DNA from: Actinomycetes bacterium
Lineage (GTDB): Bacteria; Actinomycetota; Acidimicrobiia; Acidimicrobiales; Aldehydirespiratoraceae
Assembly (NCBI GenBank): GCA_024276495.1
Contig: JAJRXC010000090.1
Span: 1-57,329, forward strand
Reading direction: 5' to 3'
DNA: 57,329 nucleotides
Below are positions 1 to 57,329 of the stretch, one piece after another. Made by a program: the position numbers and the translations under genes. Within the stretch, counting starts at the first letter, position 1; each line of letters starts with the position of its first letter. Below the pieces are notes generated by a model. It saw only the letters and a program-made list of their open reading frames with translations, was not told where the DNA came from and ran no database searches.

Positions 1-536
1 AGGGCGGGACGCGGCCGCCCGGCAGAGTGGGACACCCGGTGAGGGATCGGCTGTCCGAGGGCCACCGCCCCGACCGCCCGGAGCGATTCGGGGACGCCGA
101 AGCGGTCTCGGACGGCCGCTTCGTGATCGAACAGGCCGAAGAACAGAGCGCCGAGGCCCGCCTCCTCGGCGCCGAGGAGCAGGCTCATCACTGTCGCGCC
201 ACCATCGACGAACCAGTACGGGACCGGCCATCCGTCGATCGACCGGCCCAGTCCGGTGTGGGCCTTGTCCGGCTCGGAGTAGCGGGCGACGTAGGCCGCG
301 GGGTCGACCCACGGGATGATCAGAACAGGAGCGTCGAGGAGGCCGGGCCAGGGAAACGACTCGCGGGCCCGGGCCGGAAGGGTGGTGTCCCAGTAGCGCT
401 CGATCTGTTCGAGTTGATCGAGCAGGAGGAAACGAACCGACGAGGTGTTGCCGGCCGACGGGGCGCGGCGCGCCACATCGAGGAGTCGGTCGACGATCGT
501 CGCGTCGATCGGGGTGGTCCGGAAAGCTCGGGTCAT
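1..536 (-). CDS. Nitroreductase-family protein, C-terminus cut by window edge
   Basis: Reading the minus strand gives an open frame that leaves the window at base 1. The N-terminal part carries the family hallmark R-A-P-S-A-G-N-T followed by an alternating hydrophobic pattern, typical of FMN-dependent nitroreductase-like oxidoreductases; a later G-A-E-E-A-G-L-G stretch also fits. The substrate cannot be told. The first ATG is at 536, but the codons just upstream in the same frame encode S-E-V-A-R-R-R-R ahead of M-T-R-A-F, which resembles the usual family N-terminus. Translation may therefore begin further up, for example at a CTG at 578 overlapping the previous stop. It lies 38 bases downstream of the 575-1243 gene and is probably cotranscribed with it. 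Confidence 0.72.
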   Translation of the reverse strand, partial: MTRAFRTTPIDATIVDRLLDVARRAPSAGNTSSVRFLLLDQLEQIERYWDTTLPARARESFPWPGLLDAPVLIIPWVDPAAYVARYSEPDKAHTGLGRSIDGWPVPYWFVDGGATVMSLLLGAEEAGLGALFFGLFDHEAAVRDRFGVPESLRAVGAVALGQPIPHRVSHSAGRPRPA

Positions 537-574
537 CCGCCGACGACGGGCGACCTCCGAGAACGACGACTCGT

Positions 575-1243
575 TCAGAGGAGCTTCTCGAGATCCTCGG
601 CCATGGCCCAGCCGAAGGCGATCAGGGTGTCGCCGGATGCGACGTCGAGGGTGTCGAGCTGGGCGGCGACGTCGGCCGGGATCTTCTCCGGCTTGGCGCT
701 GGCATGGTCGAGAACGACGGGCTGCGCACCACCGCCGCGGGTCGTGAAGATTCGGTCCTCGTAGCTGGCCGAATCGATGCCGAATCGCTTCGCCAGCCGT
801 CGGCCCCAGGCCCGCTCCTCGCCGGAAGCCTTGTGACCGGGACGCGGAACGATGTCGTCGAGGGTCTTGTACGCCTCGAACGCCCCCGCGTCGTTGATCT
901 GGGCGCCGACGAGAACGTCCTCATCGGGGAACGCCAACACCGAACGACGCAGCTGGTCGGTCATGATGGCCCGAAGAACGGTGTCGCGCTTCGTGTTGTG
1001 ACAGATGTGTCCGGCGCCGATCAGGAGGCTGGGGGTACCGCCGATCCGTTCGAGCGTGCAGTACGAGAAGCCGCGCACCTTGCCGCCTTCGCTGGCCACC
1101 GTCACCAGGACCCATTCCTCGCACTGCTTCGAGAGCAGACCGACCTCGAAGGCGTTGGGCGACTCGGCGCACAAGTCGGCCATCTCCGCCAGTTCGGCAT
1201 CGCTGACCGCCGTACAGTCCTTGGTCTCCACTTCGATCGCCAT
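575..1243 (-). CDS. Conserved hypothetical protein, possible acyltransferase-like fold
   Basis: An open frame of 222 residues with normal codon use. I do not recognise the family with certainty. The central part (a strand with G-F-S-Y-C, a G-G-T-P-S-L-L-I-G-A-G-H-I strand, a conserved R, then a helix and L-V-G-A-Q-I-N) looks like a GNAT-type acetyltransferase core, but this is only an impression. No membrane segment or signal peptide is visible. I chose the ATG at 1243 because the protein reads naturally from M-A-I-E-V-E-T; a GTG at 1282 would add 13 residues, and neither start has a clear ribosome-binding site. The nitroreductase-like gene follows closely downstream. Confidence 0.6.
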   Translation of the reverse strand: MAIEVETKDCTAVSDAELAEMADLCAESPNAFEVGLLSKQCEEWVLVTVASEGGKVRGFSYCTLERIGGTPSLLIGAGHICHNTKRDTVLRAIMTDQLRRSVLAFPDEDVLVGAQINDAGAFEAYKTLDDIVPRPGHKASGEERAWGRRLAKRFGIDSASYEDRIFTTRGGGAQPVVLDHASAKPEKIPADVAAQLDTLDVASGDTLIAFGWAMAEDLEKLL

Positions 1244-1368
1244 GGTCTGTAACGCCCCCGGTTTGCTCAGAATCTGACTCACCCAGTTTTCAGTGTCGGG
1301 AGCCGATTCGCAACCTCACCGACCGTGAACCTGCCACATCTGTGGGTCGCCGCGCCGGTTTTGGCCGC

Positions 1369-4300
1369 TCAGACGAGAATCGCGTCGGGTCCGAGCAGGA
1401 CCCGGAGCTCGGCGACGACCCCGTTCGCGTTGTCGACTGCGTAGTCGTCGGGCAGCCGGATCACCCGTCGGTCGCTGAGGTGGAGCTCGACCGGTGAGTC
1501 GCCGGGATGGGCGTTGAGGATCGACTTGAGATCGGCGATCTTCGCCTGATCGTCGTTGATCGAGTCGAGCCGGACCCTGACCGGCTGATTGTCGGAGAGG
1601 TCCTCGACGACCTCGATGTCTTGGGCGAAGAGCTTCGGAAGGTCCTCGGATCTCTCGACCCGGCCCCTCACCAGCACGATCGTGTCGTCGTCGAGTTTGG
1701 GCCCGTGCTCCTGCATGGTGCGGGGAAACACCATCACCTCGATGGAACCCTCCAGGTCCTCCAGCTCGAAGACGGCCATGAGGTCGCCCTTGCGGGTCCA
1801 CTTGCGTTGGAGGTTGGTGATGACGCCGCCGACTTTCCTGATCGCGCCGTCCTCGGCATCGGCGAGCTCTCCGAGCGAGCAGTCGGCCTTGCGCCGGACC
1901 TGCTTTTCGAAACCGAGCAGAGGATGGTCGGAGATGTAGAGCCCGAGCATCTCCTTTTCGTGGGCGAGCTTCGGCATCTTCTCGAACTCGACGTCGGGAA
2001 TGGTGGGCCGCTCGTCGAACGCGGGTCCGTCGTCGAGCTCACCGAACAGCGACATCACGCCCATGTCGTGTTCGCGGCGACGCTGCACCGTCAAGTCGAT
2101 GATCTGCTCGTGGACCTGGAGCAGACCCTTGCGGGGGTGGCCGAGCGAATCGAACGCGCCTCCCTTGATCAATGACTCGATCGTGCGCTTGTTGAGCGCG
2201 TCGAGATCGACCCGCTCCACGAAGTCGACGAAGGAGGCGAACGGCCCGTTCGCGTCGCGTTCCTCGAGAACCTTCTCGACGAATCCCACCCCGACGTTGC
2301 GGATGGCCGACAAGCCGAAGACGATGTTTCCCGGGCCGTCGGCGTCGTCGGCCAGGTTCGGCATGGGCGTGAAGTCCGAGGCCGACCGGTTGATGTCGGG
2401 GACCTCGACCTCGATGCCCATGAGCCGGCACTCGTTGAGGTAGACGGCGGCCGATTCCAGCTTGGTCTTGACGCTGGTGAGCAGGGCCGACAGGTACTCG
2501 ACGGGATAGTTCGCCTTCAGGTAGGCGATCTGGTAGGCGACGTAGCCGTAGCCATAGGAGTGGCTCTTGTTGAACGCGTAGTCGGCGAACTGGGCGATGA
2601 TGTCGAACAGCTCGGTGGCGAGCGACTGCTCGTAGCCGTTGGCGATCACTCCGGCGATGAACTTCTCGCGTTCCAACTCCATCGCTTCGCGGATCTTCTT
2701 GCCCATCGCCTTGCGCAACGAGTCGGCTTCGGCCAGCGAGTAGCCCGCGAACTTCTGCGCCATCCGCATGACGCTTTCCTGATAGATCATCAGCCCGTAC
2801 GTGTCGGCGAGCAGCTCTTCGGCGTCGGGGTGGATGTACTCGACCGGCTTGCGGCCGTTCTTGCGATCGGCGTAGTCGTTGTGCATGTTCGCCGCCATCG
2901 GGCCGGGCCGATAGAGGGCGACGAGGGCGGCGACGTCGTCGAAGGAGGTGGGCGCCAACGAGCGGATCAGGGCCCGCATCGGCCCGGACTCGAGTTGGAA
3001 GACCCCGATCGTGTTGCCCTTGGCCAGCAGCTCGAACGTCGCCGCGTCGTCGAGATCGACGTGATCGATGTCGACCGATGTGTCGCGGGTCTCCTCGATC
3101 AGCGCCAGACAGTCGGAGATCACGTCGAGGTTGCGCAAACCGAGGAAATCCATCTTGAGCAGCCCGAGGTCTTCGACGCCGTGCATCTCGTATTGGGTGA
3201 CGACCGGTGATTCCTCGATCGACTTGCCCGCTTCGGGCTTGCGTTGGATCGGCAGGTACTCGGTGAGTGGTTCGTTGGTGATCACCACCGCTGCGGCGTG
3301 GATGCCGTCTTGGCGACGCATCCCCTCGAGCCCCTTCGCGACCTCGACCACACGGGCGATGTCGGCGTCGGCGCTCACGAGGTCGCGGAGCTCACCGGCC
3401 GACTGGTAGCCGCCCTTGTACTTCGGGTGCTCTTCGAAGCAGTACTTGAGCGGCGTGTCGCGGCCCATGATGAGCGGCGGCATCGCCTTGGCGACCTTGT
3501 CGCCCACCGCGTAGGGGTACCCGAGCACCCGGGCCGCGTCGCGCACCGCGGCCCGGGCCTTGATCTGGGAGAACGTGACGATCTGGGCGACGTTGTCGCG
3601 GCCGTACTTCTCGGCTGCGTAGCGGATCATGTGGTCGCGGTAGCGGGTGTCGAAATCCATGTCGATGTCGGGCATCGAGACCCGCGAGGGGTTCAGGAAC
3701 CGTTCGAACAGCAGGTCGTACCTGATCGGGTCGAGATCGGTGATCCACAGCGTGTACGCCACCGCGCAGCCGGCCGCCGAACCGCGGCCCGGACCGACCC
3801 GGATGTCGTTGTCGCGCGCGAACTTGATGAGATCCCAGGTGATCAGGAAGTAGGCGGAGAAGCCCATGGCGTCGATCACGCCGAGCTCGTAGTCGAGTCG
3901 TTCGACACATTCGTCCGGCAGGGTCTGCCCCCATCGCTTCCGGGCCCCCTCGAAGGTGAGGTGGCGCAGATAGTCGGTGTCGGTGGCGAAACCGTCCGGG
4001 AGCGGGAACTCGGGCAGTTGTGGTTTGCCGAACTCGATCGTGACATCGGCTCGTTCGGCGATCCACAGCGAGTTGTCACAGGCCGACGGCACGTCCTCGA
4101 AGAGCCGTCGCATCTCACCGGCCGACTTCAGGTAGTGCTGGTCGCCGTGGAACTTGAAGCGGTCGGTGTCGCTCAGCAACGACCCGGTCTGCACACACAA
4201 CAGCGCATCGTGGGCCTCGGCGTCGTGTTGGTGGGTGTAGTGGCTGTCGTTGGTGGCGAGGACCGGTGCCTGGATCTTCCTGGCGATCTCGAGCAGGGCG

Positions 4301-4905
4301 GGGTTGGTCTGCCGCTGCTCCGGGATCCCGTGATCCTGGATCTCGATGAAGAAGTTGTCGCGGCCGCAGATGTCCTGGAAGCGAGCCGCGTGTTCGAGCG
4401 CCGCCTGCTCCTGACCCTGCATCAGGGACTGGAGGACGTGGCCGCCCAGACACCCGGAGGTGACGATCAGACCCTCGTGGAACTGCTCGAGCAGCTCCCA
4501 GTCGCAGCGCGGCTTGTAGTGGAAGCCGGTGAGGAAGGCCTGACTCGAGATCTGGATCAGGTTCTTGTAGCCGATGTCGTTCTCGGCGAGGAGAATCGCG
4601 TGGTAGTAGAGCTTTTGTCCGCCGCCCGTGTCGCCGCCGGAGTCGTCGGCTCGGCCCCGCCGGTTCGGCCGCTCGGTCCGGCTCTCGTGGGCCATGTAGA
4701 TCTCGGTGCCGAGGATCGGCTTGATGCCCTGGTCGTGACAGCCCCGATAGAAGTCGAGGATGCCGTACATGTTGCCGTGATCGGTGATCCCGAGCGCCGG
4801 CTGGCCGTCGACGACCGCGGCGTGGATGACGTCGTCGAGACGCGAGGCGCCGTCGAGCATCGAGTACTCGGTGTGGACGTGGAGATGGGTGAACGAGTCC
4901 CCCAC
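1369..4905 (-). CDS. dnaE: DNA polymerase III alpha subunit
   Basis: Replicative polymerase of 1178 residues. The PHP domain comes first (H-L-H-V-H at residues 7-11, then M-L-D-G, T-D-H-G-N-M, G-T-E-I-Y, Y-Y-H-A, S-G-C-L-G-G, T-N-D-S-H). All nine metal-ligand positions known from mycobacterial DnaE1 proofreading seem present, so it is probably an active exonuclease. The C-family polymerase core follows, with the catalytic P-D-I-D-M-D-F-D motif near residues 411-418, then the helix-hairpin-helix and OB-fold regions. I chose the GTG at 4905 because AGGGG sits six bases upstream and the protein then starts at the PHP domain; an ATG at 4971 would add 22 unlikely residues. DnaA-like boxes lie just upstream. 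Confidence 0.97.
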   Translation of the reverse strand: MGDSFTHLHVHTEYSMLDGASRLDDVIHAAVVDGQPALGITDHGNMYGILDFYRGCHDQGIKPILGTEIYMAHESRTERPNRRGRADDSGGDTGGGQKLYYHAILLAENDIGYKNLIQISSQAFLTGFHYKPRCDWELLEQFHEGLIVTSGCLGGHVLQSLMQGQEQAALEHAARFQDICGRDNFFIEIQDHGIPEQRQTNPALLEIARKIQAPVLATNDSHYTHQHDAEAHDALLCVQTGSLLSDTDRFKFHGDQHYLKSAGEMRRLFEDVPSACDNSLWIAERADVTIEFGKPQLPEFPLPDGFATDTDYLRHLTFEGARKRWGQTLPDECVERLDYELGVIDAMGFSAYFLITWDLIKFARDNDIRVGPGRGSAAGCAVAYTLWITDLDPIRYDLLFERFLNPSRVSMPDIDMDFDTRYRDHMIRYAAEKYGRDNVAQIVTFSQIKARAAVRDAARVLGYPYAVGDKVAKAMPPLIMGRDTPLKYCFEEHPKYKGGYQSAGELRDLVSADADIARVVEVAKGLEGMRRQDGIHAAAVVITNEPLTEYLPIQRKPEAGKSIEESPVVTQYEMHGVEDLGLLKMDFLGLRNLDVISDCLALIEETRDTSVDIDHVDLDDAATFELLAKGNTIGVFQLESGPMRALIRSLAPTSFDDVAALVALYRPGPMAANMHNDYADRKNGRKPVEYIHPDAEELLADTYGLMIYQESVMRMAQKFAGYSLAEADSLRKAMGKKIREAMELEREKFIAGVIANGYEQSLATELFDIIAQFADYAFNKSHSYGYGYVAYQIAYLKANYPVEYLSALLTSVKTKLESAAVYLNECRLMGIEVEVPDINRSASDFTPMPNLADDADGPGNIVFGLSAIRNVGVGFVEKVLEERDANGPFASFVDFVERVDLDALNKRTIESLIKGGAFDSLGHPRKGLLQVHEQIIDLTVQRRREHDMGVMSLFGELDDGPAFDERPTIPDVEFEKMPKLAHEKEMLGLYISDHPLLGFEKQVRRKADCSLGELADAEDGAIRKVGGVITNLQRKWTRKGDLMAVFELEDLEGSIEVMVFPRTMQEHGPKLDDDTIVLVRGRVERSEDLPKLFAQDIEVVEDLSDNQPVRVRLDSINDDQAKIADLKSILNAHPGDSPVELHLSDRRVIRLPDDYAVDNANGVVAELRVLLGPDAILV

Positions 4906-4939
4906 GAGATCCCCTCGGTCGGTGGTCGTCGATCCGGCC

Positions 4940-4971
4940 TGTGGACCGGCTTGTGGATGCCGTGTGGACAA
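4940..4971 (-). promoter_or_regulatory. Cluster of three DnaA-box-like sequences upstream of dnaE
   Basis: On the plus strand TGTGGACCG (4940), TGTGGATGC (4952) and TGTGGACAA (4963) follow each other at 12- and 11-base steps. The last is a perfect reverse complement of TTGTCCACA, the high-GC actinobacterial DnaA box; the other two differ at their last two or three positions. They sit 35-66 bases before the dnaE start codon, where a promoter is expected. Regulation of dnaE by DnaA is an inference. Confidence 0.45.
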
Positions 4972-5059
4972 ATCACACGACTGTCATTCGACCATACCTG
5001 GACCGTCTCACCCGCGCCACCGTTGCCTCGGCGCCGACGACTGCGGCCGGCCGAATTCG

Positions 5060-5572
5060 CTACAGGTAGGTGCCGGGGCGTTCGTCGGCGGGCGGTTCGG
5101 CGCCGTCGGCACCGGGTCCGAGCGCACCGCGCATCGTCTGCAGCTGGTGTTGGGCGGCCATCTGTTGGGCGAACAGCATCGCCTGCATTCCCTGCACGAG
5201 ACCTTCGAGCCAACCCACGAGTTGGGCCTGCGCGATCTGGAGCTCGGCGCTCGAGGGGGTGTCGTCACGTCCGAAGGGCAGCGCCAGCCGGGTCAGCTCG
5301 TCTCGGAGGTCGGGTGAGAGAGCGGAGCCGAGCTCGTTGATCGAGGTGTCGTAGATCTCCCGCAGCCGATCGCGGCTGGGTTCGTCGAGCGACGAGGCCC
5401 GGACCTCGTCGAGGAGCTGCTTCATCATCGTGCCGATGCGCATCACCTTGGCCGGGTGGTCGACGGTCTCGTCGACCGCTTCGGTGTCGTCGGCCTCGAG
5501 CACCTCGGGATGCTCGAGCAGCTCGGGGGTCTCGGCGGCGGACACGGGGTCGGGTGCGGGGTCGGTCAACAT
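5060..5572 (-). CDS. bpa: Bacterial proteasome activator Bpa/PafE (DUF2587)
   Basis: A 170-residue acidic helical protein. The helical core runs from about A-K-V-M-R-I-G-T-M-M-K-Q-L-L-D-E through Q-L-V-G-W-L-E-G-L-V-Q-G-M-Q-A-M-L-F-A-Q-Q, the signature of the ring-forming ATP-independent proteasome activator. The chain ends in G-T-Y-L, a hydrophobic-Tyr-X tail like the G-Q-Y-L of mycobacterial Bpa, which docks into the 20S proteasome pocket. Length is close to the mycobacterial protein (174). The gene implies a 20S proteasome elsewhere in the genome. It lies between dnaE and the phosphodiesterase-fold gene, 17 bases after the latter; the ATG at 5572 has TTGGAG immediately upstream. Confidence 0.93.
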   Translation of the reverse strand: MLTDPAPDPVSAAETPELLEHPEVLEADDTEAVDETVDHPAKVMRIGTMMKQLLDEVRASSLDEPSRDRLREIYDTSINELGSALSPDLRDELTRLALPFGRDDTPSSAELQIAQAQLVGWLEGLVQGMQAMLFAQQMAAQHQLQTMRGALGPGADGAEPPADERPGTYL

Positions 5573-5590
5573 GGCTCCAATGGATCTGGT

Positions 5591-6694
5591 TCAGCTTACG
5601 AACGTCAACATCGGAACGAACATCTCATCGGCGGTGAGCGAGCCGTGGCGTCCGATCAGTTCGATTCGTGGGGCGTCGGCGGGGTCGAGAAAGTACCACT
5701 CGTCTCGGGCGACCACGGCGACGTCGCCGAGTCGGGCCCGGGCGGCGTCGGAGACGGACGGGCCGAACCAGCCCTCGTCGATCACTTCGTCGACCGTTCG
5801 GATCAAGGCCCGGTCTCGGTGGGCGGCCTCCGCGGCGTCGCGCAGCGCCTGACGGTGGCCGGGAACGGCGTGCAGCCACCGGAACCGGGCCTCGCCGGAT
5901 TGCCGGTCGACGTGTTGCTCGACGTCGGGGGTGAGGGCGGTGCCGTTGCCAAGACAGTCGACGATTCCGTGGTCGGCGGTGACGACGATCGCGGTCCCGC
6001 GCGGGAGGGCCATCATCAGGTCGGCGATCATGCGGTCGCATGCGACCAGTTCGGCTTCGTAGTGTTCGGCGAAGCCGTGGACGTGGGCGGTCTTGTCGAT
6101 TCCGTCGTAGTAGGCGTAGACGAAGGGTTCTCCTGCGGCGACGGCTCGGCGGACCTCGACGACGAGACCCGACATGGTGTGCCATCCCCGGTGTCGGACG
6201 TCGGCCAGGTGGGCCATCGTGAACCCGGTGCCCTCGAACCCGGCCATGGTGACGACGACGGGTCGCTGGCCGAGAAACGCGGGCTCGGTCTGGAACCGGG
6301 ACGGTTCGATCCGTTGGCGGGCGTCGCCGCGCCCGGTCGTCCATCGCAGGGCGTTCAGCACGTCGCCGTCGACGTCGATCCGGTACCCGACGACGCCGTG
6401 GTGTCCGGGGGTCGTGCCGGTGGAGATGGAGGTGAGGGCGGTGGCCGTCGTCGTCGGGGCGACCGTGGTGACGGGCCCGCCGGCCATCGATGTCAGCGTG
6501 GGCGCGTGGGCGGCTCTCTCCTGGAGCTGATTCCAGCCCAGACCGTCGATGACGACGACCACGATCGCGGCCGCCTCCACGATCTCGGAACCCACGAGGG
6601 ATCCGTCGGTGGGGCTCGACCCGAGCAGGGTCGGGATGAGCTCGGTGACGCAGCCCCGGCCGTAGCGGGGGATGATCGGTTCCGGATCAGTCAT
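5591..6694 (-). CDS. Alkaline-phosphatase superfamily hydrolase (phosphodiesterase/nucleotide pyrophosphatase type)
   Basis: A 367-residue protein with the metal-binding landmarks of the type I phosphodiesterase/nucleotide pyrophosphatase group: V-V-V-I-D-G-L-G near the start, a T-T-T-A-T-A-L-T-S-I-S-T-G nucleophile loop, D-G-I-D-K-T-A-H-V-H-G, and V-V-T-A-D-H-G. Such enzymes cleave phosphodiester or pyrophosphate bonds; the substrate cannot be told from sequence. There is no clear signal peptide, so it is probably cytoplasmic. I chose the ATG at 6694 because the frame upstream to 6775 encodes an unlikely leader overlapping the divergent promoter region. It may be cotranscribed with bpa, 18 bases downstream. 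Confidence 0.85.
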   Translation of the reverse strand: MTDPEPIIPRYGRGCVTELIPTLLGSSPTDGSLVGSEIVEAAAIVVVVIDGLGWNQLQERAAHAPTLTSMAGGPVTTVAPTTTATALTSISTGTTPGHHGVVGYRIDVDGDVLNALRWTTGRGDARQRIEPSRFQTEPAFLGQRPVVVTMAGFEGTGFTMAHLADVRHRGWHTMSGLVVEVRRAVAAGEPFVYAYYDGIDKTAHVHGFAEHYEAELVACDRMIADLMMALPRGTAIVVTADHGIVDCLGNGTALTPDVEQHVDRQSGEARFRWLHAVPGHRQALRDAAEAAHRDRALIRTVDEVIDEGWFGPSVSDAARARLGDVAVVARDEWYFLDPADAPRIELIGRHGSLTADEMFVPMLTFVS

Positions 6695-6775
6695 GGAGGG
6701 CACATGTCGGTCGCATTCTCCCCCCTTCCTATCGTCGTGCGGCCACAAGCGTCCGTCGAATCCGACGATCCCCAT

Positions 6776-6781
6776 TAAGCT
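6776..6781 (+). promoter_or_regulatory. Leaderless-type -10 element of the Rrf2 gene
   Basis: TAAGCT (TANNNT) ends seven bases before the ATG at 6789, and there is no ribosome-binding site. This fits a transcript that begins at the start codon. Confidence 0.45.
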
Positions 6782-6788
6782 CGGCCCG

Positions 6789-7235
6789 ATGCGTGTCTCT
6801 ACCAGGGGTGACTATGCGGCGCGAGCTCTTCTCTCGCTGGCCCTCCACACCGAGGCCGCGCCCACGTCGGTGCGGGAGATCGCGGAACGCACGGCGCTTC
6901 CTCAGCCCTATCTCGAACAGATCCTTCTCGCGCTCAAGGGCGCGGGCCTGGTTCGGTCGAAGCGGGGGGTCGGCGGTGGCTATGTGCTCGCCCGCGAACC
7001 GGGCGCCATCCGACTCTCGGAGATCGTCCGGGCCGTCGACGGCCCGATCACGGCCGGTGACTTCCGGGAGCCGCACACCGACGGGGCCTGCGATCACGAG
7101 GGGCAGTGTGTGTTGCTGACCATCTGGGGGGCGGCCGGTTCACACATGAGGACGTTCCTCGACTCGTTCACGCTCGCCGACATCGCCGAGATGGCCGGGG
7201 GGCGCGCACCGTGGCCGTCTCTCGACGAGACCTGA
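6789..7235 (+). CDS. Rrf2-family transcriptional regulator
   Basis: A 148-residue winged-helix protein. The N-terminus M-R-V-S-T-R-G-D-Y-A-A-R-A-L-L-S-L-A and the wing K-R-G-V-G-G-G-Y-V-L-A-R are diagnostic of Rrf2 proteins, a group that includes iron-sulfur sensors such as IscR, NsrR and RsrR. Near the C-terminus two cysteines occur as C-D-H-E-G-Q-C; the third cysteine of the classic cluster-binding triad is absent (V-L-L-T-I-W follows). It could hold a cluster with non-Cys ligands or be a redox or apo regulator. It is transcribed alone and divergently from the phosphodiesterase-fold gene. Confidence 0.92.
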   Translation: MRVSTRGDYAARALLSLALHTEAAPTSVREIAERTALPQPYLEQILLALKGAGLVRSKRGVGGGYVLAREPGAIRLSEIVRAVDGPITAGDFREPHTDGACDHEGQCVLLTIWGAAGSHMRTFLDSFTLADIAEMAGGRAPWPSLDET

Positions 7236-7247
7236 CGGGGTCGTCCG

Positions 7248-8168
7248 TCAGGCGCAGTCGGCCAGACAGGCGACGAGATCTTCCGGCAGCGGCGCGCGCA
7301 CGACGACGGCGTCGCCGCTGACCGGATGGGCGAAGCGCAGCTCGCCTGCATGCAGGAACGGGCGGCCGGGGTCGAGGCCGGGTCGGCCGCCGTCGTAGTC
7401 GCGGTCGCCGACGACCGGATGCCCGATCGCCCGCAGATGGACCCGGATCTGGTGGGTCCGGCCCGTTTCCAGTCGACAGGTGAGCAGGGAGGTGTCGCGG
7501 GGTGAGGTGAAGCGTTCGTCGACCTGGTAGTGGGTGACCGCCCGCCGGCCCTGTTCGCTGACGGCCATGCGGGTCGGTTGACGTGGCGAGCGCCCGATGG
7601 GGGCGTCGATGGTCCCGGAGTCGCTGTCGAGGTGGCCCCAGGTGAGCGCGGTGTAGGTGCGGCGGGGCTCGTGGGCCGACATCTGTCGCACCAGTTCGGC
7701 GTGGGCCCGGGGGGTGCGGGCGACGACCAGGAGCCCGGAGGTGCCCCGGTCGAGTCGGTGCACGATCCCGGGCCGGTGGACTTCGCCGACGCCGGCGATC
7801 TCCGGATATCGGTGAACGAGCGCGTTGACGAGGGTCCCGTCGACGTTGCCGGCGCCGGGGTGCACGACCAGCCCGGCGGGTTTGTCGACGACCACGACGT
7901 GTTCGTCCTCGAAGCGCACGGTCAACGCGATGGACGGGTCGGGTGCCGGGCTCGGGTCGATGTCCTCGGGGAGCACGACGGCCAGTGACTCCCCGGCGCT
8001 CACCCGCCTCGATGCAACCCGCACCACCTGGTCGTCGACTCGCACGTCACCGGCATCGATGAGGCGGGAGACCGCCGAACGACTGAGATCACCCAGCAGG
8101 GCCACGACTCGGTCGACCCGTTCACCGGCGAGCGCCGCGGGGATCGTCTCGTCGAGACGGCCGTTCAT
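7248..8168 (-). CDS. rluD: Ribosomal large-subunit pseudouridine synthase, RluA/RluD family
   Basis: A 306-residue enzyme with an N-terminal S4 RNA-binding domain (about residues 12-75) and the RluA-type catalytic domain with G-I-V-H-R-L-D-R-G-T-S-G-L, whose Asp (about residue 135) is the catalytic nucleophile. The T-G-R-T-H-Q-I-R-V-H-L motif follows. Family members convert uridines of helix 69 in 23S rRNA to pseudouridine; the exact target here is inferred from length and architecture. It starts six bases after the DksA-like gene. In many actinobacteria lspA lies between these two genes; it is absent here. Confidence 0.93.
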   Translation of the reverse strand: MNGRLDETIPAALAGERVDRVVALLGDLSRSAVSRLIDAGDVRVDDQVVRVASRRVSAGESLAVVLPEDIDPSPAPDPSIALTVRFEDEHVVVVDKPAGLVVHPGAGNVDGTLVNALVHRYPEIAGVGEVHRPGIVHRLDRGTSGLLVVARTPRAHAELVRQMSAHEPRRTYTALTWGHLDSDSGTIDAPIGRSPRQPTRMAVSEQGRRAVTHYQVDERFTSPRDTSLLTCRLETGRTHQIRVHLRAIGHPVVGDRDYDGGRPGLDPGRPFLHAGELRFAHPVSGDAVVVRAPLPEDLVACLADCA

Positions 8169-8174
8169 GTCGAC

Positions 8175-8789
8175 TCAGAGTCGTCCGAGTCCGCCGACCT
8201 TGTACTCGACTCGCTGGGCTGCCCAGGGGATGGCCCGCAGACGGTCCTGGGGGATGGCCAGACCGGAGGAGGTGCAGATCCCGTAGGTTCCGTTCGCGAT
8301 GCGTTCGAGGGCGGCGTCGATCTGTTCGACCGCCGCGCGCGCCTGGGCGGAGAGGGCGAGATCACGTTCTCGTTCGACCGCGAGGGTGTCGCCCTCGCCG
8401 GACTCCTCGTCGAACTGGACATCACCGGGCTCGCGACCCTCGATGAGGGCTTCGGCCTCGGCGCGATACTCCTCGGCCGAGTGGAGATACTTGGCTCGCT
8501 CCGCGATCAGTCGCTCTTTCATCTCATCGATGAACTTCTTGCCGAACGGCGATTTCGCGGCTTTGCGGGGCGCCTTCTTCGCCGCGGCCTTTCTGGCCGT
8601 CTTTTTCGCGGCGGCCTTCCGGGGCGCGGCGGCCTTTTTCGGCGACGCGTTGGCCTCGGACTTCTTGGTGGTCTTCTTCGCGGCCGTCTTCGTGGTCTTC
8701 TTCGTGGTCTTCTTCGCGGCCTTCTTGGCCGCCTTCTTCACCGCGGCCTTTTTGGCCGATTTCTTTGCCGTCTTTTTCGCCGTCGCCAT
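8175..8789 (-). CDS. DksA/TraR-family protein with histone H1-like lysine-rich N-terminus and degenerate zinc finger
   Basis: 204 residues in two parts. Residues 1-82 are a low-complexity A-A-K-K/T-T-K-K tract like eukaryotic H1 tails and HupB C-termini, so it probably binds DNA or RNA. The rest is a TraR/DksA fold: an acidic coiled coil with F-D-E-E-S-G-E-G-D-T, then I-A-N-G-T-Y-G-I-C-T-S-S-G-L-A-I-P. In the usual C4 zinc finger four cysteines occur here; only the first (C172) remains, the others being replaced by Ser, Ala/Gln and Tyr. It may act at RNA polymerase or on the nucleoid. GAGGAG lies eight bases before the ATG, and rluD follows. Confidence 0.85.
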   Translation of the reverse strand: MATAKKTAKKSAKKAAVKKAAKKAAKKTTKKTTKTAAKKTTKKSEANASPKKAAAPRKAAAKKTARKAAAKKAPRKAAKSPFGKKFIDEMKERLIAERAKYLHSAEEYRAEAEALIEGREPGDVQFDEESGEGDTLAVERERDLALSAQARAAVEQIDAALERIANGTYGICTSSGLAIPQDRLRAIPWAAQRVEYKVGGLGRL

Positions 8790-8812
8790 GTTGCAGGCTC
8801 CTCATCCCGCGA

Positions 8813-8834
8813 AACCGGGACACATGCCCCGGTT
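8813..8834 (-). promoter_or_regulatory. Small hairpin in the leader of the DksA-like gene
   Basis: AACCGGG and CCCGGTT form a perfect 7-bp inverted repeat with an 8-base loop, 23 bases upstream of the start codon. The 124-base spacer between divIVA and this gene also contains TAGAAT (minus strand), a possible -10. No U-run follows, so it is not a typical terminator. Its function is unknown. Confidence 0.3.
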
Positions 8835-8913
8835 CGAAGCGCAGATTCTAGAGGGAATGACAACGAATGTGGCGTATCCTCATGTCAAAGCGCGCGTCGG
8901 CCCTTCGCGGGGG

Positions 8914-10380
8914 TCAGCGTCGGCGCCCGAACCACGACCGACTGCCGTCGTCTTCGTCGTGGTCGAAAAAGGCACTGAGGGCATCATCGTCGTTGTCCGG
9001 CATCGCTTCGCCCTCGACGGCGTCGCGGAGCTGGGCGAGGAACGGATCATCGGCGGTGTCGGCGGGGTCGGAGAACAACGACGACTCCTGGATGGCCGGA
9101 ACGGGCGCGGTCGCCGGGCCTCCGTCGACGTCGCTCCACGACGCGGTCGCACCGACCGACTCGAGATCGGCGGGGGAATCGAGGTCGGCGGCGGTCACGA
9201 GCAACGGCGGACTCGCCGCGCGGTCCACCACGGTGTCGGTGGTCCGGGTGGAGCCGCCACCGGGCGGCATCGTGGCGTAGGAGATCTCCTCGGACGTCGT
9301 GACGATCTCCGGGGTCGTGGGCGCGTCGTGGCGGTCGAGGTCGATCTCGACCGGTGCCGAGGTGTCGACATCGTCGGGGTCGGGTGCCGCCGGGGGGTCG
9401 GTGTCGGCGGCCGCGAGCGCCTCGTCGTCGGACTCGGCGGCGCTAGAGATGTCGTCGACATCGACGAGGTCGATCATCGGTGCGTCACGTCCGGGTTCCG
9501 GTGCGGGGTCGAACGAGAGCGCCTCGTCGGACTCGGCAACCGGTGTCGACGACACCGGTTCGGGGAGCGCCTCCGGATCGGTGGTGACATCGGCGACCGC
9601 CCGGGCCGGTGGCTCCCCGAACGAGACCGGCTCGTCGTCGACCGGCTCGATCGTGTGCGAGGGCTCGATGCCTTCGAGGAACGACTCGTCGACCTCGACG
9701 CCGCTGGTCTCGGGGACGGGCCGGGTCCGAAAGGCCTCGGGCAGCTCGAGAAGGTCGGTCAGCGCCGAGAGCGACACGGTCAGCTGGTGGCGCTCCTCGG
9801 TGAGGTGACGTTCGAGGATCTCGATGTCGTCGGCGAGAAACGCCCGGTACTGCTGCAGCTCGGCCACTTCGGCGGCAAGCCGTTCCCGTTCGGTCGACGC
9901 CGCCTCGGCCGCCGACCGTTCGGCTTCGGCCAGCATGGTCCGACGGTCGGTCTCCGCCTCGGCGAGCACCCGCGCGGCGCGGTCCTCGGCCTCCTTCAGC
10001 GTGGCCGACGCCTCGGCCTGGGCCCCCCGCAACGTGACCTGAGCCTCGGCCTCGGCGGCAGAGAGAACCGCCTGGGCACTTGCCGCCGCGTCGGCGGTCA
10101 TCTGGTCGGCCGCCTCGCGGGCTTCGGCGATGGCCGCGTCGGCAGTGCGCTGGGCGAGGACCAACGTCCGGGTGAGCGTCTCCTCGGCTTCACCGATCGC
10201 TCCCCCACCACCGCGGGCTTCGGCCGATTCGACCCGTTCGTGGAGCTCCGTCAAACGACCGTGGACCACCGCCGCGGCCTTGGCCACACGATCCACATAG
10301 GCGTCGACCTCATCGGGGTCGTACCCACGCCACCGCTCGTGGAACTCGATCTCCTGAAACAAGGGTGAGAGTTCGTCCAT
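8914..10380 (-). CDS. divIVA: DivIVA-domain polar growth/septum protein with long acidic tail
   Basis: A 488-residue cytoplasmic scaffold. Residues 1-40 form the membrane-curvature-binding DivIVA domain (F-H-E-R-W-R-G-Y-D-P-D-E-V-D-A-Y-V). About 60-210 is an Ala/Glu-rich coiled coil, followed by a roughly 250-residue disordered acidic tail rich in Asp, Ser, Pro and Thr, ending basic (S-W-F-G-R-R-R). In actinobacteria this protein (Wag31) marks cell poles and recruits wall synthesis. The tail is much longer than in mycobacterial Wag31. Order yggS-sepF-yggT-divIVA matches the conserved ylm segment. A TAGCAT element lies six bases before the ATG, suggesting its own leaderless promoter. Confidence 0.9.
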   Translation of the reverse strand: MDELSPLFQEIEFHERWRGYDPDEVDAYVDRVAKAAAVVHGRLTELHERVESAEARGGGGAIGEAEETLTRTLVLAQRTADAAIAEAREAADQMTADAAASAQAVLSAAEAEAQVTLRGAQAEASATLKEAEDRAARVLAEAETDRRTMLAEAERSAAEAASTERERLAAEVAELQQYRAFLADDIEILERHLTEERHQLTVSLSALTDLLELPEAFRTRPVPETSGVEVDESFLEGIEPSHTIEPVDDEPVSFGEPPARAVADVTTDPEALPEPVSSTPVAESDEALSFDPAPEPGRDAPMIDLVDVDDISSAAESDDEALAAADTDPPAAPDPDDVDTSAPVEIDLDRHDAPTTPEIVTTSEEISYATMPPGGGSTRTTDTVVDRAASPPLLVTAADLDSPADLESVGATASWSDVDGGPATAPVPAIQESSLFSDPADTADDPFLAQLRDAVEGEAMPDNDDDALSAFFDHDEDDGSRSWFGRRR

Positions 10381-10386
10381 GCGCCG

Positions 10387-10392
10387 ATGCTA
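10387..10392 (-). promoter_or_regulatory. Leaderless-type -10 element of divIVA
   Basis: On the minus strand TAGCAT ends six bases before the divIVA ATG, without a ribosome-binding site. divIVA can thus be transcribed independently of the upstream ylm-type genes. Confidence 0.4.
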
Positions 10393-10452
10393 GACCGCCT
10401 CGATGCGTGGAGCGGGGAGCCTCGGTGGGCGACTTCTCGCGCGCCGCGGGAC

Positions 10453-10710
10453 TCAGCAGCCGATCACGCTCTGGAGGATTCTCAGACCGATCAACACGAT
10501 GATCGGCGAGAGATCCATCGCCACGTTGCCGATCCGCAATGGCGGCAGCGCCCGTCTGATCGGACCGAGCACCGGGTCGGTCACCACGAAGAGGAAGCCG
10601 GCGACCGTCGCCATTCCACCGTCGGGATCCAGGGGGAACCACGTGAGCACGATGCGAACGAAGATGACGATCACGTAGATGGTGATCAGGAGACAGATGA
10701 CGTCGAGCAC
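10453..10710 (-). CDS. yggT: YggT-family membrane protein
   Basis: A small protein of 85 residues with two hydrophobic segments (about residues 1-25 and 60-84) and the family motif in between (T-W-F-P, then D-P-V-L-G-P-I-R-R-A-L-P-P). YggT/YlmG proteins are inner-membrane proteins genetically linked to cell division and to the SepF neighbourhood; the biochemical role is not settled. GTG start at 10710, ten bases after sepF, so translation is probably coupled. A 72-base spacer with its own -10 separates it from divIVA. Confidence 0.9.
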   Translation of the reverse strand: MLDVICLLITIYVIVIFVRIVLTWFPLDPDGGMATVAGFLFVVTDPVLGPIRRALPPLRIGNVAMDLSPIIVLIGLRILQSVIGC

Positions 10711-10720
10711 GAGGAGTCGT

Positions 10721-11284
10721 TCAGTCGAGGGCGCGGCGGGTGTCGTCGGACGACACCTCGACGTCGGCCGGCGTCAGTAGGTAGACCTGATCGGCGACCC
10801 GATCCATCTTTCCCCCGAGGGCATAGCAGAGGCCACTGGCGAAGTCGACGAGACGCCGACGAAGATCACGTTCGACACCCTGGAGGTTGACGATCACCGG
10901 CTGACCGAGCTTGAAGCGGTCGCCGATTCCCTGGGCCTCGTTGAACGAGGTGGGCGTGACGGCATGTGGCTTCGTGGGCGCGGCCTCGACGATTCGGATC
11001 GCCGAGGCGCCGTCGGCGGGCGGGGCCGCGACCGCCGGACGTGGTGTGGGGGTGGAGGGTTCGGTCGCGGGAACGGCGCGCACGGAGGTGGAGGGGGCCG
11101 TCGCCGCGGGAATCGGCCGGACCGTGCCGCTCGACGGGCGGACCATCGGCGACGGGGCGACGGCGCGTACGACCGGTCGGCTTTCCTCACCGATTTCGGC
11201 ATCACCGGCCGGCGCGAAGTCGTCGTACTGCTCGTATTCCTCATCGGGCCCGAGCCCGAGATAGATCAACGCCTTCTTCAACAT
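10721..11284 (-). CDS. sepF: Cell division protein SepF
   Basis: 187 residues: a short amphipathic membrane-targeting N-terminus (M-L-K-K-A-L-I-Y-L-G-L-G), an Ala/Pro/Thr-rich linker, and the C-terminal SepF domain (V-I-V-N-L-Q-G-V, R-R-R-L-V-D-F-A-S-G-L-C-Y-A-L-G-G, V-Y-L-L-T-P). SepF tethers FtsZ to the membrane and is essential in actinobacteria, which lack FtsA; accordingly no ftsA occurs in this cluster. I chose the ATG at 11284, which has GGAG seven bases upstream; the ATG at 11290 is only one base from it. The 99-base spacer to yggS shows no clear promoter. Confidence 0.95.
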   Translation of the reverse strand: MLKKALIYLGLGPDEEYEQYDDFAPAGDAEIGEESRPVVRAVAPSPMVRPSSGTVRPIPAATAPSTSVRAVPATEPSTPTPRPAVAAPPADGASAIRIVEAAPTKPHAVTPTSFNEAQGIGDRFKLGQPVIVNLQGVERDLRRRLVDFASGLCYALGGKMDRVADQVYLLTPADVEVSSDDTRRALD

Positions 11285-11383
11285 GCTCATGCTCCTGGCT
11301 GTGGAGTCAGGTTACCGCCCCGTGGGGCGATCGTTCGGGCATCCCCCCAGGTCACGCGGTATGCCGCGGCGATGTCGGTCATC

Positions 11384-12043
11384 TCAGCCTCCCGGTGACC
11401 GCGGCCCGAACAAGTCGGTGCCGACTCTGATCATGGTGGTTCCCTCCTCGATCGCGAGCTCCATGTCACCGCTCATCCCCATCGAGCACTCGGTCAGGTC
11501 GAGGTCGTCGACCAGTGAACGCAGGAGCCGGAACCCGGACCGGACCTCGGCGGGCGGTCCGAGGGCGGCGATCCCCATCAATCCCGACACCCGCAAGCCG
11601 GCACGGTCGGCTCGAGCGACGAGGTCGGCGACGGCGTCGGGATCGCAGCCGCCCTTCGTCGCCTCGTTCGAGATGTGGACCTGGACCATGATCTGCGCGC
11701 CCGGCGACCTCTTCCCGATCTCGTCGATCAGCTCCGGTCGGTCGACGGACTGCCACACATCGACCAGGTCGGCGATCCGGCGGACCTTGTTGCGCTGGAG
11801 ACGGCCGATGAAGTGGATCTGCGGCCAGTGCCCTTCCCGAAGCCCCAGGTCGGTGTCTTTCGCGACGAGCTCCTGCGCGTAGCTCTCACCCACGCCGCGC
11901 AGACCGGCACCGGCCGCGGCCCGAATCGCTTCGGGGCCGTGCCCCTTGGTGACGCCGATGATCTCGACGTCGGGGTTTCCCGCCGCCGCGGCCCGCTCCC
12001 GCACCGCGCCCAACCGGGCGGTGACCTCCTCGACGGTGATCAT
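11384..12043 (-). CDS. yggS: YggS/YlmE-family pyridoxal-phosphate-binding protein
   Basis: 219 residues of the PLP homeostasis protein family (alanine-racemase N-terminal fold). The PLP lysine is K33 in G-V-T-K-G-H-G; H-F-I-G-R-L-Q-R-N-K and the C-terminal S-M-G-M-S-G-D and R-V-G-T-D-L-F-G phosphate-binding parts are in place. These proteins bind PLP and buffer its supply, with no proven catalytic reaction. The ATG shares bases with the stop of pgeF (ATGA), so translation is coupled. Part of the conserved ylmD-ylmE-sepF-yggT-divIVA order. Confidence 0.93.
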   Translation of the reverse strand: MITVEEVTARLGAVRERAAAAGNPDVEIIGVTKGHGPEAIRAAAGAGLRGVGESYAQELVAKDTDLGLREGHWPQIHFIGRLQRNKVRRIADLVDVWQSVDRPELIDEIGKRSPGAQIMVQVHISNEATKGGCDPDAVADLVARADRAGLRVSGLMGIAALGPPAEVRSGFRLLRSLVDDLDLTECSMGMSGDMELAIEEGTTMIRVGTDLFGPRSPGG

Positions 12044-12732
12044 GCCGGTTCGAGCCAGGCCACGGTGGCCTGGCGCTCCGTGTCGCCCCGGGTGCGATGT
12101 GAGAACCAACCCTCGCCGGACGTGTCGGGGCGGCATCCGGCGACGGGGAGGTCGTCGAGGGTGGCGACGCCGCCGGACCGGCACTGGGCCCGGACCGCGG
12201 CGGCGAGATCGAGACTCGGTCGGCCGGCGCGGGTGCGCGAGCCGACGGGCGCGCCGACCGCGGCCTCCACGAGCTCGAGGTCCCGGCGACCGAACTCGTA
12301 AGCCGACGCGCCGATGCACGGACCCAGATAGGCGCGGATGTCGCTGTCGGTTCGGCACCGGAGCGCGTCGAGCGCGGAGGGAATCACGCCGGCGACGATC
12401 CCCCTCCATCCGGCGTGCACGACCGCCAGGGCCCCATCACCCACCAGCACGACGGGCGCGCAGTCGGCGGTCTGGATCGCCAGCACCGCCCCCTCGGTGG
12501 TCGTCACGATCGCGTCGCCGGTCGCGCCGGCCCGGTCGCCGCGACGGGTCACCGAGACGACATCGGCCCCGTGGACCTGACGAAGCCACGTCCACTCCCC
12601 GGGGGCGACACGCGCCCGGCGGGCCGAGAGCTCGCCCGTCGGGCGGTCCGGGTGGAAATCACCGTCGACCCGACTGGTGCAGCGGATCTGCACCCGATGG
12701 TGCGGCCCCGCGGGGACGAGCCGCTCGATCAC
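12040..12732 (-). CDS. pgeF: YfiH/YlmD multicopper-oxidase-fold protein (PgeF type)
   Basis: 230 residues with the three metal ligands of the family: H54 in L-R-Q-V-H-G, C91 in Q-T-A-D-C-A-P and H106 in H-A-G-W-R-G. E. coli YfiH/PgeF hydrolyses misincorporated L-Ser from peptidoglycan precursors, and other family members have purine nucleoside phosphorylase or laccase activity; the wall-cluster setting favours a precursor-editing role, as inference. The GTG start lies three bases after the ftsZ stop, and the 3' end overlaps yggS. Confidence 0.9.
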   Translation of the reverse strand: MIERLVPAGPHHRVQIRCTSRVDGDFHPDRPTGELSARRARVAPGEWTWLRQVHGADVVSVTRRGDRAGATGDAIVTTTEGAVLAIQTADCAPVVLVGDGALAVVHAGWRGIVAGVIPSALDALRCRTDSDIRAYLGPCIGASAYEFGRRDLELVEAAVGAPVGSRTRAGRPSLDLAAAVRAQCRSGGVATLDDLPVAGCRPDTSGEGWFSHRTRGDTERQATVAWLEPA

Positions 12733-12735
12733 CGG

Positions 12736-13830
12736 CTACTTCAGGAAGGACGGGACGTCGAAGTCGTCGTCGCCGAGGTCGAGATCGTCGCCGTCGTCGG
12801 CGAACACGTCGGCGATCGGAACCTCGCCCGTCGGTTCGCCGCTGTCGCCCCGGGAGACCGGTGCCGCGGCGCGCGGCGCATCGTCCCACCGATCGAAGCC
12901 AGCGGCGATGACCGTGACCCTGACGTCGTCGCCCATCTCGTCGTCGATGACCGCGCCGAAGATGATGTTGGCGTCTTGGTGGGCGACCGCGTGGATGATC
13001 TCGGCGGCCTCGTTGACCTCGAGCAGGCCGAGGTCGGGCCCACCGCTGATGTTGAGGAGGATGCCGCGGGCGTTCTCGATCGACGCTTCGAGCAGCGGGC
13101 TCGAGATGGCCGCCCTCGCCGCCGCGACCGCCCGACCCTCGCCGGTTCCCTGGCCGATGCCCATGAGGGCGCTTCCCGCGTCGGTCATCACGGTCCGCAC
13201 GTCGGCGAAGTCGGTGTTGATCAGACCGGGAGTGGTGATGAGGCTCGTGATCCCCTGCACCCCCTGGAGAAGGATCTCGTCGGCCATCTTGAACGCGTTG
13301 AGCACCGAGGTGTTGTCGTCGGCCACGGTCAACAGCCGGTCGTTGGGAATGACGATGAGGGTGTCGACCTTCTCCTTGAGCTTCTGGATGCCCTGCTCGG
13401 CCTGGACGGAGCGGCGTCGTCCCTCGAAGGCGAACGGCCGGGTGACCACACCGATGGTGAGCGCGCCCTCGGACTTCGCGATCTCGGCGATCACCGGCGC
13501 GGCACCGGTGCCGGTGCCGCCGCCCTTTCCGGCGGTGATGAAGACCATGTCGGCGCCGCGCAGCGCCTCGCGAACCTCGTCGAGATGCTCCTCTGCCGCC
13601 TGGCGGCCGATCTCGGGATCGCTGCCGGCGCCGAGCCCGCGCGTGAGGTCGCGGCCGATGTCGAGCTTCTCGTCCGCGTCGCTCATCAGCAGCGCCTGGG
13701 CGTCGGTGTTGGCGGCGATGAACTCGACACCCTTCAGGCCGGCGTCGATCATCCGGTTGACGGCGTTGACGCCGCCACCACCGACGCCGATGACCTTGAT
13801 GACGGCCAGATAGTTCTGCGGATCAGACAT
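12736..13830 (-). CDS. ftsZ: Cell division GTPase FtsZ
   Basis: 364 residues. The tubulin signature G-G-G-T-G-T-G (residues 103-109), the N-T-D-F-A-D T7 loop and the C-terminal domain are intact. The tail ends [11 protein letters not shown], the short conserved peptide that binds SepF and FtsW. FtsZ forms the cytokinetic ring. It follows ftsQ after a 125-base leader, the only real gap in this part of the cluster, so ftsZ likely has extra transcription or translational control. GAGGA lies about ten bases before the ATG. Confidence 0.98.
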
Positions 13831-13955
13831 CGATTGTTAATCCTCGGTGAGAGAGAGCGGAAGAAGAACCGGCCGCCGCACGCTGCACGTGCGAATCAAG
13901 GTTTGACGGTATACGAGCCCATGTCCACTTTGGCGGACGCTGACCGGCCGTCGCC
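13831..13955 (-). promoter_or_regulatory. ftsQ-ftsZ spacer, probable ftsZ leader/promoter region
   Basis: In a cluster that otherwise has no spacers, this 125-base gap stands out. On the minus strand it holds TATACCGT (a possible -10, containing the TANNNT string TACCGT) and a 6-bp hairpin CGCACG/CGTGCG at 13877-13893 with loop TGCAG, then a pyrimidine-rich stretch and the FtsZ ribosome-binding site. No good -35 is visible. Confidence 0.35.
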
Positions 13956-14783
13956 TCAATCCACATGGGGTGTCTCGGTGCTCGTCGCCTCGGCTTCGCA
14001 TGCCGGATCCCGCGTGACCGTGGTCAGGTCGGCGACCGCGACGTCGATGACCTCGATGCACGTCAGCACCGCACCTTCGAGAATGGCCCGGACCGCGGCG
14101 AGCTTGTCGTCGATCAGGTCGACCGATCCGAGCTCGACCTCGGCCGTCCCGATCAGGTCCAGCCCGACCATCGGCCCGCCGGGCGCGTCGGCATCGACGG
14201 TGACCGCCTCGATCCAGACCCGCAGATCCTCGGGGATCGCCATGGCGACCGCGACGCCGGGAAGGGCGTCCGTCTCGACCTCCCCGAGCGGCACGGAGGC
14301 GGCGAGGGCGAGCAGCGGAAGTGTCGTGTCGGACGGAGCCGACCCGATCCGCACGCCTTGGGCGTCGACGAGGCCGAGGCCCCCTCCGGTGGTTCCCAGC
14401 ACCGCGACCGCCTCCCGTTCGGCGACGGTGAGCCGAACGGTTCCCGGCCAGTCGCGGCGGACCTCCGCCCGGGCGACCCATGGAAGGTCGAGGATCGCCG
14501 ATTCGACCTCGGCCGGGTCGAGATCGAACAACGGTGTCCCCGCTTCGAGCGCCGCCGCGGCCTCGATCTCCGCGATCCGGTCGGCCGACAGCTCGGCGGA
14601 CCCCTCGCCCGCGATTCGTACGTGGTCGAGGTCGAGAAGCGGAGACCGGGTCACGCCCCATGCCGCCACCGTCACGACGACGATCCCGACGATGGAGAGC
14701 AGGACCCGGAGACGGCGACGCCCCTCGGCCCGCCGAACCGCCACCCGCCGGGCCCGAAGGCGCGGATCGATGCCGATGGCCAT
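13956..14783 (-). CDS. ftsQ: Cell division protein FtsQ
   Basis: 275 residues with the bitopic layout of FtsQ/DivIB: a basic cytoplasmic start (R-L-R-A-R-R-V-A-V-R-R-A-E-G), one transmembrane segment (about residues 27-47), a POTRA domain (D-L-D-H-V-R-I-A-G onward, then P-L-F-D-L-D) and the FtsQ beta domain (W-V-A-R-A-E-V-R-R-D-W-P, V-A-E-R-E-A-V-A). It links the ring to the FtsL/FtsB and FtsWI synthase. I chose the ATG at 14783, whose A is also the last base of the murB stop (TGATG). Confidence 0.92.
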   Translation of the reverse strand: MAIGIDPRLRARRVAVRRAEGRRRLRVLLSIVGIVVVTVAAWGVTRSPLLDLDHVRIAGEGSAELSADRIAEIEAAAALEAGTPLFDLDPAEVESAILDLPWVARAEVRRDWPGTVRLTVAEREAVAVLGTTGGGLGLVDAQGVRIGSAPSDTTLPLLALAASVPLGEVETDALPGVAVAMAIPEDLRVWIEAVTVDADAPGGPMVGLDLIGTAEVELGSVDLIDDKLAAVRAILEGAVLTCIEVIDVAVADLTTVTRDPACEAEATSTETPHVD

Positions 14784-15724
14784 CACGTCGCCTTCTCCGG
14801 GGGGAACCCGATCATGACCGTCTCCGCGTGGAGGTCGACGCCGTGGGTCTGCGCGACGAGACGCCGCACCTCGTCCATCACCCGCCGGACGTCGGCGGCC
14901 CGTCCACCCGGGTCGACCTGGATGAAGTTGGCGTGCTTCGTCGAGACCTCGGCGGATCCGATGCGCAGGCCGGCCAGTCCCGCCGTGTCGATCAGCCGAC
15001 CCGCGCTGTCGCCGGCCGGGTTGGTGAAGACCGATCCGGCGTTGGGCCCGCCGGGCTGGTGTTCGCGTCGCCATTGCACGATCTCCGCGATCTCGGCCCG
15101 CCCGGCCTCGGGATCGCCCGGGGTGAGCGAGAGGCGGACCGAGAGAACCAGATCGGAGGCCGCGAGCGCCGAGGTGCGGTAGCCGAGGTCGAGCTCGTGG
15201 GCGGGGCGGCGACGAACGGTTCCCGCCCGGAGATCCAGCACGCGGATGTCGAGAAGCGAGTCGCGCATGTCGGACCCGTGGCCGCCGGCGTTCATCCGGA
15301 CCGCGCCACCGATCGATCCCGGCACTCCCACCGCCCACTCGAATCCGGTGAGACCGGCGGCGACCGTCGTGCGGGCGACGACGGGCAGCTTCGCCGCGGC
15401 ACCGGCGGTGACGGTCGTCGAGTCGATGTCGATCGTGGCGAACCCCGTTCCGAGCGTCACGGCGATGCCGTCGAACCCGTCGTCGCTCACCAACAGGTTG
15501 CTGCCCATGCCGATCACCACGACATCGACGGGACAGCCGGCCAGGACGTCGGCCAGCACCCGGGCGTCTTCTGGTCGGTCCAGCACGACGAGCGCGGCGG
15601 CGGGGCCGCCCACGCGATAGGTGGTGAGCGGACCCAGCGGCGCGCCACGCTGCACCCGCGCGGCCAGCGGGCCCCGTTCGAGCGCATCGATCGCGACCGC
15701 GAGATGATCGACCATGACCGTCAC
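14783..15724 (-). CDS. murB: UDP-N-acetylenolpyruvoylglucosamine reductase
   Basis: A 313-residue FAD enzyme that reduces UDP-GlcNAc-enolpyruvate to UDP-MurNAc. Visible are T-T-Y-R-V-G-G-P-A-A, the FAD loop G-M-G-S-N-L-L-V-S-D, G-V-P-G-S-I-G-G-A-V-R-M-N-A-G, the catalytic Ser in A-G-S-V-F-T-N-P, and the final Glu in L-H-A-E-T-V-M-I-G. Lacking the extra insertion, it looks like a type II enzyme. Either the GTG at 15724 (overlapping the murC stop as GTGA) or the ATG at 15715 could start it; I chose the GTG because other junctions here have the same form. Confidence 0.95.
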   Translation of the reverse strand: MTVMVDHLAVAIDALERGPLAARVQRGAPLGPLTTYRVGGPAAALVVLDRPEDARVLADVLAGCPVDVVVIGMGSNLLVSDDGFDGIAVTLGTGFATIDIDSTTVTAGAAAKLPVVARTTVAAGLTGFEWAVGVPGSIGGAVRMNAGGHGSDMRDSLLDIRVLDLRAGTVRRRPAHELDLGYRTSALAASDLVLSVRLSLTPGDPEAGRAEIAEIVQWRREHQPGGPNAGSVFTNPAGDSAGRLIDTAGLAGLRIGSAEVSTKHANFIQVDPGGRAADVRRVMDEVRRLVAQTHGVDLHAETVMIGFPPEKAT

Positions 15725-17097
15725 GAGACCGCGCGGAGCCGGTCGATGACGGTGTCGGGCACCGCGGTGAGGTCGCCGGCCCCGAGGGTGAGGCAGAGAT
15801 CGCCGGTGTGCAGTCGTGAGGTCAACCATCCCTCGACGTCGTCGAGGCGCGGCAGGTAGGCGACCTCGCGCCACGGGCGCGCGTCGAGGACGGCATCGAC
15901 GAGGAGCTTCCCGCTCACCCCGGGCCGGGGGGTCTCACCGGCGGCGTAGATGTCGGTGATCACGAGCTGGTCCACCTGGTCGAAGGCGTCGGCGAAGTCT
16001 CGCCAGAGCGCCTCCGTGCGGCTGTAGCGATGGGGCTGGAACACGCACACGACCCGGTTCCAGTCGCCGTCTCGGGCGGCTCCCACGGCCGCCTCGACCT
16101 CGGCGGGCAGGTGGGCGTAGTCGTCGACGAACACGACCCCGTTGGCTTCTCCCCGGAACTCGAACCGACGGGCCACCCCGCCGAAACGGCCGAGCGCTCT
16201 GACCGCGGCATCGATCGGTGCGCCGAGCAGGAGACCGGTGACGGCTGCCGCCGCCGCGTTGCGGGCGTTGTGCAGCCCCGGGGTGGGAAGTTCGATCCGG
16301 CCGAGGATCTCGTCGGCGTGACACAACGAGAACGACACGGACGAACGTCGTCGCTCGATGTCGGTCATCTGATAGTCGGCGCCGGCCGAGGTGCCGTAGG
16401 TGACGCGTCGGTCTCCGCCGGCGAGCGCCGCCGACCCGGGGTCGTCGGCGCACGCGACCGTGAGCTTCGCGGCGCCGGCGAACTCCTCGAACGCGGCTCG
16501 CAGCGCGGCCGGGTCGTTCCCGTAGGTCTCGAGATGATCCGGTTCGACGTTGGTGACCACCGCTACCTCCGCCCCGAGGGCGAGGAAGGTGCGGTCGGAC
16601 TCGTCGGCTTCGATCACGAACCATTCGCCCTCGTCCCAGACCGCGCCCGAACCGATCTCGTTCACGTCGCCACCGATGATGAACGAGGGGCGCAGGTCGG
16701 CCTCGGCGAGCACGAGCGACAGCATCGACGCGGTGGTGGTCTTGCCGTGGGTGCCGGCCACCGCGACCGTGCGTCGTGCCGCGGCGATGGCGGGCAAGAT
16801 GTCGGCCCGGCGCAAGATGTCGAGCCCCGCGTCCTCGGCCGCACGCACCTCGGGGTTCCGTGCGGGGACGGCCGTGGAGATCGCGATCATCTCCGCGTCG
16901 CCGAGATTCGCGGCGTCGTGACCGATCGTCACGGTGATCCCGGCGGCTCGGAGTCGCTCCGCGACGGGGCCGTCCTTGAGGTCCGAACCCGTGACCTCGT
17001 GGCCCATGCGATGGAGAACCGACGCGATCGCGCCCATTCCCGCGCCGGCTGCGCCGACGACGTGGATGCGACGGGGAGTGCTGAGGTCGGGTTTCAT
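15721..17097 (-). CDS. murC: UDP-N-acetylmuramate-L-alanine ligase
   Basis: 458 residues in three Mur-ligase domains: an N-terminal Rossmann part (V-V-G-A-A-G-A-G-M-G-A), the ATP loop A-G-T-H-G-K-T-T-T (residues 114-122), and the C-terminal domain with F-Q-P-H-R-Y-S-R-T, typical of MurC. It adds L-Ala to UDP-MurNAc, the first step of stem peptide assembly. The start overlaps the murG stop (ATGA) and the stop overlaps the murB GTG. Confidence 0.97.
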   Translation of the reverse strand: MKPDLSTPRRIHVVGAAGAGMGAIASVLHRMGHEVTGSDLKDGPVAERLRAAGITVTIGHDAANLGDAEMIAISTAVPARNPEVRAAEDAGLDILRRADILPAIAAARRTVAVAGTHGKTTTASMLSLVLAEADLRPSFIIGGDVNEIGSGAVWDEGEWFVIEADESDRTFLALGAEVAVVTNVEPDHLETYGNDPAALRAAFEEFAGAAKLTVACADDPGSAALAGGDRRVTYGTSAGADYQMTDIERRRSSVSFSLCHADEILGRIELPTPGLHNARNAAAAAVTGLLLGAPIDAAVRALGRFGGVARRFEFRGEANGVVFVDDYAHLPAEVEAAVGAARDGDWNRVVCVFQPHRYSRTEALWRDFADAFDQVDQLVITDIYAAGETPRPGVSGKLLVDAVLDARPWREVAYLPRLDDVEGWLTSRLHTGDLCLTLGAGDLTAVPDTVIDRLRAVS

Positions 17098-18245
17098 CTC
17101 GTTCTCCGCTCCTGGTGGGGACGACGGGCATGGGACTCGACGAGGTCGACGATCGCGGCGGGTGCGTCGGGGCGGCCGAACGAGGCGGCGCCGGCCGCCA
17201 TCTTCTCGCGACGATCGTGATCGGCCAGCAACTCGTCGACCACGAGCCGCAGCCGATCGCCGTCGAGCTCCGGGTCGGGCACGACCACCGCGGCGTCGAC
17301 CTCGGCGAGCGCACGGGCGTTGGCCGTCTGGTGATCTCCGGGGGCGCCCGGCAGCGGGACGAGCACCGAGGGGAGCCCGACCACGGCGAGCTCGGCGACC
17401 GTGTTCCCTCCGGCCCGGCAGACGGCGAGGTCGACGGCGGCGTAGACCGAGGCCATGTCGTCTTCATAGCGCACGAGGCGGTAGTCGAGCACCGCGTCCG
17501 GGGCCAGGGGGATCCGCTCGGCGAGGTCGTCGTGGTCGCGGGCGCCGGCGATGTGATGAATCGTCAGGTCGTCGCGTCCGGCCCATCGGGGCAGCGCGGC
17601 GAGAAGCGCCTCGTTGATCCGGCGTGCCCCCAGCGAGCCACCCATCACGACCACGGCGCACGAGTCGGCGTCGATGCCCATCGCCGCTCTGGCCGCCGCC
17701 CGCCCGCCGACCCGGTCGACCGCGGCGATCTCCGGACGCACCGGGTTCCCCGTCCACACGGCGTTGGGCAGCGACGATCCGGGAAACGGGACGGCGCACG
17801 CGCCGGCGAATCTCGCGGCGAGGCGATTCGCGGCGGACGGCACGGCGTTCTGTTCGGTCAGGACGATCGGAACTCTCCACACGATCGCGGCCACGACGCC
17901 GGGTACCGACGCGTAGCCCCCGAGCGCCACCAGCACCGCAGGGCGATGGCGGGCGAACCGGGCGATGGCGCGGACGATGGCGACCATGAGTCCGGTGACG
18001 GCCGCGACGTTGGCCACGGCCAGCCGACGTTGGATGCCCCGGCCTTGGAGGGCGAGAAGTGAGAAGCCGGCCTCGGGAACCAGCCGGGTCTCGAGGCCGC
18101 GGGAGCTCCCGATCCAGGTGACGGACGGGCGCGGCACACCCCGGCGCACCATCTCCTCGGCGACGGCCAGCCCGGGTGAGACATGACCCGCGGTTCCTCC
18201 TCCGGCGATCACCGCCCACACGACGGACCGGCCCATGTCGTTCAC
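17094..18245 (-). CDS. murG: UDP-GlcNAc:lipid I GlcNAc transferase MurG
   Basis: A 383-residue GT28 glycosyltransferase that makes lipid II from lipid I on the inner membrane face. Diagnostic are the glycine loop G-G-G-T-A-G-H-V-S-P-G-L-A, V-A-L-G-G-Y-A-S-V-P, E-Q-N-A-V-P, G-G-S-L-G-A-R-R-I-N and the C-terminal C-R-A-G-G-N-T-V-A-E-L. I chose the GTG at 18245, overlapping the ftsW stop as GTGA; the ATG at 18236 three codons later is the alternative. It overlaps murC at its 3' end. Confidence 0.96.
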   Translation of the reverse strand: MNDMGRSVVWAVIAGGGTAGHVSPGLAVAEEMVRRGVPRPSVTWIGSSRGLETRLVPEAGFSLLALQGRGIQRRLAVANVAAVTGLMVAIVRAIARFARHRPAVLVALGGYASVPGVVAAIVWRVPIVLTEQNAVPSAANRLAARFAGACAVPFPGSSLPNAVWTGNPVRPEIAAVDRVGGRAAARAAMGIDADSCAVVVMGGSLGARRINEALLAALPRWAGRDDLTIHHIAGARDHDDLAERIPLAPDAVLDYRLVRYEDDMASVYAAVDLAVCRAGGNTVAELAVVGLPSVLVPLPGAPGDHQTANARALAEVDAAVVVPDPELDGDRLRLVVDELLADHDRREKMAAGAASFGRPDAPAAIVDLVESHARRPHQERRTR

Positions 18246-19444
18246 CGGCCCTGACGGGCGATGTTGAGCACCACTCCCACGGCCGCCATCGTGACGACGA
18301 GGGAGGTGCCACCGAACGACAGGAACGGCAAGGTGACGCCGACGACCGGCACCAGCTTGGTGACCGAACCGATGTTGACGAACGCCTGCACGACGACCCA
18401 GGTGGTGATCCCGAGGGCGAGCAGCATGCCGAAACGGTCCGGCGCCCGGAGGGCGGCGACCGCGCCGGCGACCCCGACGATCAGGAAGAGGATCACCACG
18501 AACCCCGCACCGAGCAGACCGAGCTCCTCGGCGATGATGGCGAAGATGAAGTCGGAGTGGGCGAACGGGAGGAATCCCCATTTCGCCTTGCTCGCGCCCA
18601 GACCCACTCCCGTCAGGCCGCCGACGGTGATGGCGTGGAGCGACTGCAACGACTGGTAGCCGAGGAAGTCGGGGTCGATCCACGGGTCGAGGAACACCCG
18701 GAAGCGCTGTCGACGCCACGCCGTGCCGAGGATCGCGGCCGCGGTGCCGAGCGTGCCGAGCGCGGCGAGGCCGGTCATGTGGAGCAGAGGGGCTCCGGCG
18801 ATGAAGAGCATCACCATCACCGCCGCGGCCATGATCACCGCGTTGCCGAGGTGCGGCTGGGCCATCAACAACACGACGAAGAGGCCGGTGACCGCGACCA
18901 CGGGCCGGACGGTCGCGCGCGTGTTCTTCATCTCCCGACCCGGACGGCTCAAGATGTCGGCGGTGAACAGGACCAAGGCGAGCTTGGCGATCTCCGACGG
19001 CTGGAACGAGAACGGTCCGAGCCGGATCCAGCGAGTCGCCCCGTTAGCGTCCACCCCGAACCCCGGCAGGAGCAGGACGAGCAACAGGACCAGCGAGCCG
19101 ACGACGGCCGGGGTGGCGAAGATCCGCAGTCGTCGGTAGTCGATGCGCATCGTCACGAGGAGCACGGCGGTCCCCACGCCGGTCCACATCACCTGGCGCC
19201 GGAACAGGCTCCACGCGCTGTCGGACCGGTTGATGCTCACCACCGCGGAGGCCGAGAGCGTCATCACCACTCCCAGCAACACGAGCGCCGTGATCGCGAG
19301 GAACAGGACGAGGAACGGACCGGTTCGTCGACCCACCGGCCGCTTCGGGCCGCGGCCGTCGGGTTTGACCCGCGCCGTCGGATGACGAACCCGGGCCGAT
19401 TGGATCCGGTCCCGGCGTGGGCGGCGATTCTCGGTCGCCGTCAT
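18242..19444 (-). CDS. ftsW: SEDS glycosyltransferase FtsW
   Basis: 400 residues. After a basic cytoplasmic tail of about 40 residues come roughly ten membrane segments with the SEDS signatures N-G-A-T-R-W-I-R-L-G-P-F-S-F-Q-P-S-E-I-A-K and P-F-L-S-F-G-G-T-S. FtsW polymerises lipid II glycan at the septum together with FtsI. Its place between murD and murG, with ATGA overlap at the murD end and GTGA at the murG end, supports FtsW rather than RodA. Confidence 0.95.
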   Translation of the reverse strand: MTATENRRPRRDRIQSARVRHPTARVKPDGRGPKRPVGRRTGPFLVLFLAITALVLLGVVMTLSASAVVSINRSDSAWSLFRRQVMWTGVGTAVLLVTMRIDYRRLRIFATPAVVGSLVLLLVLLLPGFGVDANGATRWIRLGPFSFQPSEIAKLALVLFTADILSRPGREMKNTRATVRPVVAVTGLFVVLLMAQPHLGNAVIMAAAVMVMLFIAGAPLLHMTGLAALGTLGTAAAILGTAWRRQRFRVFLDPWIDPDFLGYQSLQSLHAITVGGLTGVGLGASKAKWGFLPFAHSDFIFAIIAEELGLLGAGFVVILFLIVGVAGAVAALRAPDRFGMLLALGITTWVVVQAFVNIGSVTKLVPVVGVTLPFLSFGGTSLVVTMAAVGVVLNIARQGR

Positions 19445-20787
19445 GATGAGCCGCCAAGAGCACGGACCGAGCGGGCGAAGTCGTCGCCACGCTCGCGATA
19501 GTCGCGGTACCAGTCGAACGAGGCGCAGGCCGGGCTGAGCAGCACCACCCGACCCCCCGCGGCGTACGCCCGGGCGGTGGCGACCGCCGCGTCCATGTCA
19601 GCGGCACGACTGACCGGATGGGTTGGCTCGAAGACCGCGGCGACCTCGTCGGCCGCGTCGCCGATCGCGACGACGGCGTGGATGTGGTCGCCGGCCTGGG
19701 CCAACACGCCGAGGTCGACTCCCTTGTTGCGACCACCGGCGATCAACACGACCGACTCGAAGCCGCGAAGGGCGGCCAGCGTGGCGTGGGGGGTCGTCGA
19801 TTTCGAGTCGTCGTAGAACATCGAGCCATCGATCTCGGCCACCGGGCTGACCCGATGCGGCAGGCCCGCGAACGTCTCCGCGGTCGCGGCGACCGCGTCG
19901 AGATTGGCACCGATGGCCGTGACCGTGGCGGCGACGGCGAGGAGATCCTCGACGTCGTGCGGCAGGGATCGCCACATGCGGTCGGTCGTGAGGAACGGGC
20001 CGTCGGGTCCGGACAGCTTGTCGCCCTCGACTCGCCAATCGGCCGACGGCCCGCCGAAGGTGACCACCGTCCGGTCGGTCGGAACGTGACGCATCACGAC
20101 CGGGTCCAGCGCGTTGGCCACCGCGGTTCCGCCGGGACCGATCGACGAGAAGATCTTCGCCTTCGCCCTCTCGTAGGCCTCGAGGTCAGGGTGGATGTCG
20201 AGATGGTCCGGAGCGAAGTTGAGCCACGTGCCGACGCGGGGTTCGAAGTCGCGCACGCGGGCCAGCCGAAACGACGATGCCTCGACCACGAACACCTCGG
20301 TCGTGGGGTCGTCGATCGCGACGACGAGGGGTACGTCGGTGTTGCCGGCCGCGACCGCGTCGATGCCGGCACGGGTCAGCGCGTCGACCGACATCTCGAC
20401 GACGGTCGTCTTGCCGTTGGTGCCGGTGACCGCGGCGATCGGCCGCCGATCCCATGCCGCGGCGAGATCGAGCTCGCTGACGACCGCGCACCCGGTCTCG
20501 TCGGCTGCCGCGAACGCCACGTGCTGTTCGGGCAGACCCGGCGCGGGAACGACGAAGTCCGCGGCCGCGACGAGCCGGGCCGTGTCGGCCCCGGTGGGCC
20601 CTTCGACCAACTCGACACCGAGGTCTTCGGCCGCGCCCCGCAGAAGCTCGTCGGGATGGTCGTCGACCGCGGTCACCTGGTGTCCCCGACGCGCCAACGC
20701 GCCGGCCACCGCTCGGTTGGTCACACCCATGCCGACGAGCAGCGCCCGCCTCGGTCCGGCCCGCAGTGTCTCCGCGAACGTCGACAT
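19441..20787 (-). CDS. murD: UDP-N-acetylmuramoyl-L-alanine-D-glutamate ligase
   Basis: 448 residues. The N-terminal Rossmann domain (L-L-V-G-M-G-V-T-N-R-A-V-A) is followed by the ATP loop T-G-T-N-G-K-T-T (121-128), the Mur-ligase centre (E-A-S-S-F-R-L, N-F-A-P-D-H-L-D-I-H) and the C-terminal D-D-S-K-S-T-T-P-H-A. It adds D-Glu to UDP-MurNAc-L-Ala. The start codon ATG at 20787 shares its A with the mraY stop (TGATG), and the end overlaps ftsW. Confidence 0.97.
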   Translation of the reverse strand: MSTFAETLRAGPRRALLVGMGVTNRAVAGALARRGHQVTAVDDHPDELLRGAAEDLGVELVEGPTGADTARLVAAADFVVPAPGLPEQHVAFAAADETGCAVVSELDLAAAWDRRPIAAVTGTNGKTTVVEMSVDALTRAGIDAVAAGNTDVPLVVAIDDPTTEVFVVEASSFRLARVRDFEPRVGTWLNFAPDHLDIHPDLEAYERAKAKIFSSIGPGGTAVANALDPVVMRHVPTDRTVVTFGGPSADWRVEGDKLSGPDGPFLTTDRMWRSLPHDVEDLLAVAATVTAIGANLDAVAATAETFAGLPHRVSPVAEIDGSMFYDDSKSTTPHATLAALRGFESVVLIAGGRNKGVDLGVLAQAGDHIHAVVAIGDAADEVAAVFEPTHPVSRAADMDAAVATARAYAAGGRVVLLSPACASFDWYRDYRERGDDFARSVRALGGSS

Positions 20788-21821
20788 CAGGCGGTGATCC
20801 CTTCCCTGATCGCGTCGGCGTAGAACAAGCCCAGGCCGACGGCGGTGCACAGACCCGACATGATCCACAACCGGATGAGGATGGTCGTCTCGGGCCAACC
20901 GCAGAGCTCGAAGTGGTGGTGGACCGGCGCCATGCGGAACAGACGGCGCCCGCCGAAACGGCGAAAGACGATGACCTGGAGGATCACCGAGACCGTTTCG
21001 ATGACGAACAGCCCGCCGATGATCGGCAACAGCAGTTGCGTCTGGGTGGCCAACGACAACGCGGCCAGCCCGCTGCCGATCGCGAGGGAACCCGTGTCGC
21101 CCATGAAGATCTGCGCCGGCGGCGCGTTCCACCAGAGGAAACCGATGATGCCACCGACCATCGCGGCGGAGATCACCGCGAGGTCCAACGACGCGGGGTT
21201 GTCGTAGGCGGCCGGGTTGCGGAACTGCCAGAAGCCGATGAACGTGAACGCGGTGAATCCGAGCGCCGCGGCGCCGGCGGCCAGCCCGTCGAGACCGTCG
21301 GTGAGGTTGACCGAGTTCGTCATGCCCACGATCAACAACACGGCCCACAACATCCAGAGCACCCGACCCAGCTCCCATCCCGGGTAGGCGAAGCGGGTGA
21401 ACGACAGCGTCGTGTGGACCTCGGTGAACTGGGTCATCAAGAACGCGAAGCCGGCGGCGACGACGAGCTGGCCGAGCAGCTTCGCCCGCTTGCTGAGGCC
21501 CAGGTTGCGGGCCGCGACGACCTTGATCCAGTCGTCCATGAGGCCGACGACGCCACCGCCGATGATGGCGAGCACGACGAAGATCCCGCGGGTCGTGTAG
21601 ATGCCGCCGAAGACGTCGGAGACGACATAGCCCGAGACGACACCGAGCACCAGGGCGAGACCTCCCATCGTCGGCGTTCCCGCCTTGAGGTGGTGACCCT
21701 CGGGTCCGTCGTCGCGGATGGGTTGACCGATCCCGTGTTCGGTCAGCCAGTTGATCAGCGCCTTGGTGCCGAACAGGGAGACCATCATGGAGATCGCCGC
21801 GGCGATCAGGAGCCGCGTCAC
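20787..21821 (-). CDS. mraY: Phospho-N-acetylmuramoyl-pentapeptide transferase
   Basis: A 344-residue polytopic enzyme (about ten membrane segments) that couples UDP-MurNAc-pentapeptide to undecaprenyl phosphate, giving lipid I. Family hallmarks include H-L-K-A-G-T-P-T-M-G-G, D-D-W-I-K, N-S-V-N-L-T-D-G-L-D-G-L-A, F-M-G-D-T-G-S-L-A-I-G and the cytoplasmic H-H-H-F-E. The start overlaps the murE stop by ATGA. In most relatives murF separates these two genes; here there is no room for it. Confidence 0.97.
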   Translation of the reverse strand: MTRLLIAAAISMMVSLFGTKALINWLTEHGIGQPIRDDGPEGHHLKAGTPTMGGLALVLGVVSGYVVSDVFGGIYTTRGIFVVLAIIGGGVVGLMDDWIKVVAARNLGLSKRAKLLGQLVVAAGFAFLMTQFTEVHTTLSFTRFAYPGWELGRVLWMLWAVLLIVGMTNSVNLTDGLDGLAAGAAALGFTAFTFIGFWQFRNPAAYDNPASLDLAVISAAMVGGIIGFLWWNAPPAQIFMGDTGSLAIGSGLAALSLATQTQLLLPIIGGLFVIETVSVILQVIVFRRFGGRRLFRMAPVHHHFELCGWPETTILIRLWIMSGLCTAVGLGLFYADAIREGITA

Positions 21822-23221
21822 GACGCGCCCCCGAGCCGACGGAGCTCGTCACGAGCGACGTCGCGGTCGTCGAACTCGACGACCACGGAGCCGATGGTCT
21901 GGGTGGATTCATGGCCTTTTCCGGCGATCAGCACGACATCACCCTTGCGTGCGCCGGCCAGCGCGTGGCGGATCGCGGCGCGACGGTCGGGTTCGACCAG
22001 CTCCGGAGGGTTGGTCATACCGGAGACGATGCCCGCGATGATGGCGTCGGGTGGCTCACCCCTCGGGTTGTCGCTGGTCACCACCACCCGGTCCGCGAGC
22101 CGCTCGGCCACCTCCCCCATCCGGGGTCGTTTGGTCCGGTCACGGTCACCGCCGGCGCCGAACACGAGCACCAACGACCGGTCGGTGACGGCCCGGGCGG
22201 CGGCGAGCACCGTCTCGAGCCCGTCGGGCGTGTGGGCGTAGTCCACGAGAACGGTGAAGGGTTGGCCTTCGTCGATCGTCTCGAACCGTCCGGGCACATG
22301 GGGGGCGACGGCCAACGCCGCCGCGATCGCCGCCGGTTCGTGGCCGAGGCCGTGAACGATCTCCGCGGCGAGCACGGCGTTGGCGACGTTGAAGGTGCCG
22401 GCCAGGGGAAGGTCGACGGTCTGACCTCGCCACGAGAACCGACTGCGGTGGGTTCCGGTCTCGACCCCCCGGAGGTGGTCCTCGGTGATGCGTTCCACCG
22501 CCATGTCGACGGAGTCGGCGAGTCGGGCGCCGAAGGGGCCCCGGGTGTCGATCACCGCGAGGTCGGCGAACGTCGCGGTGAACAGGCGTCGCTTCGCCGC
22601 GAAGTAGTTCTCGATGGTGCCGTGGTGGTCGAGGTGGTCGATTCCGAGGTTGGTGAAGGCCACGACCCGAAACCTCGTCCCGTCCACCCGTCGCTGTTCG
22701 AGCGCGTGCGACGAGACCTCCATCGCCACCGACGGTTGCCCGTCACGGCGGGCCTTGGCGAGGATTCGCTGGAGGTCCGTCGCCTCCGGCGTCGTTCGGG
22801 TCCCGGTGAGGGTTCCGATCTCGTGAACGCCCACGCCGAGCTCGCCCATGATCCCGGCGACGAGCCGCACGGTCGTCGTCTTGCCGTTGGTCCCGGTCAC
22901 ACCGACGACGTCGAGGGATCGGCTCGGGTCGCCGTGGACGAGCGAGGCGACGGGTCCCATCGCGGCGCGAACCGACGGAACGATCAGTTCGGGGACACCC
23001 AGTTCGAGCGGACGCTCCGCCAGCACGGCGACGGCTCCGGCCTCCACGGCGTGGTGGGCGTGGTCGTGGCCGTCCGCGTTGGCCCCCGCGACACAGCAGA
23101 ACAACGTCGCGGGTCCGACCCGGCGGGAGTCGTGTTCGACGTCTTCGATCCGGAGGGCGGCGGAGGTCGACGTGACCTTCAGCCCGAGACGTTCGCCCAC
23201 CGCGTCGAGCCGCGCCGTCAT
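21818..23221 (-). CDS. murE: UDP-MurNAc-tripeptide synthetase MurE, meso-diaminopimelate type
   Basis: 467 residues. The ATP loop is T-G-T-N-G-K-T-T-T (residues 109-117), the substrate loop includes E-V-S-S-H-A-L, and near residue 384 stands S-D-N-P-R, the motif that recognises meso-diaminopimelate (Lys-type MurE lacks it). It therefore predicts a DAP-containing wall. The ATG at 23221 overlaps the ftsI stop (ATGA), and the gene runs directly into mraY. It is a single full-length MurE; no MurF part is fused to it. Confidence 0.97.
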   Translation of the reverse strand: MTARLDAVGERLGLKVTSTSAALRIEDVEHDSRRVGPATLFCCVAGANADGHDHAHHAVEAGAVAVLAERPLELGVPELIVPSVRAAMGPVASLVHGDPSRSLDVVGVTGTNGKTTTVRLVAGIMGELGVGVHEIGTLTGTRTTPEATDLQRILAKARRDGQPSVAMEVSSHALEQRRVDGTRFRVVAFTNLGIDHLDHHGTIENYFAAKRRLFTATFADLAVIDTRGPFGARLADSVDMAVERITEDHLRGVETGTHRSRFSWRGQTVDLPLAGTFNVANAVLAAEIVHGLGHEPAAIAAALAVAPHVPGRFETIDEGQPFTVLVDYAHTPDGLETVLAAARAVTDRSLVLVFGAGGDRDRTKRPRMGEVAERLADRVVVTSDNPRGEPPDAIIAGIVSGMTNPPELVEPDRRAAIRHALAGARKGDVVLIAGKGHESTQTIGSVVVEFDDRDVARDELRRLGGAS

Positions 23222-25140
23222 GTCGCCACTGGGTCGGGATCCGGCTCCGGCACGGTGGTGACGGGAACCGCGGCTGCGGCCCGGACCCGTTCGTCGGCGC
23301 GAACCGCGTCGGAGAGCGGCGCGATCCGGAGCTGGCCCACCGCGTAGCTCGCCACCTCGGCGAACAGCGGCGCGGCGAGTTGGCCGCCGCCGGTGCGATC
23401 CCCCTGCGGGTTGTCGATCACGACGATGATGGTCAACGCCGGTCCGTTGTCGTTCTCCACGATGCCGCCGAAGCTGGCGGTGATCGCCCGTGAGCCGTCG
23501 GCGCACAGGTAGCCGACTCCACCGGCACAGGGCTGCCACGCGGTGCCCGTCTTCCCGGCGACGTCGTAGCCGGGAAGGGCCCCGGCCCGACCGGTACCGT
23601 CGACCACGACCTGCTTCATCATGGCGATGACGCGGTCGGCGGTCTCCTCGGACAGGACGCGCACCGGTGCTCGACTGCCGATGTCGTCCATGACCACGAC
23701 GGGATCGAACCGGAGCCCACCGGCCGCCAACGTCGAGAACACCTGGAACATCTGGATCGGTGAGACGGCGACGCCTTGACCGATCGCCGCGTTCGACAGC
23801 TTCAAGGCGTTGGCGTCGAGCGGGTCGAGGATGCCGCTGGCCTCACCGGAGACGCCGAGCGTGGTGGGCTCCCCGAGCCCGAAGTCGCGCATCGTCTCGT
23901 AGAGCGCGTCGGCGCCGACGGCCTGCGCCATCGTGATCGTGCCGTTGTTCGAGGACTTGCGCAGGACCCAGCTCGGGGTCCGGGCCGCGCCCTCCGGCGG
24001 CACGTTTCGGTCGACGTAGCGATGGGGGGCGACGTCGGCGCCGAGATCGATCCGGAGCTCCTGTGGGATGTCGAACGCGGCGCTCGGCGACATGGCGCCG
24101 TTCTCGAAGACCGACGAGAAGGTGATGGGCTTCATGATCGACCCGGGTTCGTAGGTCCAGGTGGCCGCCAGGTTGGTGGTGGTGCATCCGACCTCACCCG
24201 TGTCGAGGTCTCGGACCACGTTGGCCATCGCGAGGATCTCGCCGGTTCGCGGGTCGCCGACGATGACCATGCCGCGGTCCGCCTGGGCCTCCTCGACGGC
24301 GCGGATGGGGAGTTGTTCGGTCTTGAACTGGATGTTGCGGTCGATCGTCAGCGTGAGATCCTCGCCGGGCTCCATCGGCTCGATGATCCGGAATCCGCCG
24401 GGGATTCGCACGTCGCCGCCGGCCTGGGTCTGTCGAACACCCTCTCCCGGGGTTCCGGTGAGCCGGTCGTCGAACTCGAGCTCGAGCCCGCTCACACCGA
24501 CCTGGTCGGCGTCGACGCGCCCGACGAGGGCGAGGCCCGAGCAGTCCCCGTTCGGGTGCTCACGCCGCTGTTCCTCGTCGATGTAGATGCCGGGAAGGTC
24601 GAGGGCGAGGACCGCCTCACCCACTTCGGGATCGACCTGGCGTTCGAGATAGACGAAGGCCCGGTCGCGGCCGAGTCGTTCCTGCAGAACCTCGGGTGGG
24701 GTCGACAGCACCGCGGCGAGCTCGTCGACCGCGGCACCCAGGAGATCGGCGTCGGGCTCGGCCCGGTCGGCCGACTGGAGGATGCGGGGGTTGGCGACGA
24801 TCGACGGGCGGGGCAGCGAGAGGGCGATCGAGCGTCCGAACCGGTCGAGGATCTGGCCGCGTGGCGCCGCGATCGTCTGGCTCCGGATCTGGCTGCCGAT
24901 CGCGCTGGCCAGCTCTTCATCCGGGGTGAGCTGGAGATCCACCAGGCGCCAACCGAAGCCGGCACCCATGGAGGCCAGCGCGAGCAGGAGCACCGCGACG
25001 CGTGCGCGACTGACCGGCGGACGGGCGGCGATGACCTTCTTCGACGTTCTCGAGCCGGGCTTCGTGGCGCGACTTCGTCGGCCGTGGGTGGTGGTGGCGC
25101 GGGTTCGGGAGGTACGGGGGCGACGGGGGGGAGAAGTCAC
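23218..25140 (-). CDS. ftsI: Class B penicillin-binding protein, septal transpeptidase FtsI/PBP3
   Basis: 640 residues: a basic cytoplasmic N-terminus, one membrane anchor (A-R-V-A-V-L-L-L-A-L-A-S-M-G-A-G-F), a dimerisation/pedestal region and the transpeptidase domain with S-I-M-K (Ser near 334), S-S-N (near 396) and K-T-G (near 529). There are no PASTA repeats. It crosslinks septal peptidoglycan with FtsW. I chose the GTG at 25140, forming GTGA with the ftsL stop; frames further upstream read through ftsL in another phase. It overlaps murE at the 3' end. Confidence 0.95.
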   Translation of the reverse strand: MTSPPRRPRTSRTRATTTHGRRSRATKPGSRTSKKVIAARPPVSRARVAVLLLALASMGAGFGWRLVDLQLTPDEELASAIGSQIRSQTIAAPRGQILDRFGRSIALSLPRPSIVANPRILQSADRAEPDADLLGAAVDELAAVLSTPPEVLQERLGRDRAFVYLERQVDPEVGEAVLALDLPGIYIDEEQRREHPNGDCSGLALVGRVDADQVGVSGLELEFDDRLTGTPGEGVRQTQAGGDVRIPGGFRIIEPMEPGEDLTLTIDRNIQFKTEQLPIRAVEEAQADRGMVIVGDPRTGEILAMANVVRDLDTGEVGCTTTNLAATWTYEPGSIMKPITFSSVFENGAMSPSAAFDIPQELRIDLGADVAPHRYVDRNVPPEGAARTPSWVLRKSSNNGTITMAQAVGADALYETMRDFGLGEPTTLGVSGEASGILDPLDANALKLSNAAIGQGVAVSPIQMFQVFSTLAAGGLRFDPVVVMDDIGSRAPVRVLSEETADRVIAMMKQVVVDGTGRAGALPGYDVAGKTGTAWQPCAGGVGYLCADGSRAITASFGGIVENDNGPALTIIVVIDNPQGDRTGGGQLAAPLFAEVASYAVGQLRIAPLSDAVRADERVRAAAAVPVTTVPEPDPDPVAT

Positions 25141-25556
25141 CCGGCCGCACCTCCCGCGAACGGATCCGGGCGCTCGGGGGGTGTGAGTTGTCCCGGAGGC
25201 ACCGGCGTGAGGATGACCAGGTCCGGGGCCGGGACGTAGCCGGCCGCCAGGGCGGTGGTCTCGACGCCGACCGCCGACTCGGACCAGGCCCGGTCCGCGA
25301 GCGTGTTCACCCGGAGCTCCTCGAGCGCGGCGATGTCGCTGTTGACGTCGTCGAGCTCCGACTGGGTCTGGACGACCACGGCGTGGAGCCCGGCCAGGGC
25401 GAACAGGACGAGGAAGAAGAACCCGGCCACACCGGTCCCGATCGCCCCGACGGTGCGGACCCGATCGGCGGGTCCGACGACTCGGAGCTGGGCCTTTTTC
25501 GGCGCAGGGGCGGGAGCGACTCGCCGAGCGGGGCGGGCCGACGGGTTCGGAGCCAT
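25137..25556 (-). CDS. ftsL: FtsL-like division protein
   Basis: A 139-residue bitopic protein: a Pro/Ala/Arg-rich cytoplasmic tail, one membrane segment (V-A-G-F-F-F-L-V-L-F-A-L-A-G-L), then a short coiled-coil-like stretch (Q-T-Q-S-E-L-D-D-V-N-S-D-I-A-A-L-E-E-L) and a Pro-rich end. Sequence identity to FtsL is always low; size, topology and position between rsmH and ftsI identify it. It should activate FtsWI in complex with FtsB/FtsQ. The ATG at 25556 shares a base with the rsmH stop (TGATG). Confidence 0.85.
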   Translation of the reverse strand: MAPNPSARPARRVAPAPAPKKAQLRVVGPADRVRTVGAIGTGVAGFFFLVLFALAGLHAVVVQTQSELDDVNSDIAALEELRVNTLADRAWSESAVGVETTALAAGYVPAPDLVILTPVPPGQLTPPERPDPFAGGAAG

Positions 25557-26572
25557 CACGCGGCCGCCAGTTTCTCCACGGCCCGGAAGCGGGCGGATTC
25601 GGCTCGGGGGTTGCGGGAGATCTCGGCCGGCGACGGTGTACGGGCCCCTCGCCACAGGAGCCGGACCTCGGCGTGGTAGCCGGGTGGGGGCGGCAGATCG
25701 GGACGAGGAGGGGGCGCCTCGCCGGCGGCATCCCGGAACCGCCGTTTGACGATCCGGTCCTCACCGGAGTGGTAGGCGAGCACCGCACACCGGCCCCGCG
25801 GCGCGAGAAGGGCGAGGGCCTGCGACAGGGCGTCGTCGAGTATCTCGAGCTCCTGGTTGACCTCGATCCGCAGCGCCTGAAAGGTGCGGCGGGCGGGATG
25901 ACCGCCCCTTCGGCGGGCCGCGGCGGGGACCGCGGCACGGACGATGTCGGCGAGCTCGGCGGTCGAGTGGATCGGGCGGGCCGCGACGATGGCCCGGGCG
26001 ATGCGTCGCGCGTGGGGTTCGTCGCCGTTGCGGCGCACGATCGCGGCGAGCGACGCTTCGTCGAGGCCGTTGACGAGGTCGGCGGCCGTGTCGGGGCTCT
26101 GCCGGTCCATTCTCATGTCGAGCGGACCGTCGTTGCGAAAGCTGAAGCCTCGTTCGGCGAGATCGAGCTGCGGCGAGCTGACGCCGAGGTCGAAGAGGCA
26201 GCCGGCGAGCTCGGCGATCCCGAGGGAGTCGACGACGTCGGCGAGGTCGTCGAATCGCCGATGGCGCAGAGTGACCCGGTCGCCATGGGGAGCGAGCCGG
26301 GCCTCTGCGGCATCGAGGGCCATGCGGTCCTGGTCCAGGCCGACGAGGGAGATGCGGTCGTTCGCGCCCAGCAGCGCCGCCGCGTGGCCGGCCCCTCCCA
26401 GGGTGGCGTCGACCACGACGCCGTCGGGCACGTCGGCCAGGACCTCGACGACCTCGGAGAGCATCACCGGCTCGTGGACGAACCGCGCATCACTGCTCTC
26501 GGTGTTGTCCGTGTCGGTCATCTCGGGATCGCCAGGACGGTCGGGTCGGCTCCGAAGAGCCGACTCGGTCAT
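25556..26572 (-). CDS. rsmH: 16S rRNA m4C1402 methyltransferase RsmH (MraW)
   Basis: A 338-residue SAM-dependent enzyme modifying C1402 in the ribosomal P site. Motifs: H-E-P-V-M-L-S-E-V, D-A-T-L-G-G-A-G-H, F-D-L-G-V-S-S-P-Q-L-D, R-G-F-S-F-R-N-D-G-P-L-D-M-R-M-D, R-R-T-F-Q-A-L-R-I-E-V-N-E-L and Y-H-S-G-E-D-R-I-V-K. The ATG at 26572 is supported by GGGAG seven bases upstream; an in-frame ATG at 26521 is an alternative. The start region lies inside a long inverted repeat that could repress translation. ftsL overlaps the 3' end. Confidence 0.96.
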   Translation of the reverse strand: MTESALRSRPDRPGDPEMTDTDNTESSDARFVHEPVMLSEVVEVLADVPDGVVVDATLGGAGHAAALLGANDRISLVGLDQDRMALDAAEARLAPHGDRVTLRHRRFDDLADVVDSLGIAELAGCLFDLGVSSPQLDLAERGFSFRNDGPLDMRMDRQSPDTAADLVNGLDEASLAAIVRRNGDEPHARRIARAIVAARPIHSTAELADIVRAAVPAAARRRGGHPARRTFQALRIEVNQELEILDDALSQALALLAPRGRCAVLAYHSGEDRIVKRRFRDAAGEAPPPRPDLPPPPGYHAEVRLLWRGARTPSPAEISRNPRAESARFRAVEKLAAA

Positions 26573-26680
26573 CTGCAGTCTCCCGACCGACGGCGTCCGC
26601 CGGGATTTCTCCCCGGTCGAACTAATGGCAAGCGGGCGGAGTACGGGTCTTCCATTTGTCGGTCGGAAGACTGCAGATGA
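26569..26680 (-). promoter_or_regulatory. Structured leader of rsmH: 23-bp hairpin enclosing the RBS and start codon
   Basis: Bases 26569-26591 and 26658-26680 are reverse complements apart from one position (26582/26667). In the minus-strand transcript that position becomes a G-U wobble, so the mRNA stem is unbroken over 23 pairs; in a plus-strand RNA it would be a C-A mismatch. The rsmH-proximal arm contains the GGGAG ribosome-binding site and the AUG. The 66-base loop holds further pairings (TCCGCC with GGCGGA; CCGGG with CCCGG). A conserved mraW leader RNA motif has been described in actinobacteria; whether this belongs to it needs a covariance search. The whole mraZ-rsmH spacer is 186 bases. 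Confidence 0.6.
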
Positions 26681-26758
26681 TCGAGTCGTGAGATCAGACC
26701 GTGGGGTCCGGCATGCTCCTCTCGAGTCGGTGGGCGAGTGGGGAATCGGGGGAGAACA

Positions 26759-27196
26759 TCAGCGGGGACCGAGTCCGTGGCCTCGCTCGATGGCATCGGC
26801 CAACTTCTCGGAGCCGACGGGCGAGACGTCGTTCCAGCGTTGCGGGTCCCAGACCTCGATGCGGCGGAGCATGCCGATCACGATCACGGAGCGATCGAGG
26901 CCGGCCATCTCGCGCAGGTGCGGCAGGAGGCGCACTCGGCCCTGGGAGTCGGGCACGATCTGATCGGCTTTGCTCGCGAAGGCTCGCAGGGCGTTCACAT
27001 CGACGTCGCCGGTGGAGACCTGGTGTTCGAGGGAATCGGCCATCCGGTCGAACTCGTCGGCCGGAAGGATCGCGAGGCAGTGGTCGAGCGGGGTGACGAA
27101 CGCCCCTTCGGCCAGCTTGGCCCGAAAGGCCGCGGGGAGGATGAGGCGACCCTTGTCGTCGAGTGTGTGTTCGAAGCTGCCGACGAAGCTCGCCAT
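26759..27196 (-). CDS. mraZ: Transcriptional regulator MraZ
   Basis: 145 residues made of two SpoVT/AbrB-type beta-barrel halves: F-E-H-T-L-D-D-K-G-R-L-I-L-P-A-A-F-R at residues 7-24 and D-S-Q-G-R-V-R-L-L-P-H-L-R in the second half. MraZ forms rings and binds direct repeats in its own promoter, repressing the division cluster. A fitting operator lies upstream. I chose the ATG at 27196, which has AAAGGGGG just before it and matches the family N-terminus M-A-S-F-V-G; the longer frame to 27289 runs through the promoter. Confidence 0.96.
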   Translation of the reverse strand: MASFVGSFEHTLDDKGRLILPAAFRAKLAEGAFVTPLDHCLAILPADEFDRMADSLEHQVSTGDVDVNALRAFASKADQIVPDSQGRVRLLPHLREMAGLDRSVIVIGMLRRIEVWDPQRWNDVSPVGSEKLADAIERGHGLGPR

Positions 27197-27205
27197 TCGG
27201 ATCCC

Positions 27206-27265
27206 CCTTTCCCCTCGATTCTCCCTGGACCTCCATAGCCCTCCACTATACTCCCTTCCCGCCCA
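27206..27265 (-). promoter_or_regulatory. Probable MraZ operator: tandem 10-bp-spaced KGGAG repeats
   Basis: On the minus strand four units start exactly ten bases apart: GGGAG (27251-27255), TGGAG (27241-27245), TGGAG (27231-27235) and GGGAG (27221-27225). Looser copies flank them (TGGGC at 27261-27265, AGGGG at 27211-27215). One-turn spacing of G-rich direct repeats is how MraZ operators look in other bacteria. The array covers the -10 element, the start point and the leader. Confidence 0.6.
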
Positions 27266-27274
27266 CAAACGCAA
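27245..27274 (-). promoter_or_regulatory. mraZ promoter
   Basis: On the minus strand -35 TTGCGT (27269-27274), an 18-base spacer and -10 TATAGT (27245-27250) make the best sigma-70-like promoter in the window. Transcription would start near 27237, giving a leader of about 40 bases. The -35 lies within an inverted repeat AAACGC/GCGTTT (27267-27280), a possible further operator. Confidence 0.6.
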
Positions 27275-27299
27275 GCGTTTCAGTGACAATGCGCGCGTA

Positions 27300-27313
27300 C
27301 GAACGCACGTTCG
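27300..27313. promoter_or_regulatory. LexA-type SOS box upstream of mraZ
   Basis: CGAACGCACGTTCG is a perfect palindromic match to the Gram-positive/actinobacterial LexA consensus CGAAC-N4-GTTCG. It lies 25 bases upstream of the mraZ -35 and 41 bases beyond the lipoate-ligase-like stop. Read on the minus strand it is the same 14-mer as the box at 53898-53911. Confidence 0.5.
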
Positions 27314-27354
27314 GTGGTCGTCTCGCCTCGATGAACCGACGGACGGGCCGGGGA

Positions 27355-28020
27355 TCAGGCGTCGCGAAGCGCAGCGGCGAACGCCGAGCCGATGTCTCGA
27401 TCACCGACGACCGCGACGACCGATTCCCACTCGTGGTGCGCCGCCCGGGCCTCGGGGTCGGCGAGCAGGGCGGACACCGCGTCGGCGTCCCATCGGCGAT
27501 GCACGAGGCACTGGAACCGGGCCCAGTCGCGGGTGCGGCGCTGACTCACGCCCACCAACTTGCGACCCCCGGATGACACCTCACCGGGTCCGAGCCCGAC
27601 GAAGCACACCGTCGACGACCAACGGGTCCGCACCAGGCCTCCGCGGTGCACGGTCAGGTCGGGCATGCCGACCGCCCCGAGGGCGTCGACCCACACGTCG
27701 CCCAACCAGTCGGCGGCGCGAATCACGTCGGTGTCCCACCAGCGGCATCCGGCGGGCACCCACACGTCGATCCACACGTGCTCGCCGGGAACCAACAGCA
27801 CCGCCCCTCCCCCGCTGTGACGACGCACGACCCGCACCCCCACCGCGGCCGCCCGGGCGCGGTCGACGGCCGCGGCCGTCTGGGCGCTTCCCATGACGAG
27901 CGACGGCTCTTCCACCTCGAGGAGCCAGGCCGTCGGCCGAGACTCGCTCGGCGGCGCCGTGTCGTGCAACATGTCGGCCGGGCCGCGACGGTGATCCCAC
28001 AGCCACGTGGCCTCGTTCAC
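27355..28020 (-). CDS. Lipoate-protein ligase A-like protein
   Basis: 221 residues of the biotin/lipoate ligase fold. V-V-R-R-H-S-G-G-G-A-V-L-L-V-P-G is the lipoyl-AMP binding motif (family R-R-x-S-G-G-G-A-V), and G-R-K-L-V-G-V-S-Q-R-R carries the conserved lysine. It should attach lipoate or octanoate to carrier domains, but it lacks the C-terminal accessory domain of E. coli LplA, so it may be a transferase or salvage variant. GTG start at 28020 overlaps the HNH gene stop as GTGA. Confidence 0.82.
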   Translation of the reverse strand: MNEATWLWDHRRGPADMLHDTAPPSESRPTAWLLEVEEPSLVMGSAQTAAAVDRARAAAVGVRVVRRHSGGGAVLLVPGEHVWIDVWVPAGCRWWDTDVIRAADWLGDVWVDALGAVGMPDLTVHRGGLVRTRWSSTVCFVGLGPGEVSSGGRKLVGVSQRRTRDWARFQCLVHRRWDADAVSALLADPEARAAHHEWESVVAVVGDRDIGSAFAAALRDA

Positions 28021-28538
28021 GCCGATCGGCGCCCCGGCGCGCGCTCGCGCGGCGCGAGATAGGGAACCCAGGTTCCGGGGACGGAACCGGCCGCGACCTC
28101 GATCCAGGTGCTCGGAGGCGGCGGCCCGGGCACCCGGGCCAGCCGCATGGTGGTCTCGGCCAGAAGTCGATCCCGTTTACCGCCGTTGCAACGACGGCAG
28201 GCGGCCACGACGTTGTCCCAGGTGTGACGCCCGCCCCGACTGCGCGGCACGACATGATCGACCGTCTCGGCACCGCCACCGCAGTACTGGCACTGGTGGG
28301 CGTCGCGCGCCAACACCCCCCGCCGGTTGGGCGACCGATGCTTCGGGTAGGGCACATGCACATAACGCGAGAGCCGAACCACCGACGGCTCGGGAAGGGC
28401 GAGACGCTCGGAACGCACCTGTCGACCGGATCCGTGGAGCAGCTCGACCTTGTCGGCCAGCATCAGACAGATCGCCCGGCGGGTGGGCACGACCGCGAGG
28501 GGTTCGAACGTCGCGTTGAGAACGAGGACCCCGGCCAT
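28017..28538 (-). CDS. HNH endonuclease family protein
   Basis: 173 residues. The N-terminal half starts V-L-V-L-N-A-T-F-E-P-L-A-V-V-P, common to a widespread actinobacterial HNH group. The nuclease core is C-Q-Y-C-G, V-D-H-V-V-P-R-S-R-G-G, W-D-N-V-V-A-A-C-R-R-C-N, with two zinc-binding Cys pairs and the catalytic His. These stand-alone HNH proteins are common housekeeping genes without known target; nothing suggests a mobile intron or restriction system. A TAGGTT element seven bases before the ATG suggests leaderless expression. It is coupled to the lipoate-ligase-like gene. Confidence 0.88.
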   Translation of the reverse strand: MAGVLVLNATFEPLAVVPTRRAICLMLADKVELLHGSGRQVRSERLALPEPSVVRLSRYVHVPYPKHRSPNRRGVLARDAHQCQYCGGGAETVDHVVPRSRGGRHTWDNVVAACRRCNGGKRDRLLAETTMRLARVPGPPPPSTWIEVAAGSVPGTWVPYLAPRERAPGRRSA

Positions 28539-28545
28539 GTCGAGA

Positions 28546-28551
28546 AACCTA
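28546..28551 (-). promoter_or_regulatory. Leaderless-type -10 element of the HNH gene, overlapping a stop codon
   Basis: TAGGTT on the minus strand ends seven bases before the ATG at 28538. Its first three bases (28551-28549) are the TAG stop of the preceding small gene. Confidence 0.4.
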
Positions 28552-28815
28552 CCGAACTCTGCGCCGCTGGTTCTCGGCTTTGCACCAAGCCAGCCACGCG
28601 ACGAGATCGTCGGGTTCGAGCCGGTGATCCGGATCCCCGTACTGGGTGGTCGCCCGAAACGCCAACAGATCCGGGTCGGGCACGGGCAGGAACGGTCGTC
28701 GTCGCCACCAGCGATCGGGCAACATCCTGCGGAACTCGACGAACGCGGTCGTCCACAATCCCGGCCGGCGAACGACGGCGCCGGCGGCACCGACCAGGGC
28801 CCGCAGCGACCTCAT
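28549..28815 (-). CDS. Small conserved hypothetical protein
   Basis: 88 residues, basic and aromatic-rich: R-S-L-R-A-L-V-G-A-A-G-A-V-V-R-R-P-G-L-W at the start, then R-R-R-P-F-L-P-V-P-D-P-D-L-L-A-F-R and Y-G-D-P-D. I recall similar small proteins next to sugar-kinase or HNH genes in actinobacteria, but know no function. No membrane segment or Cys motif. The ATG overlaps the ROK stop (ATGA), so it is made together with the kinase. Confidence 0.75.
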   Translation of the reverse strand: MRSLRALVGAAGAVVRRPGLWTTAFVEFRRMLPDRWWRRRPFLPVPDPDLLAFRATTQYGDPDHRLEPDDLVAWLAWCKAENQRRRVR

Positions 28816-29687
28816 CGTGGCCGGCCGATCAGCTGATGGCCGAGCCCGGTGAACCCGACCGCCGCGGCCCCGACGATCGGGCCGTCGGCCCCGAGTCCGG
28901 CCGGCTCGATCCTCGTCCCGGCGGAGTGTTGGAGCGCGGCGACCCGGTCGATCTCGGCCTGGGCGGCACGGAAGAAGACGTCGCCGAATCCGAGCGCCAC
29001 CGACCCGGCCACGACCGCGAGGCGCAGATCGAGCAGGTTCGCGACCGACCCCACCGCCCGACCGACGAGCATCCCGGCTCGTTCCCGCTCGGCGAGGTCG
29101 GCATGGCGGGCGCTGCGGCCGGTGCGGAACGCGATCGCCGTTCCGCTCGCCTCGGCCTCGAGCACGCCACGGACATGACCGGGCAGCATCGTCCCCTCGG
29201 GTTCGACGACGACGTGACCGATGTGACCGGCGTTTCCGTCGTCGCCGTCGAGCAGTCGACCATCGAGCACGATTCCGCCGCCGACGCCGGTCGACACGAC
29301 CATCGCCAGATAGTTGCGCACGCCGACCGCGGCTCCCATCCAGCCCTCGGCGAGGGCCAGGGCCTTGGCGTCGTTGTCGACATGCGTCGTGAGCCCGGTG
29401 AGGTCGGCCAGCCGGTCCCGCAGCGGAAAGTCGCGCCACACCGGGATGTTCAGCGGCGAGACCGCCACTCCAGCGGCCCGCATCGGCCCGCCGGTGCCGA
29501 CACCACAGACGTCGACGGCGGCGAGGTCGATGCCATCGACCAGCCGGGCCAGCCGCGAGAAGAGCTCCTCGCCGTTCGCGACCTCAATGGAGCCGGCCCT
29601 GGCTCGTTGTCGGATTCGTCCCGACATGTCGACGAGCGCCACCTCGATTTTCGTTCCCCCGATGTCGATGGCGAGCGCGGTCGGCAT
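28812..29687 (-). CDS. ROK-family sugar kinase-like protein lacking the zinc motif
   Basis: 291 residues. The phosphate-1 motif A-I-D-I-G-G-T-K-I-E, the substrate Asp in H-V-D-N-D-A-K-A-L-A, and G-V-G-G-G-I-V are those of a ROK glucokinase or N-acetylhexosamine kinase. The His of G-H-I-G-H-V is kept, but the usual C-x-C-G-x-x-G-C-L-E zinc loop reads M-L-P-G-H-V-R-G-V-L-E, with all three cysteines gone. It could be a kinase that no longer needs zinc. A TAGGTT -10 lies six bases before the ATG; it heads a four-gene run with HNH and lipoate-ligase-like genes. Confidence 0.87.
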   Translation of the reverse strand: MPTALAIDIGGTKIEVALVDMSGRIRQRARAGSIEVANGEELFSRLARLVDGIDLAAVDVCGVGTGGPMRAAGVAVSPLNIPVWRDFPLRDRLADLTGLTTHVDNDAKALALAEGWMGAAVGVRNYLAMVVSTGVGGGIVLDGRLLDGDDGNAGHIGHVVVEPEGTMLPGHVRGVLEAEASGTAIAFRTGRSARHADLAERERAGMLVGRAVGSVANLLDLRLAVVAGSVALGFGDVFFRAAQAEIDRVAALQHSAGTRIEPAGLGADGPIVGAAAVGFTGLGHQLIGRPR

Positions 29688-29693
29688 CGGGCC

Positions 29694-29699
29694 AACCTA
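29694..29699 (-). promoter_or_regulatory. Leaderless-type -10 element of the ROK kinase gene
   Basis: TAGGTT on the minus strand ends six bases before the ATG at 29687, with no ribosome-binding site. Confidence 0.4.
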
Positions 29700-29789
29700 G
29701 GCGGCGTACGACCGATCACGAACCCCGCTGTCACTGGGCCCTCATTCCGTCGTATTCTCTTCGCCCAGAGCCCGGCGGCCGGAGGATAT

Positions 29790-30803
29790 GTGACGACAAC
29801 GGAAGACCATCCCGATGCGTCCCGGGGGAACGGCGCATCGACACATGGGGCGTGCGAGGGGTTCGCCGAGCGGTTCACGGCGATCCGGCACAATGTCGAG
29901 CAGGTCATCCGGGGCAAACGCGATGTGATCCATCTCCTCGTTCTGGCGCTGGTCTGCGACGGCCATGTGCTGGTCGAGGACGTCCCCGGGGTCGGCAAGA
30001 CGAGCCTCGGCAAGGCGCTCGCCCGGTCCGTCGACGGTCGTTTCGGCCGGGTGCAGTTCACTCCCGACCTCCTCCCGACCGACGTCACCGGGATGTCGGT
30101 GTGGAACCGGGCCGACGAGAGCTTCGAGTTTCGGCCCGGGCCGATCTTCTCCGATGTCCTGCTGGCCGACGAGATCAACCGGGCCTCACCGAAGACCCAA
30201 TCGGCGCTGTTGGAGGCGATGGCCGAACGCCAGGTGACCTCCGATGGAATGACCCATCAGCTCGGCGCGCCGTTCATGGTGATCGCGACCCAGAACCCGA
30301 TCGAGCACGAGGGCACCTACGCGTTGCCGGAGGCCCAACTCGACCGTTTCCTGATGCGGATCAGCATCGGCTACCCGGCCCGGGAAGCCGAACAGACCAT
30401 TCTCGAGCTGCAGGGGGGAACCGCCGACGTCGTCAACCGACTCCGTCCGGTGGTGACCGCCGAGGAGATCCGGGAGATGTCCGCTTCTCTGGAGAACGTC
30501 TATGTCGCGCCGGCGCTTCGCTCCTACCTGCTCGACCTGGCCGACGCGACCCGCCACCACTCGTCGTTGAGCCTCGGCCTCTCCCCCCGGGGGGTGCTCG
30601 CCCTCCAACGGGTGGCCCGGGCCCAGGCCGCGTCGCAGGGACGCACCTACGCGACCCCCGACGATGTGAAGGCTCTCGGACGGGTGGTGATGCCCCATCG
30701 ACTCCTGGTGACGCCGGAGGTCCGAATGCGCGGGGTCCGTCCCGTCGATGTCGTCACGGAGATCCTCGACGGCGTACCGATACCGCGGCCCGAGTCCGGC
30801 TGA
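29790..30803 (+). CDS. MoxR-family AAA+ ATPase
   Basis: 337 residues. Walker A is G-V-G-K-T-S-L-G-K-A-L (about residues 65-75), Walker B is L-L-A-D-E-I-N-R-A, followed by sensor 1 A-T-Q-N-P-I-E-H-E-G-T-Y and the MoxR-typical R-F-L-M-R. MoxR proteins act as chaperones or remodelers, usually together with a DUF58 protein and a membrane transglutaminase, as here. I chose the GTG at 29790 because GGAGG ends four bases upstream; TATTCT at 29753-29758 may be the -10. The stop overlaps the next start (TGATG). Confidence 0.93.
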   Translation: MTTTEDHPDASRGNGASTHGACEGFAERFTAIRHNVEQVIRGKRDVIHLLVLALVCDGHVLVEDVPGVGKTSLGKALARSVDGRFGRVQFTPDLLPTDVTGMSVWNRADESFEFRPGPIFSDVLLADEINRASPKTQSALLEAMAERQVTSDGMTHQLGAPFMVIATQNPIEHEGTYALPEAQLDRFLMRISIGYPAREAEQTILELQGGTADVVNRLRPVVTAEEIREMSASLENVYVAPALRSYLLDLADATRHHSSLSLGLSPRGVLALQRVARAQAASQGRTYATPDDVKALGRVVMPHRLLVTPEVRMRGVRPVDVVTEILDGVPIPRPESG

Positions 30804-31966
30804 TGCCGACGCGAGCCGGCTGGGGAGTGCTGGCCGCGGCCTTCGCCCTCGTCGCGGCCGGGCGCGTGCTCGGTGGTGTCGAGTTCACGGTGCCCGGAAC
30901 GGCCGGCATCATCGCGGTCGTCGGCGCGGTGGCGGTGCGACAGCTCCGGCCGTCGCAGGTCACGGTCGCGAAGCAGCTGAGCCCGCCTCGGGTGCCGGCC
31001 GGCGATCCCGCCCGTGTCGATCTCGAGATCGTGAATCGGGCATCGACTCGTTCACCGGTCCTCCGGCTGCACGACGCGGTCACCGGCACGAGGGGCGTGC
31101 ACCTCTCCATCGCGTCACTTCCGACCGGTGGCTCCGCCCGCGGCGCCTATCGCCTGCCGACGACACGCCGCGGCGTGCTCGAGCTCGGTCCGACCCACAT
31201 CGACGACATCGACCCCCTCGGTCTCGCCCGGCGAACGCATCGGATCGAGTCCACGGTCCGGCTCGTGGTCCATCCGTTGATCGAGGCGATCCCCGCCCGT
31301 CGTGTTCCCGCCGGCGACGACCCGCTGCTCGGTGAGGAGCTGCGCCAGTCGCTCGGTCTCAGCGACGAGGAGTTCGACGGCCTACGGCCCTACGCCCCGG
31401 GCGACGATCTGCGTCGCATCCACTGGCCGTCGTCGGCTCGACAAGGTGAGTTGCAGGTCCGCCAGTTCCGGCCGCCGCGCCACGGCCGTCTGACGATCAC
31501 CATCGACACCCGGCCGCCGGGCGACACGACCGACGCGCTCGACATCTCCACCTCGATCGCCGCGTCGATCGCGGCATCGGTGCTCGCCGCGGGCGACGCG
31601 ACGCGAATCGAGACGACCGACGGCCGGGCCACCCCCTTGGTCCACGGCGGCAACCAGCTCGACCCGCTGCTCGAGTTCCTCGCGCTGCTCGAGGGCGGCA
31701 ACCCGCTCATCCACGCGGTCGTTCCCGCCGCCGGGGGCACCGTCGTCGTGGTGACGACCGATCCCCGGATCGCCACCGACCGCGCCGCTCGTCACGCCCT
31801 TGCCCGGCGGCTCCGGGCCCGCATCGTGGTCACGTGCGACGCGGCCGGCTGGGGCACCCACGAGTCCGGGCACTCGTCGGGCGACTGGATCCATCTCACC
31901 GGTCCCGGTCAGCTCGGGGGGCTGTGGAAGCTCGATTCGCGGCGGAGTGTGGCGGCGATCCGATGA
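30803..31966 (+). CDS. DUF58-domain membrane-anchored protein
   Basis: 387 residues with one or two N-terminal membrane segments (about residues 5-45) followed by a cytoplasmic von Willebrand A-like region. The DUF58 core is L-R-P-Y-A-P-G-D-D-L-R-R-I-H-W-P-S-S-A-R (about residues 195-214). Such proteins are the constant partners of MoxR ATPases. Translation is coupled at both ends (TGATG with moxR, ATGA with the transglutaminase gene). Confidence 0.9.
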   Translation: MPTRAGWGVLAAAFALVAAGRVLGGVEFTVPGTAGIIAVVGAVAVRQLRPSQVTVAKQLSPPRVPAGDPARVDLEIVNRASTRSPVLRLHDAVTGTRGVHLSIASLPTGGSARGAYRLPTTRRGVLELGPTHIDDIDPLGLARRTHRIESTVRLVVHPLIEAIPARRVPAGDDPLLGEELRQSLGLSDEEFDGLRPYAPGDDLRRIHWPSSARQGELQVRQFRPPRHGRLTITIDTRPPGDTTDALDISTSIAASIAASVLAAGDATRIETTDGRATPLVHGGNQLDPLLEFLALLEGGNPLIHAVVPAAGGTVVVVTTDPRIATDRAARHALARRLRARIVVTCDAAGWGTHESGHSSGDWIHLTGPGQLGGLWKLDSRRSVAAIR

Positions 31967-34329
31967 ATCCCCGCCGTGGCGCGCTGCTCACCGCGGAGAT
32001 CGCCCTCGTCGCCCTCACGGTGATCGTCTCGATCTCGCTCGAACGACTCTTCGACGACACCTCGTTCCTTCGACAACTGTTGATCCTGCTCCTCGGATCC
32101 CACCTGGTCGCCACCTCCTGTCGACGGGCCGGCCTGTCGATGGCGTGGTCCACGCCGATCAGCGGCCTCGCCCTCGTCGTGCTCGGGACCGCGATCTTCT
32201 ACCCCGAGGCCTCGGCGCTGATCGCGCCGACCCGCGAGACCGTCTCGTTGCTGGGCGCCGACCTGCGCGAAGCCTGGCAGGTCTTCTCCGACGACGCCGC
32301 GCCGGTTCCCGCGCTGCGGGGCTTTCTCGTCACCACCGGGGTGCTCCTCTGGTACGGCGTGTTCCTCGCCGACTGGGCCGCCTTCCGGCTTCGCTCGCCG
32401 CTGGAGGCCGTCGCCCCCGCGACCGCGGTCTTCGTGTTCGCCTCGCTGCTCGGCGTGGATCGCAACCAGAGCATCCACGGACTGCTCTTCGCGCTCGGGC
32501 TGCTCGGGGTCCTGGTCACGCTGCGGGCCGAACGCCAGGCCCGCGAGGAGGTGTGGGTGGCCGGGGGCACGGTCGCCGGGGTCCGCACGACCCTGCGGGT
32601 CGGTGCATCCGCCGGTGTGATCGCGGTGGTCGTCGCCGCCCTGATCGCGCCCCAACTGCCCGGCGCCACCGCCCAGCCGCTGCTCGACATCACCGAGATC
32701 AACGACGGTCCCGAGACGAGAGCCGTGCTGAGTCCCCTCGTCGAAGTGGCGGCCAACCTGATCGACCAGACCGACCTCGAGCTGTTCTCGGTGAAGGTCG
32801 ATCGATCCCAGCGCGACTACTGGCGATTGATGGCGTTGACGAAGTTCGAGAACGAGATCTGGCGTCGGAGCTCCAACTTCGACGAGGCCCGCGGACCGGT
32901 CGAGAGCGACATCTCACCGACGGTTCCGACCCGGACGGTGACCCAGGAGATCACGATCGCCGCGCTCGGCAACATCTACCTGCCGGCGGCCTATGAGGTC
33001 AGCAACATCATCGACGATGGCGGCGTCGGCTTGGAGTACGAGACCGCGACCGGTGCCCTCGTGGTCGAGCGACGGCTCAGTCAGGTCCCGCGCGGCTACA
33101 CCTACGTCATCGAGTCGCAGGTGCCCGACTACTCGCCCGAGGACCTTCCCGATCAGGCGTCGTCCGGGCTCGATCGCGGGTTCGTCGAGGAGCTGACCCA
33201 ACTCCCGGCCGACTGCAAGCCCGACGAACGCACCGTCGGCACCGGCTGCTGGCCCCCCGGTGTCACCGCGCAGGCCCGCCAGATCGTCGCCGACGCCGGC
33301 GCCACCACGGACCTCGAACGGGTGCAGGCGCTCCAGAGCTTCTTCTTGGACCCCAGCCGGTTCACCTACGACCTCGATGTCGCCCTCGATCAGAGCATCG
33401 ACGACATGAACACCTTCCTCACGATCGGGCGGGGCTACTGCCAGCAGTTCGCGTCCACGTTCGCGGCGATGGCCCGGTCGCTGGGAATCCCGACACGGGT
33501 TGCGGTCGGTTTCACCTGGGGCGACTGGGACGAGGCTCGCCAGGAGTACGTGGTCAGCGGAAAGCACGCCCACGCCTGGCCCGAGGTCTACTTCTCGGGT
33601 GTCGGCTGGATCATCTTCGACCCCACCCCCGGTCGCAGCCGCGGCTACGACAGCGACATCACCGGCCTCCCCGAACCCGAGCAGTACGGCGCCAACTTCG
33701 ACGCCGAGCGGCCCGGTACCGAGGACCCGCTCGCGACGACCACCAGCGTCGCGCCGACCGACACTACACCGTCCGAGCAGCCGGATCGACCCACGACGAC
33801 CCGCCGACCCGTCGACGGCGATGCCCGGATCGTCCCCGCCGGCGGCGATTCGGGAGACGACGGTGGGGGCCGAGGGAACGGTCCGTGGACGGTCCTGATC
33901 GGATTGGCGGTCGTGGTCGGAATCGTCGGCTTCGTCCCGACGACCCAGTCGCTGCGTCGACGGCGGCGGATGAGGTCGGTGGTCGCCGATCCGCTCGGTC
34001 GGGGCGAGATCGCCTGGGACGAGGCCCTCGCCGCGTTGCGGCTGATCGGGTTGTCGATCCGGGCCGATCAGACGCCCCACGAGTTCGCGTCGGTGGTGGA
34101 ACGCAGCAAACGCGACATCGGACCGGTTCGCCTTCTCGCCGACGAGATCACCGTGCTGCGCTACTCGGCGACCGGTGACGGCGTCGCCCGCGCCGTGTCG
34201 GCGCAGGACGCGTCCGCCCGGATCGTACGAAGCTGCCGGTCACAGATCGGCACATCGGGAGTGGTGAGGAACGCCCTCGACCCCCGCACCTTGTTGCGGC
34301 CGCCCCCGGCCCCGATCTTCAACCGGTAG
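31963..34329 (+). CDS. Membrane transglutaminase-like protein (TgpA type)
   Basis: 788 residues: an N-terminal block of about six membrane segments, an extracytoplasmic region, a transglutaminase domain with the triad G-Y-C-Q-Q-F-A, H-A-H-A-W-P-E-V and I-I-F-D-P-T-P, a Thr/Pro-rich linker, another membrane segment (W-T-V-L-I-G-L-A-V-V-V-G-I-V-G-F-V) and a C-terminal cytoplasmic DUF4129-like tail. Family members are essential or cell-envelope linked in some bacteria; the substrate is unknown. Third gene of the MoxR-DUF58 operon. Confidence 0.9.
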   Translation: MNPRRGALLTAEIALVALTVIVSISLERLFDDTSFLRQLLILLLGSHLVATSCRRAGLSMAWSTPISGLALVVLGTAIFYPEASALIAPTRETVSLLGADLREAWQVFSDDAAPVPALRGFLVTTGVLLWYGVFLADWAAFRLRSPLEAVAPATAVFVFASLLGVDRNQSIHGLLFALGLLGVLVTLRAERQAREEVWVAGGTVAGVRTTLRVGASAGVIAVVVAALIAPQLPGATAQPLLDITEINDGPETRAVLSPLVEVAANLIDQTDLELFSVKVDRSQRDYWRLMALTKFENEIWRRSSNFDEARGPVESDISPTVPTRTVTQEITIAALGNIYLPAAYEVSNIIDDGGVGLEYETATGALVVERRLSQVPRGYTYVIESQVPDYSPEDLPDQASSGLDRGFVEELTQLPADCKPDERTVGTGCWPPGVTAQARQIVADAGATTDLERVQALQSFFLDPSRFTYDLDVALDQSIDDMNTFLTIGRGYCQQFASTFAAMARSLGIPTRVAVGFTWGDWDEARQEYVVSGKHAHAWPEVYFSGVGWIIFDPTPGRSRGYDSDITGLPEPEQYGANFDAERPGTEDPLATTTSVAPTDTTPSEQPDRPTTTRRPVDGDARIVPAGGDSGDDGGGRGNGPWTVLIGLAVVVGIVGFVPTTQSLRRRRRMRSVVADPLGRGEIAWDEALAALRLIGLSIRADQTPHEFASVVERSKRDIGPVRLLADEITVLRYSATGDGVARAVSAQDASARIVRSCRSQIGTSGVVRNALDPRTLLRPPPAPIFNR

Positions 34330-34356
34330 CCCGGCGAGACGACCGTCGATCGGCGT

Positions 34357-34740
34357 TCAGTCGAGATCGTCGGGGCGCTGGAAGCGCTCGCGCATCTTGG
34401 AGCCGGCTCCACCCATCGCGTCGCGCAGCCCGCCCCCACGGAAGTTCTCCGTCATCTGCTCGAGACCGGCGCGGCCCAGCTTGCGGGCGTTGCGTTCGAA
34501 CCACAGCAGGCTCACGAGCATCAACAAGAACCCGGAGAAGGCGAGGATGAAGTGGGCCGACAACAGCACGACCATGAGGACCACCCCGAGAACGAATCCC
34601 GCCGTCGCCCATTTCAGGTTCCGGAACGCGTGGGTGTAGATGGTGGTCTGGGCGACCTCGCGCGCGAGCGCGGGGTCGGACTCGTAGAGATGATCCTCGA
34701 TCTCGGTGAGGATGCGTTGTTCGTCCTCGGAAAGCGGCAC
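34357..34740 (-). CDS. DUF3040 membrane protein
   Basis: 127 residues. The N-terminus P-L-S-E-D-E-Q-R-I-L-T-E-I-E is diagnostic of this actinobacterial family, followed by two adjacent membrane segments (about residues 42-85) and a basic cytoplasmic tail. Function unknown; members often lie near the division or wall genes. The GTG at 34740 has GGAGG seven bases upstream. It is convergent with the transglutaminase operon, 27 bases away. Confidence 0.88.
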   Translation of the reverse strand: MPLSEDEQRILTEIEDHLYESDPALAREVAQTTIYTHAFRNLKWATAGFVLGVVLMVVLLSAHFILAFSGFLLMLVSLLWFERNARKLGRAGLEQMTENFRGGGLRDAMGGAGSKMRERFQRPDDLD

Positions 34741-34814
34741 CGTCGCTCCTCCAGCCCGGGGTGTCCAGTGCACCCATTGTCGCACAGCGACCACCCATGG
34801 ACAACGCGCGTCGG

Positions 34815-36095
34815 TCAAGCACTTCCATCCCGGTCGGGGCCCCATTGTTGTTGTCCGACCTGGAATCGGCGGATTCCGTCACCTCGCCGGGCCAGGGCGG
34901 CGGGGCCGATCGAGTCGGATCCGAAACGTTCACGGATCTCGTCGACCACGCTGTCGGCGTCGGACCACGACGGGCCGTCGACCTCGTCGAGCGACAGTTG
35001 CCGGACCGACCCATCGACGAGTTGGCTCGAGCTGACCCCGAGAAGCCGCACACCGGGAGTCGGATCGAGCTTCGCCAACATCTTCTCGGCCTCGAACGCG
35101 ATGGCCCGGGCCCCGTCGAGTGGTTGGGGAAGCGTGGTCGATCGTGTGATCGTGGCGAAGTCGGCGAACCGCACCTTGATGGTGACGGTCCGGCCCAGCA
35201 CCGAGCCCGCCCGGAGCCGCGCGGCGACGGCGTCGGCCATTCTCATCAGGTGCGGACGAAGCTCGTCGAGGGTGCGCAGATCCCGGGCGAAGGTCTCTTC
35301 GTGGCCGATCGACTTGAGCTCCTGGCCGACGACGACCGGGCGATCGTCACGACCGTTGGCCAGCGCGTGCAGGTGGGCGCCGGCCGCCTTGCCGATGCCG
35401 GCCTCGAGCCGTGTCCGGGGCTGTGCCGCGAGGTCCCCGACCGTTTCGATCCCCATGCTCGAGAGGCGACGGGCCGTCGCCGGTCCGACGCCCCACAGCT
35501 CCTCGACCCGCATCGGGTGCAGAAACCCGAGCTCGGTGCCGGCCTCGACCACGAACACGCCGCTTCCGAAGATCGGGCCCTGCGATGACGCCGTGGGCTT
35601 CGCTCTCTCCGTCGCCAGCTTGGCGAGGAACTTGTTGGTCGCGACACCGACCGAACAGGTGAGTTGTTCCCGGGCGAGGATCCGGGCGCGGATGTTCGCG
35701 GCGATCTCGGCGGCCCGGTCCTCGCCGTGCAGGACACCGCGCACGTCGAGAAAGGCCTCGTCCAACGACAGCGGTTCGACGAGCGGGGTGACGTCGCGCA
35801 GGATCGCCATGATCGCCCCGCTGACCTCCGCGTAGTGCGCGTGATCGCCCGGGAGAAAGACGGCGTCGGGGCACAGCCGGCGCGCCCGGGTCGACGGCAT
35901 CGCGGAACGGATGCCGTAGAGCCGCGCCTCGTAGCTGGCCGCGGCGACCACGCCACGGTCGCCGGTCCCTCCCACGACCACGGCCCGACCCTTCAGCTCC
36001 GGATGACGTCTCAGCTCGACGGAGGCGAAGAACGCGTCCATGTCGACATGGACGAATCCGAGGGTGCCATCGGGGGGACGGCCGGCATCGCTCAT
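34815..36095 (-). CDS. dinB: DNA polymerase IV
   Basis: A 426-residue Y-family translesion polymerase. Catalytic residues are in H-V-D-M-D-A-F-F-A-S-V-E and S-L-D-E-A-F-L-D-V; the steric-gate/finger region, helix-hairpin-helix (E-L-W-G-V-G-P-A-T-A-R-R-L) and little-finger domain follow. The C-terminus lacks an obvious beta-clamp peptide of the Q-L-x-L-F type; Q-L-S-L-D-E may be a weak version. The ATG overlaps the Nudix gene stop (ATGA), so damage-bypass and nucleotide clean-up are coexpressed. No LexA-type box precedes the operon. Confidence 0.95.
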   Translation of the reverse strand: MSDAGRPPDGTLGFVHVDMDAFFASVELRRHPELKGRAVVVGGTGDRGVVAAASYEARLYGIRSAMPSTRARRLCPDAVFLPGDHAHYAEVSGAIMAILRDVTPLVEPLSLDEAFLDVRGVLHGEDRAAEIAANIRARILAREQLTCSVGVATNKFLAKLATERAKPTASSQGPIFGSGVFVVEAGTELGFLHPMRVEELWGVGPATARRLSSMGIETVGDLAAQPRTRLEAGIGKAAGAHLHALANGRDDRPVVVGQELKSIGHEETFARDLRTLDELRPHLMRMADAVAARLRAGSVLGRTVTIKVRFADFATITRSTTLPQPLDGARAIAFEAEKMLAKLDPTPGVRLLGVSSSQLVDGSVRQLSLDEVDGPSWSDADSVVDEIRERFGSDSIGPAALARRGDGIRRFQVGQQQWGPDRDGSA

Positions 36096-36583
36096 CGACC
36101 GACGCGCTCGGCGATCATCTCGGCGGGGTCGCGGCCCACCGCCCGATAGAGGAAATGCCGGCTCTGCTCCCACGGCGCCGACATCCACTCCCGCATCGGT
36201 TCGGCCACCCACGCGGGGCTGGCGCGGAGCCGGTCGTCGATCGCGGCCGGCTCCAGGAACCGGGCTTCGACGACGATCCCGTCGGGGTCGTCGAGCACGA
36301 TGGATCCCCCGAACCCGGCCGCGAGGTGAACTTCGACCTCGAGGTGCATCTCGAGGTCGACGAACTCGACCTCCGTGGTCCAGCACAGCCGCGACCAGCG
36401 CTCGACCGACAGTCCGGTCTCCTCCTCCACCTCTCGGCTCAGGGCGACCAGTGGGGTCTCGCCTTCGTCGACGACGCCACCGGGCGTGGTCCAGTCGATG
36501 CTGCCGTCGCGTCGTCGATTGGCGACGAGCAGCGTGCCCGCGTCGCTCGTGATCAGCCCTCCGGCGACCTTCCACTGACGCAT
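36092..36583 (-). CDS. Nudix hydrolase
   Basis: 163 residues. The Nudix box G-x5-E-x7-R-E-U-x-E-E-x-G-U is complete (starting G-G-V-V-D-E-G-E, with R-E-V-E-E-E-T-G-L). MutT-like enzymes remove oxidised or other nucleoside diphosphate derivatives. Being translationally coupled to dinB suggests a nucleotide-pool cleaning role, though the substrate is not shown by sequence. CATGCT, a weak relative of the leaderless -10, lies six bases before the ATG. Confidence 0.9.
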   Translation of the reverse strand: MRQWKVAGGLITSDAGTLLVANRRRDGSIDWTTPGGVVDEGETPLVALSREVEEETGLSVERWSRLCWTTEVEFVDLEMHLEVEVHLAAGFGGSIVLDDPDGIVVEARFLEPAAIDDRLRASPAWVAEPMREWMSAPWEQSRHFLYRAVGRDPAEMIAERVGR

Positions 36584-36620
36584 GGGGCCAGCATGCCAGC
36601 CCCGACCCGTCGTCGCGGCG

Positions 36621-37346
36621 TCAACCGGCGGGGTTCTCCTCCACGGCCGCGCCGTTTCCGAGGTCGGTGACGATCACCGGCGCGTCCTGCACCGCGGCGG
36701 TGGCGATCCGGGGTGCCCCCGGATCGAACACCTCCGCTGGTGCCGTCGGCGCCGGGACCGGGTCGTCGTCGGTCACCAACAGCACCGTGCCGAGCGCCGT
36801 CGCGGCAACGACGACACCAACCAGGGGCATGAGGAGCTGTCGGCGGATCCGTTGCTGGTCGCGGGCGACATCTGTCCCGTCGTCCATGAGGCGCCGGAGC
36901 CGGGAGTCGACGTCGCCGGTCGCGAGCCGAAGCGCCACCGAGAGCACGTCGAGATCGACGTCGCGCAGTTGCAGGGGGCTGCCGATGGGAAGATCCCGCA
37001 GCCGGTAGACGAGCGAGAGGTAGCGGGCGAGGACCGCGTCGGGCCCGGAGGCGACGTCGATGTCGAGGTCGACGCGATCGACCGCGATGCGACCCTCGTC
37101 GAGATCGATGACGAGGTGGGAGCGCTCCGGCACCAGACCGGCGTCCTCGATGCCGTAGGCCGCGACCAGGGTCTCGAGCATCACGTCGTCGAGACGGCGG
37201 CGGCCATGCTCGACATCATCGAGCTCCGATGCCGAGAGTCCGGCCGGGCCGGCGAGGTCGGCGAGATCGAGGCCGGCGCCGACGCGGGCCCGGCGAAGCA
37301 GGATCCCGAGCCGGTGCGCGGGGACGAGATTGGTGGTCGAGGCCAT
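36621..37346 (-). CDS. Membrane-anchored HTH (XRE-like) protein
   Basis: 241 residues. Residues 10-65 form a Cro/XRE-type helix-turn-helix (L-G-I-L-L-R-R-A-R-V-G-A-G-L-D-L-A-D-L-A). The middle is acidic, one membrane segment follows (L-M-P-L-V-G-V-V-V-A-A-T-A-L-G-T-V-L-L), and an extracytoplasmic Pro/Ala-rich tail ends the chain. The layout recalls RodZ, but the usual RodZ features are not clear, so I leave the role open. It starts 16 bases after the mannosyltransferase gene. Confidence 0.8.
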   Translation of the reverse strand: MASTTNLVPAHRLGILLRRARVGAGLDLADLAGPAGLSASELDDVEHGRRRLDDVMLETLVAAYGIEDAGLVPERSHLVIDLDEGRIAVDRVDLDIDVASGPDAVLARYLSLVYRLRDLPIGSPLQLRDVDLDVLSVALRLATGDVDSRLRRLMDDGTDVARDQQRIRRQLLMPLVGVVVAATALGTVLLVTDDDPVPAPTAPAEVFDPGAPRIATAAVQDAPVIVTDLGNGAAVEENPAG

Positions 37347-37362
37347 GGACGGCCATCGGCAG

Positions 37363-38085
37363 TCAGCGCCAGAATCTGAGCACGCGGTCGCGCAGCCCCC
37401 ACCAGGAGACGAGGACGAGGGCTTCGACCACGATCCGGCCCGACATCTTGGATGTGCCCCGGACCCGATCGATGAACTGGATCGGGACCTCCTCGACCGA
37501 ACCGCCGGATTGCAGGACCCGGTGGGCCATCTCGATCTGAAACCCGTAGCCGTCGGCCCGGACGGTGTGGAAGTCGATCTGGGCCAGCGACGACGCGGCG
37601 TAGGCGCGATACCCGCTGGTGGCGTCGTGCACCCCGATGCCGAGCACCCCGGCGGCGTAGCGGTTCCCCCATTTCGACAGGGCCCGACGATGCCAGGACC
37701 AGTCGGGGATCGAGCCGCCCGGCACGTAGCGGCTCCCGATGGCCAGATCGGCACCCTGTTCGACCCGTTCCAACAGGGTCGGCAGCGCCGCCGGGTCGTG
37801 GGACAGGTCGCTGTCCATCTCGACCATGATGTCGAAGCCGTGCGCGAGCCCGTGACGGAATCCGTCGCGGTACGCCGACCCCAGACCCGACTTCGCGGGT
37901 CGCCGCATCACCTCGACCTCGCCCAGCTCCTCCCCGATCCGTTCGGCCAGGTCGGCGGTCCCGTCGGGAGAGGCGTCGTCGACGACGAGCACGCTCGCGT
38001 GCGGGCAGGCAGCCCGAAGCCGACGAAGCACCTCTTCGATGTTCGCCGCCTCGTCATACGTCGGAAGAACGACCAGAGCACGCAC
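37363..38085 (-). CDS. Polyprenol-phosphate mannose synthase (dolichol-phosphate mannosyltransferase family)
   Basis: A 240-residue GT2 enzyme without a C-terminal membrane domain. Motifs: V-V-L-P-T-Y-D-E-A-A-N-I, V-V-D-D-A-S-P-D-G-T, E-M-D-S-D-L-S-H-D-P and R-G-T-S-K-M-S-G-R-I-V-V-E-A, typical of Dpm1/Ppm1 catalytic domains. It should make polyprenyl-P-mannose from GDP-mannose for lipoglycan or protein mannosylation. I chose the GTG at 38085, because the ATG at 38130 would start inside the divergent promoter region, and TAGAGT lies eight bases before the GTG. Confidence 0.9.
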   Translation of the reverse strand: MRALVVLPTYDEAANIEEVLRRLRAACPHASVLVVDDASPDGTADLAERIGEELGEVEVMRRPAKSGLGSAYRDGFRHGLAHGFDIMVEMDSDLSHDPAALPTLLERVEQGADLAIGSRYVPGGSIPDWSWHRRALSKWGNRYAAGVLGIGVHDATSGYRAYAASSLAQIDFHTVRADGYGFQIEMAHRVLQSGGSVEEVPIQFIDRVRGTSKMSGRIVVEALVLVSWWGLRDRVLRFWR

Positions 38086-38093
38086 CGTCCGGC

Positions 38094-38099
38094 ACTCTA
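38094..38099 (-). promoter_or_regulatory. Leaderless-type -10 element of the mannosyltransferase gene
   Basis: TAGAGT on the minus strand ends eight bases before the GTG at 38085. Confidence 0.4.
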
Positions 38100-38137
38100 G
38101 AGGCGTCGCCGCCGCGGTCACGCCCTTCACCGCTCGG

Positions 38138-38143
38138 TAGGAT
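38138..38143 (+). promoter_or_regulatory. Leaderless-type -10 element of the divergent membrane-protein gene
   Basis: TAGGAT ends seven bases before the GTG at 38151. A weak -35 (CGGTCA, 38115-38120) stands 17 bases further up. Confidence 0.45.
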
Positions 38144-38150
38144 CACCGGC

Positions 38151-38468
38151 GTGGCGTCCCTGAGCGATTCCTCTTCCCCGTCCGGGTCGGCAGCGGGCCC
38201 ACCGGCGACCGCGGCTCCGCCGCTTCACGCCCGAGTTCTCGCCGTCCTCGCGATCGTCATCGCCGGGCTCTCCGGCGGCCTCATCGGCTACGCCGTCACC
38301 GACATCTCGTGCGCCGACGGGTGTCCGGTCCAGGCCGGTCTGATCGGTCTCGCCAGCGCCGTCGGTTGCGCGATCGGCGTGGCGATCGTGGCCGTGCTCA
38401 CCCTGCGGGCGATGGCCGAGTGGAACGCGCAGGAAGCCCAGGAGCGGGCTCGGACCGAACAGGCATGA
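38151..38468 (+). CDS. Small membrane protein of unknown function
   Basis: 105 residues: a Ser/Pro/Ala-rich cytoplasmic start, two membrane segments (about 30-52 and 63-88), a short loop with two cysteines (I-S-C-A-D-G-C-P) that could form a disulfide outside the cell, and a charged end. I do not recognise a family. GTG start at 38151. The stop overlaps the ATG of the inositol monophosphatase-family gene (ATGA), so it is made with it. Confidence 0.75.
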   Translation: MASLSDSSSPSGSAAGPPATAAPPLHARVLAVLAIVIAGLSGGLIGYAVTDISCADGCPVQAGLIGLASAVGCAIGVAIVAVLTLRAMAEWNAQEAQERARTEQA

Positions 38469-39253
38469 CGGTCGACCCGTTCGAGTTGCTCGCCGTCGCC
38501 GACGCGGCGATCGATCTGGTCGTGCCCCGCCTGCGTGATGCCTGGCGAGACGACGACCTCGGCGTCGACACGAAGTCGACCGCGACGGATCTGGTGACGG
38601 AGTTCGACCGGTGGGCCGAGGCGACGATCGTCGAGGCGATCACGACGGCACGGCCCGACGACGGGGTCGTCGGCGAGGAAGGGGCCGCCGTCGAGGGCAC
38701 CAGCGGGGTCGTGTGGTTGATCGACCCGATCGACGGCACCACCAACTTCGTCTACGACCTTCCGGGGAGCTCGGTGTCGGTCGCCGCCCGTCACCACGAC
38801 ACGGTCGTCGCGGGCGCCGTGCACGATCTCGTGCGCGACGAGCGATTCCGGGCGACGTCGGGACGAGGTGCGACCCTCGACGGTCGCACCATCAACGCCG
38901 GCACCACGACGGACCTGGCCGTGTCGTTGGTGGCGACCGGATTCGCGTACACGGCCGATCGGCGCCGGGCCCAGGCGGAGGTTCTCGTCGATGTCCTCCC
39001 GTTCGTTCGCGACATCCGCCGCTTCGGAGGCGCGGCCGTCGACTTGTGCTCGCTGGCCTGCGGCCGCGTCGACGCCTACTACGAGCGGGGTCTCGGGGTC
39101 TGGGACTACGCGGCAGGCGCGCTGATCGCCCGCGAAGCGGGTGCGATCATCGACAATCGGGGTCCCCGGGGAGGTGCGCTGGTCGGCGCGTCCGAGGGAA
39201 TCGCCGACGCGTTCTTCGCGCTCGTCGACACCGCCGGGGCCCACCGCGCCTGA
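38465..39253 (+). CDS. Inositol monophosphatase family protein
   Basis: 262 residues. Metal and catalytic motifs are complete: G-E-E-G, W-L-I-D-P-I-D-G-T-T-N-F, and the C-terminal W-D-Y-A-A-G-A-L-I-A-R-E-A-G. Substrates in the family include inositol-1-phosphate, histidinol phosphate, fructose bisphosphate and PAP; sequence alone does not decide. With the mannosyltransferase and GT4 genes nearby a role in inositol lipid (PIM) synthesis is possible but unproven. Confidence 0.9.
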   Translation: MTVDPFELLAVADAAIDLVVPRLRDAWRDDDLGVDTKSTATDLVTEFDRWAEATIVEAITTARPDDGVVGEEGAAVEGTSGVVWLIDPIDGTTNFVYDLPGSSVSVAARHHDTVVAGAVHDLVRDERFRATSGRGATLDGRTINAGTTTDLAVSLVATGFAYTADRRRAQAEVLVDVLPFVRDIRRFGGAAVDLCSLACGRVDAYYERGLGVWDYAAGALIAREAGAIIDNRGPRGGALVGASEGIADAFFALVDTAGAHRA

Positions 39254-39307
39254 ACCGATTGGCCCCGTGGTCCCCGCGCCGGTCCGGAATCTGGCAGCAT
39301 CGCGGTC

Positions 39308-39988
39308 GTGGGACACAGAATCCTTACCGTTGAAGACGATGAACGCATTCGGACCTCCGTCCGTCTCGCCCTCGAAGACGAGGGCTACGACGTGGTCGAG
39401 GCCGAGTCGGGCGAGGACGCGCTCCTCGCGTTCGGTCAGGATCCCGCCGATGTCGTCTTGATCGACATCATGTTGCCGGGCATGGACGGATTCGAGGTCT
39501 GTCGGGCGATCCGCAAGATCTCCGACGTGCCCATCGTCATGGTGACCGCCCGCGCCGACACCCACGATGTCGTGGCCGGGCTCGAGGCCGGCGCCGACGA
39601 CTATCTCACCAAACCCCACGCCCCCAAGGAGCTCTCGGCCCGCATCCGGGCGTTGCTGCGACGGGTCCGACCGGCCGATCCGGGTGCACGTCATCTCGTC
39701 TTCGGAGAGCTCGAGATCATTCCCGACGAGGGAGTGGTCCGGGTCGCCGGCGACGAGGTCCATCTCACCAAGACCGAGTTCCGTCTGCTCGTCGAGCTCG
39801 GCTCCAACGCCGGACGGGTGTTCTCCCGCGAGGTCCTGCTCGAACGGGTGTGGGGATACGGCTACTTCGGCGACGGTCGACTGGTCGATGTGCACATCCG
39901 TCGGCTGCGCACGAAGATCGAACCGGATCCGGCCAACCCGCGCCACGTCGTGACCGTCCGGGGCCTGGGCTACAAGCTGCAGGCCTGA
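39308..39988 (+). CDS. OmpR-family response regulator (MtrA-like)
   Basis: 226 residues: a receiver domain with phospho-acceptor D53, acidic pocket E9-D10-D11, and switch residues T/K in V-T-A and L-T-K-P, then an OmpR winged helix (T-K-T-E-F-R-L-L-V-E-L, V-D-V-H-I-R-R-L-R-T-K-I-E). Its position before a kinase and a GerMN lipoprotein copies the mtrA-mtrB-lpqB order that controls wall and division genes in actinobacteria. GTG start; CAGCAT seven bases before it is a weak leaderless -10. Confidence 0.92.
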   Translation: MGHRILTVEDDERIRTSVRLALEDEGYDVVEAESGEDALLAFGQDPADVVLIDIMLPGMDGFEVCRAIRKISDVPIVMVTARADTHDVVAGLEAGADDYLTKPHAPKELSARIRALLRRVRPADPGARHLVFGELEIIPDEGVVRVAGDEVHLTKTEFRLLVELGSNAGRVFSREVLLERVWGYGYFGDGRLVDVHIRRLRTKIEPDPANPRHVVTVRGLGYKLQA

Positions 39989-39994
39989 CCGACC

Positions 39995-41407
39995 GTGCGG
40001 TCACGATGGGAACGCCTCGGTCTCCGGGCCCGCGTCTCGTTGGTCTTCGCCCTCGGTGGCCTGCTCTTGTCGGTGACCCTCGCGCTCGTCACGCTCGGGT
40101 TCACCCGCCAGAGCCTCCTCGACCAGCGTGAAGACGCCGCGTTCGCGTCGTTCAACGGCAACGGGCGCAGTGTGCAGACCCAGCTCACCGAGGAGGCCGA
40201 CGAAGCGGCGATCGTCGCGATCGTCGAATCGCTCAGCACCTCACGCGGCGAGTTCCCGCTGCTTCGGGTCGACGACCTCTGGTTCGCGCGGAACAACACC
40301 CGGTTCAGTGTCGAGAAGCTTCCCCCCGACCTGGTGATGCTGGTGGAGGAGGGCAACGCGGCCACGATCCGAACCACCATCGACGGGGTCCCCGCGATCA
40401 TCAGTGGCATCCTCTTGTCGAACAGCACCCGTGACGCCGCCTACTTCGAGGCGCTTCTCCTCGACGATGTCGAGAACACCCTCTCGGCCATCAGCTTCGT
40501 CGTTCTCGGGGCCGGCGTGGCCACCACACTGCTGGCCGCGGCGCTCGGGTCATGGGCGGCGCGACGGGCCCTGTCGCCGCTCGGCGACGTCCGCCGTGCC
40601 GCGGAGTCGCTCGCCGCCGGCGAGCTCGACACGAGGCTCGAACCCCCCGCGGATGCCGATCTGGCCTCCCTGAGCGCCTCGTTCAACGGCATGGCCCGCT
40701 CGCTCGAGGACCGGATCGAACGCGATGCCCGCTTCGCGAGCGAGGTCAGCCACGAGTTGCGCTCCCCCCTGATGACGCTCAACGCTGCGGTCGAGGTGCT
40801 CAACAACAATCGTGAGGCGATGCCCGAACGCAGCCAGACCGCGCTCGGATTGCTCAACGACGACATCAGCCGGTTCACCCAGCTGGTGGAGGACCTGTTG
40901 GAGATCAGCCGTTTCGACGTCGGCACGGCGTCGCTGCAGACCCAGCCGCTTGGCGTCGTCGAGTTCGTCCGCCAGGCGGTGCACCACTCCACCCGACCCG
41001 ACGCGGCCGTGCTTTCGACGCCCGAGGTCGACGAGCTGGTGATCTCGGCGGACAAGCGCCGCCTCGCCCAGGTGATCGCCAACCTGATCGACAACGCCGA
41101 CAAGTACGGCGACGGCGCGATCGAGGTGCAGATCTCGTTGGGCGACGACACCGTCGTCATCGCGGTCGAAGACGAGGGGCCGGGCATCCCGGAGGCCGAA
41201 CGGGAGGTGATCTTCGATCGCTTCAGTCGTGGTTCGGCCGGTGGGCGACGGGGGTACGACACCGGGAGCGGGCTCGGGCTGTCGCTGGTCGCGGAACATG
41301 TCGGTCTCCACGGTGGCAGGGTGTGGGTCGAAAGTCGCGGCGATGACCGGCCCGGTGCCCGGTTCGTCATCGCCTTGCCCGTCGGCGATCCCGAGGAGCA
41401 CGAATGA
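39995..41407 (+). CDS. Sensor histidine kinase (MtrB-like)
   Basis: 470 residues. Two membrane segments (about 14-36 and 164-190) flank an extracytoplasmic sensor region; HAMP follows (R-R-A-L-S-P-L-G-D-V-R-R-A), then the HisKA box with H253 in E-V-S-H-E-L-R-S-P and an HATPase domain (N-L-I-D-N-A-D-K-Y-G, D-E-G-P-G-I-P, G-S-G-L-G-L-S-L). It should phosphorylate the regulator encoded six bases upstream. The stop overlaps the lipoprotein start (ATGA). Confidence 0.94.
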   Translation: MRSRWERLGLRARVSLVFALGGLLLSVTLALVTLGFTRQSLLDQREDAAFASFNGNGRSVQTQLTEEADEAAIVAIVESLSTSRGEFPLLRVDDLWFARNNTRFSVEKLPPDLVMLVEEGNAATIRTTIDGVPAIISGILLSNSTRDAAYFEALLLDDVENTLSAISFVVLGAGVATTLLAAALGSWAARRALSPLGDVRRAAESLAAGELDTRLEPPADADLASLSASFNGMARSLEDRIERDARFASEVSHELRSPLMTLNAAVEVLNNNREAMPERSQTALGLLNDDISRFTQLVEDLLEISRFDVGTASLQTQPLGVVEFVRQAVHHSTRPDAAVLSTPEVDELVISADKRRLAQVIANLIDNADKYGDGAIEVQISLGDDTVVIAVEDEGPGIPEAEREVIFDRFSRGSAGGRRGYDTGSGLGLSLVAEHVGLHGGRVWVESRGDDRPGARFVIALPVGDPEEHE

Positions 41408-42093
41408 GATCCATCGCGTTCGCGACCGCCCTGTTGCTCTTCGCGGCCGGCTGCTCCCTGCCCACCGACGGGCAGGCGGCCGTCATCGATCAGGACCGCC
41501 TCGACGAGTCACTCCAGCGGGTGACCACGACGAGCACTACGTCGCTTCCCGTCGCGATTCGCCCGGTCGCGTACTACCTGCTGCGGGAGGCGACGGGCGA
41601 GACACCGCAGCGCAAGGTCAAGCAGGTCGTGGTCGACATCCCCGACACCGACGACTTGTTCGAGCTTCTCCAGCCGATGTTCGAAGACGACTTCAAGGAC
41701 ACGGCCACCGTCGACGAGCCCGAGGAGCTCATCAATCAGGTGACCGAATACCTGCTCGTGGCCGTGCTGCGACCTCCCGGGAGCCCGACCGCCACCGTCT
41801 TTCTCGAATCGCGCGGAGAGCCGCCGGACAACCCGGTGCTGAAGGACGTCGCCGCCCAACTGGTCTGGACGCTCACGGGCTTCTCCGCGGTCGACAACAT
41901 CTTGATCAACATCGACGGGTCGCTGGTGGCGCTGCCGACCACCGACGACGACACGAGCACGACCGAGGCCGTCGATCGGACCCGCTACGAGTCGTACGAC
42001 CCGGAGATCGTGGAGGCGCCCCCGTCGACGACGACGACGAGCACCACCACGACGACCACCACCACCGTGCCGCCCGCCCCCTCCGACGGATAG
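41404..42093 (+). CDS. GerMN-domain lipoprotein, short LpqB-like
   Basis: 229 residues. The signal peptide ends in a lipobox (L-F-A-A-G-C), so Cys17 should be lipidated. A GerMN-like region follows (about residues 70-180), then a Thr/Ser-rich tail ending in P-P-A-P-S-D-G. Mycobacterial LpqB, the modulator of MtrB, is more than twice this length because of a beta-propeller; here that part is missing. Translational coupling to the kinase supports a role in signal control. The Thr tail explains the ACC/ACG repeat near 42022-42066. Confidence 0.82.
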   Translation: MRSIAFATALLLFAAGCSLPTDGQAAVIDQDRLDESLQRVTTTSTTSLPVAIRPVAYYLLREATGETPQRKVKQVVVDIPDTDDLFELLQPMFEDDFKDTATVDEPEELINQVTEYLLVAVLRPPGSPTATVFLESRGEPPDNPVLKDVAAQLVWTLTGFSAVDNILINIDGSLVALPTTDDDTSTTEAVDRTRYESYDPEIVEAPPSTTTTSTTTTTTTTVPPAPSDG

Positions 42094-42126
42094 ATCCGCC
42101 GATGTCGCACCAGCGAACGACGGGGC

Positions 42127-43155
42127 TCAGCTGAAGAACGTTCGCATCGCCGCGAGCAGGTCCGGGTGGGTGTACTTGATCTGCACGACGCACTCGGCCA
42201 GCCGCACCCTCACGACCTCTCCGCTGCGTAGGGCGACCATCGTTCCGAAGTCGCGGTCGTGGGCGGCTTCCATCGCCGCCACCCCGTACCAGGTCGACAG
42301 CACCCGATCGAACGCGGTGGGTGTGCCCCCTCGCTGAACGTGACCGAGCACGGTCACCCGGGTCTCGTAGCCGGTGCGCGCCTCGATCTCGTGGGCGACG
42401 ACGTTGCCGATTCCGCCGAGGCGCTGGTGGCCGTACTCGTCGACTCCCGGCTCGGGGATGTCGAGCGTTCCCTCCGCGGGCCGGGCGCCTTCGGCCACCA
42501 CCACGATCGAGGCGAACCGTCCCCTCGCGTGGCGGCGGGTCAGCGACCGGCACACCGCGTCGATGTCGAAGGGCTCCTCGGGAACGAGCGTCACCGTGGC
42601 CCCGCCGGCGATCCCGGCCCAGGTCGCGATGTGGCCGACGTGGCGTCCCATCACTTCGACGACCATCACCCGATTGTGGGATTCCGCGGTGGTGTGCAGA
42701 CGGTCGATGGCGTCGGTCGCGATCTGCACGGCCGTGTCGAAACCGAAGGTCATCTCGGTGCCGCCGATGTCGTTGTCGATCGTCTTGGGCACGCCGACGA
42801 CGGGCACACCGTCGGCGTGGAGGCGATCTGCCGCCGACAGGGTTCCCTCGCCGCCGATGACGATCAGGGCCTCGATCTCCCGCCGGTCCATCGTCGCCTT
42901 CACCCGATCGACGCCGTCGATGAACATGTACGGCTGGACGCGGGTGGTACCCACGATCGTGCCACCGCGGGGAAGCAGACCTCGGCAGGCTTCGACGTCG
43001 AGCGGCATCCAGCGGTCCTCGATCAGGCCCTGGTAGCCGTCGAGGAAGCCGATGACCTCGTCGCCGTACTCCCGCTCGGCTTTGCGTACGACTCCCCGGA
43101 TCACCGCGTTGAGGCCGGGGCAGTCTCCACCACCGGTCAACAGTCCGACTCGCAT
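42127..43155 (-). CDS. pfkA: 6-phosphofructokinase
   Basis: 342 residues of the PFK-A fold: G-G-G-D-C-P-G-L-N at the nucleotide site, P-K-T-I-D-N-D catalytic loop, and G-H-V-Q-R-G-G at the C-terminal end. Residue 104 is Gly (G-G-E-G-T) and 124 is Lys in E. coli numbering. Gly104 argues for ATP rather than pyrophosphate; Gly104 with Lys124 is the group III combination common in actinobacteria. I chose the ATG at 43155, with GAGGAG six bases upstream; the ATG at 43161 abuts that site. Confidence 0.94.
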   Translation of the reverse strand: MRVGLLTGGGDCPGLNAVIRGVVRKAEREYGDEVIGFLDGYQGLIEDRWMPLDVEACRGLLPRGGTIVGTTRVQPYMFIDGVDRVKATMDRREIEALIVIGGEGTLSAADRLHADGVPVVGVPKTIDNDIGGTEMTFGFDTAVQIATDAIDRLHTTAESHNRVMVVEVMGRHVGHIATWAGIAGGATVTLVPEEPFDIDAVCRSLTRRHARGRFASIVVVAEGARPAEGTLDIPEPGVDEYGHQRLGGIGNVVAHEIEARTGYETRVTVLGHVQRGGTPTAFDRVLSTWYGVAAMEAAHDRDFGTMVALRSGEVVRVRLAECVVQIKYTHPDLLAAMRTFFS

Positions 43156-43228
43156 CGCCATCTCCTCGTGAACGTCGCGGAGTCCGAACCTTAATGGGGC
43201 GGCCACCGTGCGGCCGCGGCCACCGGAG

Positions 43229-43234
43229 TAGTGT
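43229..43234 (+). promoter_or_regulatory. Leaderless-type -10 element of glpK
   Basis: TAGTGT ends eight bases before the ATG at 43243. It helps decide for that start rather than the in-frame GTG at 43231. Confidence 0.4.
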
Positions 43235-43242
43235 CGCCCGCC

Positions 43243-44727
43243 ATGGGAGTTGTCATCGCCATCGACGCGGGCACGACCGGTGTCCGCTCCTTCGCCATCG
43301 ACGAGCGGGGGAAGCCCCTCGGCTTCACCTATCGGGAGTTCACCCAGCACTTTCCCCGACCCGGATGGGTGGAACACGACGCCGACGAGATCTGGGATGC
43401 CGTGGTCGCCACGCTCGCCGAGCTCGTGGAGTCGCTCGATCAGCCGGTCGCGGCCATCGGGATCACCGATCAGCGCGAGACGGTGGTGCTGTGGGACAAG
43501 GCGACGGGCCGACCCCGTCACAACGCGATCGTGTGGCAGGACCGCCGCACGGCGGCCCGTTGCGAACAGCTCCAGGCCGACGGTCACCTCCTCCTCGTCC
43601 GCCGTACGACCGGTCTCGTCCTCGATCCGTACTTCTCGGGAACGAAGGTCGAGTGGCTGCTCGACGAAGGCGGGGTGGAGGTCGACGAGAACCTGCTGTT
43701 CGGCACCATCGACTCGTGGCTGGTGTGGAAGCTCACCGGCGGGGTCCACATCACCGACACGACGAACGCGAGCCGCACGCTCCTCTACGACATCCGCCAC
43801 GGCGAGTGGTCCGCGGACCTGTGCGGACTCCTCGGGGTGCCGATGCACATCCTTCCGGAGGTCCGGCCCTCGTCCGGTCGGTTCGGGGTGACCACCGCGG
43901 AGATCCCGACCGGGGCCGGCGTCCCGATCAGCGGCATCGCCGGCGACCAGCAGGCGGCGCTGTTCGGTCAGGCCTGCTTCGCTCCCGGTCAGGCCAAGAA
44001 CACCTACGGCACCGGCTCGTTCGTGCTGATGAACGTCGGCACGACGTGTCCCGAACCGGTCGACGGGCTCCTGACCACCGTGGCCTGGACGCTCGACGGC
44101 CCCCGCGGCCCCGAGACGACCTACGCCTACGAGGGCGCGATCTTCGTCACCGGCGCCGCGATCCAGTGGCTGCGCGACGGCCTCGGCATCATCGACGACG
44201 CGGCGGAGACCGGCCCGCTCGCCGCGTCGGTCGACGACACCGGCGGGGTCGTCTTCGTGCCGGCGCTGGCCGGGCTCGGTTCGCCTCATTGGGACCCCCG
44301 CGCCCGTGGCATGATCATCGGCCTCACGCGGGGTACCGGTCGGGCCGAGATCGTCCGGGCCACCGTCGAGGCGATGGCCTTTCAGACCCGCGATGTCGTC
44401 GACGCGATGGCCGCCGCGAGCGGCACCGGCGTCACCGACCTCCGCGTCGACGGCGGCGCCTCGGTCATGGACGTCCTCCTCCAGTTCCAGGCGGACCAGC
44501 TCGGTGTGCCCGTCATTCGCGCCGCGGTTCCCGAGACGACCGCCCTCGGCGCGGCGTACCTCGCTGGCATCGCGGAGGGGGTCTGGGACGGGATCGACGA
44601 CGTCGCCGCCAACTGGGCCGCCGATCGCACCTTCTCCCCTGCGCCGGATCGTGACGCAGCCGACTCGGCGCATGCCCTCTGGCGACGGGCGGTCGAACGT
44701 TCACTCGGTTGGGAGCTCGACGACTGA
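43243..44727 (+). CDS. glpK: Glycerol kinase
   Basis: 494 residues of the FGGY kinase family. Substrate-site motifs match GlpK: I-T-D-Q-R-E-T, V-W-Q-D-R-R-T-A, L-D-P-Y-F-S-G-T-K-V, I-A-G-D-Q-Q-A-A and G-T-G-S-F-V-L-M-N-V-G. It phosphorylates glycerol to glycerol-3-phosphate. It stands alone, divergent from pfkA, so glycerol entry and glycolysis may share a control region. An in-frame GTG at 43231 is the alternative start. Confidence 0.95.
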   Translation: MGVVIAIDAGTTGVRSFAIDERGKPLGFTYREFTQHFPRPGWVEHDADEIWDAVVATLAELVESLDQPVAAIGITDQRETVVLWDKATGRPRHNAIVWQDRRTAARCEQLQADGHLLLVRRTTGLVLDPYFSGTKVEWLLDEGGVEVDENLLFGTIDSWLVWKLTGGVHITDTTNASRTLLYDIRHGEWSADLCGLLGVPMHILPEVRPSSGRFGVTTAEIPTGAGVPISGIAGDQQAALFGQACFAPGQAKNTYGTGSFVLMNVGTTCPEPVDGLLTTVAWTLDGPRGPETTYAYEGAIFVTGAAIQWLRDGLGIIDDAAETGPLAASVDDTGGVVFVPALAGLGSPHWDPRARGMIIGLTRGTGRAEIVRATVEAMAFQTRDVVDAMAAASGTGVTDLRVDGGASVMDVLLQFQADQLGVPVIRAAVPETTALGAAYLAGIAEGVWDGIDDVAANWAADRTFSPAPDRDAADSAHALWRRAVERSLGWELDD

Positions 44728-44741
44728 GCGAACGTCGGGGC

Positions 44742-45920
44742 TCAACCCAGCTTGGTCAGGGCCCGACCGAGATTCCTGGTGGCCTGATTGATCCGCTGCT
44801 CGTTCTCGATGAGGGCGAATCGCACGTAGCCCTCGCCGCCGGGGCCGAAACCGACGCCGGGCGACAGCGCGACGTTGGCCTCCTTGACGATCATCGAGGC
44901 GAACTCGACGCTGCCCATCTCGAGATAGGGCTCGGGAATCGGTGCCCAGGTGAACATCGTTCCCTTGGGCGGGTCGACGTGCCAGCCGATGCGGGCGAGG
45001 CCGTCGCACAACGAGTTGCGCCGACGTTCGTAGATCTCACGTGCCTGATCGGGATACTCGGGAGCTTCGTTCATGGTGACCGTCGCCGCGATCTGCACGG
45101 GTTGGAAGGTGCCGTAGTCGAGATAGCTCTTGAGCTTCGCGAGCGCGGCGATCACATCGGGGTTGCCGACCATGAACGCCACCCGCCAACCGGCCATCGA
45201 GTAGCTCTTCGTCATCGAGTAGAGCTCGACGGCCACATCCAACGCCCCTTCGACCTCGAGGATCGACGGTGGCATGTAGCCGTCGAATCCGAGGTCGGCG
45301 TAGGCGAAGTCGTGAACGATCACGATCTCCTTCTCTCGGGCGAAGTCGACGACGCGACGCATGAAGTCGAGATCGACACAGGTGGTCGTCGGATTGTGGG
45401 GGAACGACAACACGATGGCCCGCGGCCGCGGCCACGAGTACTCGAATCGTTCCCGCAACGTGTCGAAGAAGTCGTCCTGGTTGGAGGTGAGCGGCATCTC
45501 CCGCACGTCGGCACCGGCGAAGAGCGGCGCGAAGAGATGGATCGGGTACGACGGCACGGGGACCAGCACCGAATCGCCGGGCTGCAGGAGGACCCACATC
45601 AGATGACTGAACCCCTCCTTGGCGCCGATCGTGTTGATCACCTGGGTCTCCGGGTCGAGGGTGACGCCGAACCGACGGTGATAGAGGGTGGCGGCGGCCT
45701 CACGGAGCTTGGGGATGCCTCGACTCGCGGAGTAGCGGTGGTTTCGGGCGTTCTGGGCGGCCTCGACCAGCTTGGCCACGGCGATGTCGGGTGACGGGAG
45801 GTCGGGGTTGCCGAACCCCAGATCGATGACGTCTTCTCCGGCCCGGCGAGCCTGCACCTTCAACGTGTCGATGATCGTGAAGACGTAGGGCGGCAGGCCG
45901 GTGATGCGACGGAACTCCAT
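44742..45920 (-). CDS. Class I/II aminotransferase (AlaC-like)
   Basis: 392 residues. PLP lysine in M-T-K-S-Y-S-M-A-G-W-R (about 234), S-F-P-H-N-P-T-T-T cofactor loop, and N-terminal F-R-R-I-T-G-L-P-P-Y-V-F. The closest remembered match is the AlaC glutamate-pyruvate aminotransferase group, which shares the S-M-T-K-S-Y-S-M-A-G-W stretch; LL-diaminopimelate aminotransferases are related. Donor and acceptor are inferred. TAGCCT lies seven bases before the ATG, so it may be leaderless. Confidence 0.9.
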   Translation of the reverse strand: MEFRRITGLPPYVFTIIDTLKVQARRAGEDVIDLGFGNPDLPSPDIAVAKLVEAAQNARNHRYSASRGIPKLREAAATLYHRRFGVTLDPETQVINTIGAKEGFSHLMWVLLQPGDSVLVPVPSYPIHLFAPLFAGADVREMPLTSNQDDFFDTLRERFEYSWPRPRAIVLSFPHNPTTTCVDLDFMRRVVDFAREKEIVIVHDFAYADLGFDGYMPPSILEVEGALDVAVELYSMTKSYSMAGWRVAFMVGNPDVIAALAKLKSYLDYGTFQPVQIAATVTMNEAPEYPDQAREIYERRRNSLCDGLARIGWHVDPPKGTMFTWAPIPEPYLEMGSVEFASMIVKEANVALSPGVGFGPGGEGYVRFALIENEQRINQATRNLGRALTKLG

Positions 45921-45927
45921 TCGAGTC

Positions 45928-45933
45928 AGGCTA
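45928..45933 (-). promoter_or_regulatory. Leaderless-type -10 element of the aminotransferase gene
   Basis: TAGCCT on the minus strand ends seven bases before the ATG at 45920. Confidence 0.4.
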
Positions 45934-45950
45934 GCCAGGGTCGGTTGCGC

Positions 45951-47945
45951 CTAGACGAGAGTTCCGACGTCGACCATGGCGGCCGTGTCGTCTCCGGCCC
46001 GCTCGATCCACTCGACGATGCCGAGTCCGTCACCGATCACCAGGATCTGGACGTCGTCGGGTAGCACGACGAGACGGTCCAACATGGCCGCGGGTGACGC
46101 GCCCATCACGACCACGACGGGAATCGGCCCGCCGATCCCTCGGGGGACACGATCGGCCAGTGCCGCCGCTTCATCGGCACTGGCCCGACCGTCGAGACGT
46201 CGAGTGGCGAGATCGACCAGCACCTGGGCGCTCTCGCGCTGCAGCAGCCGGTCGTCGTGTTCTTCGGCGAGGTTGAGCTCGGTCGCGGCGAGCACGTGGA
46301 GCTGCGTGCGGGCCTCGACGACCTCCACCAGCGCGTCGCGGGTCTCGGCGACGTCTTTCTCGGCGGCGCGGACCGCGGCCCGTTCCTCGTCGAGTCGGTC
46401 CACGCGGGTGCCGTCGCCCAACTCCTCGAGCGCGGCGAGCTCGGCGACGGCTCGTTCCCGGTCGCGAAGCATGCGGACGGCTGCTTCGTCGGCGGCGCCG
46501 AGCACGCCGAGCCAGGATTCGCCGAGGGCGACCAGCGCGGCGTCGCTCGTCAGGTGCTCGTGGCCACCGGCTCCGGCGGCGGTCATGGCCTCGCGAAGGT
46601 GGGCGATGGCCGCTTCGCGGCCGACCCCGATCGAGGCCGCGTCGACGGTGCACGCTTCGAGCGCCTCGCGAACGATCGCGGGGTCGGCCGGTGGGGCGTC
46701 GCCGCCCGACACGTCGTCGAAGAACTCGTCGCCGAGGAGCTCACGGGCATGATCGAGGGCCCGATCGATCGCCGTGAGCACGTCCTGGAGGTCGGTGTCG
46801 CGCTCGAGCCGTGCCATCAGCTGCGCCAGTTCGATCTCGGCGGCCTCGAGCTCGGCCTGAGAGCGTTCGTACTCGTCGAGGGCCTCCTGGGAGACCGACG
46901 CCATGCCGTTGCCCATCCGGAACGCGGCCCAAGTCGGGTATCCGAGCGGGGCCAGGGCGTCGCGCAACGCCGCTTCCGCCTTTTCGAAGGCGGCCCGGCC
47001 GGCCGCCCGGCGTACGCCTCGACCGGCCCGCTGTTCGGCGGCGAGCATCGCTTCGTGGAGCGTTTCGAGTCGATCGGCTTCTTCTTCGGTGATCGGTCGG
47101 GGGACGGCGGCGTCCTCGGCCGCTCGGGCCGCGGCGCGGGCCGCGTCGAGACGGGCGGCCACGGCTTCGGTGCCGCCGCCGGCCGCTTCCATCCGCGACT
47201 CGAGCCCGGTGAGGCGTTGATGAAGAGAGGTCCAGGCCTGGGCGAGCGCGGCTGCTTCGGGGCTCGGGACCGATCCGCGCGAGATCGCGGCCCGGGCGGT
47301 GGCGACGGCGGCGGCCAGCGCGGGCCGGTCGCCGCTGGGCAGCGCGGCGAGAGACATCTCGAGCTCGTCGACCTGTGCCCTCAATTCGATCAGCCGTGCG
47401 GGCACGTCGGCCATCCCGGTCCACGGGTCGGGACGAGAGGCGAGGCGGGCGGCGCGGCCCAGTTCCCCGTCGGCCCGGTCCAGGCGCCGTCCCGCGTCGT
47501 CGTCGACGCGGGCCGAGGCCGAGACGAGGTGGGCGGTCATGCCGGAGCGGACCTTGCCGCTCGCCGCGAGCTCTTCGGCCAGACCGGCGATCCGCTCCTC
47601 GAGCTCGGTGAGCTTCTCCGTCGCCGATTCCAGGCTCTCTCGCGGCGCGACCGGCGCCACGGGGGTGTCGGGCACCGTCGTGACCGGCGGCAGGCTTGCC
47701 GCGTCGACGATCAGCGCGTTGTCGGCGGTCTCGCCCAGCACGTCGATGCCGTCGGCGAGCGACATGGTCTCTCCGTCGATGTCGACGGTGCCGTCCCAGT
47801 CGGGCATCTCGCCGAGCGCGACGTCGTGGACCAGGCCGACCACCGCGACGCGCGCGGCCGGGTCCAGACCCCTCAACCAGGTGATTCTGGGGTGCAGACG
47901 GAAAGTCTCCCCTTCGGGAGTCGGCCGCAGCTCGACGAAACGCAT
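45951..47945 (-). CDS. Large coiled-coil protein with SMC/RecN-like ends but no Walker A motif
   Basis: 664 residues. The first 45 residues look like the start of an SMC/SbcC-type ATPase head (R-F-V-E-L-R-P, F-R-L-H-P-R-I-T-W-L-R-G-L), but where G-x-N-G-x-G-K-S/T should stand it reads R-G-L-D-P-A-A-R-V-A-V-V-G. Residues about 105-560 are Ala/Glu/Arg-rich coiled coil with a break near 350. The C-terminus (P-V-V-V-V-M-G-A-S, V-Q-I-L-V-I-G-D-G-L-G-I-V-E-W-I) resembles a Walker B/D-loop strand. It seems a structural, ATP-independent relative. AGAGG lies four bases before the ATG. Function unknown. Confidence 0.8.
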   Translation of the reverse strand: MRFVELRPTPEGETFRLHPRITWLRGLDPAARVAVVGLVHDVALGEMPDWDGTVDIDGETMSLADGIDVLGETADNALIVDAASLPPVTTVPDTPVAPVAPRESLESATEKLTELEERIAGLAEELAASGKVRSGMTAHLVSASARVDDDAGRRLDRADGELGRAARLASRPDPWTGMADVPARLIELRAQVDELEMSLAALPSGDRPALAAAVATARAAISRGSVPSPEAAALAQAWTSLHQRLTGLESRMEAAGGGTEAVAARLDAARAAARAAEDAAVPRPITEEEADRLETLHEAMLAAEQRAGRGVRRAAGRAAFEKAEAALRDALAPLGYPTWAAFRMGNGMASVSQEALDEYERSQAELEAAEIELAQLMARLERDTDLQDVLTAIDRALDHARELLGDEFFDDVSGGDAPPADPAIVREALEACTVDAASIGVGREAAIAHLREAMTAAGAGGHEHLTSDAALVALGESWLGVLGAADEAAVRMLRDRERAVAELAALEELGDGTRVDRLDEERAAVRAAEKDVAETRDALVEVVEARTQLHVLAATELNLAEEHDDRLLQRESAQVLVDLATRRLDGRASADEAAALADRVPRGIGGPIPVVVVMGASPAAMLDRLVVLPDDVQILVIGDGLGIVEWIERAGDDTAAMVDVGTLV

Positions 47946-47989
47946 CGTGCCTCTATCGGCACGCTGGGTGGGGGTTAAAGCCCGTTCGT

Positions 47990-48256
47990 TCAGGATTCCG
48001 CCGGCGGATCCCCACCCTGTGCGGTCGCTTCGTCGTCGTCGTCGGATCGGGGGGCGGCCTGGGCCGCGAATCCGCCCGCGAACGCCTCGACGACCGAACG
48101 TCCACTGTCGACGACCCGGGAGAAGGCCTCGGGGTCCTCCACCACCCGTTCCGTCGCCTCGACGAGCTTTTTGAGCGACGCGACGACCGCGCCGGCCGCG
48201 TCCCGCAACTCGTCGAACGAGTCCGACGGGGCCGGATCGGCGTCGTGGTCGGTCAC
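47990..48256 (-). CDS. Small acidic protein of unknown function
   Basis: 88 residues, acidic, with an amphipathic helical middle (D-A-A-G-A-V-V-A-S-L-K-K-L-V-E-A-T-E-R-V) and a disordered Asp/Glu-rich end. No motif is recognised. GTG start at 48256 overlaps the START-fold gene stop as GTGA, so the two are made together. The SMC-like gene follows 44 bases later. Confidence 0.7.
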   Translation of the reverse strand: MTDHDADPAPSDSFDELRDAAGAVVASLKKLVEATERVVEDPEAFSRVVDSGRSVVEAFAGGFAAQAAPRSDDDDEATAQGGDPPAES

Positions 48257-48705
48257 TTGCCGCCGGACTCCACGTATCGGGTGAGGTTCTCGAGCGCGGT
48301 GCGCACGATCCGGGCCTCGGCCCGGCGCTTCACGAACCCGGGAAGCGGGACCGACAAGTCGACGGCGAGATGGTAGATGACCTCGGTCGCGTCGGGGTCG
48401 GACGGCACCGGGAGGAACTCGTACTCGCCGTCGAGTCGTCGGGTCACATCGCCGCGTTGGAGACGCCAGGCGATTCGTCGGGGGTTGGCGCCGTAGTAGT
48501 AGCGCAGGGTGTAGGTCGTGCTGCGGCCCATGGCGGCGGCCCGGAACTCGACGTCGACGGCGCGGCCCTCGTCGTCGCGGGACAGGACCCGGGCCATCTT
48601 GATGTCGGTCGCCCACTCGGGATAGCGCTCGAAGTCGATCGCCGCCGCGTAGCACCGCTCGGGGGACGCCATGATCGTCGTGCGCTCTGTCGTCTGGTCG
48701 ACCAT
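48253..48705 (-). CDS. SRPBCC/START-fold protein (polyketide cyclase/COQ10-like)
   Basis: 150 residues. S-P-E-R-C-Y-A-A-A-I-D-F-E-R-Y-P-E-W near the start and the final long helix (R-R-A-E-A-R-I-V-R-T-A-L-E-N-L) are those of the COQ10/cyclase-like lipid-binding fold. Actinobacteria have many such proteins; ligand unknown. It has one of the best ribosome-binding sites here (AAGGAGG five bases before the ATG) and a TAGGGT -10 upstream that overlaps the stop of the preceding gene. Confidence 0.88.
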   Translation of the reverse strand: MVDQTTERTTIMASPERCYAAAIDFERYPEWATDIKMARVLSRDDEGRAVDVEFRAAAMGRSTTYTLRYYYGANPRRIAWRLQRGDVTRRLDGEYEFLPVPSDPDATEVIYHLAVDLSVPLPGFVKRRAEARIVRTALENLTRYVESGGK

Positions 48706-48732
48706 CTGGTCCTCCTTGTCGGCGACAGATGG

Positions 48733-48738
48733 ACCCTA
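48733..48738 (-). promoter_or_regulatory. -10 element upstream of the START-fold gene, overlapping a stop codon
   Basis: TAGGGT on the minus strand; its first three bases (48738-48736) are the TAG stop of the membrane-protein gene. It would give a leader of about 20 bases containing AAGGAGG. Confidence 0.35.
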
Positions 48739-49173
48739 CCGGTCTTCGGTCTCGCGGGGTGCGAATCGGCCGTGGCGGGCGAACCACAATCCGGCGAGGC
48801 CCAGACCCCAGACCGGGACGAGGATTCCGAACGCGAGACTGGTGAAGACCCGGATCGATGCGGTCACGAGGGCGACGACGACCTCGACGGCGAGCGAGGA
48901 CAACAGGGTGACCCGAATCGATCTCGGCGCCGATCCCGCCCCGAAGTAGAGGCCACCCATGCCGATCAGGTCGGTCCGGCTGCGTTGGACGGCGATGAGG
49001 AACGCCCAGAACATCGCGATGCTTCCCGCCCCGAACAGACCCACCGCGACCACGACCGCCGGCATTCCCATGCCGTCGGGGTCGATCGTGGCGAGGGTCG
49101 CGGTGATCGTGAACACGAGGGTCCCCGCCCATGACAGTCGAATGAGGGTGTCACCCGGCTCGCTCCGGCTCAC
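48736..49173 (-). CDS. Small multi-pass membrane protein
   Basis: 145 residues with four predicted membrane segments (about 13-29, 38-63, 86-105 and 112-130) and a charged C-terminus (R-H-G-R-F-A-P-R-E-T-E-D-R). No family recognised. The GTG start overlaps the glycosyltransferase stop (GTGA), which couples the two; a role in envelope glycolipid formation is possible from context only. Confidence 0.8.
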   Translation of the reverse strand: MSRSEPGDTLIRLSWAGTLVFTITATLATIDPDGMGMPAVVVAVGLFGAGSIAMFWAFLIAVQRSRTDLIGMGGLYFGAGSAPRSIRVTLLSSLAVEVVVALVTASIRVFTSLAFGILVPVWGLGLAGLWFARHGRFAPRETEDR

Positions 49174-50300
49174 GGGGACACCATGGCATCGATTGCCGCT
49201 CCGAGGCGTTCGGCCAGTCGGTCGTAGGAGAACTCCGTTTCGGCCCGGGCCCGTCCGGCGTGCGCCATCCGGGCCCGCCGGTCGGGGTCGTCGAGCAGGT
49301 CGGAGATCGTGTCGGCCACCATCTCGACATCGGTGGGGTCATCGACGACGACGCCGGTCTCGCCGTCGGCGACTGCTTCGTGGGCGCCGCCGCTGCGTCC
49401 CGCGACCTGAGGGACGCCCGCCGCGGCTGCCTCGACGAAGACGATGCCGAACCCCTCCTGTTCGAGGCCGGCCCAGCGGCTTCGGCACAGCATCGCGAAC
49501 ACGTCGCCGCACGCGTAGAGGCCGGGCATGTCGGCGTCGGGGAGCCGACCGAGCAGGGTGACCGGTGCGTCCAACTCGTCGACGAGCCGTTGGAGCCGTC
49601 GCTGGTCGCGGCCACCACCGGAGATCCCGACGTGGACGTCGGGATGGCGGCGGGCGATGGCGCACGAGGCCCGGATGAGCACGTCCATTCCCTTGCGGGG
49701 CACCAGGCGACTGGCGGAGATGACGAGGGGGCCTGCGGTCGGCAGACCGAGACGTTCACGCACCACTCGGCGGGCGTCGGGGTCCATCGGAGCGATCCGT
49801 TCGGTGTCGACGCCGGGAGGGACGACGGTCGTCGGGAGGGACCGTCCGAGCGAACGTTCGGCCTCGGCGGCCGGATAGCCACCGGCCGCGATGACCCCGA
49901 CGGCGTCACGAAGGACCCGGTTGAGCAGGGTGTGGGTGACGGGGAGGCGTCCGGGGATGGTCACCTCGGCGCCGTGGAGCACGACACCGTAGGGGCGCTC
50001 GAGTTGCGGACCGATGAGCCCGGCGGGCACGGCCGGATCGAGGATCACCAGCTCGGCGCCGTGCTCGCGGGCGAGGGCGTCGACTCGGCGAACCAGCACC
50101 GGCTGGGGCAGCAGCCAGGGCTCGCGGCTGCGGACGACGGTGAACTCCTGGGCCTCGTCGAACTCGGCCGCTCCGGCGTACGGCGTGGTGTGCACGATCA
50201 CGTCGGCCGCGGGCAGGCGCCGCCAGAGCTCCCACAGGTAGCTCTGGATCCCGCCCACTTTCGGGGGGAAGTCGTTGGTCACGAGCAGGTGGCGCACCAC
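49170..50300 (-). CDS. GT4-family glycosyltransferase (PimB-like)
   Basis: 376 residues, GT-B fold. The N-terminus L-L-V-T-N-D-F-P-P-K-V-G-G-I-Q-S-Y and the donor-site E-x7-E region E-G-F-G-I-V-F-V-E-A are those of the actinobacterial mannosyltransferases PimB'/MgtA, which add mannose to phosphatidylinositol mannosides. Acceptor and sugar are inferred. Start choice: GTG at 50300 lies eight bases after a TAGGGT -10; GTG at 50297 is next. The neighbouring membrane protein is translationally coupled. Confidence 0.88.
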   Translation of the reverse strand: MVRHLLVTNDFPPKVGGIQSYLWELWRRLPAADVIVHTTPYAGAAEFDEAQEFTVVRSREPWLLPQPVLVRRVDALAREHGAELVILDPAVPAGLIGPQLERPYGVVLHGAEVTIPGRLPVTHTLLNRVLRDAVGVIAAGGYPAAEAERSLGRSLPTTVVPPGVDTERIAPMDPDARRVVRERLGLPTAGPLVISASRLVPRKGMDVLIRASCAIARRHPDVHVGISGGGRDQRRLQRLVDELDAPVTLLGRLPDADMPGLYACGDVFAMLCRSRWAGLEQEGFGIVFVEAAAAGVPQVAGRSGGAHEAVADGETGVVVDDPTDVEMVADTISDLLDDPDRRARMAHAGRARAETEFSYDRLAERLGAAIDAMVSP

Positions 50301-50308
50301 AGCGCCGG

Positions 50309-50314
50309 ACCCTA
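50309..50314 (-). promoter_or_regulatory. Leaderless-type -10 element of the GT4 gene, overlapping the queG stop
   Basis: TAGGGT on the minus strand ends eight bases before the GTG at 50300; its T-A-G (50314-50312) is the queG stop codon. Confidence 0.4.
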
Positions 50315-51442
50315 CGCCGTCGAGGGTCGGGTCGGCGCCTCGGCCCGGGCGACCGAGACCCGATCGAGCTCGGCTCGAACTTCCGGTGTGGTGTCGTCGA
50401 CGACCCGGCCGAGCAGCGAGTCGAGGCCCAGACGGCGACAGGCCCACACCGCGTGGGCTCGCACCACCGCTCGCCGGTCGTCGAGGGCCCGGCCCATCAC
50501 CGCGGCGACTCGGGGGTCGCCGGGGTCACCGATGTTGCCGAGCACGAGCAGCAGGTTCCGGCGCAGGTAGGCGGGATCGCGGTTCGGGATGTACCAGCGC
50601 CCGAGGCGGGCCATCAATGCGTCGTCGTCCTGGTCGAGCGCGTCGAGAATCGGCACCCAGGCGCCGTCGGCGCCGGCGTCGGACGGGCGTCGACGCCGAA
50701 TCTGGTTCGGAGGGCAGACGTCTTGGCAATCGTCGCAACCGTAGAGCCGATCTCCGAGGGCGTCGCGATGCTCGGCCGGGAACATGCCGTCGACTTGGAG
50801 CAGCCAGGCGAGGCATCGTCGGGCGTCGACGACGCCCGGCTCGATGATCGCCCCGGTCGGGCAGCCGTCGAGGCACTGCCGGCACGAGCCGCACCCGTCG
50901 GCGACGGGTGCGGCCGTGGCGATCTCCAGCGGTGCGTCGGTGAGGACCGAACCGAGCACCACGAGACTGCCGACTCCGGGAACGAGCACGTTCGAGCTCT
51001 TCCCCCACCATCCGATGCCGGCGCGGTGGGCGACGGCCCGATCGACGAGATGGTTCTGGTCGGCGATCACGGTCGCCCGGCTCCCGGCGGTGCGCAGCAC
51101 GGTCGCGATCGCGTCGAGCCCTTCTCGCAGCGCGGCGTAGTGGTCTTCCCAGGAGTAGGCGGCGACGCGCCCGACGGGTTGATCCGCCGGCCGATCCGGT
51201 TCGAGACGCTGGTAGTCGTAGGCGCCGACGATCAGCGTGGTCGCGTCGGGCAGCGACCGGTCGGGATCGGTCGATCGGGCCGGGTTGCGATAGGTGAACT
51301 GCATGCCACCGGCGAGACCCCGGGCCTTGCGGACGACGAGCTCGGCCCGCACGTCGGGGAAGGGGTCGGCCGTCGTGAACCCGACCGCGCAGAGCCCGGC
51401 CTCACGACCCACGGCTTCGAGCTCGGCGACGGTGATGGGCAC
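50312..51442 (-). CDS. queG: Epoxyqueuosine reductase QueG
   Basis: 376 residues. N-terminal cobalamin-binding reductase domain (G-L-C-A-V-G-F-T-T-A-D-P, G-W-W-G-K-S-S-N-V-L-V), two [4Fe-4S] motifs (C-G-S-C-R-Q-C-L-D-G-C-P-T-G-A-I and Y-G-C-D-D-C-Q-D-V-C-P-P) and a C-terminal HEAT-like repeat (about 290-360). It catalyses the last step of queuosine formation in tRNA. GTG start at 51442; the gene ends in TAG, shared with the next -10. Confidence 0.94.
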   Translation of the reverse strand: MPITVAELEAVGREAGLCAVGFTTADPFPDVRAELVVRKARGLAGGMQFTYRNPARSTDPDRSLPDATTLIVGAYDYQRLEPDRPADQPVGRVAAYSWEDHYAALREGLDAIATVLRTAGSRATVIADQNHLVDRAVAHRAGIGWWGKSSNVLVPGVGSLVVLGSVLTDAPLEIATAAPVADGCGSCRQCLDGCPTGAIIEPGVVDARRCLAWLLQVDGMFPAEHRDALGDRLYGCDDCQDVCPPNQIRRRRPSDAGADGAWVPILDALDQDDDALMARLGRWYIPNRDPAYLRRNLLLVLGNIGDPGDPRVAAVMGRALDDRRAVVRAHAVWACRRLGLDSLLGRVVDDTTPEVRAELDRVSVARAEAPTRPSTA

Positions 51443-51471
51443 CGGGCCATGGTGGCACGCCTCGGGAAGGC

Positions 51472-51747
51472 TCAGGCGACCCCGGGCCGGGGGTCGAATC
51501 GGCTCGCCGGGACCAGGCCCGCATCGGCCAGCAGCTCGACCGCCCGCTTCTCCTCGGCGTCGAGGACGACCGGGGTGCCCGCTTCGTGGCCGACGAGATA
51601 GCTGACGACACAGTCGTCGCAGGCGTCGGTGTGCTGCATCGTGCACACCGCGCAGTCAATCGTGAGGGCGACATCGGAGTGCGCAACCCCGGGGAAGCGG
51701 GCTGCCGCGGCGTCGGAGACGAGACGGAGGTGGGGATGATGGGCCAT
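51472..51747 (-). CDS. Small Cys-rich (zinc-ribbon-like) conserved protein
   Basis: 91 residues. Four cysteines in C-A-V-C-T-M-Q-H-T-D-A-C-D-D-C form a likely zinc site; the C-terminus is helical (E-E-K-R-A-V-E-L-L-A-D-A-G-L-V-P). Similar proteins are widespread in actinobacteria, without known function. TAGGGT lies seven bases before the ATG, so it may be leaderless. queG starts 29 bases downstream. Confidence 0.82.
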   Translation of the reverse strand: MAHHPHLRLVSDAAAARFPGVAHSDVALTIDCAVCTMQHTDACDDCVVSYLVGHEAGTPVVLDAEEKRAVELLADAGLVPASRFDPRPGVA

Positions 51748-51754
51748 GGTCCGA

Positions 51755-51760
51755 ACCCTA
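51755..51760 (-). promoter_or_regulatory. Leaderless-type -10 element of the Cys-rich protein gene
   Basis: TAGGGT on the minus strand ends seven bases before the ATG at 51747. Confidence 0.4.
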
Positions 51761-51780
51761 CGGAGGGGGTGTGACACCAC

Positions 51781-51786
51781 TAGATT
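51781..51786 (+). promoter_or_regulatory. Leaderless-type -10 element of the Tat-signal subunit gene
   Basis: TAGATT ends seven bases before the GTG at 51794, facing the divergent element at 51755. Confidence 0.4.
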
Positions 51787-51793
51787 CCGGGCC

Positions 51794-52279
51794 GTGTCAA
51801 CGGCTTCCGAACCCGGCTCCTCCGGCGCCGACACCGGTGTCTCGCGCCGCACCGCGGTACGGGTCGGCAGCGGCGGCATCCTCGCTCTCGTCATCGGTGG
51901 AGTGGCGGGATGGGTCGACCGGCGAGGAGACGATCCGGCGCCGGTGGGACCGATCGACCTCGCCGTCGCCACACCGACCACCACCGGCGTGAGCACCACC
52001 ACCCCGGCTCCCGTCGTCGTCCCCGAGATCGGAGAGATCGACCCCGGCATCATCGCGCTCGGCCGGCGGGTGCTCGAGACCACCGGGGAGACCGACCTCG
52101 AGTCGCTCGTCGCCGCACTCCCCGACGGCGAGGGAGACCCGGTGGAGCGGGCCGCCCGGTTCGTCCGCGACGACTTCTTGGCCGGCCGCACCGTCACCGT
52201 CGACGGGTGGGTCCTGGCGGTCTCCGAGGCCCGGGCCGCCGCCGTCATCGCGATGTGGTGCGACGAGGCAGCATGCTGA
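51794..52279 (+). CDS. Tat-signal small subunit of a GMC dehydrogenase (gluconate dehydrogenase subunit 3-like)
   Basis: 161 residues. Residues about 15-40 are S-R-R-T-A-V-R-V-G-S-G-G-I-L-A-L-V-I-G-G, a twin-arginine-type export signal. After a Thr/Pro linker the folded end carries F-V-R-D-D-F-L-A-G-R-T-V-T-V-D-G-W-V-L-A and S-E-A-R-A, which I link to small subunits of membrane FAD dehydrogenases (sorbitol/fructose/gluconate type). It likely carries its GMC partner out through Tat. It overlaps the GMC gene by seven bases. Confidence 0.8.
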   Translation: MSTASEPGSSGADTGVSRRTAVRVGSGGILALVIGGVAGWVDRRGDDPAPVGPIDLAVATPTTTGVSTTTPAPVVVPEIGEIDPGIIALGRRVLETTGETDLESLVAALPDGEGDPVERAARFVRDDFLAGRTVTVDGWVLAVSEARAAAVIAMWCDEAAC

Positions 52280-53874
52280 TCGACGCCCGCTCGCTGCCGT
52301 CGGGCACGACCCGGCGGGCCGACGTGTGTGTGATCGGCGGCGGCGCAGCCGGGATCACGATCGCGCTCGAGCTCGCGGGCAGCGGCCTCGAAGTGCTCCT
52401 CTTGGAGTCCGGAGGCGAGGTCGAGGAGCCCGACACGCGGGATCTCGCCGCCGGTGAGAGCATCGGCCGGCCGGCCACCACTCTCGACAGCCCGGTGCGT
52501 CTCGATCAGATGAGGCTGCGCTATCTCGGCGGCACCACCAACCACTGGGCCGGCTTCTGTCGGCCGCTCTCCCCGATCGATTTCGAGGTCCGCGACCATC
52601 TCGCGGTGTCCGGATGGCCGATCGGTCCCGCCGATCTCGAACCGTTCCTCGCCCGTGCGGCCGAGTGGGTGCGGATCTCCGACGAGAACTTCGACGTCGC
52701 CACCTGGGAGGAGCGACTGGGCCTCGCGACGCCGAAACTCGACTCGGCGGCCATCGACACGTTCACGTACCAGCTCACGTTCCCGACGAAGTTCGGGGAG
52801 CTGTACCGCCGCGACCTCCTCGACGCGGACGATGTCACCGTCGTGCTCCACGCCAACGTCGTCAATCTCGCGACGGCCGACGGACGCCGGGTCGACGGGC
52901 TCGACGTGCGGACGCTCACGGGTACGGCGCTGCGGGTCGAGGCGACCGCCTACGTCCTCGCGGCCGGCGGCATCGAGAACGCGCGGCTGCTGCTCGCGTC
53001 GACCGACGCCGACCCGGCCGGGCTCGGCAACGGCAACGATCTCGTCGGTCGTCACTTCACCGAACATCTTCAGGTGTACGCCGGCTTCGGGGTGCTCGAC
53101 GTCGACCCGTCCGAGCTCGTGGGCTACAACGGCGGCGACGTCACCATCACGGCCGGACGTCATGCCGGTTCCGTGCACGGCGCCAAGTTCGCCCTCGGCC
53201 TGACCGACGAGCACCTCCGGGAGGCGAAGACGACCGGCATGGAGATCCAGATCCTGCCGTCCTCGTTCCCGGCCGGTGCGCCGGTGCAGGAGGAGGGTGC
53301 GACGATGGCCGACGTCGCCGCGTTGCTGGGCCACACCGGCGCGATGCCGGCGAGCTCGGTCTATCTCCAGGGTCTCGCCGAGCAGGAGCTCGACCCGGAG
53401 AGCCGGGTGCTGCTCGGTTCGGCCACCGACGCCCTCGGTATGCGCCGCGTGCAACTCGATTGGCGCTACAGCGCCCGGGATCGTGAGCGGGCGCTCGACG
53501 GCTACCGCATCGCCGCCGAGGCGTTCGGCGCGGCGGGGCTCGGTCGGCTCCAACTCGTGCCCGGCGGCATTCACGCCGACGCGCTCGCCGATCTCGTCCC
53601 CGGCGAATGGGTGTCGGCCTACTCCTCGACCCCGTCGGAGATCGATCTCGAGAACTTCGTGATCGGCATGGGCTTCCATCACATGTGCACGACCCGGATG
53701 GCCGCCGATCCCTCCGAGGGGGTGGTCGATGCCGACTGCCGGATGCACGAGGTCGACAATCTGTGGGTGGGCGGGAGCAGCGTGTTCGCCACCGGCGGCG
53801 TGGCCACCCCCACCTACTCGATCGTCGCCTTGGCCGTCCGGCTGGCCGACCATCTGACGACGGTGCTGCGCTGA
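52273..53874 (+). CDS. GMC-family FAD-dependent oxidoreductase
   Basis: 533 residues. FAD fingerprint V-C-V-I-G-G-G-A-A-G-I-T-I-A-L-E-L at 19-35, L-G-G-T-T-N-H-W-A-G, and the C-terminal GMC domain with F-H-H-M-C-T-T-R-M (about 469) and V-G-G-S-S-V-F-A-T-G-G. The usual final N-P-T is T-P-T here. It has no signal peptide of its own, in line with hitch-hiking export with the Tat subunit. It oxidises an alcohol or sugar; substrate not determinable. Confidence 0.9.
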   Translation: MLIDARSLPSGTTRRADVCVIGGGAAGITIALELAGSGLEVLLLESGGEVEEPDTRDLAAGESIGRPATTLDSPVRLDQMRLRYLGGTTNHWAGFCRPLSPIDFEVRDHLAVSGWPIGPADLEPFLARAAEWVRISDENFDVATWEERLGLATPKLDSAAIDTFTYQLTFPTKFGELYRRDLLDADDVTVVLHANVVNLATADGRRVDGLDVRTLTGTALRVEATAYVLAAGGIENARLLLASTDADPAGLGNGNDLVGRHFTEHLQVYAGFGVLDVDPSELVGYNGGDVTITAGRHAGSVHGAKFALGLTDEHLREAKTTGMEIQILPSSFPAGAPVQEEGATMADVAALLGHTGAMPASSVYLQGLAEQELDPESRVLLGSATDALGMRRVQLDWRYSARDRERALDGYRIAAEAFGAAGLGRLQLVPGGIHADALADLVPGEWVSAYSSTPSEIDLENFVIGMGFHHMCTTRMAADPSEGVVDADCRMHEVDNLWVGGSSVFATGGVATPTYSIVALAVRLADHLTTVLR

Positions 53875-53890
53875 CCGCGGCGCCGCCGGC

Positions 53891-53911
53891 TTGACGACGA
53901 ACGTGCGTTCG
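53891..53911 (+). promoter_or_regulatory. -35-like element plus LexA-type SOS box before the exonuclease-UvrC gene
   Basis: TTGACG (53891-53896) is followed at once by CGAACGTGCGTTCG (53898-53911), a perfect CGAAC-N4-GTTCG palindrome. A weak -10 (CACGCT, 53914-53919) lies 17 bases after the -35 and six before the ATG, so a bound repressor would cover the promoter. Confidence 0.6.
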
Positions 53912-53925
53912 GTCACGCTGGACGG

Positions 53926-55692
53926 ATGCCCGAACAGACGTTCGTCGCCACCCAGCGCAGCTTCGACGATCTCGGCGCCGCGCTTCACGAGGTCACGTTC
54001 GTGGTGATCGATCTCGAGACCACGGGCGGATCGGCCGCCGACTGCGCGATCACCGAGGTGGGGGCGGTGAAGCTCCGGGGCGGAGAATGTCTCGGCACCT
54101 ACCAGACGCTCGTCGATCCCGGCTGTGCGATTCCCCCCGAGATCACGGTGATCACCGGCATCACCCAGGCGATGGTGATGCGGGCCCCGCGGATGGAGGC
54201 GGTGATGCCGTCGCTGCTGGAGTTCATCGGCGACGCGGTGATCGTCGGCCACAACATCCGTTTCGATCTGGGCTTCCTCAACGCCGCCCTCACCCGTCAG
54301 GATCGTCCCCGGCTCCCCCATCGGTCCATCGACACCCTCGCCCTCGCCCGCCGACTCCTGCGCGACGAGGTCCCCAACTGCCGGCTCGGCACGCTCGCCG
54401 ATCGGCTGCGTCTCTCCCACACACCGAGTCATCGTGCCCTCGACGACGCCCTCGCCACCGGCGACCTGTTGCACTTCCTGCTCGAGCGGGCCGGCACGCT
54501 CGGCGTGACCGGCCTCGACGACCTGGTCGCGTTGCCGAAGATCGCCGGCAGCGCCCAGATCCGCAAACTGCCGCTCACCGACGGGCTCCCGCGCCGTCCC
54601 GGCGTCTACCTCTTTCGCGACGGACGTGGTGAGGTCCTCTATGTCGGCAAGGCGACCGATCTTCGTTCCCGGGTTCGCAGCTACTTCTCCACCGACGAAC
54701 GCCGCAAGGTCGGCCAGCTTCTGCGGGAGACACAGCGCATCGACCACCATGTGTGTCGCAACGGGCTCGAGGCCGCCGTGCTGGAGATCCGCCTGATCCA
54801 TCGGCATCTTCCCCGCTTCAACCGCCAGGGCACCCGCAGCGCCAAGTACCCCTATGTGAAGCTCTCGCTCGGCGAGCGGTTTCCCCGCCTGTCCGTGGCC
54901 AGGGTCGTGAACGACGACGGCGCCCTCTATCTCGGCCCGGTCTCGTCGGCCCGTCGGGCCAAACGGGCGATCGAGGCCATCGAGTCGGCCGTCCCCGTCC
55001 GGCGATGCACCTTGCGATCCACGGCCACCATCGACCGGCCGATGTGCGCGGCGGGCCAGCTCGGTGTCGCCGCCTGCCCGTGCTCGGGCGCCATCTCCGA
55101 ACCCGACTATCGGCGGGTCGTCGACGACCTCGCGGACACCCTCACCACCGACCCGGGGCGGCTGCTCGCACCCCTCGAGGATCGCCTCGCTTCGTTGGCC
55201 GAGGCCGAGCGCTACGAGGAAGCGGCCGACGTCCGCGATCGAGCCGACGCCCTGTCCGCCCTGTTGCGTCGCGTCCGGCGCTTCGACCTGCTTCGGCGGG
55301 CCGGGAGGATGCGGCTGCGGATCGGCGAGGCCTGGGCCGAGCTCGACCACGGGCTCCTCGTCGCTTGTGGCGCCGACGGTGAGACCGGTTCCCTGTGGTC
55401 CGACGATCCGGCCATCGGCGCGCCGGTGCCGCCACCCTCGCCGTCGGGCCACGACGCGCTGCCGGTTCCGTCTCGTGACGAGGCCGACGAGTTGTTGACG
55501 ATCGCCGGCTGGCTCGACCGCAACGCGGCTCGTGTCCGGCTGGAATCGCTCAGCGGGATGTTGCTCGAGCCGCTGCCCCGGATCCCGTCGTTCGCCCCTC
55601 AGGGCAAGAGCCCGGCTCGTCGCACCACCGCCCGCACAGGAGTGGTTGCCGGGCCGGTTCGGACCCGGGGCCGAATCCGGATGCCGCGCTGA
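53926..55692 (+). CDS. DEDDh exonuclease - UvrC N-terminal (GIY-YIG) fusion protein
   Basis: 588 residues. A DnaQ-type 3'-5' exonuclease domain (about 20-195: D29 and E31 in V-I-D-L-E-T-T-G, H-N-I-R-F-D, H-R-A-L-D-D-A) precedes a UvrC-like GIY-YIG nuclease (about 222-310: P-G-V-Y-L-F-R-D, V-L-Y-V-G-K-A-T-D-L). Next come four cysteines (361, 374, 384, 386) fitting the UvrC iron-sulfur site, and a UVR motif (about 413-448). The UvrC C-terminal nuclease is absent, as in Cho. The same fusion occurs in mycobacteria (Rv2191). It probably incises or trims damaged DNA; an SOS box precedes it. Confidence 0.92.
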   Translation: MPEQTFVATQRSFDDLGAALHEVTFVVIDLETTGGSAADCAITEVGAVKLRGGECLGTYQTLVDPGCAIPPEITVITGITQAMVMRAPRMEAVMPSLLEFIGDAVIVGHNIRFDLGFLNAALTRQDRPRLPHRSIDTLALARRLLRDEVPNCRLGTLADRLRLSHTPSHRALDDALATGDLLHFLLERAGTLGVTGLDDLVALPKIAGSAQIRKLPLTDGLPRRPGVYLFRDGRGEVLYVGKATDLRSRVRSYFSTDERRKVGQLLRETQRIDHHVCRNGLEAAVLEIRLIHRHLPRFNRQGTRSAKYPYVKLSLGERFPRLSVARVVNDDGALYLGPVSSARRAKRAIEAIESAVPVRRCTLRSTATIDRPMCAAGQLGVAACPCSGAISEPDYRRVVDDLADTLTTDPGRLLAPLEDRLASLAEAERYEEAADVRDRADALSALLRRVRRFDLLRRAGRMRLRIGEAWAELDHGLLVACGADGETGSLWSDDPAIGAPVPPPSPSGHDALPVPSRDEADELLTIAGWLDRNAARVRLESLSGMLLEPLPRIPSFAPQGKSPARRTTARTGVVAGPVRTRGRIRMPR

Positions 55693-56724
55693 TCAGCGAG
55701 CGGCGAGGGCCGCGAGCTTCGCGGCGGCCCGTCCGTCGTCGATAGCGGCCGCGGCCTTCGTGACCCCGTCGGCGAGCTCTTCGGCGATTCCCGCGGCGAC
55801 GAGCGCGGCGGCTGCGTTGAGGACGACGATGTCGCGGGCCGGGCCGGTCTCGCCGCCGAAGACGCGGCGGGCGATCGCGGCGTTCACCTCGGCGTCGCCG
55901 CCGGCGAGATCCTCGGGGGCGGCCCGGTCGAGGCCGAGCTCGATGGCGTCGATGGTGCGTTCGTGGATCTCCCCGTCTTCGAGGAGCAGCATCTTCGATG
56001 GTCCGATGGTGGTGAGCTCGTCGAGGCCGCCTTCGCCGTGGACGACGAGGGCCCGTTCCGAGCCGGTCGCCTGCAACACCCGGATCATGCGGTCGGCGAT
56101 CGACCAGTCGGCCGCGCCGATCACCTGGCGGGTCAGTCGTCCGGGATGGCTGAGCGGGCCGAGGATGTTGAACACCGTCGGAATCCCGAGCTCGGCCCGC
56201 ACCGGGCCGACGTGGCGCATCGCGGGATGAAACGTGCGGGCGAAAGCGAAGCCGAGGCCGATGTCGCGGACCTGCGATTCGAGCTCCTGGGGAGAGATGT
56301 CGACCCGCACGCCGAGCGCTTCGAGCACGTCAAAGCTCCCCGATGTCGACGACGCCTTGCGGTTGCCGTGCTTGCAGACGACCGCCCCGGCCCCGGCGGC
56401 GACGAACGCGGCCATCGTCGACACGTTGAGGGCATGAACGCGACGGCTCGGCGCCCCGCCGACGCCGACGATGTCGATCGTGTCGGCCGGCACGTCGAGC
56501 GGGGTCGCGGCGTCGAGCATGGCTCCCTGAAGGCCGGTGAGCTCCTCGACGGTCTCGCCCTTGAGGCGGAGGGCGACGATGAACGCCGAGATCTGGGCGT
56601 CGGTGGCGGCCCCGGCGAGGATCGTGCCGAGCACGGCTCGCGTCGCGTCGGCGCGCAGATCGTCGCCGGAGGACAGCGCGCCCAGAATTCCGGGCCATCC
56701 ACCGTGCGCTTCGAGATTGGTCAT
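55693..56724 (-). CDS. trpD: Anthranilate phosphoribosyltransferase
   Basis: 343 residues joining anthranilate to PRPP in tryptophan synthesis. K-H-G-N-R-K-A-S-S-T-S-G-S-F-D-V-L-E-A-L-G and N-I-L-G-P-L-S-H-P are diagnostic. The PRPP loop, normally G-T-G-G-D, reads G-V-G-G-A (residues 87-91) followed by P-S-R-R-V-H-A-L-N-V-S-T, an unusual variant. GGAGG lies six bases before the ATG. Its stop abuts that of the convergent exonuclease gene (TGA|TCA). No other trp gene is near. Confidence 0.9.
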   Translation of the reverse strand: MTNLEAHGGWPGILGALSSGDDLRADATRAVLGTILAGAATDAQISAFIVALRLKGETVEELTGLQGAMLDAATPLDVPADTIDIVGVGGAPSRRVHALNVSTMAAFVAAGAGAVVCKHGNRKASSTSGSFDVLEALGVRVDISPQELESQVRDIGLGFAFARTFHPAMRHVGPVRAELGIPTVFNILGPLSHPGRLTRQVIGAADWSIADRMIRVLQATGSERALVVHGEGGLDELTTIGPSKMLLLEDGEIHERTIDAIELGLDRAAPEDLAGGDAEVNAAIARRVFGGETGPARDIVVLNAAAALVAAGIAEELADGVTKAAAAIDDGRAAAKLAALAAR

Positions 56725-56785
56725 TCGTCGCCTCCGTGGGTGCGCCCCGCACGCGGGGTCGAACGGCGAGACCGTAGCGCGCTGG

Positions 56786-56791
56786 TAGCGT
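56786..56791 (+). promoter_or_regulatory. Leaderless-type -10 element of the final membrane-protein gene
   Basis: TAGCGT ends seven bases before the GTG at 56799. Confidence 0.4.
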
Positions 56792-56798
56792 CGCGCCC

Positions 56799-57203
56799 GT
56801 GCCCGAATCGTTGAATCGCTCCGCCGTTCTCATCGGCGCGGTCTCGTGTCTGGTCGTCGCGGTGCCGGCCGCGGTGGTCACGAGCCTGCTGGCCGAAGAC
56901 GAATCCACCGACCAGTCGAATTGGGTGTTCCTGGCTCTTCTCGCGATCGTCGCCGCCTACCTCCTCGGTGGCGCCCAGGCCGGCGCCCGAGCGCTCGACG
57001 CCCCTTTCCTCAACGGCGCCGCCGCCGGGTTCGCCGCGTTCGCGGTCGTGCAGACGGTCGGCGTCGTGCTGCGGCTCGCGCGCGGCGACGACATCTCACT
57101 GATCGGCATCGTCTTCAACGGACTGCTCGCGGCCTCGATCGGCACCGTCGGTGCCTGGTTCGGCGCCCGCCGGGCCGCTCGTTCGACGACACCGTTATCC
57201 TGA
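56799..57203 (+). CDS. Four-segment membrane protein of unknown function
   Basis: 134 residues with four membrane segments (about 9-28, 43-60, 68-90 and 100-122) and Gly/Ala-rich helix packing; TIGR04086/YrzE-like in general look, but I cannot assign it. GTG start with a TAGCGT element seven bases upstream. It ends two bases or so before the RNase P RNA, so the rnpB promoter must lie in its 3' part. Confidence 0.78.
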   Translation: MPESLNRSAVLIGAVSCLVVAVPAAVVTSLLAEDESTDQSNWVFLALLAIVAAYLLGGAQAGARALDAPFLNGAAAGFAAFAVVQTVGVVLRLARGDDISLIGIVFNGLLAASIGTVGAWFGARRAARSTTPLS

Positions 57204-57205
57204 CC

Positions 57206-57329
57206 AGTGGTGGCGGGGAGCCGACTGGATGGCCGCGGCCCACTTCTGTGGGCTGAGGAAAGTCGGGGCTCCGCAGAGAAGGGTGCTGGCTTGCGCCAGT
57301 CGAGGTGACTCGCAGGAAAGTGCCACAGA
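57206..57329 (+). ncRNA. rnpB: RNase P RNA, bacterial class A, 5' part (cut by window edge)
   Basis: The 5' conserved block GAGGAAAGTCGGGGCTCC (57254-57271) and the second block GCAGGAAAGTGCCACAGA at the window end (57312-57329) are the CR-I and CR-II signatures of bacterial RNase P RNA. One base differs from the common GTCCGGG form (GTCGGGG). The exact 5' end is uncertain by a few bases. RNase P matures tRNA 5' ends. No convincing promoter is visible upstream; TATCCT at 57197-57202 is a possible -10. Confidence 0.92.

Follow-up and report, generated by a model that had tools for sequence, protein, structure and literature searches.

SulA, DivS, YneA and SosA are SOS division inhibitors, each a dedicated inhibitor protein. 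The locus described here would share with them a link between DNA damage and division that runs through LexA, but whereas those systems reach division by way of an inhibitor, the target here would be the promoter of the division and wall cluster together with its regulator, MraZ. A LexA box before mraZ has a direct precedent. In gut Gram-positive bacteria, Cornish et al. 2014 named MraZ (COG2001) as a candidate SOS member, and their gel shift showed purified B. subtilis LexA binding to one mraZ site (PMC3998124). The link is therefore less new than an earlier note on this DNA implied. As far as its available text goes, that work rests on metagenome data filtered to Firmicutes or Actinobacteria, uses a heterologous LexA and gives no promoter anatomy. 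Our analysis instead concerns genomes of Acidimicrobiales and other Actinomycetota, a conserved box position and an adjoining array of 10-bp repeats. PMC3998124 alone reported a LexA-mraZ link among the matches examined, which lay largely outside the subscription literature, and no title on such a link appeared among the matches listed for LexA in Acidimicrobi*.

In Streptomyces venezuelae the SOS box is tCGAAC-N4-GNNCGa (PMC9380542), equal in half-sites and spacing to the box studied here. The main text of that LexA ChIP-seq study contains 0 occurrences of mraZ and 0 of dcw, and Streptomyces is described by its authors, in the part available, as having no clear homologs of known SOS division inhibitors. 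In Mycoplasma genitalium the cluster is repressed by its own MraZ, and the paper on this cites the same for E. coli (PMC8475190). What our locus has in common with the MraZ boxes of E. coli and Mollicutes described there is direct repeats at the mraZ promoter and, presumably, repression of the MraZ cluster by its own product; it differs in the LexA box that lies upstream of the repeats.

The window, meaning the whole stretch of 57,329 nucleotides that was analysed, carries the following features at the mraZ promoter:

27300-27313, no strand assigned: LexA-type box (SOS box), perfect CGAAC-N4-GTTCG, called from sequence, relatives and matrix score
27269-27274, minus strand: -35-like element TTGCGT of the mraZ promoter, called from sequence; TTGCxx is kept in relatives
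27245-27250, minus strand: -10-like element TATAGT of the mraZ promoter, called from sequence; TAxxxT is kept in relatives
27203-27266, minus strand: GG-rich repeats with a 10-bp period, probable MraZ operator, covering the spacer and the -10 and running into the leader; limits set by eye
26762-27196, minus strand: mraZ coding region, start at 27196, stop codon at 26759-26761 (PF02381, E 1.2e-24)
27355-28020, minus strand: LplA-type gene, upstream of and co-directional with mraZ (PF21948, E 6.8e-14)

The 14-mer at 27300-27313 reads CGAACGCACGTTCG on the plus strand and CGAACGTGCGTTCG on the mraZ strand (27313 to 27300). It lies 103 bp from the mraZ start codon, and its end is 25 bp upstream of the -35, exactly as the earlier note had placed it. 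A strict sigma-70 scan did not return the mraZ promoter, because TTGCGT shares only 3/6 positions with TTGACA. The call, with an 18 bp spacer between TTGCGT and TATAGT, was accepted because the arrangement TTGCxx-17/18-TAxxxT is conserved among relatives. The mraZ product matches TIGR00242 at E 1.3e-25 and 90.1 bits, under the cut-off of 98.35. Perfect 14-mers number 3 in the window against a mean of 0.23 in shuffles, of which 1/100 reached 3.

The earlier note had also made mraZ the only gene served by the box, and for the home genome this holds: since the LplA-type gene ends 41 bp before the box, and a scan of the window found no minus-strand ORF of at least 20 codons wholly between box and mraZ, mraZ is the sole gene that the box is placed to serve. 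A hidden SOS-induced small protein in this interval was rejected on the same ground, there being no suitable ORF in the window. No LexA-controlled dedicated small inhibitor of the SulA, YneA or DivS type was found, and the first gene after the box is mraZ.

A predicted hairpin overlaps the box 41 bp after the LplA-type stop, and the palindrome might on that account be read as a terminator of the LplA-type gene. The chance of this seems vanishingly small. At least as good a fold was obtained with 184/200 shuffles, no terminator-like site (GC-rich hairpin plus T run) was found, and in the loci examined in a second family, f18, the LplA-type gene points away from the box; the terminator was rejected on these three counts. 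The neighbour is divergent in 5/5 scanned f18 loci, and in a third family, f28, it is co-directional in two of three and divergent in one. Because it is divergent in f18, the box there could serve the LplA-type gene too. As a regulatory site for that gene in the home genome the box is a misfit, the gene ending before it.

The home genome (G000; 4.33 Mb, 111 contigs) has a single PF01726 match, which is LexA (TIGR00498, 218.1 bits). PF00717 is also present, so that both domains are encoded, and the Ala-Gly site and the Ser/Lys self-cleavage residues are visible in the translation. Its lexA gene has two boxes upstream. The mraZ box shares their motif, though its score is on the weak side. A genome scan and a look at the lexA promoter had been proposed as a check, and they answer the objection that lexA of this organism might use another motif: it carries the same one. 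Perfect CGAAC-N4-GTTCG occurs at 47 sites in G000, against 1 for the reversed pattern. The boxes precede recA, uvrA, two genes for uvrD-type helicases and genes for a DnaE-type polymerase, imuA' and an IMS polymerase; others stand before a 2OG-Fe(II) oxygenase gene, several DUF222 genes and an exonuclease-UvrC gene, which is within the window:

53898-53911, no strand assigned: LexA-type box, same 14-mer as the mraZ box, 14 bp before the exonuclease-UvrC start
53931-53944, no strand assigned: second perfect LexA-type box, starting 5 bases into the exonuclease-UvrC gene
53926-55692, plus strand: DEDD exonuclease-UvrC fusion gene (NF005907, E 3e-164)

The identity of the site at 53898-53911 with the mraZ box as read on the mraZ strand, also put forward earlier, was reproduced. 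The two exonuclease-UvrC boxes are 33 bp apart, and the product matches TIGR00194 (uvrC) over residues 221-446, under the cut-off.

With gene calls from a crude codon-score script and a hand tally of location against centre, the 47 sites fall into two classes. An R-N-N-Y centre (purine first and pyrimidine fourth of the N4) is present in 27/47, and 25/27 of these lie at predicted gene starts; the other 20/47 are all inside ORFs (Fisher p 2.4e-11 for location versus centre). The mraZ box, with its centre GTGC, has the R-N-N-Y form. By hand tally, 18/25 start-associated sites lie within ~30 bp of the predicted start; the mraZ box is upstream of the -35 instead. In the home family, boxes were found within 250 bp upstream of lexA at 28/30 loci examined, with none at G024 and G029, and the R-N-N-Y centre recurs in 19/20 distinct family lexA boxes and in 35/44 distinct f18 lexA boxes. 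G024, with no box within 250 bp of lexA, does have a box before mraZ.

Several other placements were observed in passing. Contig C99 carries perfect boxes at L037 1501-1514 and L038 1501-1514, ~12.6 kb apart, the former 28 bases into a gyrase/topoisomerase A-subunit gene, counted from its predicted start, and the latter 28 bp before a B-subunit gene, and type II topoisomerase may thus be under SOS control. At four DUF222 genes (L008, L019, L032 and L041), three of them with an HNH match, the box is at or within ~26 bp of the predicted start. The box at L009 1501-1514 is separated by 163 bp from the predicted gene that follows it, which has zinc-ribbon and guanylate-cyclase domains. The largest number of perfect boxes among the 51 family genomes, 57, is found in G049, with no perfect one before its mraZ.

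The mraZ box scores 18.9 bits on a matrix built from all 57 distinct lexA boxes, whose lower quartile is 18.2 and median 19.8; a matrix from the 20 family lexA boxes alone gives it 18.8 bits, near their minimum of 18.5. A first matrix, which took in 30/44 f18 lexA boxes, hand-picked with few lacking R-N-N-Y, gave it 19.3. For recA the scores are 22.1 and 22.5 bits, and the mraZ box is a weak-side site. Close to it, at 18.5 bits, is a GCCC-centre box deep inside an ORF. At L044 1501-1514, a box 422 bases inside an unrelated ORF reached 22.5 bits on the first matrix. Because ORF-internal boxes score as high, sequence and score alone are no proof of function; what sets the mraZ box apart is conservation, not score.

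We found mraZ in 50/51 home-family genomes, with a perfect box within 350 bp upstream in 24/50. By genus, the box is present in 6/6 genomes of the home genus, 4/4 of g5, 1/1 of g7, 8/9 of g9, 4/4 of g8 and 1/1 of g4, and it is absent before mraZ in g2 (0/16), g10 (0/6), g3 (0/1) and g6 (0/2); genomes of one genus are not independent. The conservation on which the earlier proposal depended is thus real but patchy: the box is kept before mraZ in relatives, and 26/50 family genomes lack it although LexA is present in nearly all. Loss of the box in g2 and g10 through loss of LexA was rejected, LexA being found in 49/51 family genomes (50 matches), with one g2 and one g6 genome as the misses.

Beyond the home family (f1), f18 and f28, the sample consisted of fetched genomes only, 63 in-order and 46 outside, of 376 + 144 mraZ-bearing ones. 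GAAC-N4-GTTC stands before mraZ in 23/35 f18 and 6/16 f28 genomes, in 0/63 genomes spread over 32 further families of the order, and in 6/46 genomes that represent 27 families outside the order (f74 3/5, f77 1/3, f97 1/1 and f73 1/5, the f73 site scoring poorly). Box-positive mraZ loci with public accessions are BQJV01000277.1, JAQWMR010000013.1, JAUIML010000166.1 and QIIW01000066.1. Over all regions the box is present in 59/210 (within 350 bp of mraZ), with the R-N-N-Y centre in 58/59; left out of the 210 were G445 (130 bp upstream), G444 (4 bp), G159 (180 bp) and the second mraZ copy of G037. Dinucleotide-shuffled regions gave a mean of 1.4/210 and a maximum of 5. When the half-site spacing was changed to 0-3 or 5-7, 0-5/210 regions matched, and N8 matched in 10/210, each sharing a half-site with the box.

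These counts bear on whether the box is a chance match. Perfect boxes can look accidental, as do the 20/47 sites of G000 noted above and two more with the right centre that lie inside ORFs. Yet occurrence in nearly half of the family genomes and in further clades, at near-fixed spacing in two families and far above the shuffles, is hardly compatible with accident; the conservation and the spacing controls led us to reject chance, which we rate as barely conceivable.

LexA was found in 36/39 f18 genomes, weakly in G430, and the three misses include G432 (86% complete) and G433 (76% complete), both of which have a box before mraZ. At 24/30 lexA loci of f18, 1-4 boxes fall in the 300 bp ahead of the HTH. 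Six loci have none in that interval, and five of these (G441, G067, G450, G440 and G442) have an mraZ box. A relaxed last base (GTTCT, GTTCC) occurs at f18 mraZ boxes and likewise at f18 lexA boxes. A different regulator with the same half-sites, acting with LexA uninvolved, would account for the two f18 genomes that have a box and gave no LexA match, incomplete as they are, and for the frequent G beside the half-site in mraZ boxes (GTGC, GCGC), a position usually taken by A in the lexA boxes of the family. However, lexA's own boxes include the G..C type as well (GCTC, GCCC), as does the exonuclease-UvrC promoter, the relaxed f18 base is common to mraZ and lexA, and a survey restricted to LexA-type HTH domains found one in G000. 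We consider such a regulator very unlikely.

Spacing between box and -35 is near-fixed within two families, with promoter elements in relatives placed by a scoring script. In the home family it is 24-26 bp in 20/24 genomes, and 36, 37, 46 and 46 bp in the other four, all from the home genus; two of these, G001 and G004, carry a further box, an imperfect one, at a distance of 61 bp. The f18 spacing is 41-43 bp in 21/23 genomes and 32 and 52 bp in the other two. Because the values are 25, 36/37 and 46 bp in one family and 32, 42 and 52 bp in the other, the box appears to shift by approximately whole helical turns, a pattern that comes from six departing genomes. Part of the extra DNA in the home genus resembles, by eye, added GTGGAG-type repeat units. 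The phase differs between the families (~25 bp in the home family vs ~42 bp in f18), and spacing is loose elsewhere: 26, 37, 37, 70 and 70 bp in f28, and 35, 47, 55, 58 and 62 bp in the remaining clades.

Downstream of the box, repeats with a 10-bp period run through the promoter. In 40 distinct family promoters, GGNG pairs at 10, 20 and 30 bp number 139, 113 and 93, against shuffle values of 13.9, 11.4 and 10.1. The GGNG peak at 10 or 20 bp is missing in f18, where TGG gives 16, 17 and 18 pairs at 10, 20 and 30 bp vs ~2. TGG repeats at 10-bp intervals, and hence direct repeats, are present at the mraZ promoter in f1, f18 and f28. Judged by its pattern, the array is a probable MraZ operator, which we take to be comparable to the TGGG repeats of E. 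coli MraZ sites.

Because its motif is that of lexA's own boxes, and because it is conserved, stands before mraZ and keeps a near-fixed spacing within families, we read the 14-mer as a LexA operator. Very probably it belongs to the mraZ promoter and would be emptied on damage, changing mraZ transcription. It is a putative operator in a promoter region, conserved, patchily, before the same gene. We infer with fair confidence that LexA binds it in the cell, and control of the mraZ promoter by LexA, beside MraZ, is the most likely arrangement. In the undamaged cell, a LexA dimer would occupy the DNA ~70 bp ahead of the inferred transcription start, near the MraZ array. On DNA damage, RecA would trigger LexA self-cleavage, the site would empty and mraZ transcription would change. 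With mraZ at the head of the division and wall genes, such a change could act on division both via the transcript and via MraZ. Repression being the usual role of LexA, the most likely sign of the effect would be relief of repression with a rise in MraZ; if LexA does repress, damage would raise MraZ, which could then limit the cluster. Since the box is upstream of the -35 and not on it, occlusion would seem to matter less than contacts with RNA polymerase or MraZ as the way in which LexA modulates the promoter.

The opposite sign also deserves weighing. A position ~70 bp upstream of the start is the usual place for activators, not for occluding repressors. LexA might thus activate the promoter, or help MraZ to hold it, so that damage would lower transcription of mraZ and the division cluster. 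The box occupies such an activator-like position, its shifts by approximately whole helical turns within two families (six departing genomes only) would fit this, and so would the GTGGAG-type repeat seen by eye in part of the DNA inserted in the home genus. Treatment of C. glutamicum with ciprofloxacin is followed by a fall in mraZ mRNA (M -1.13; PMC5055667), but in the available text of that report the fall is not tied to LexA. Against activation, LexA is described as a repressor (PMC9380542, in the part available), no usable report of LexA as an activator appeared among the matches listed, and the difference in phase between the two families and the loose spacing elsewhere do not favour it. 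On balance we regard activation as unlikely. Quite unlikely, too, is the proposal that LexA, instead of repressing by occlusion, sits upstream as a phase-locked partner to RNA polymerase or the MraZ array, supporting the division-cluster promoter while DNA is intact, and that its destruction on damage turns the promoter down; were it true, it would amount to a checkpoint without any inhibitor protein.

Beyond mraZ, the window carries these features:

26561-26690, minus strand: conserved structured leader of rsmH, called from covariation and a core search
25556-26572, minus strand: rsmH (mraW; PF01795, E 2.1e-100)
12736-26572, minus strand: rest of the division and wall cluster, rsmH to ftsZ, called from Pfam domains

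Led by mraZ, the cluster has Pfam domains of rsmH, an FtsI-type transpeptidase, Mur ligases (their individual names inferred from gene order), FtsW, a MurG-type transferase, MurB and FtsZ. Because rsmH has its own structured leader, the reach of a mraZ-promoter effect into rsmH and later genes is less certain. In this leader, between mraZ and rsmH, the likely ribosome-binding site and start codon of rsmH are paired within a long stem (CATCTGCAGTC...GACTGCAGATG), and there are also a near-invariant core and a second hairpin. Of 33 distinct sequences found, 21 were aligned; pair-keeping changes on both sides were seen there at 18/43 predicted pairs, and the core was recovered with at most 3 mismatches in 21/397 genomes of the order. 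An mraW RNA, RF01746, is recorded for Actinomycetales (PMC2864571, in the part available). The leader is unmatched by RF01746, as Rfam searches gave no match above chance: none at the gathering score in the window, chance-level matches only in the region and none at E 0.5 in five relatives.

Set beside the published LexA-mraZ site, what is new here is a different clade, wide but patchy conservation, and a putative upstream operator at near-fixed promoter distance in two families. The spacing between box and promoter poses a direct question, namely whether LexA acts by repression, by activation or jointly with MraZ. The arrangement of LexA box and mraZ recurs patchily in Actinomycetota, and as a checkpoint it would follow a different design, with a LexA operator placed in the promoter at the head of the entire division and wall cluster. 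Through it, DNA damage probably adjusts division directly, in the home organism and in many of its relatives.
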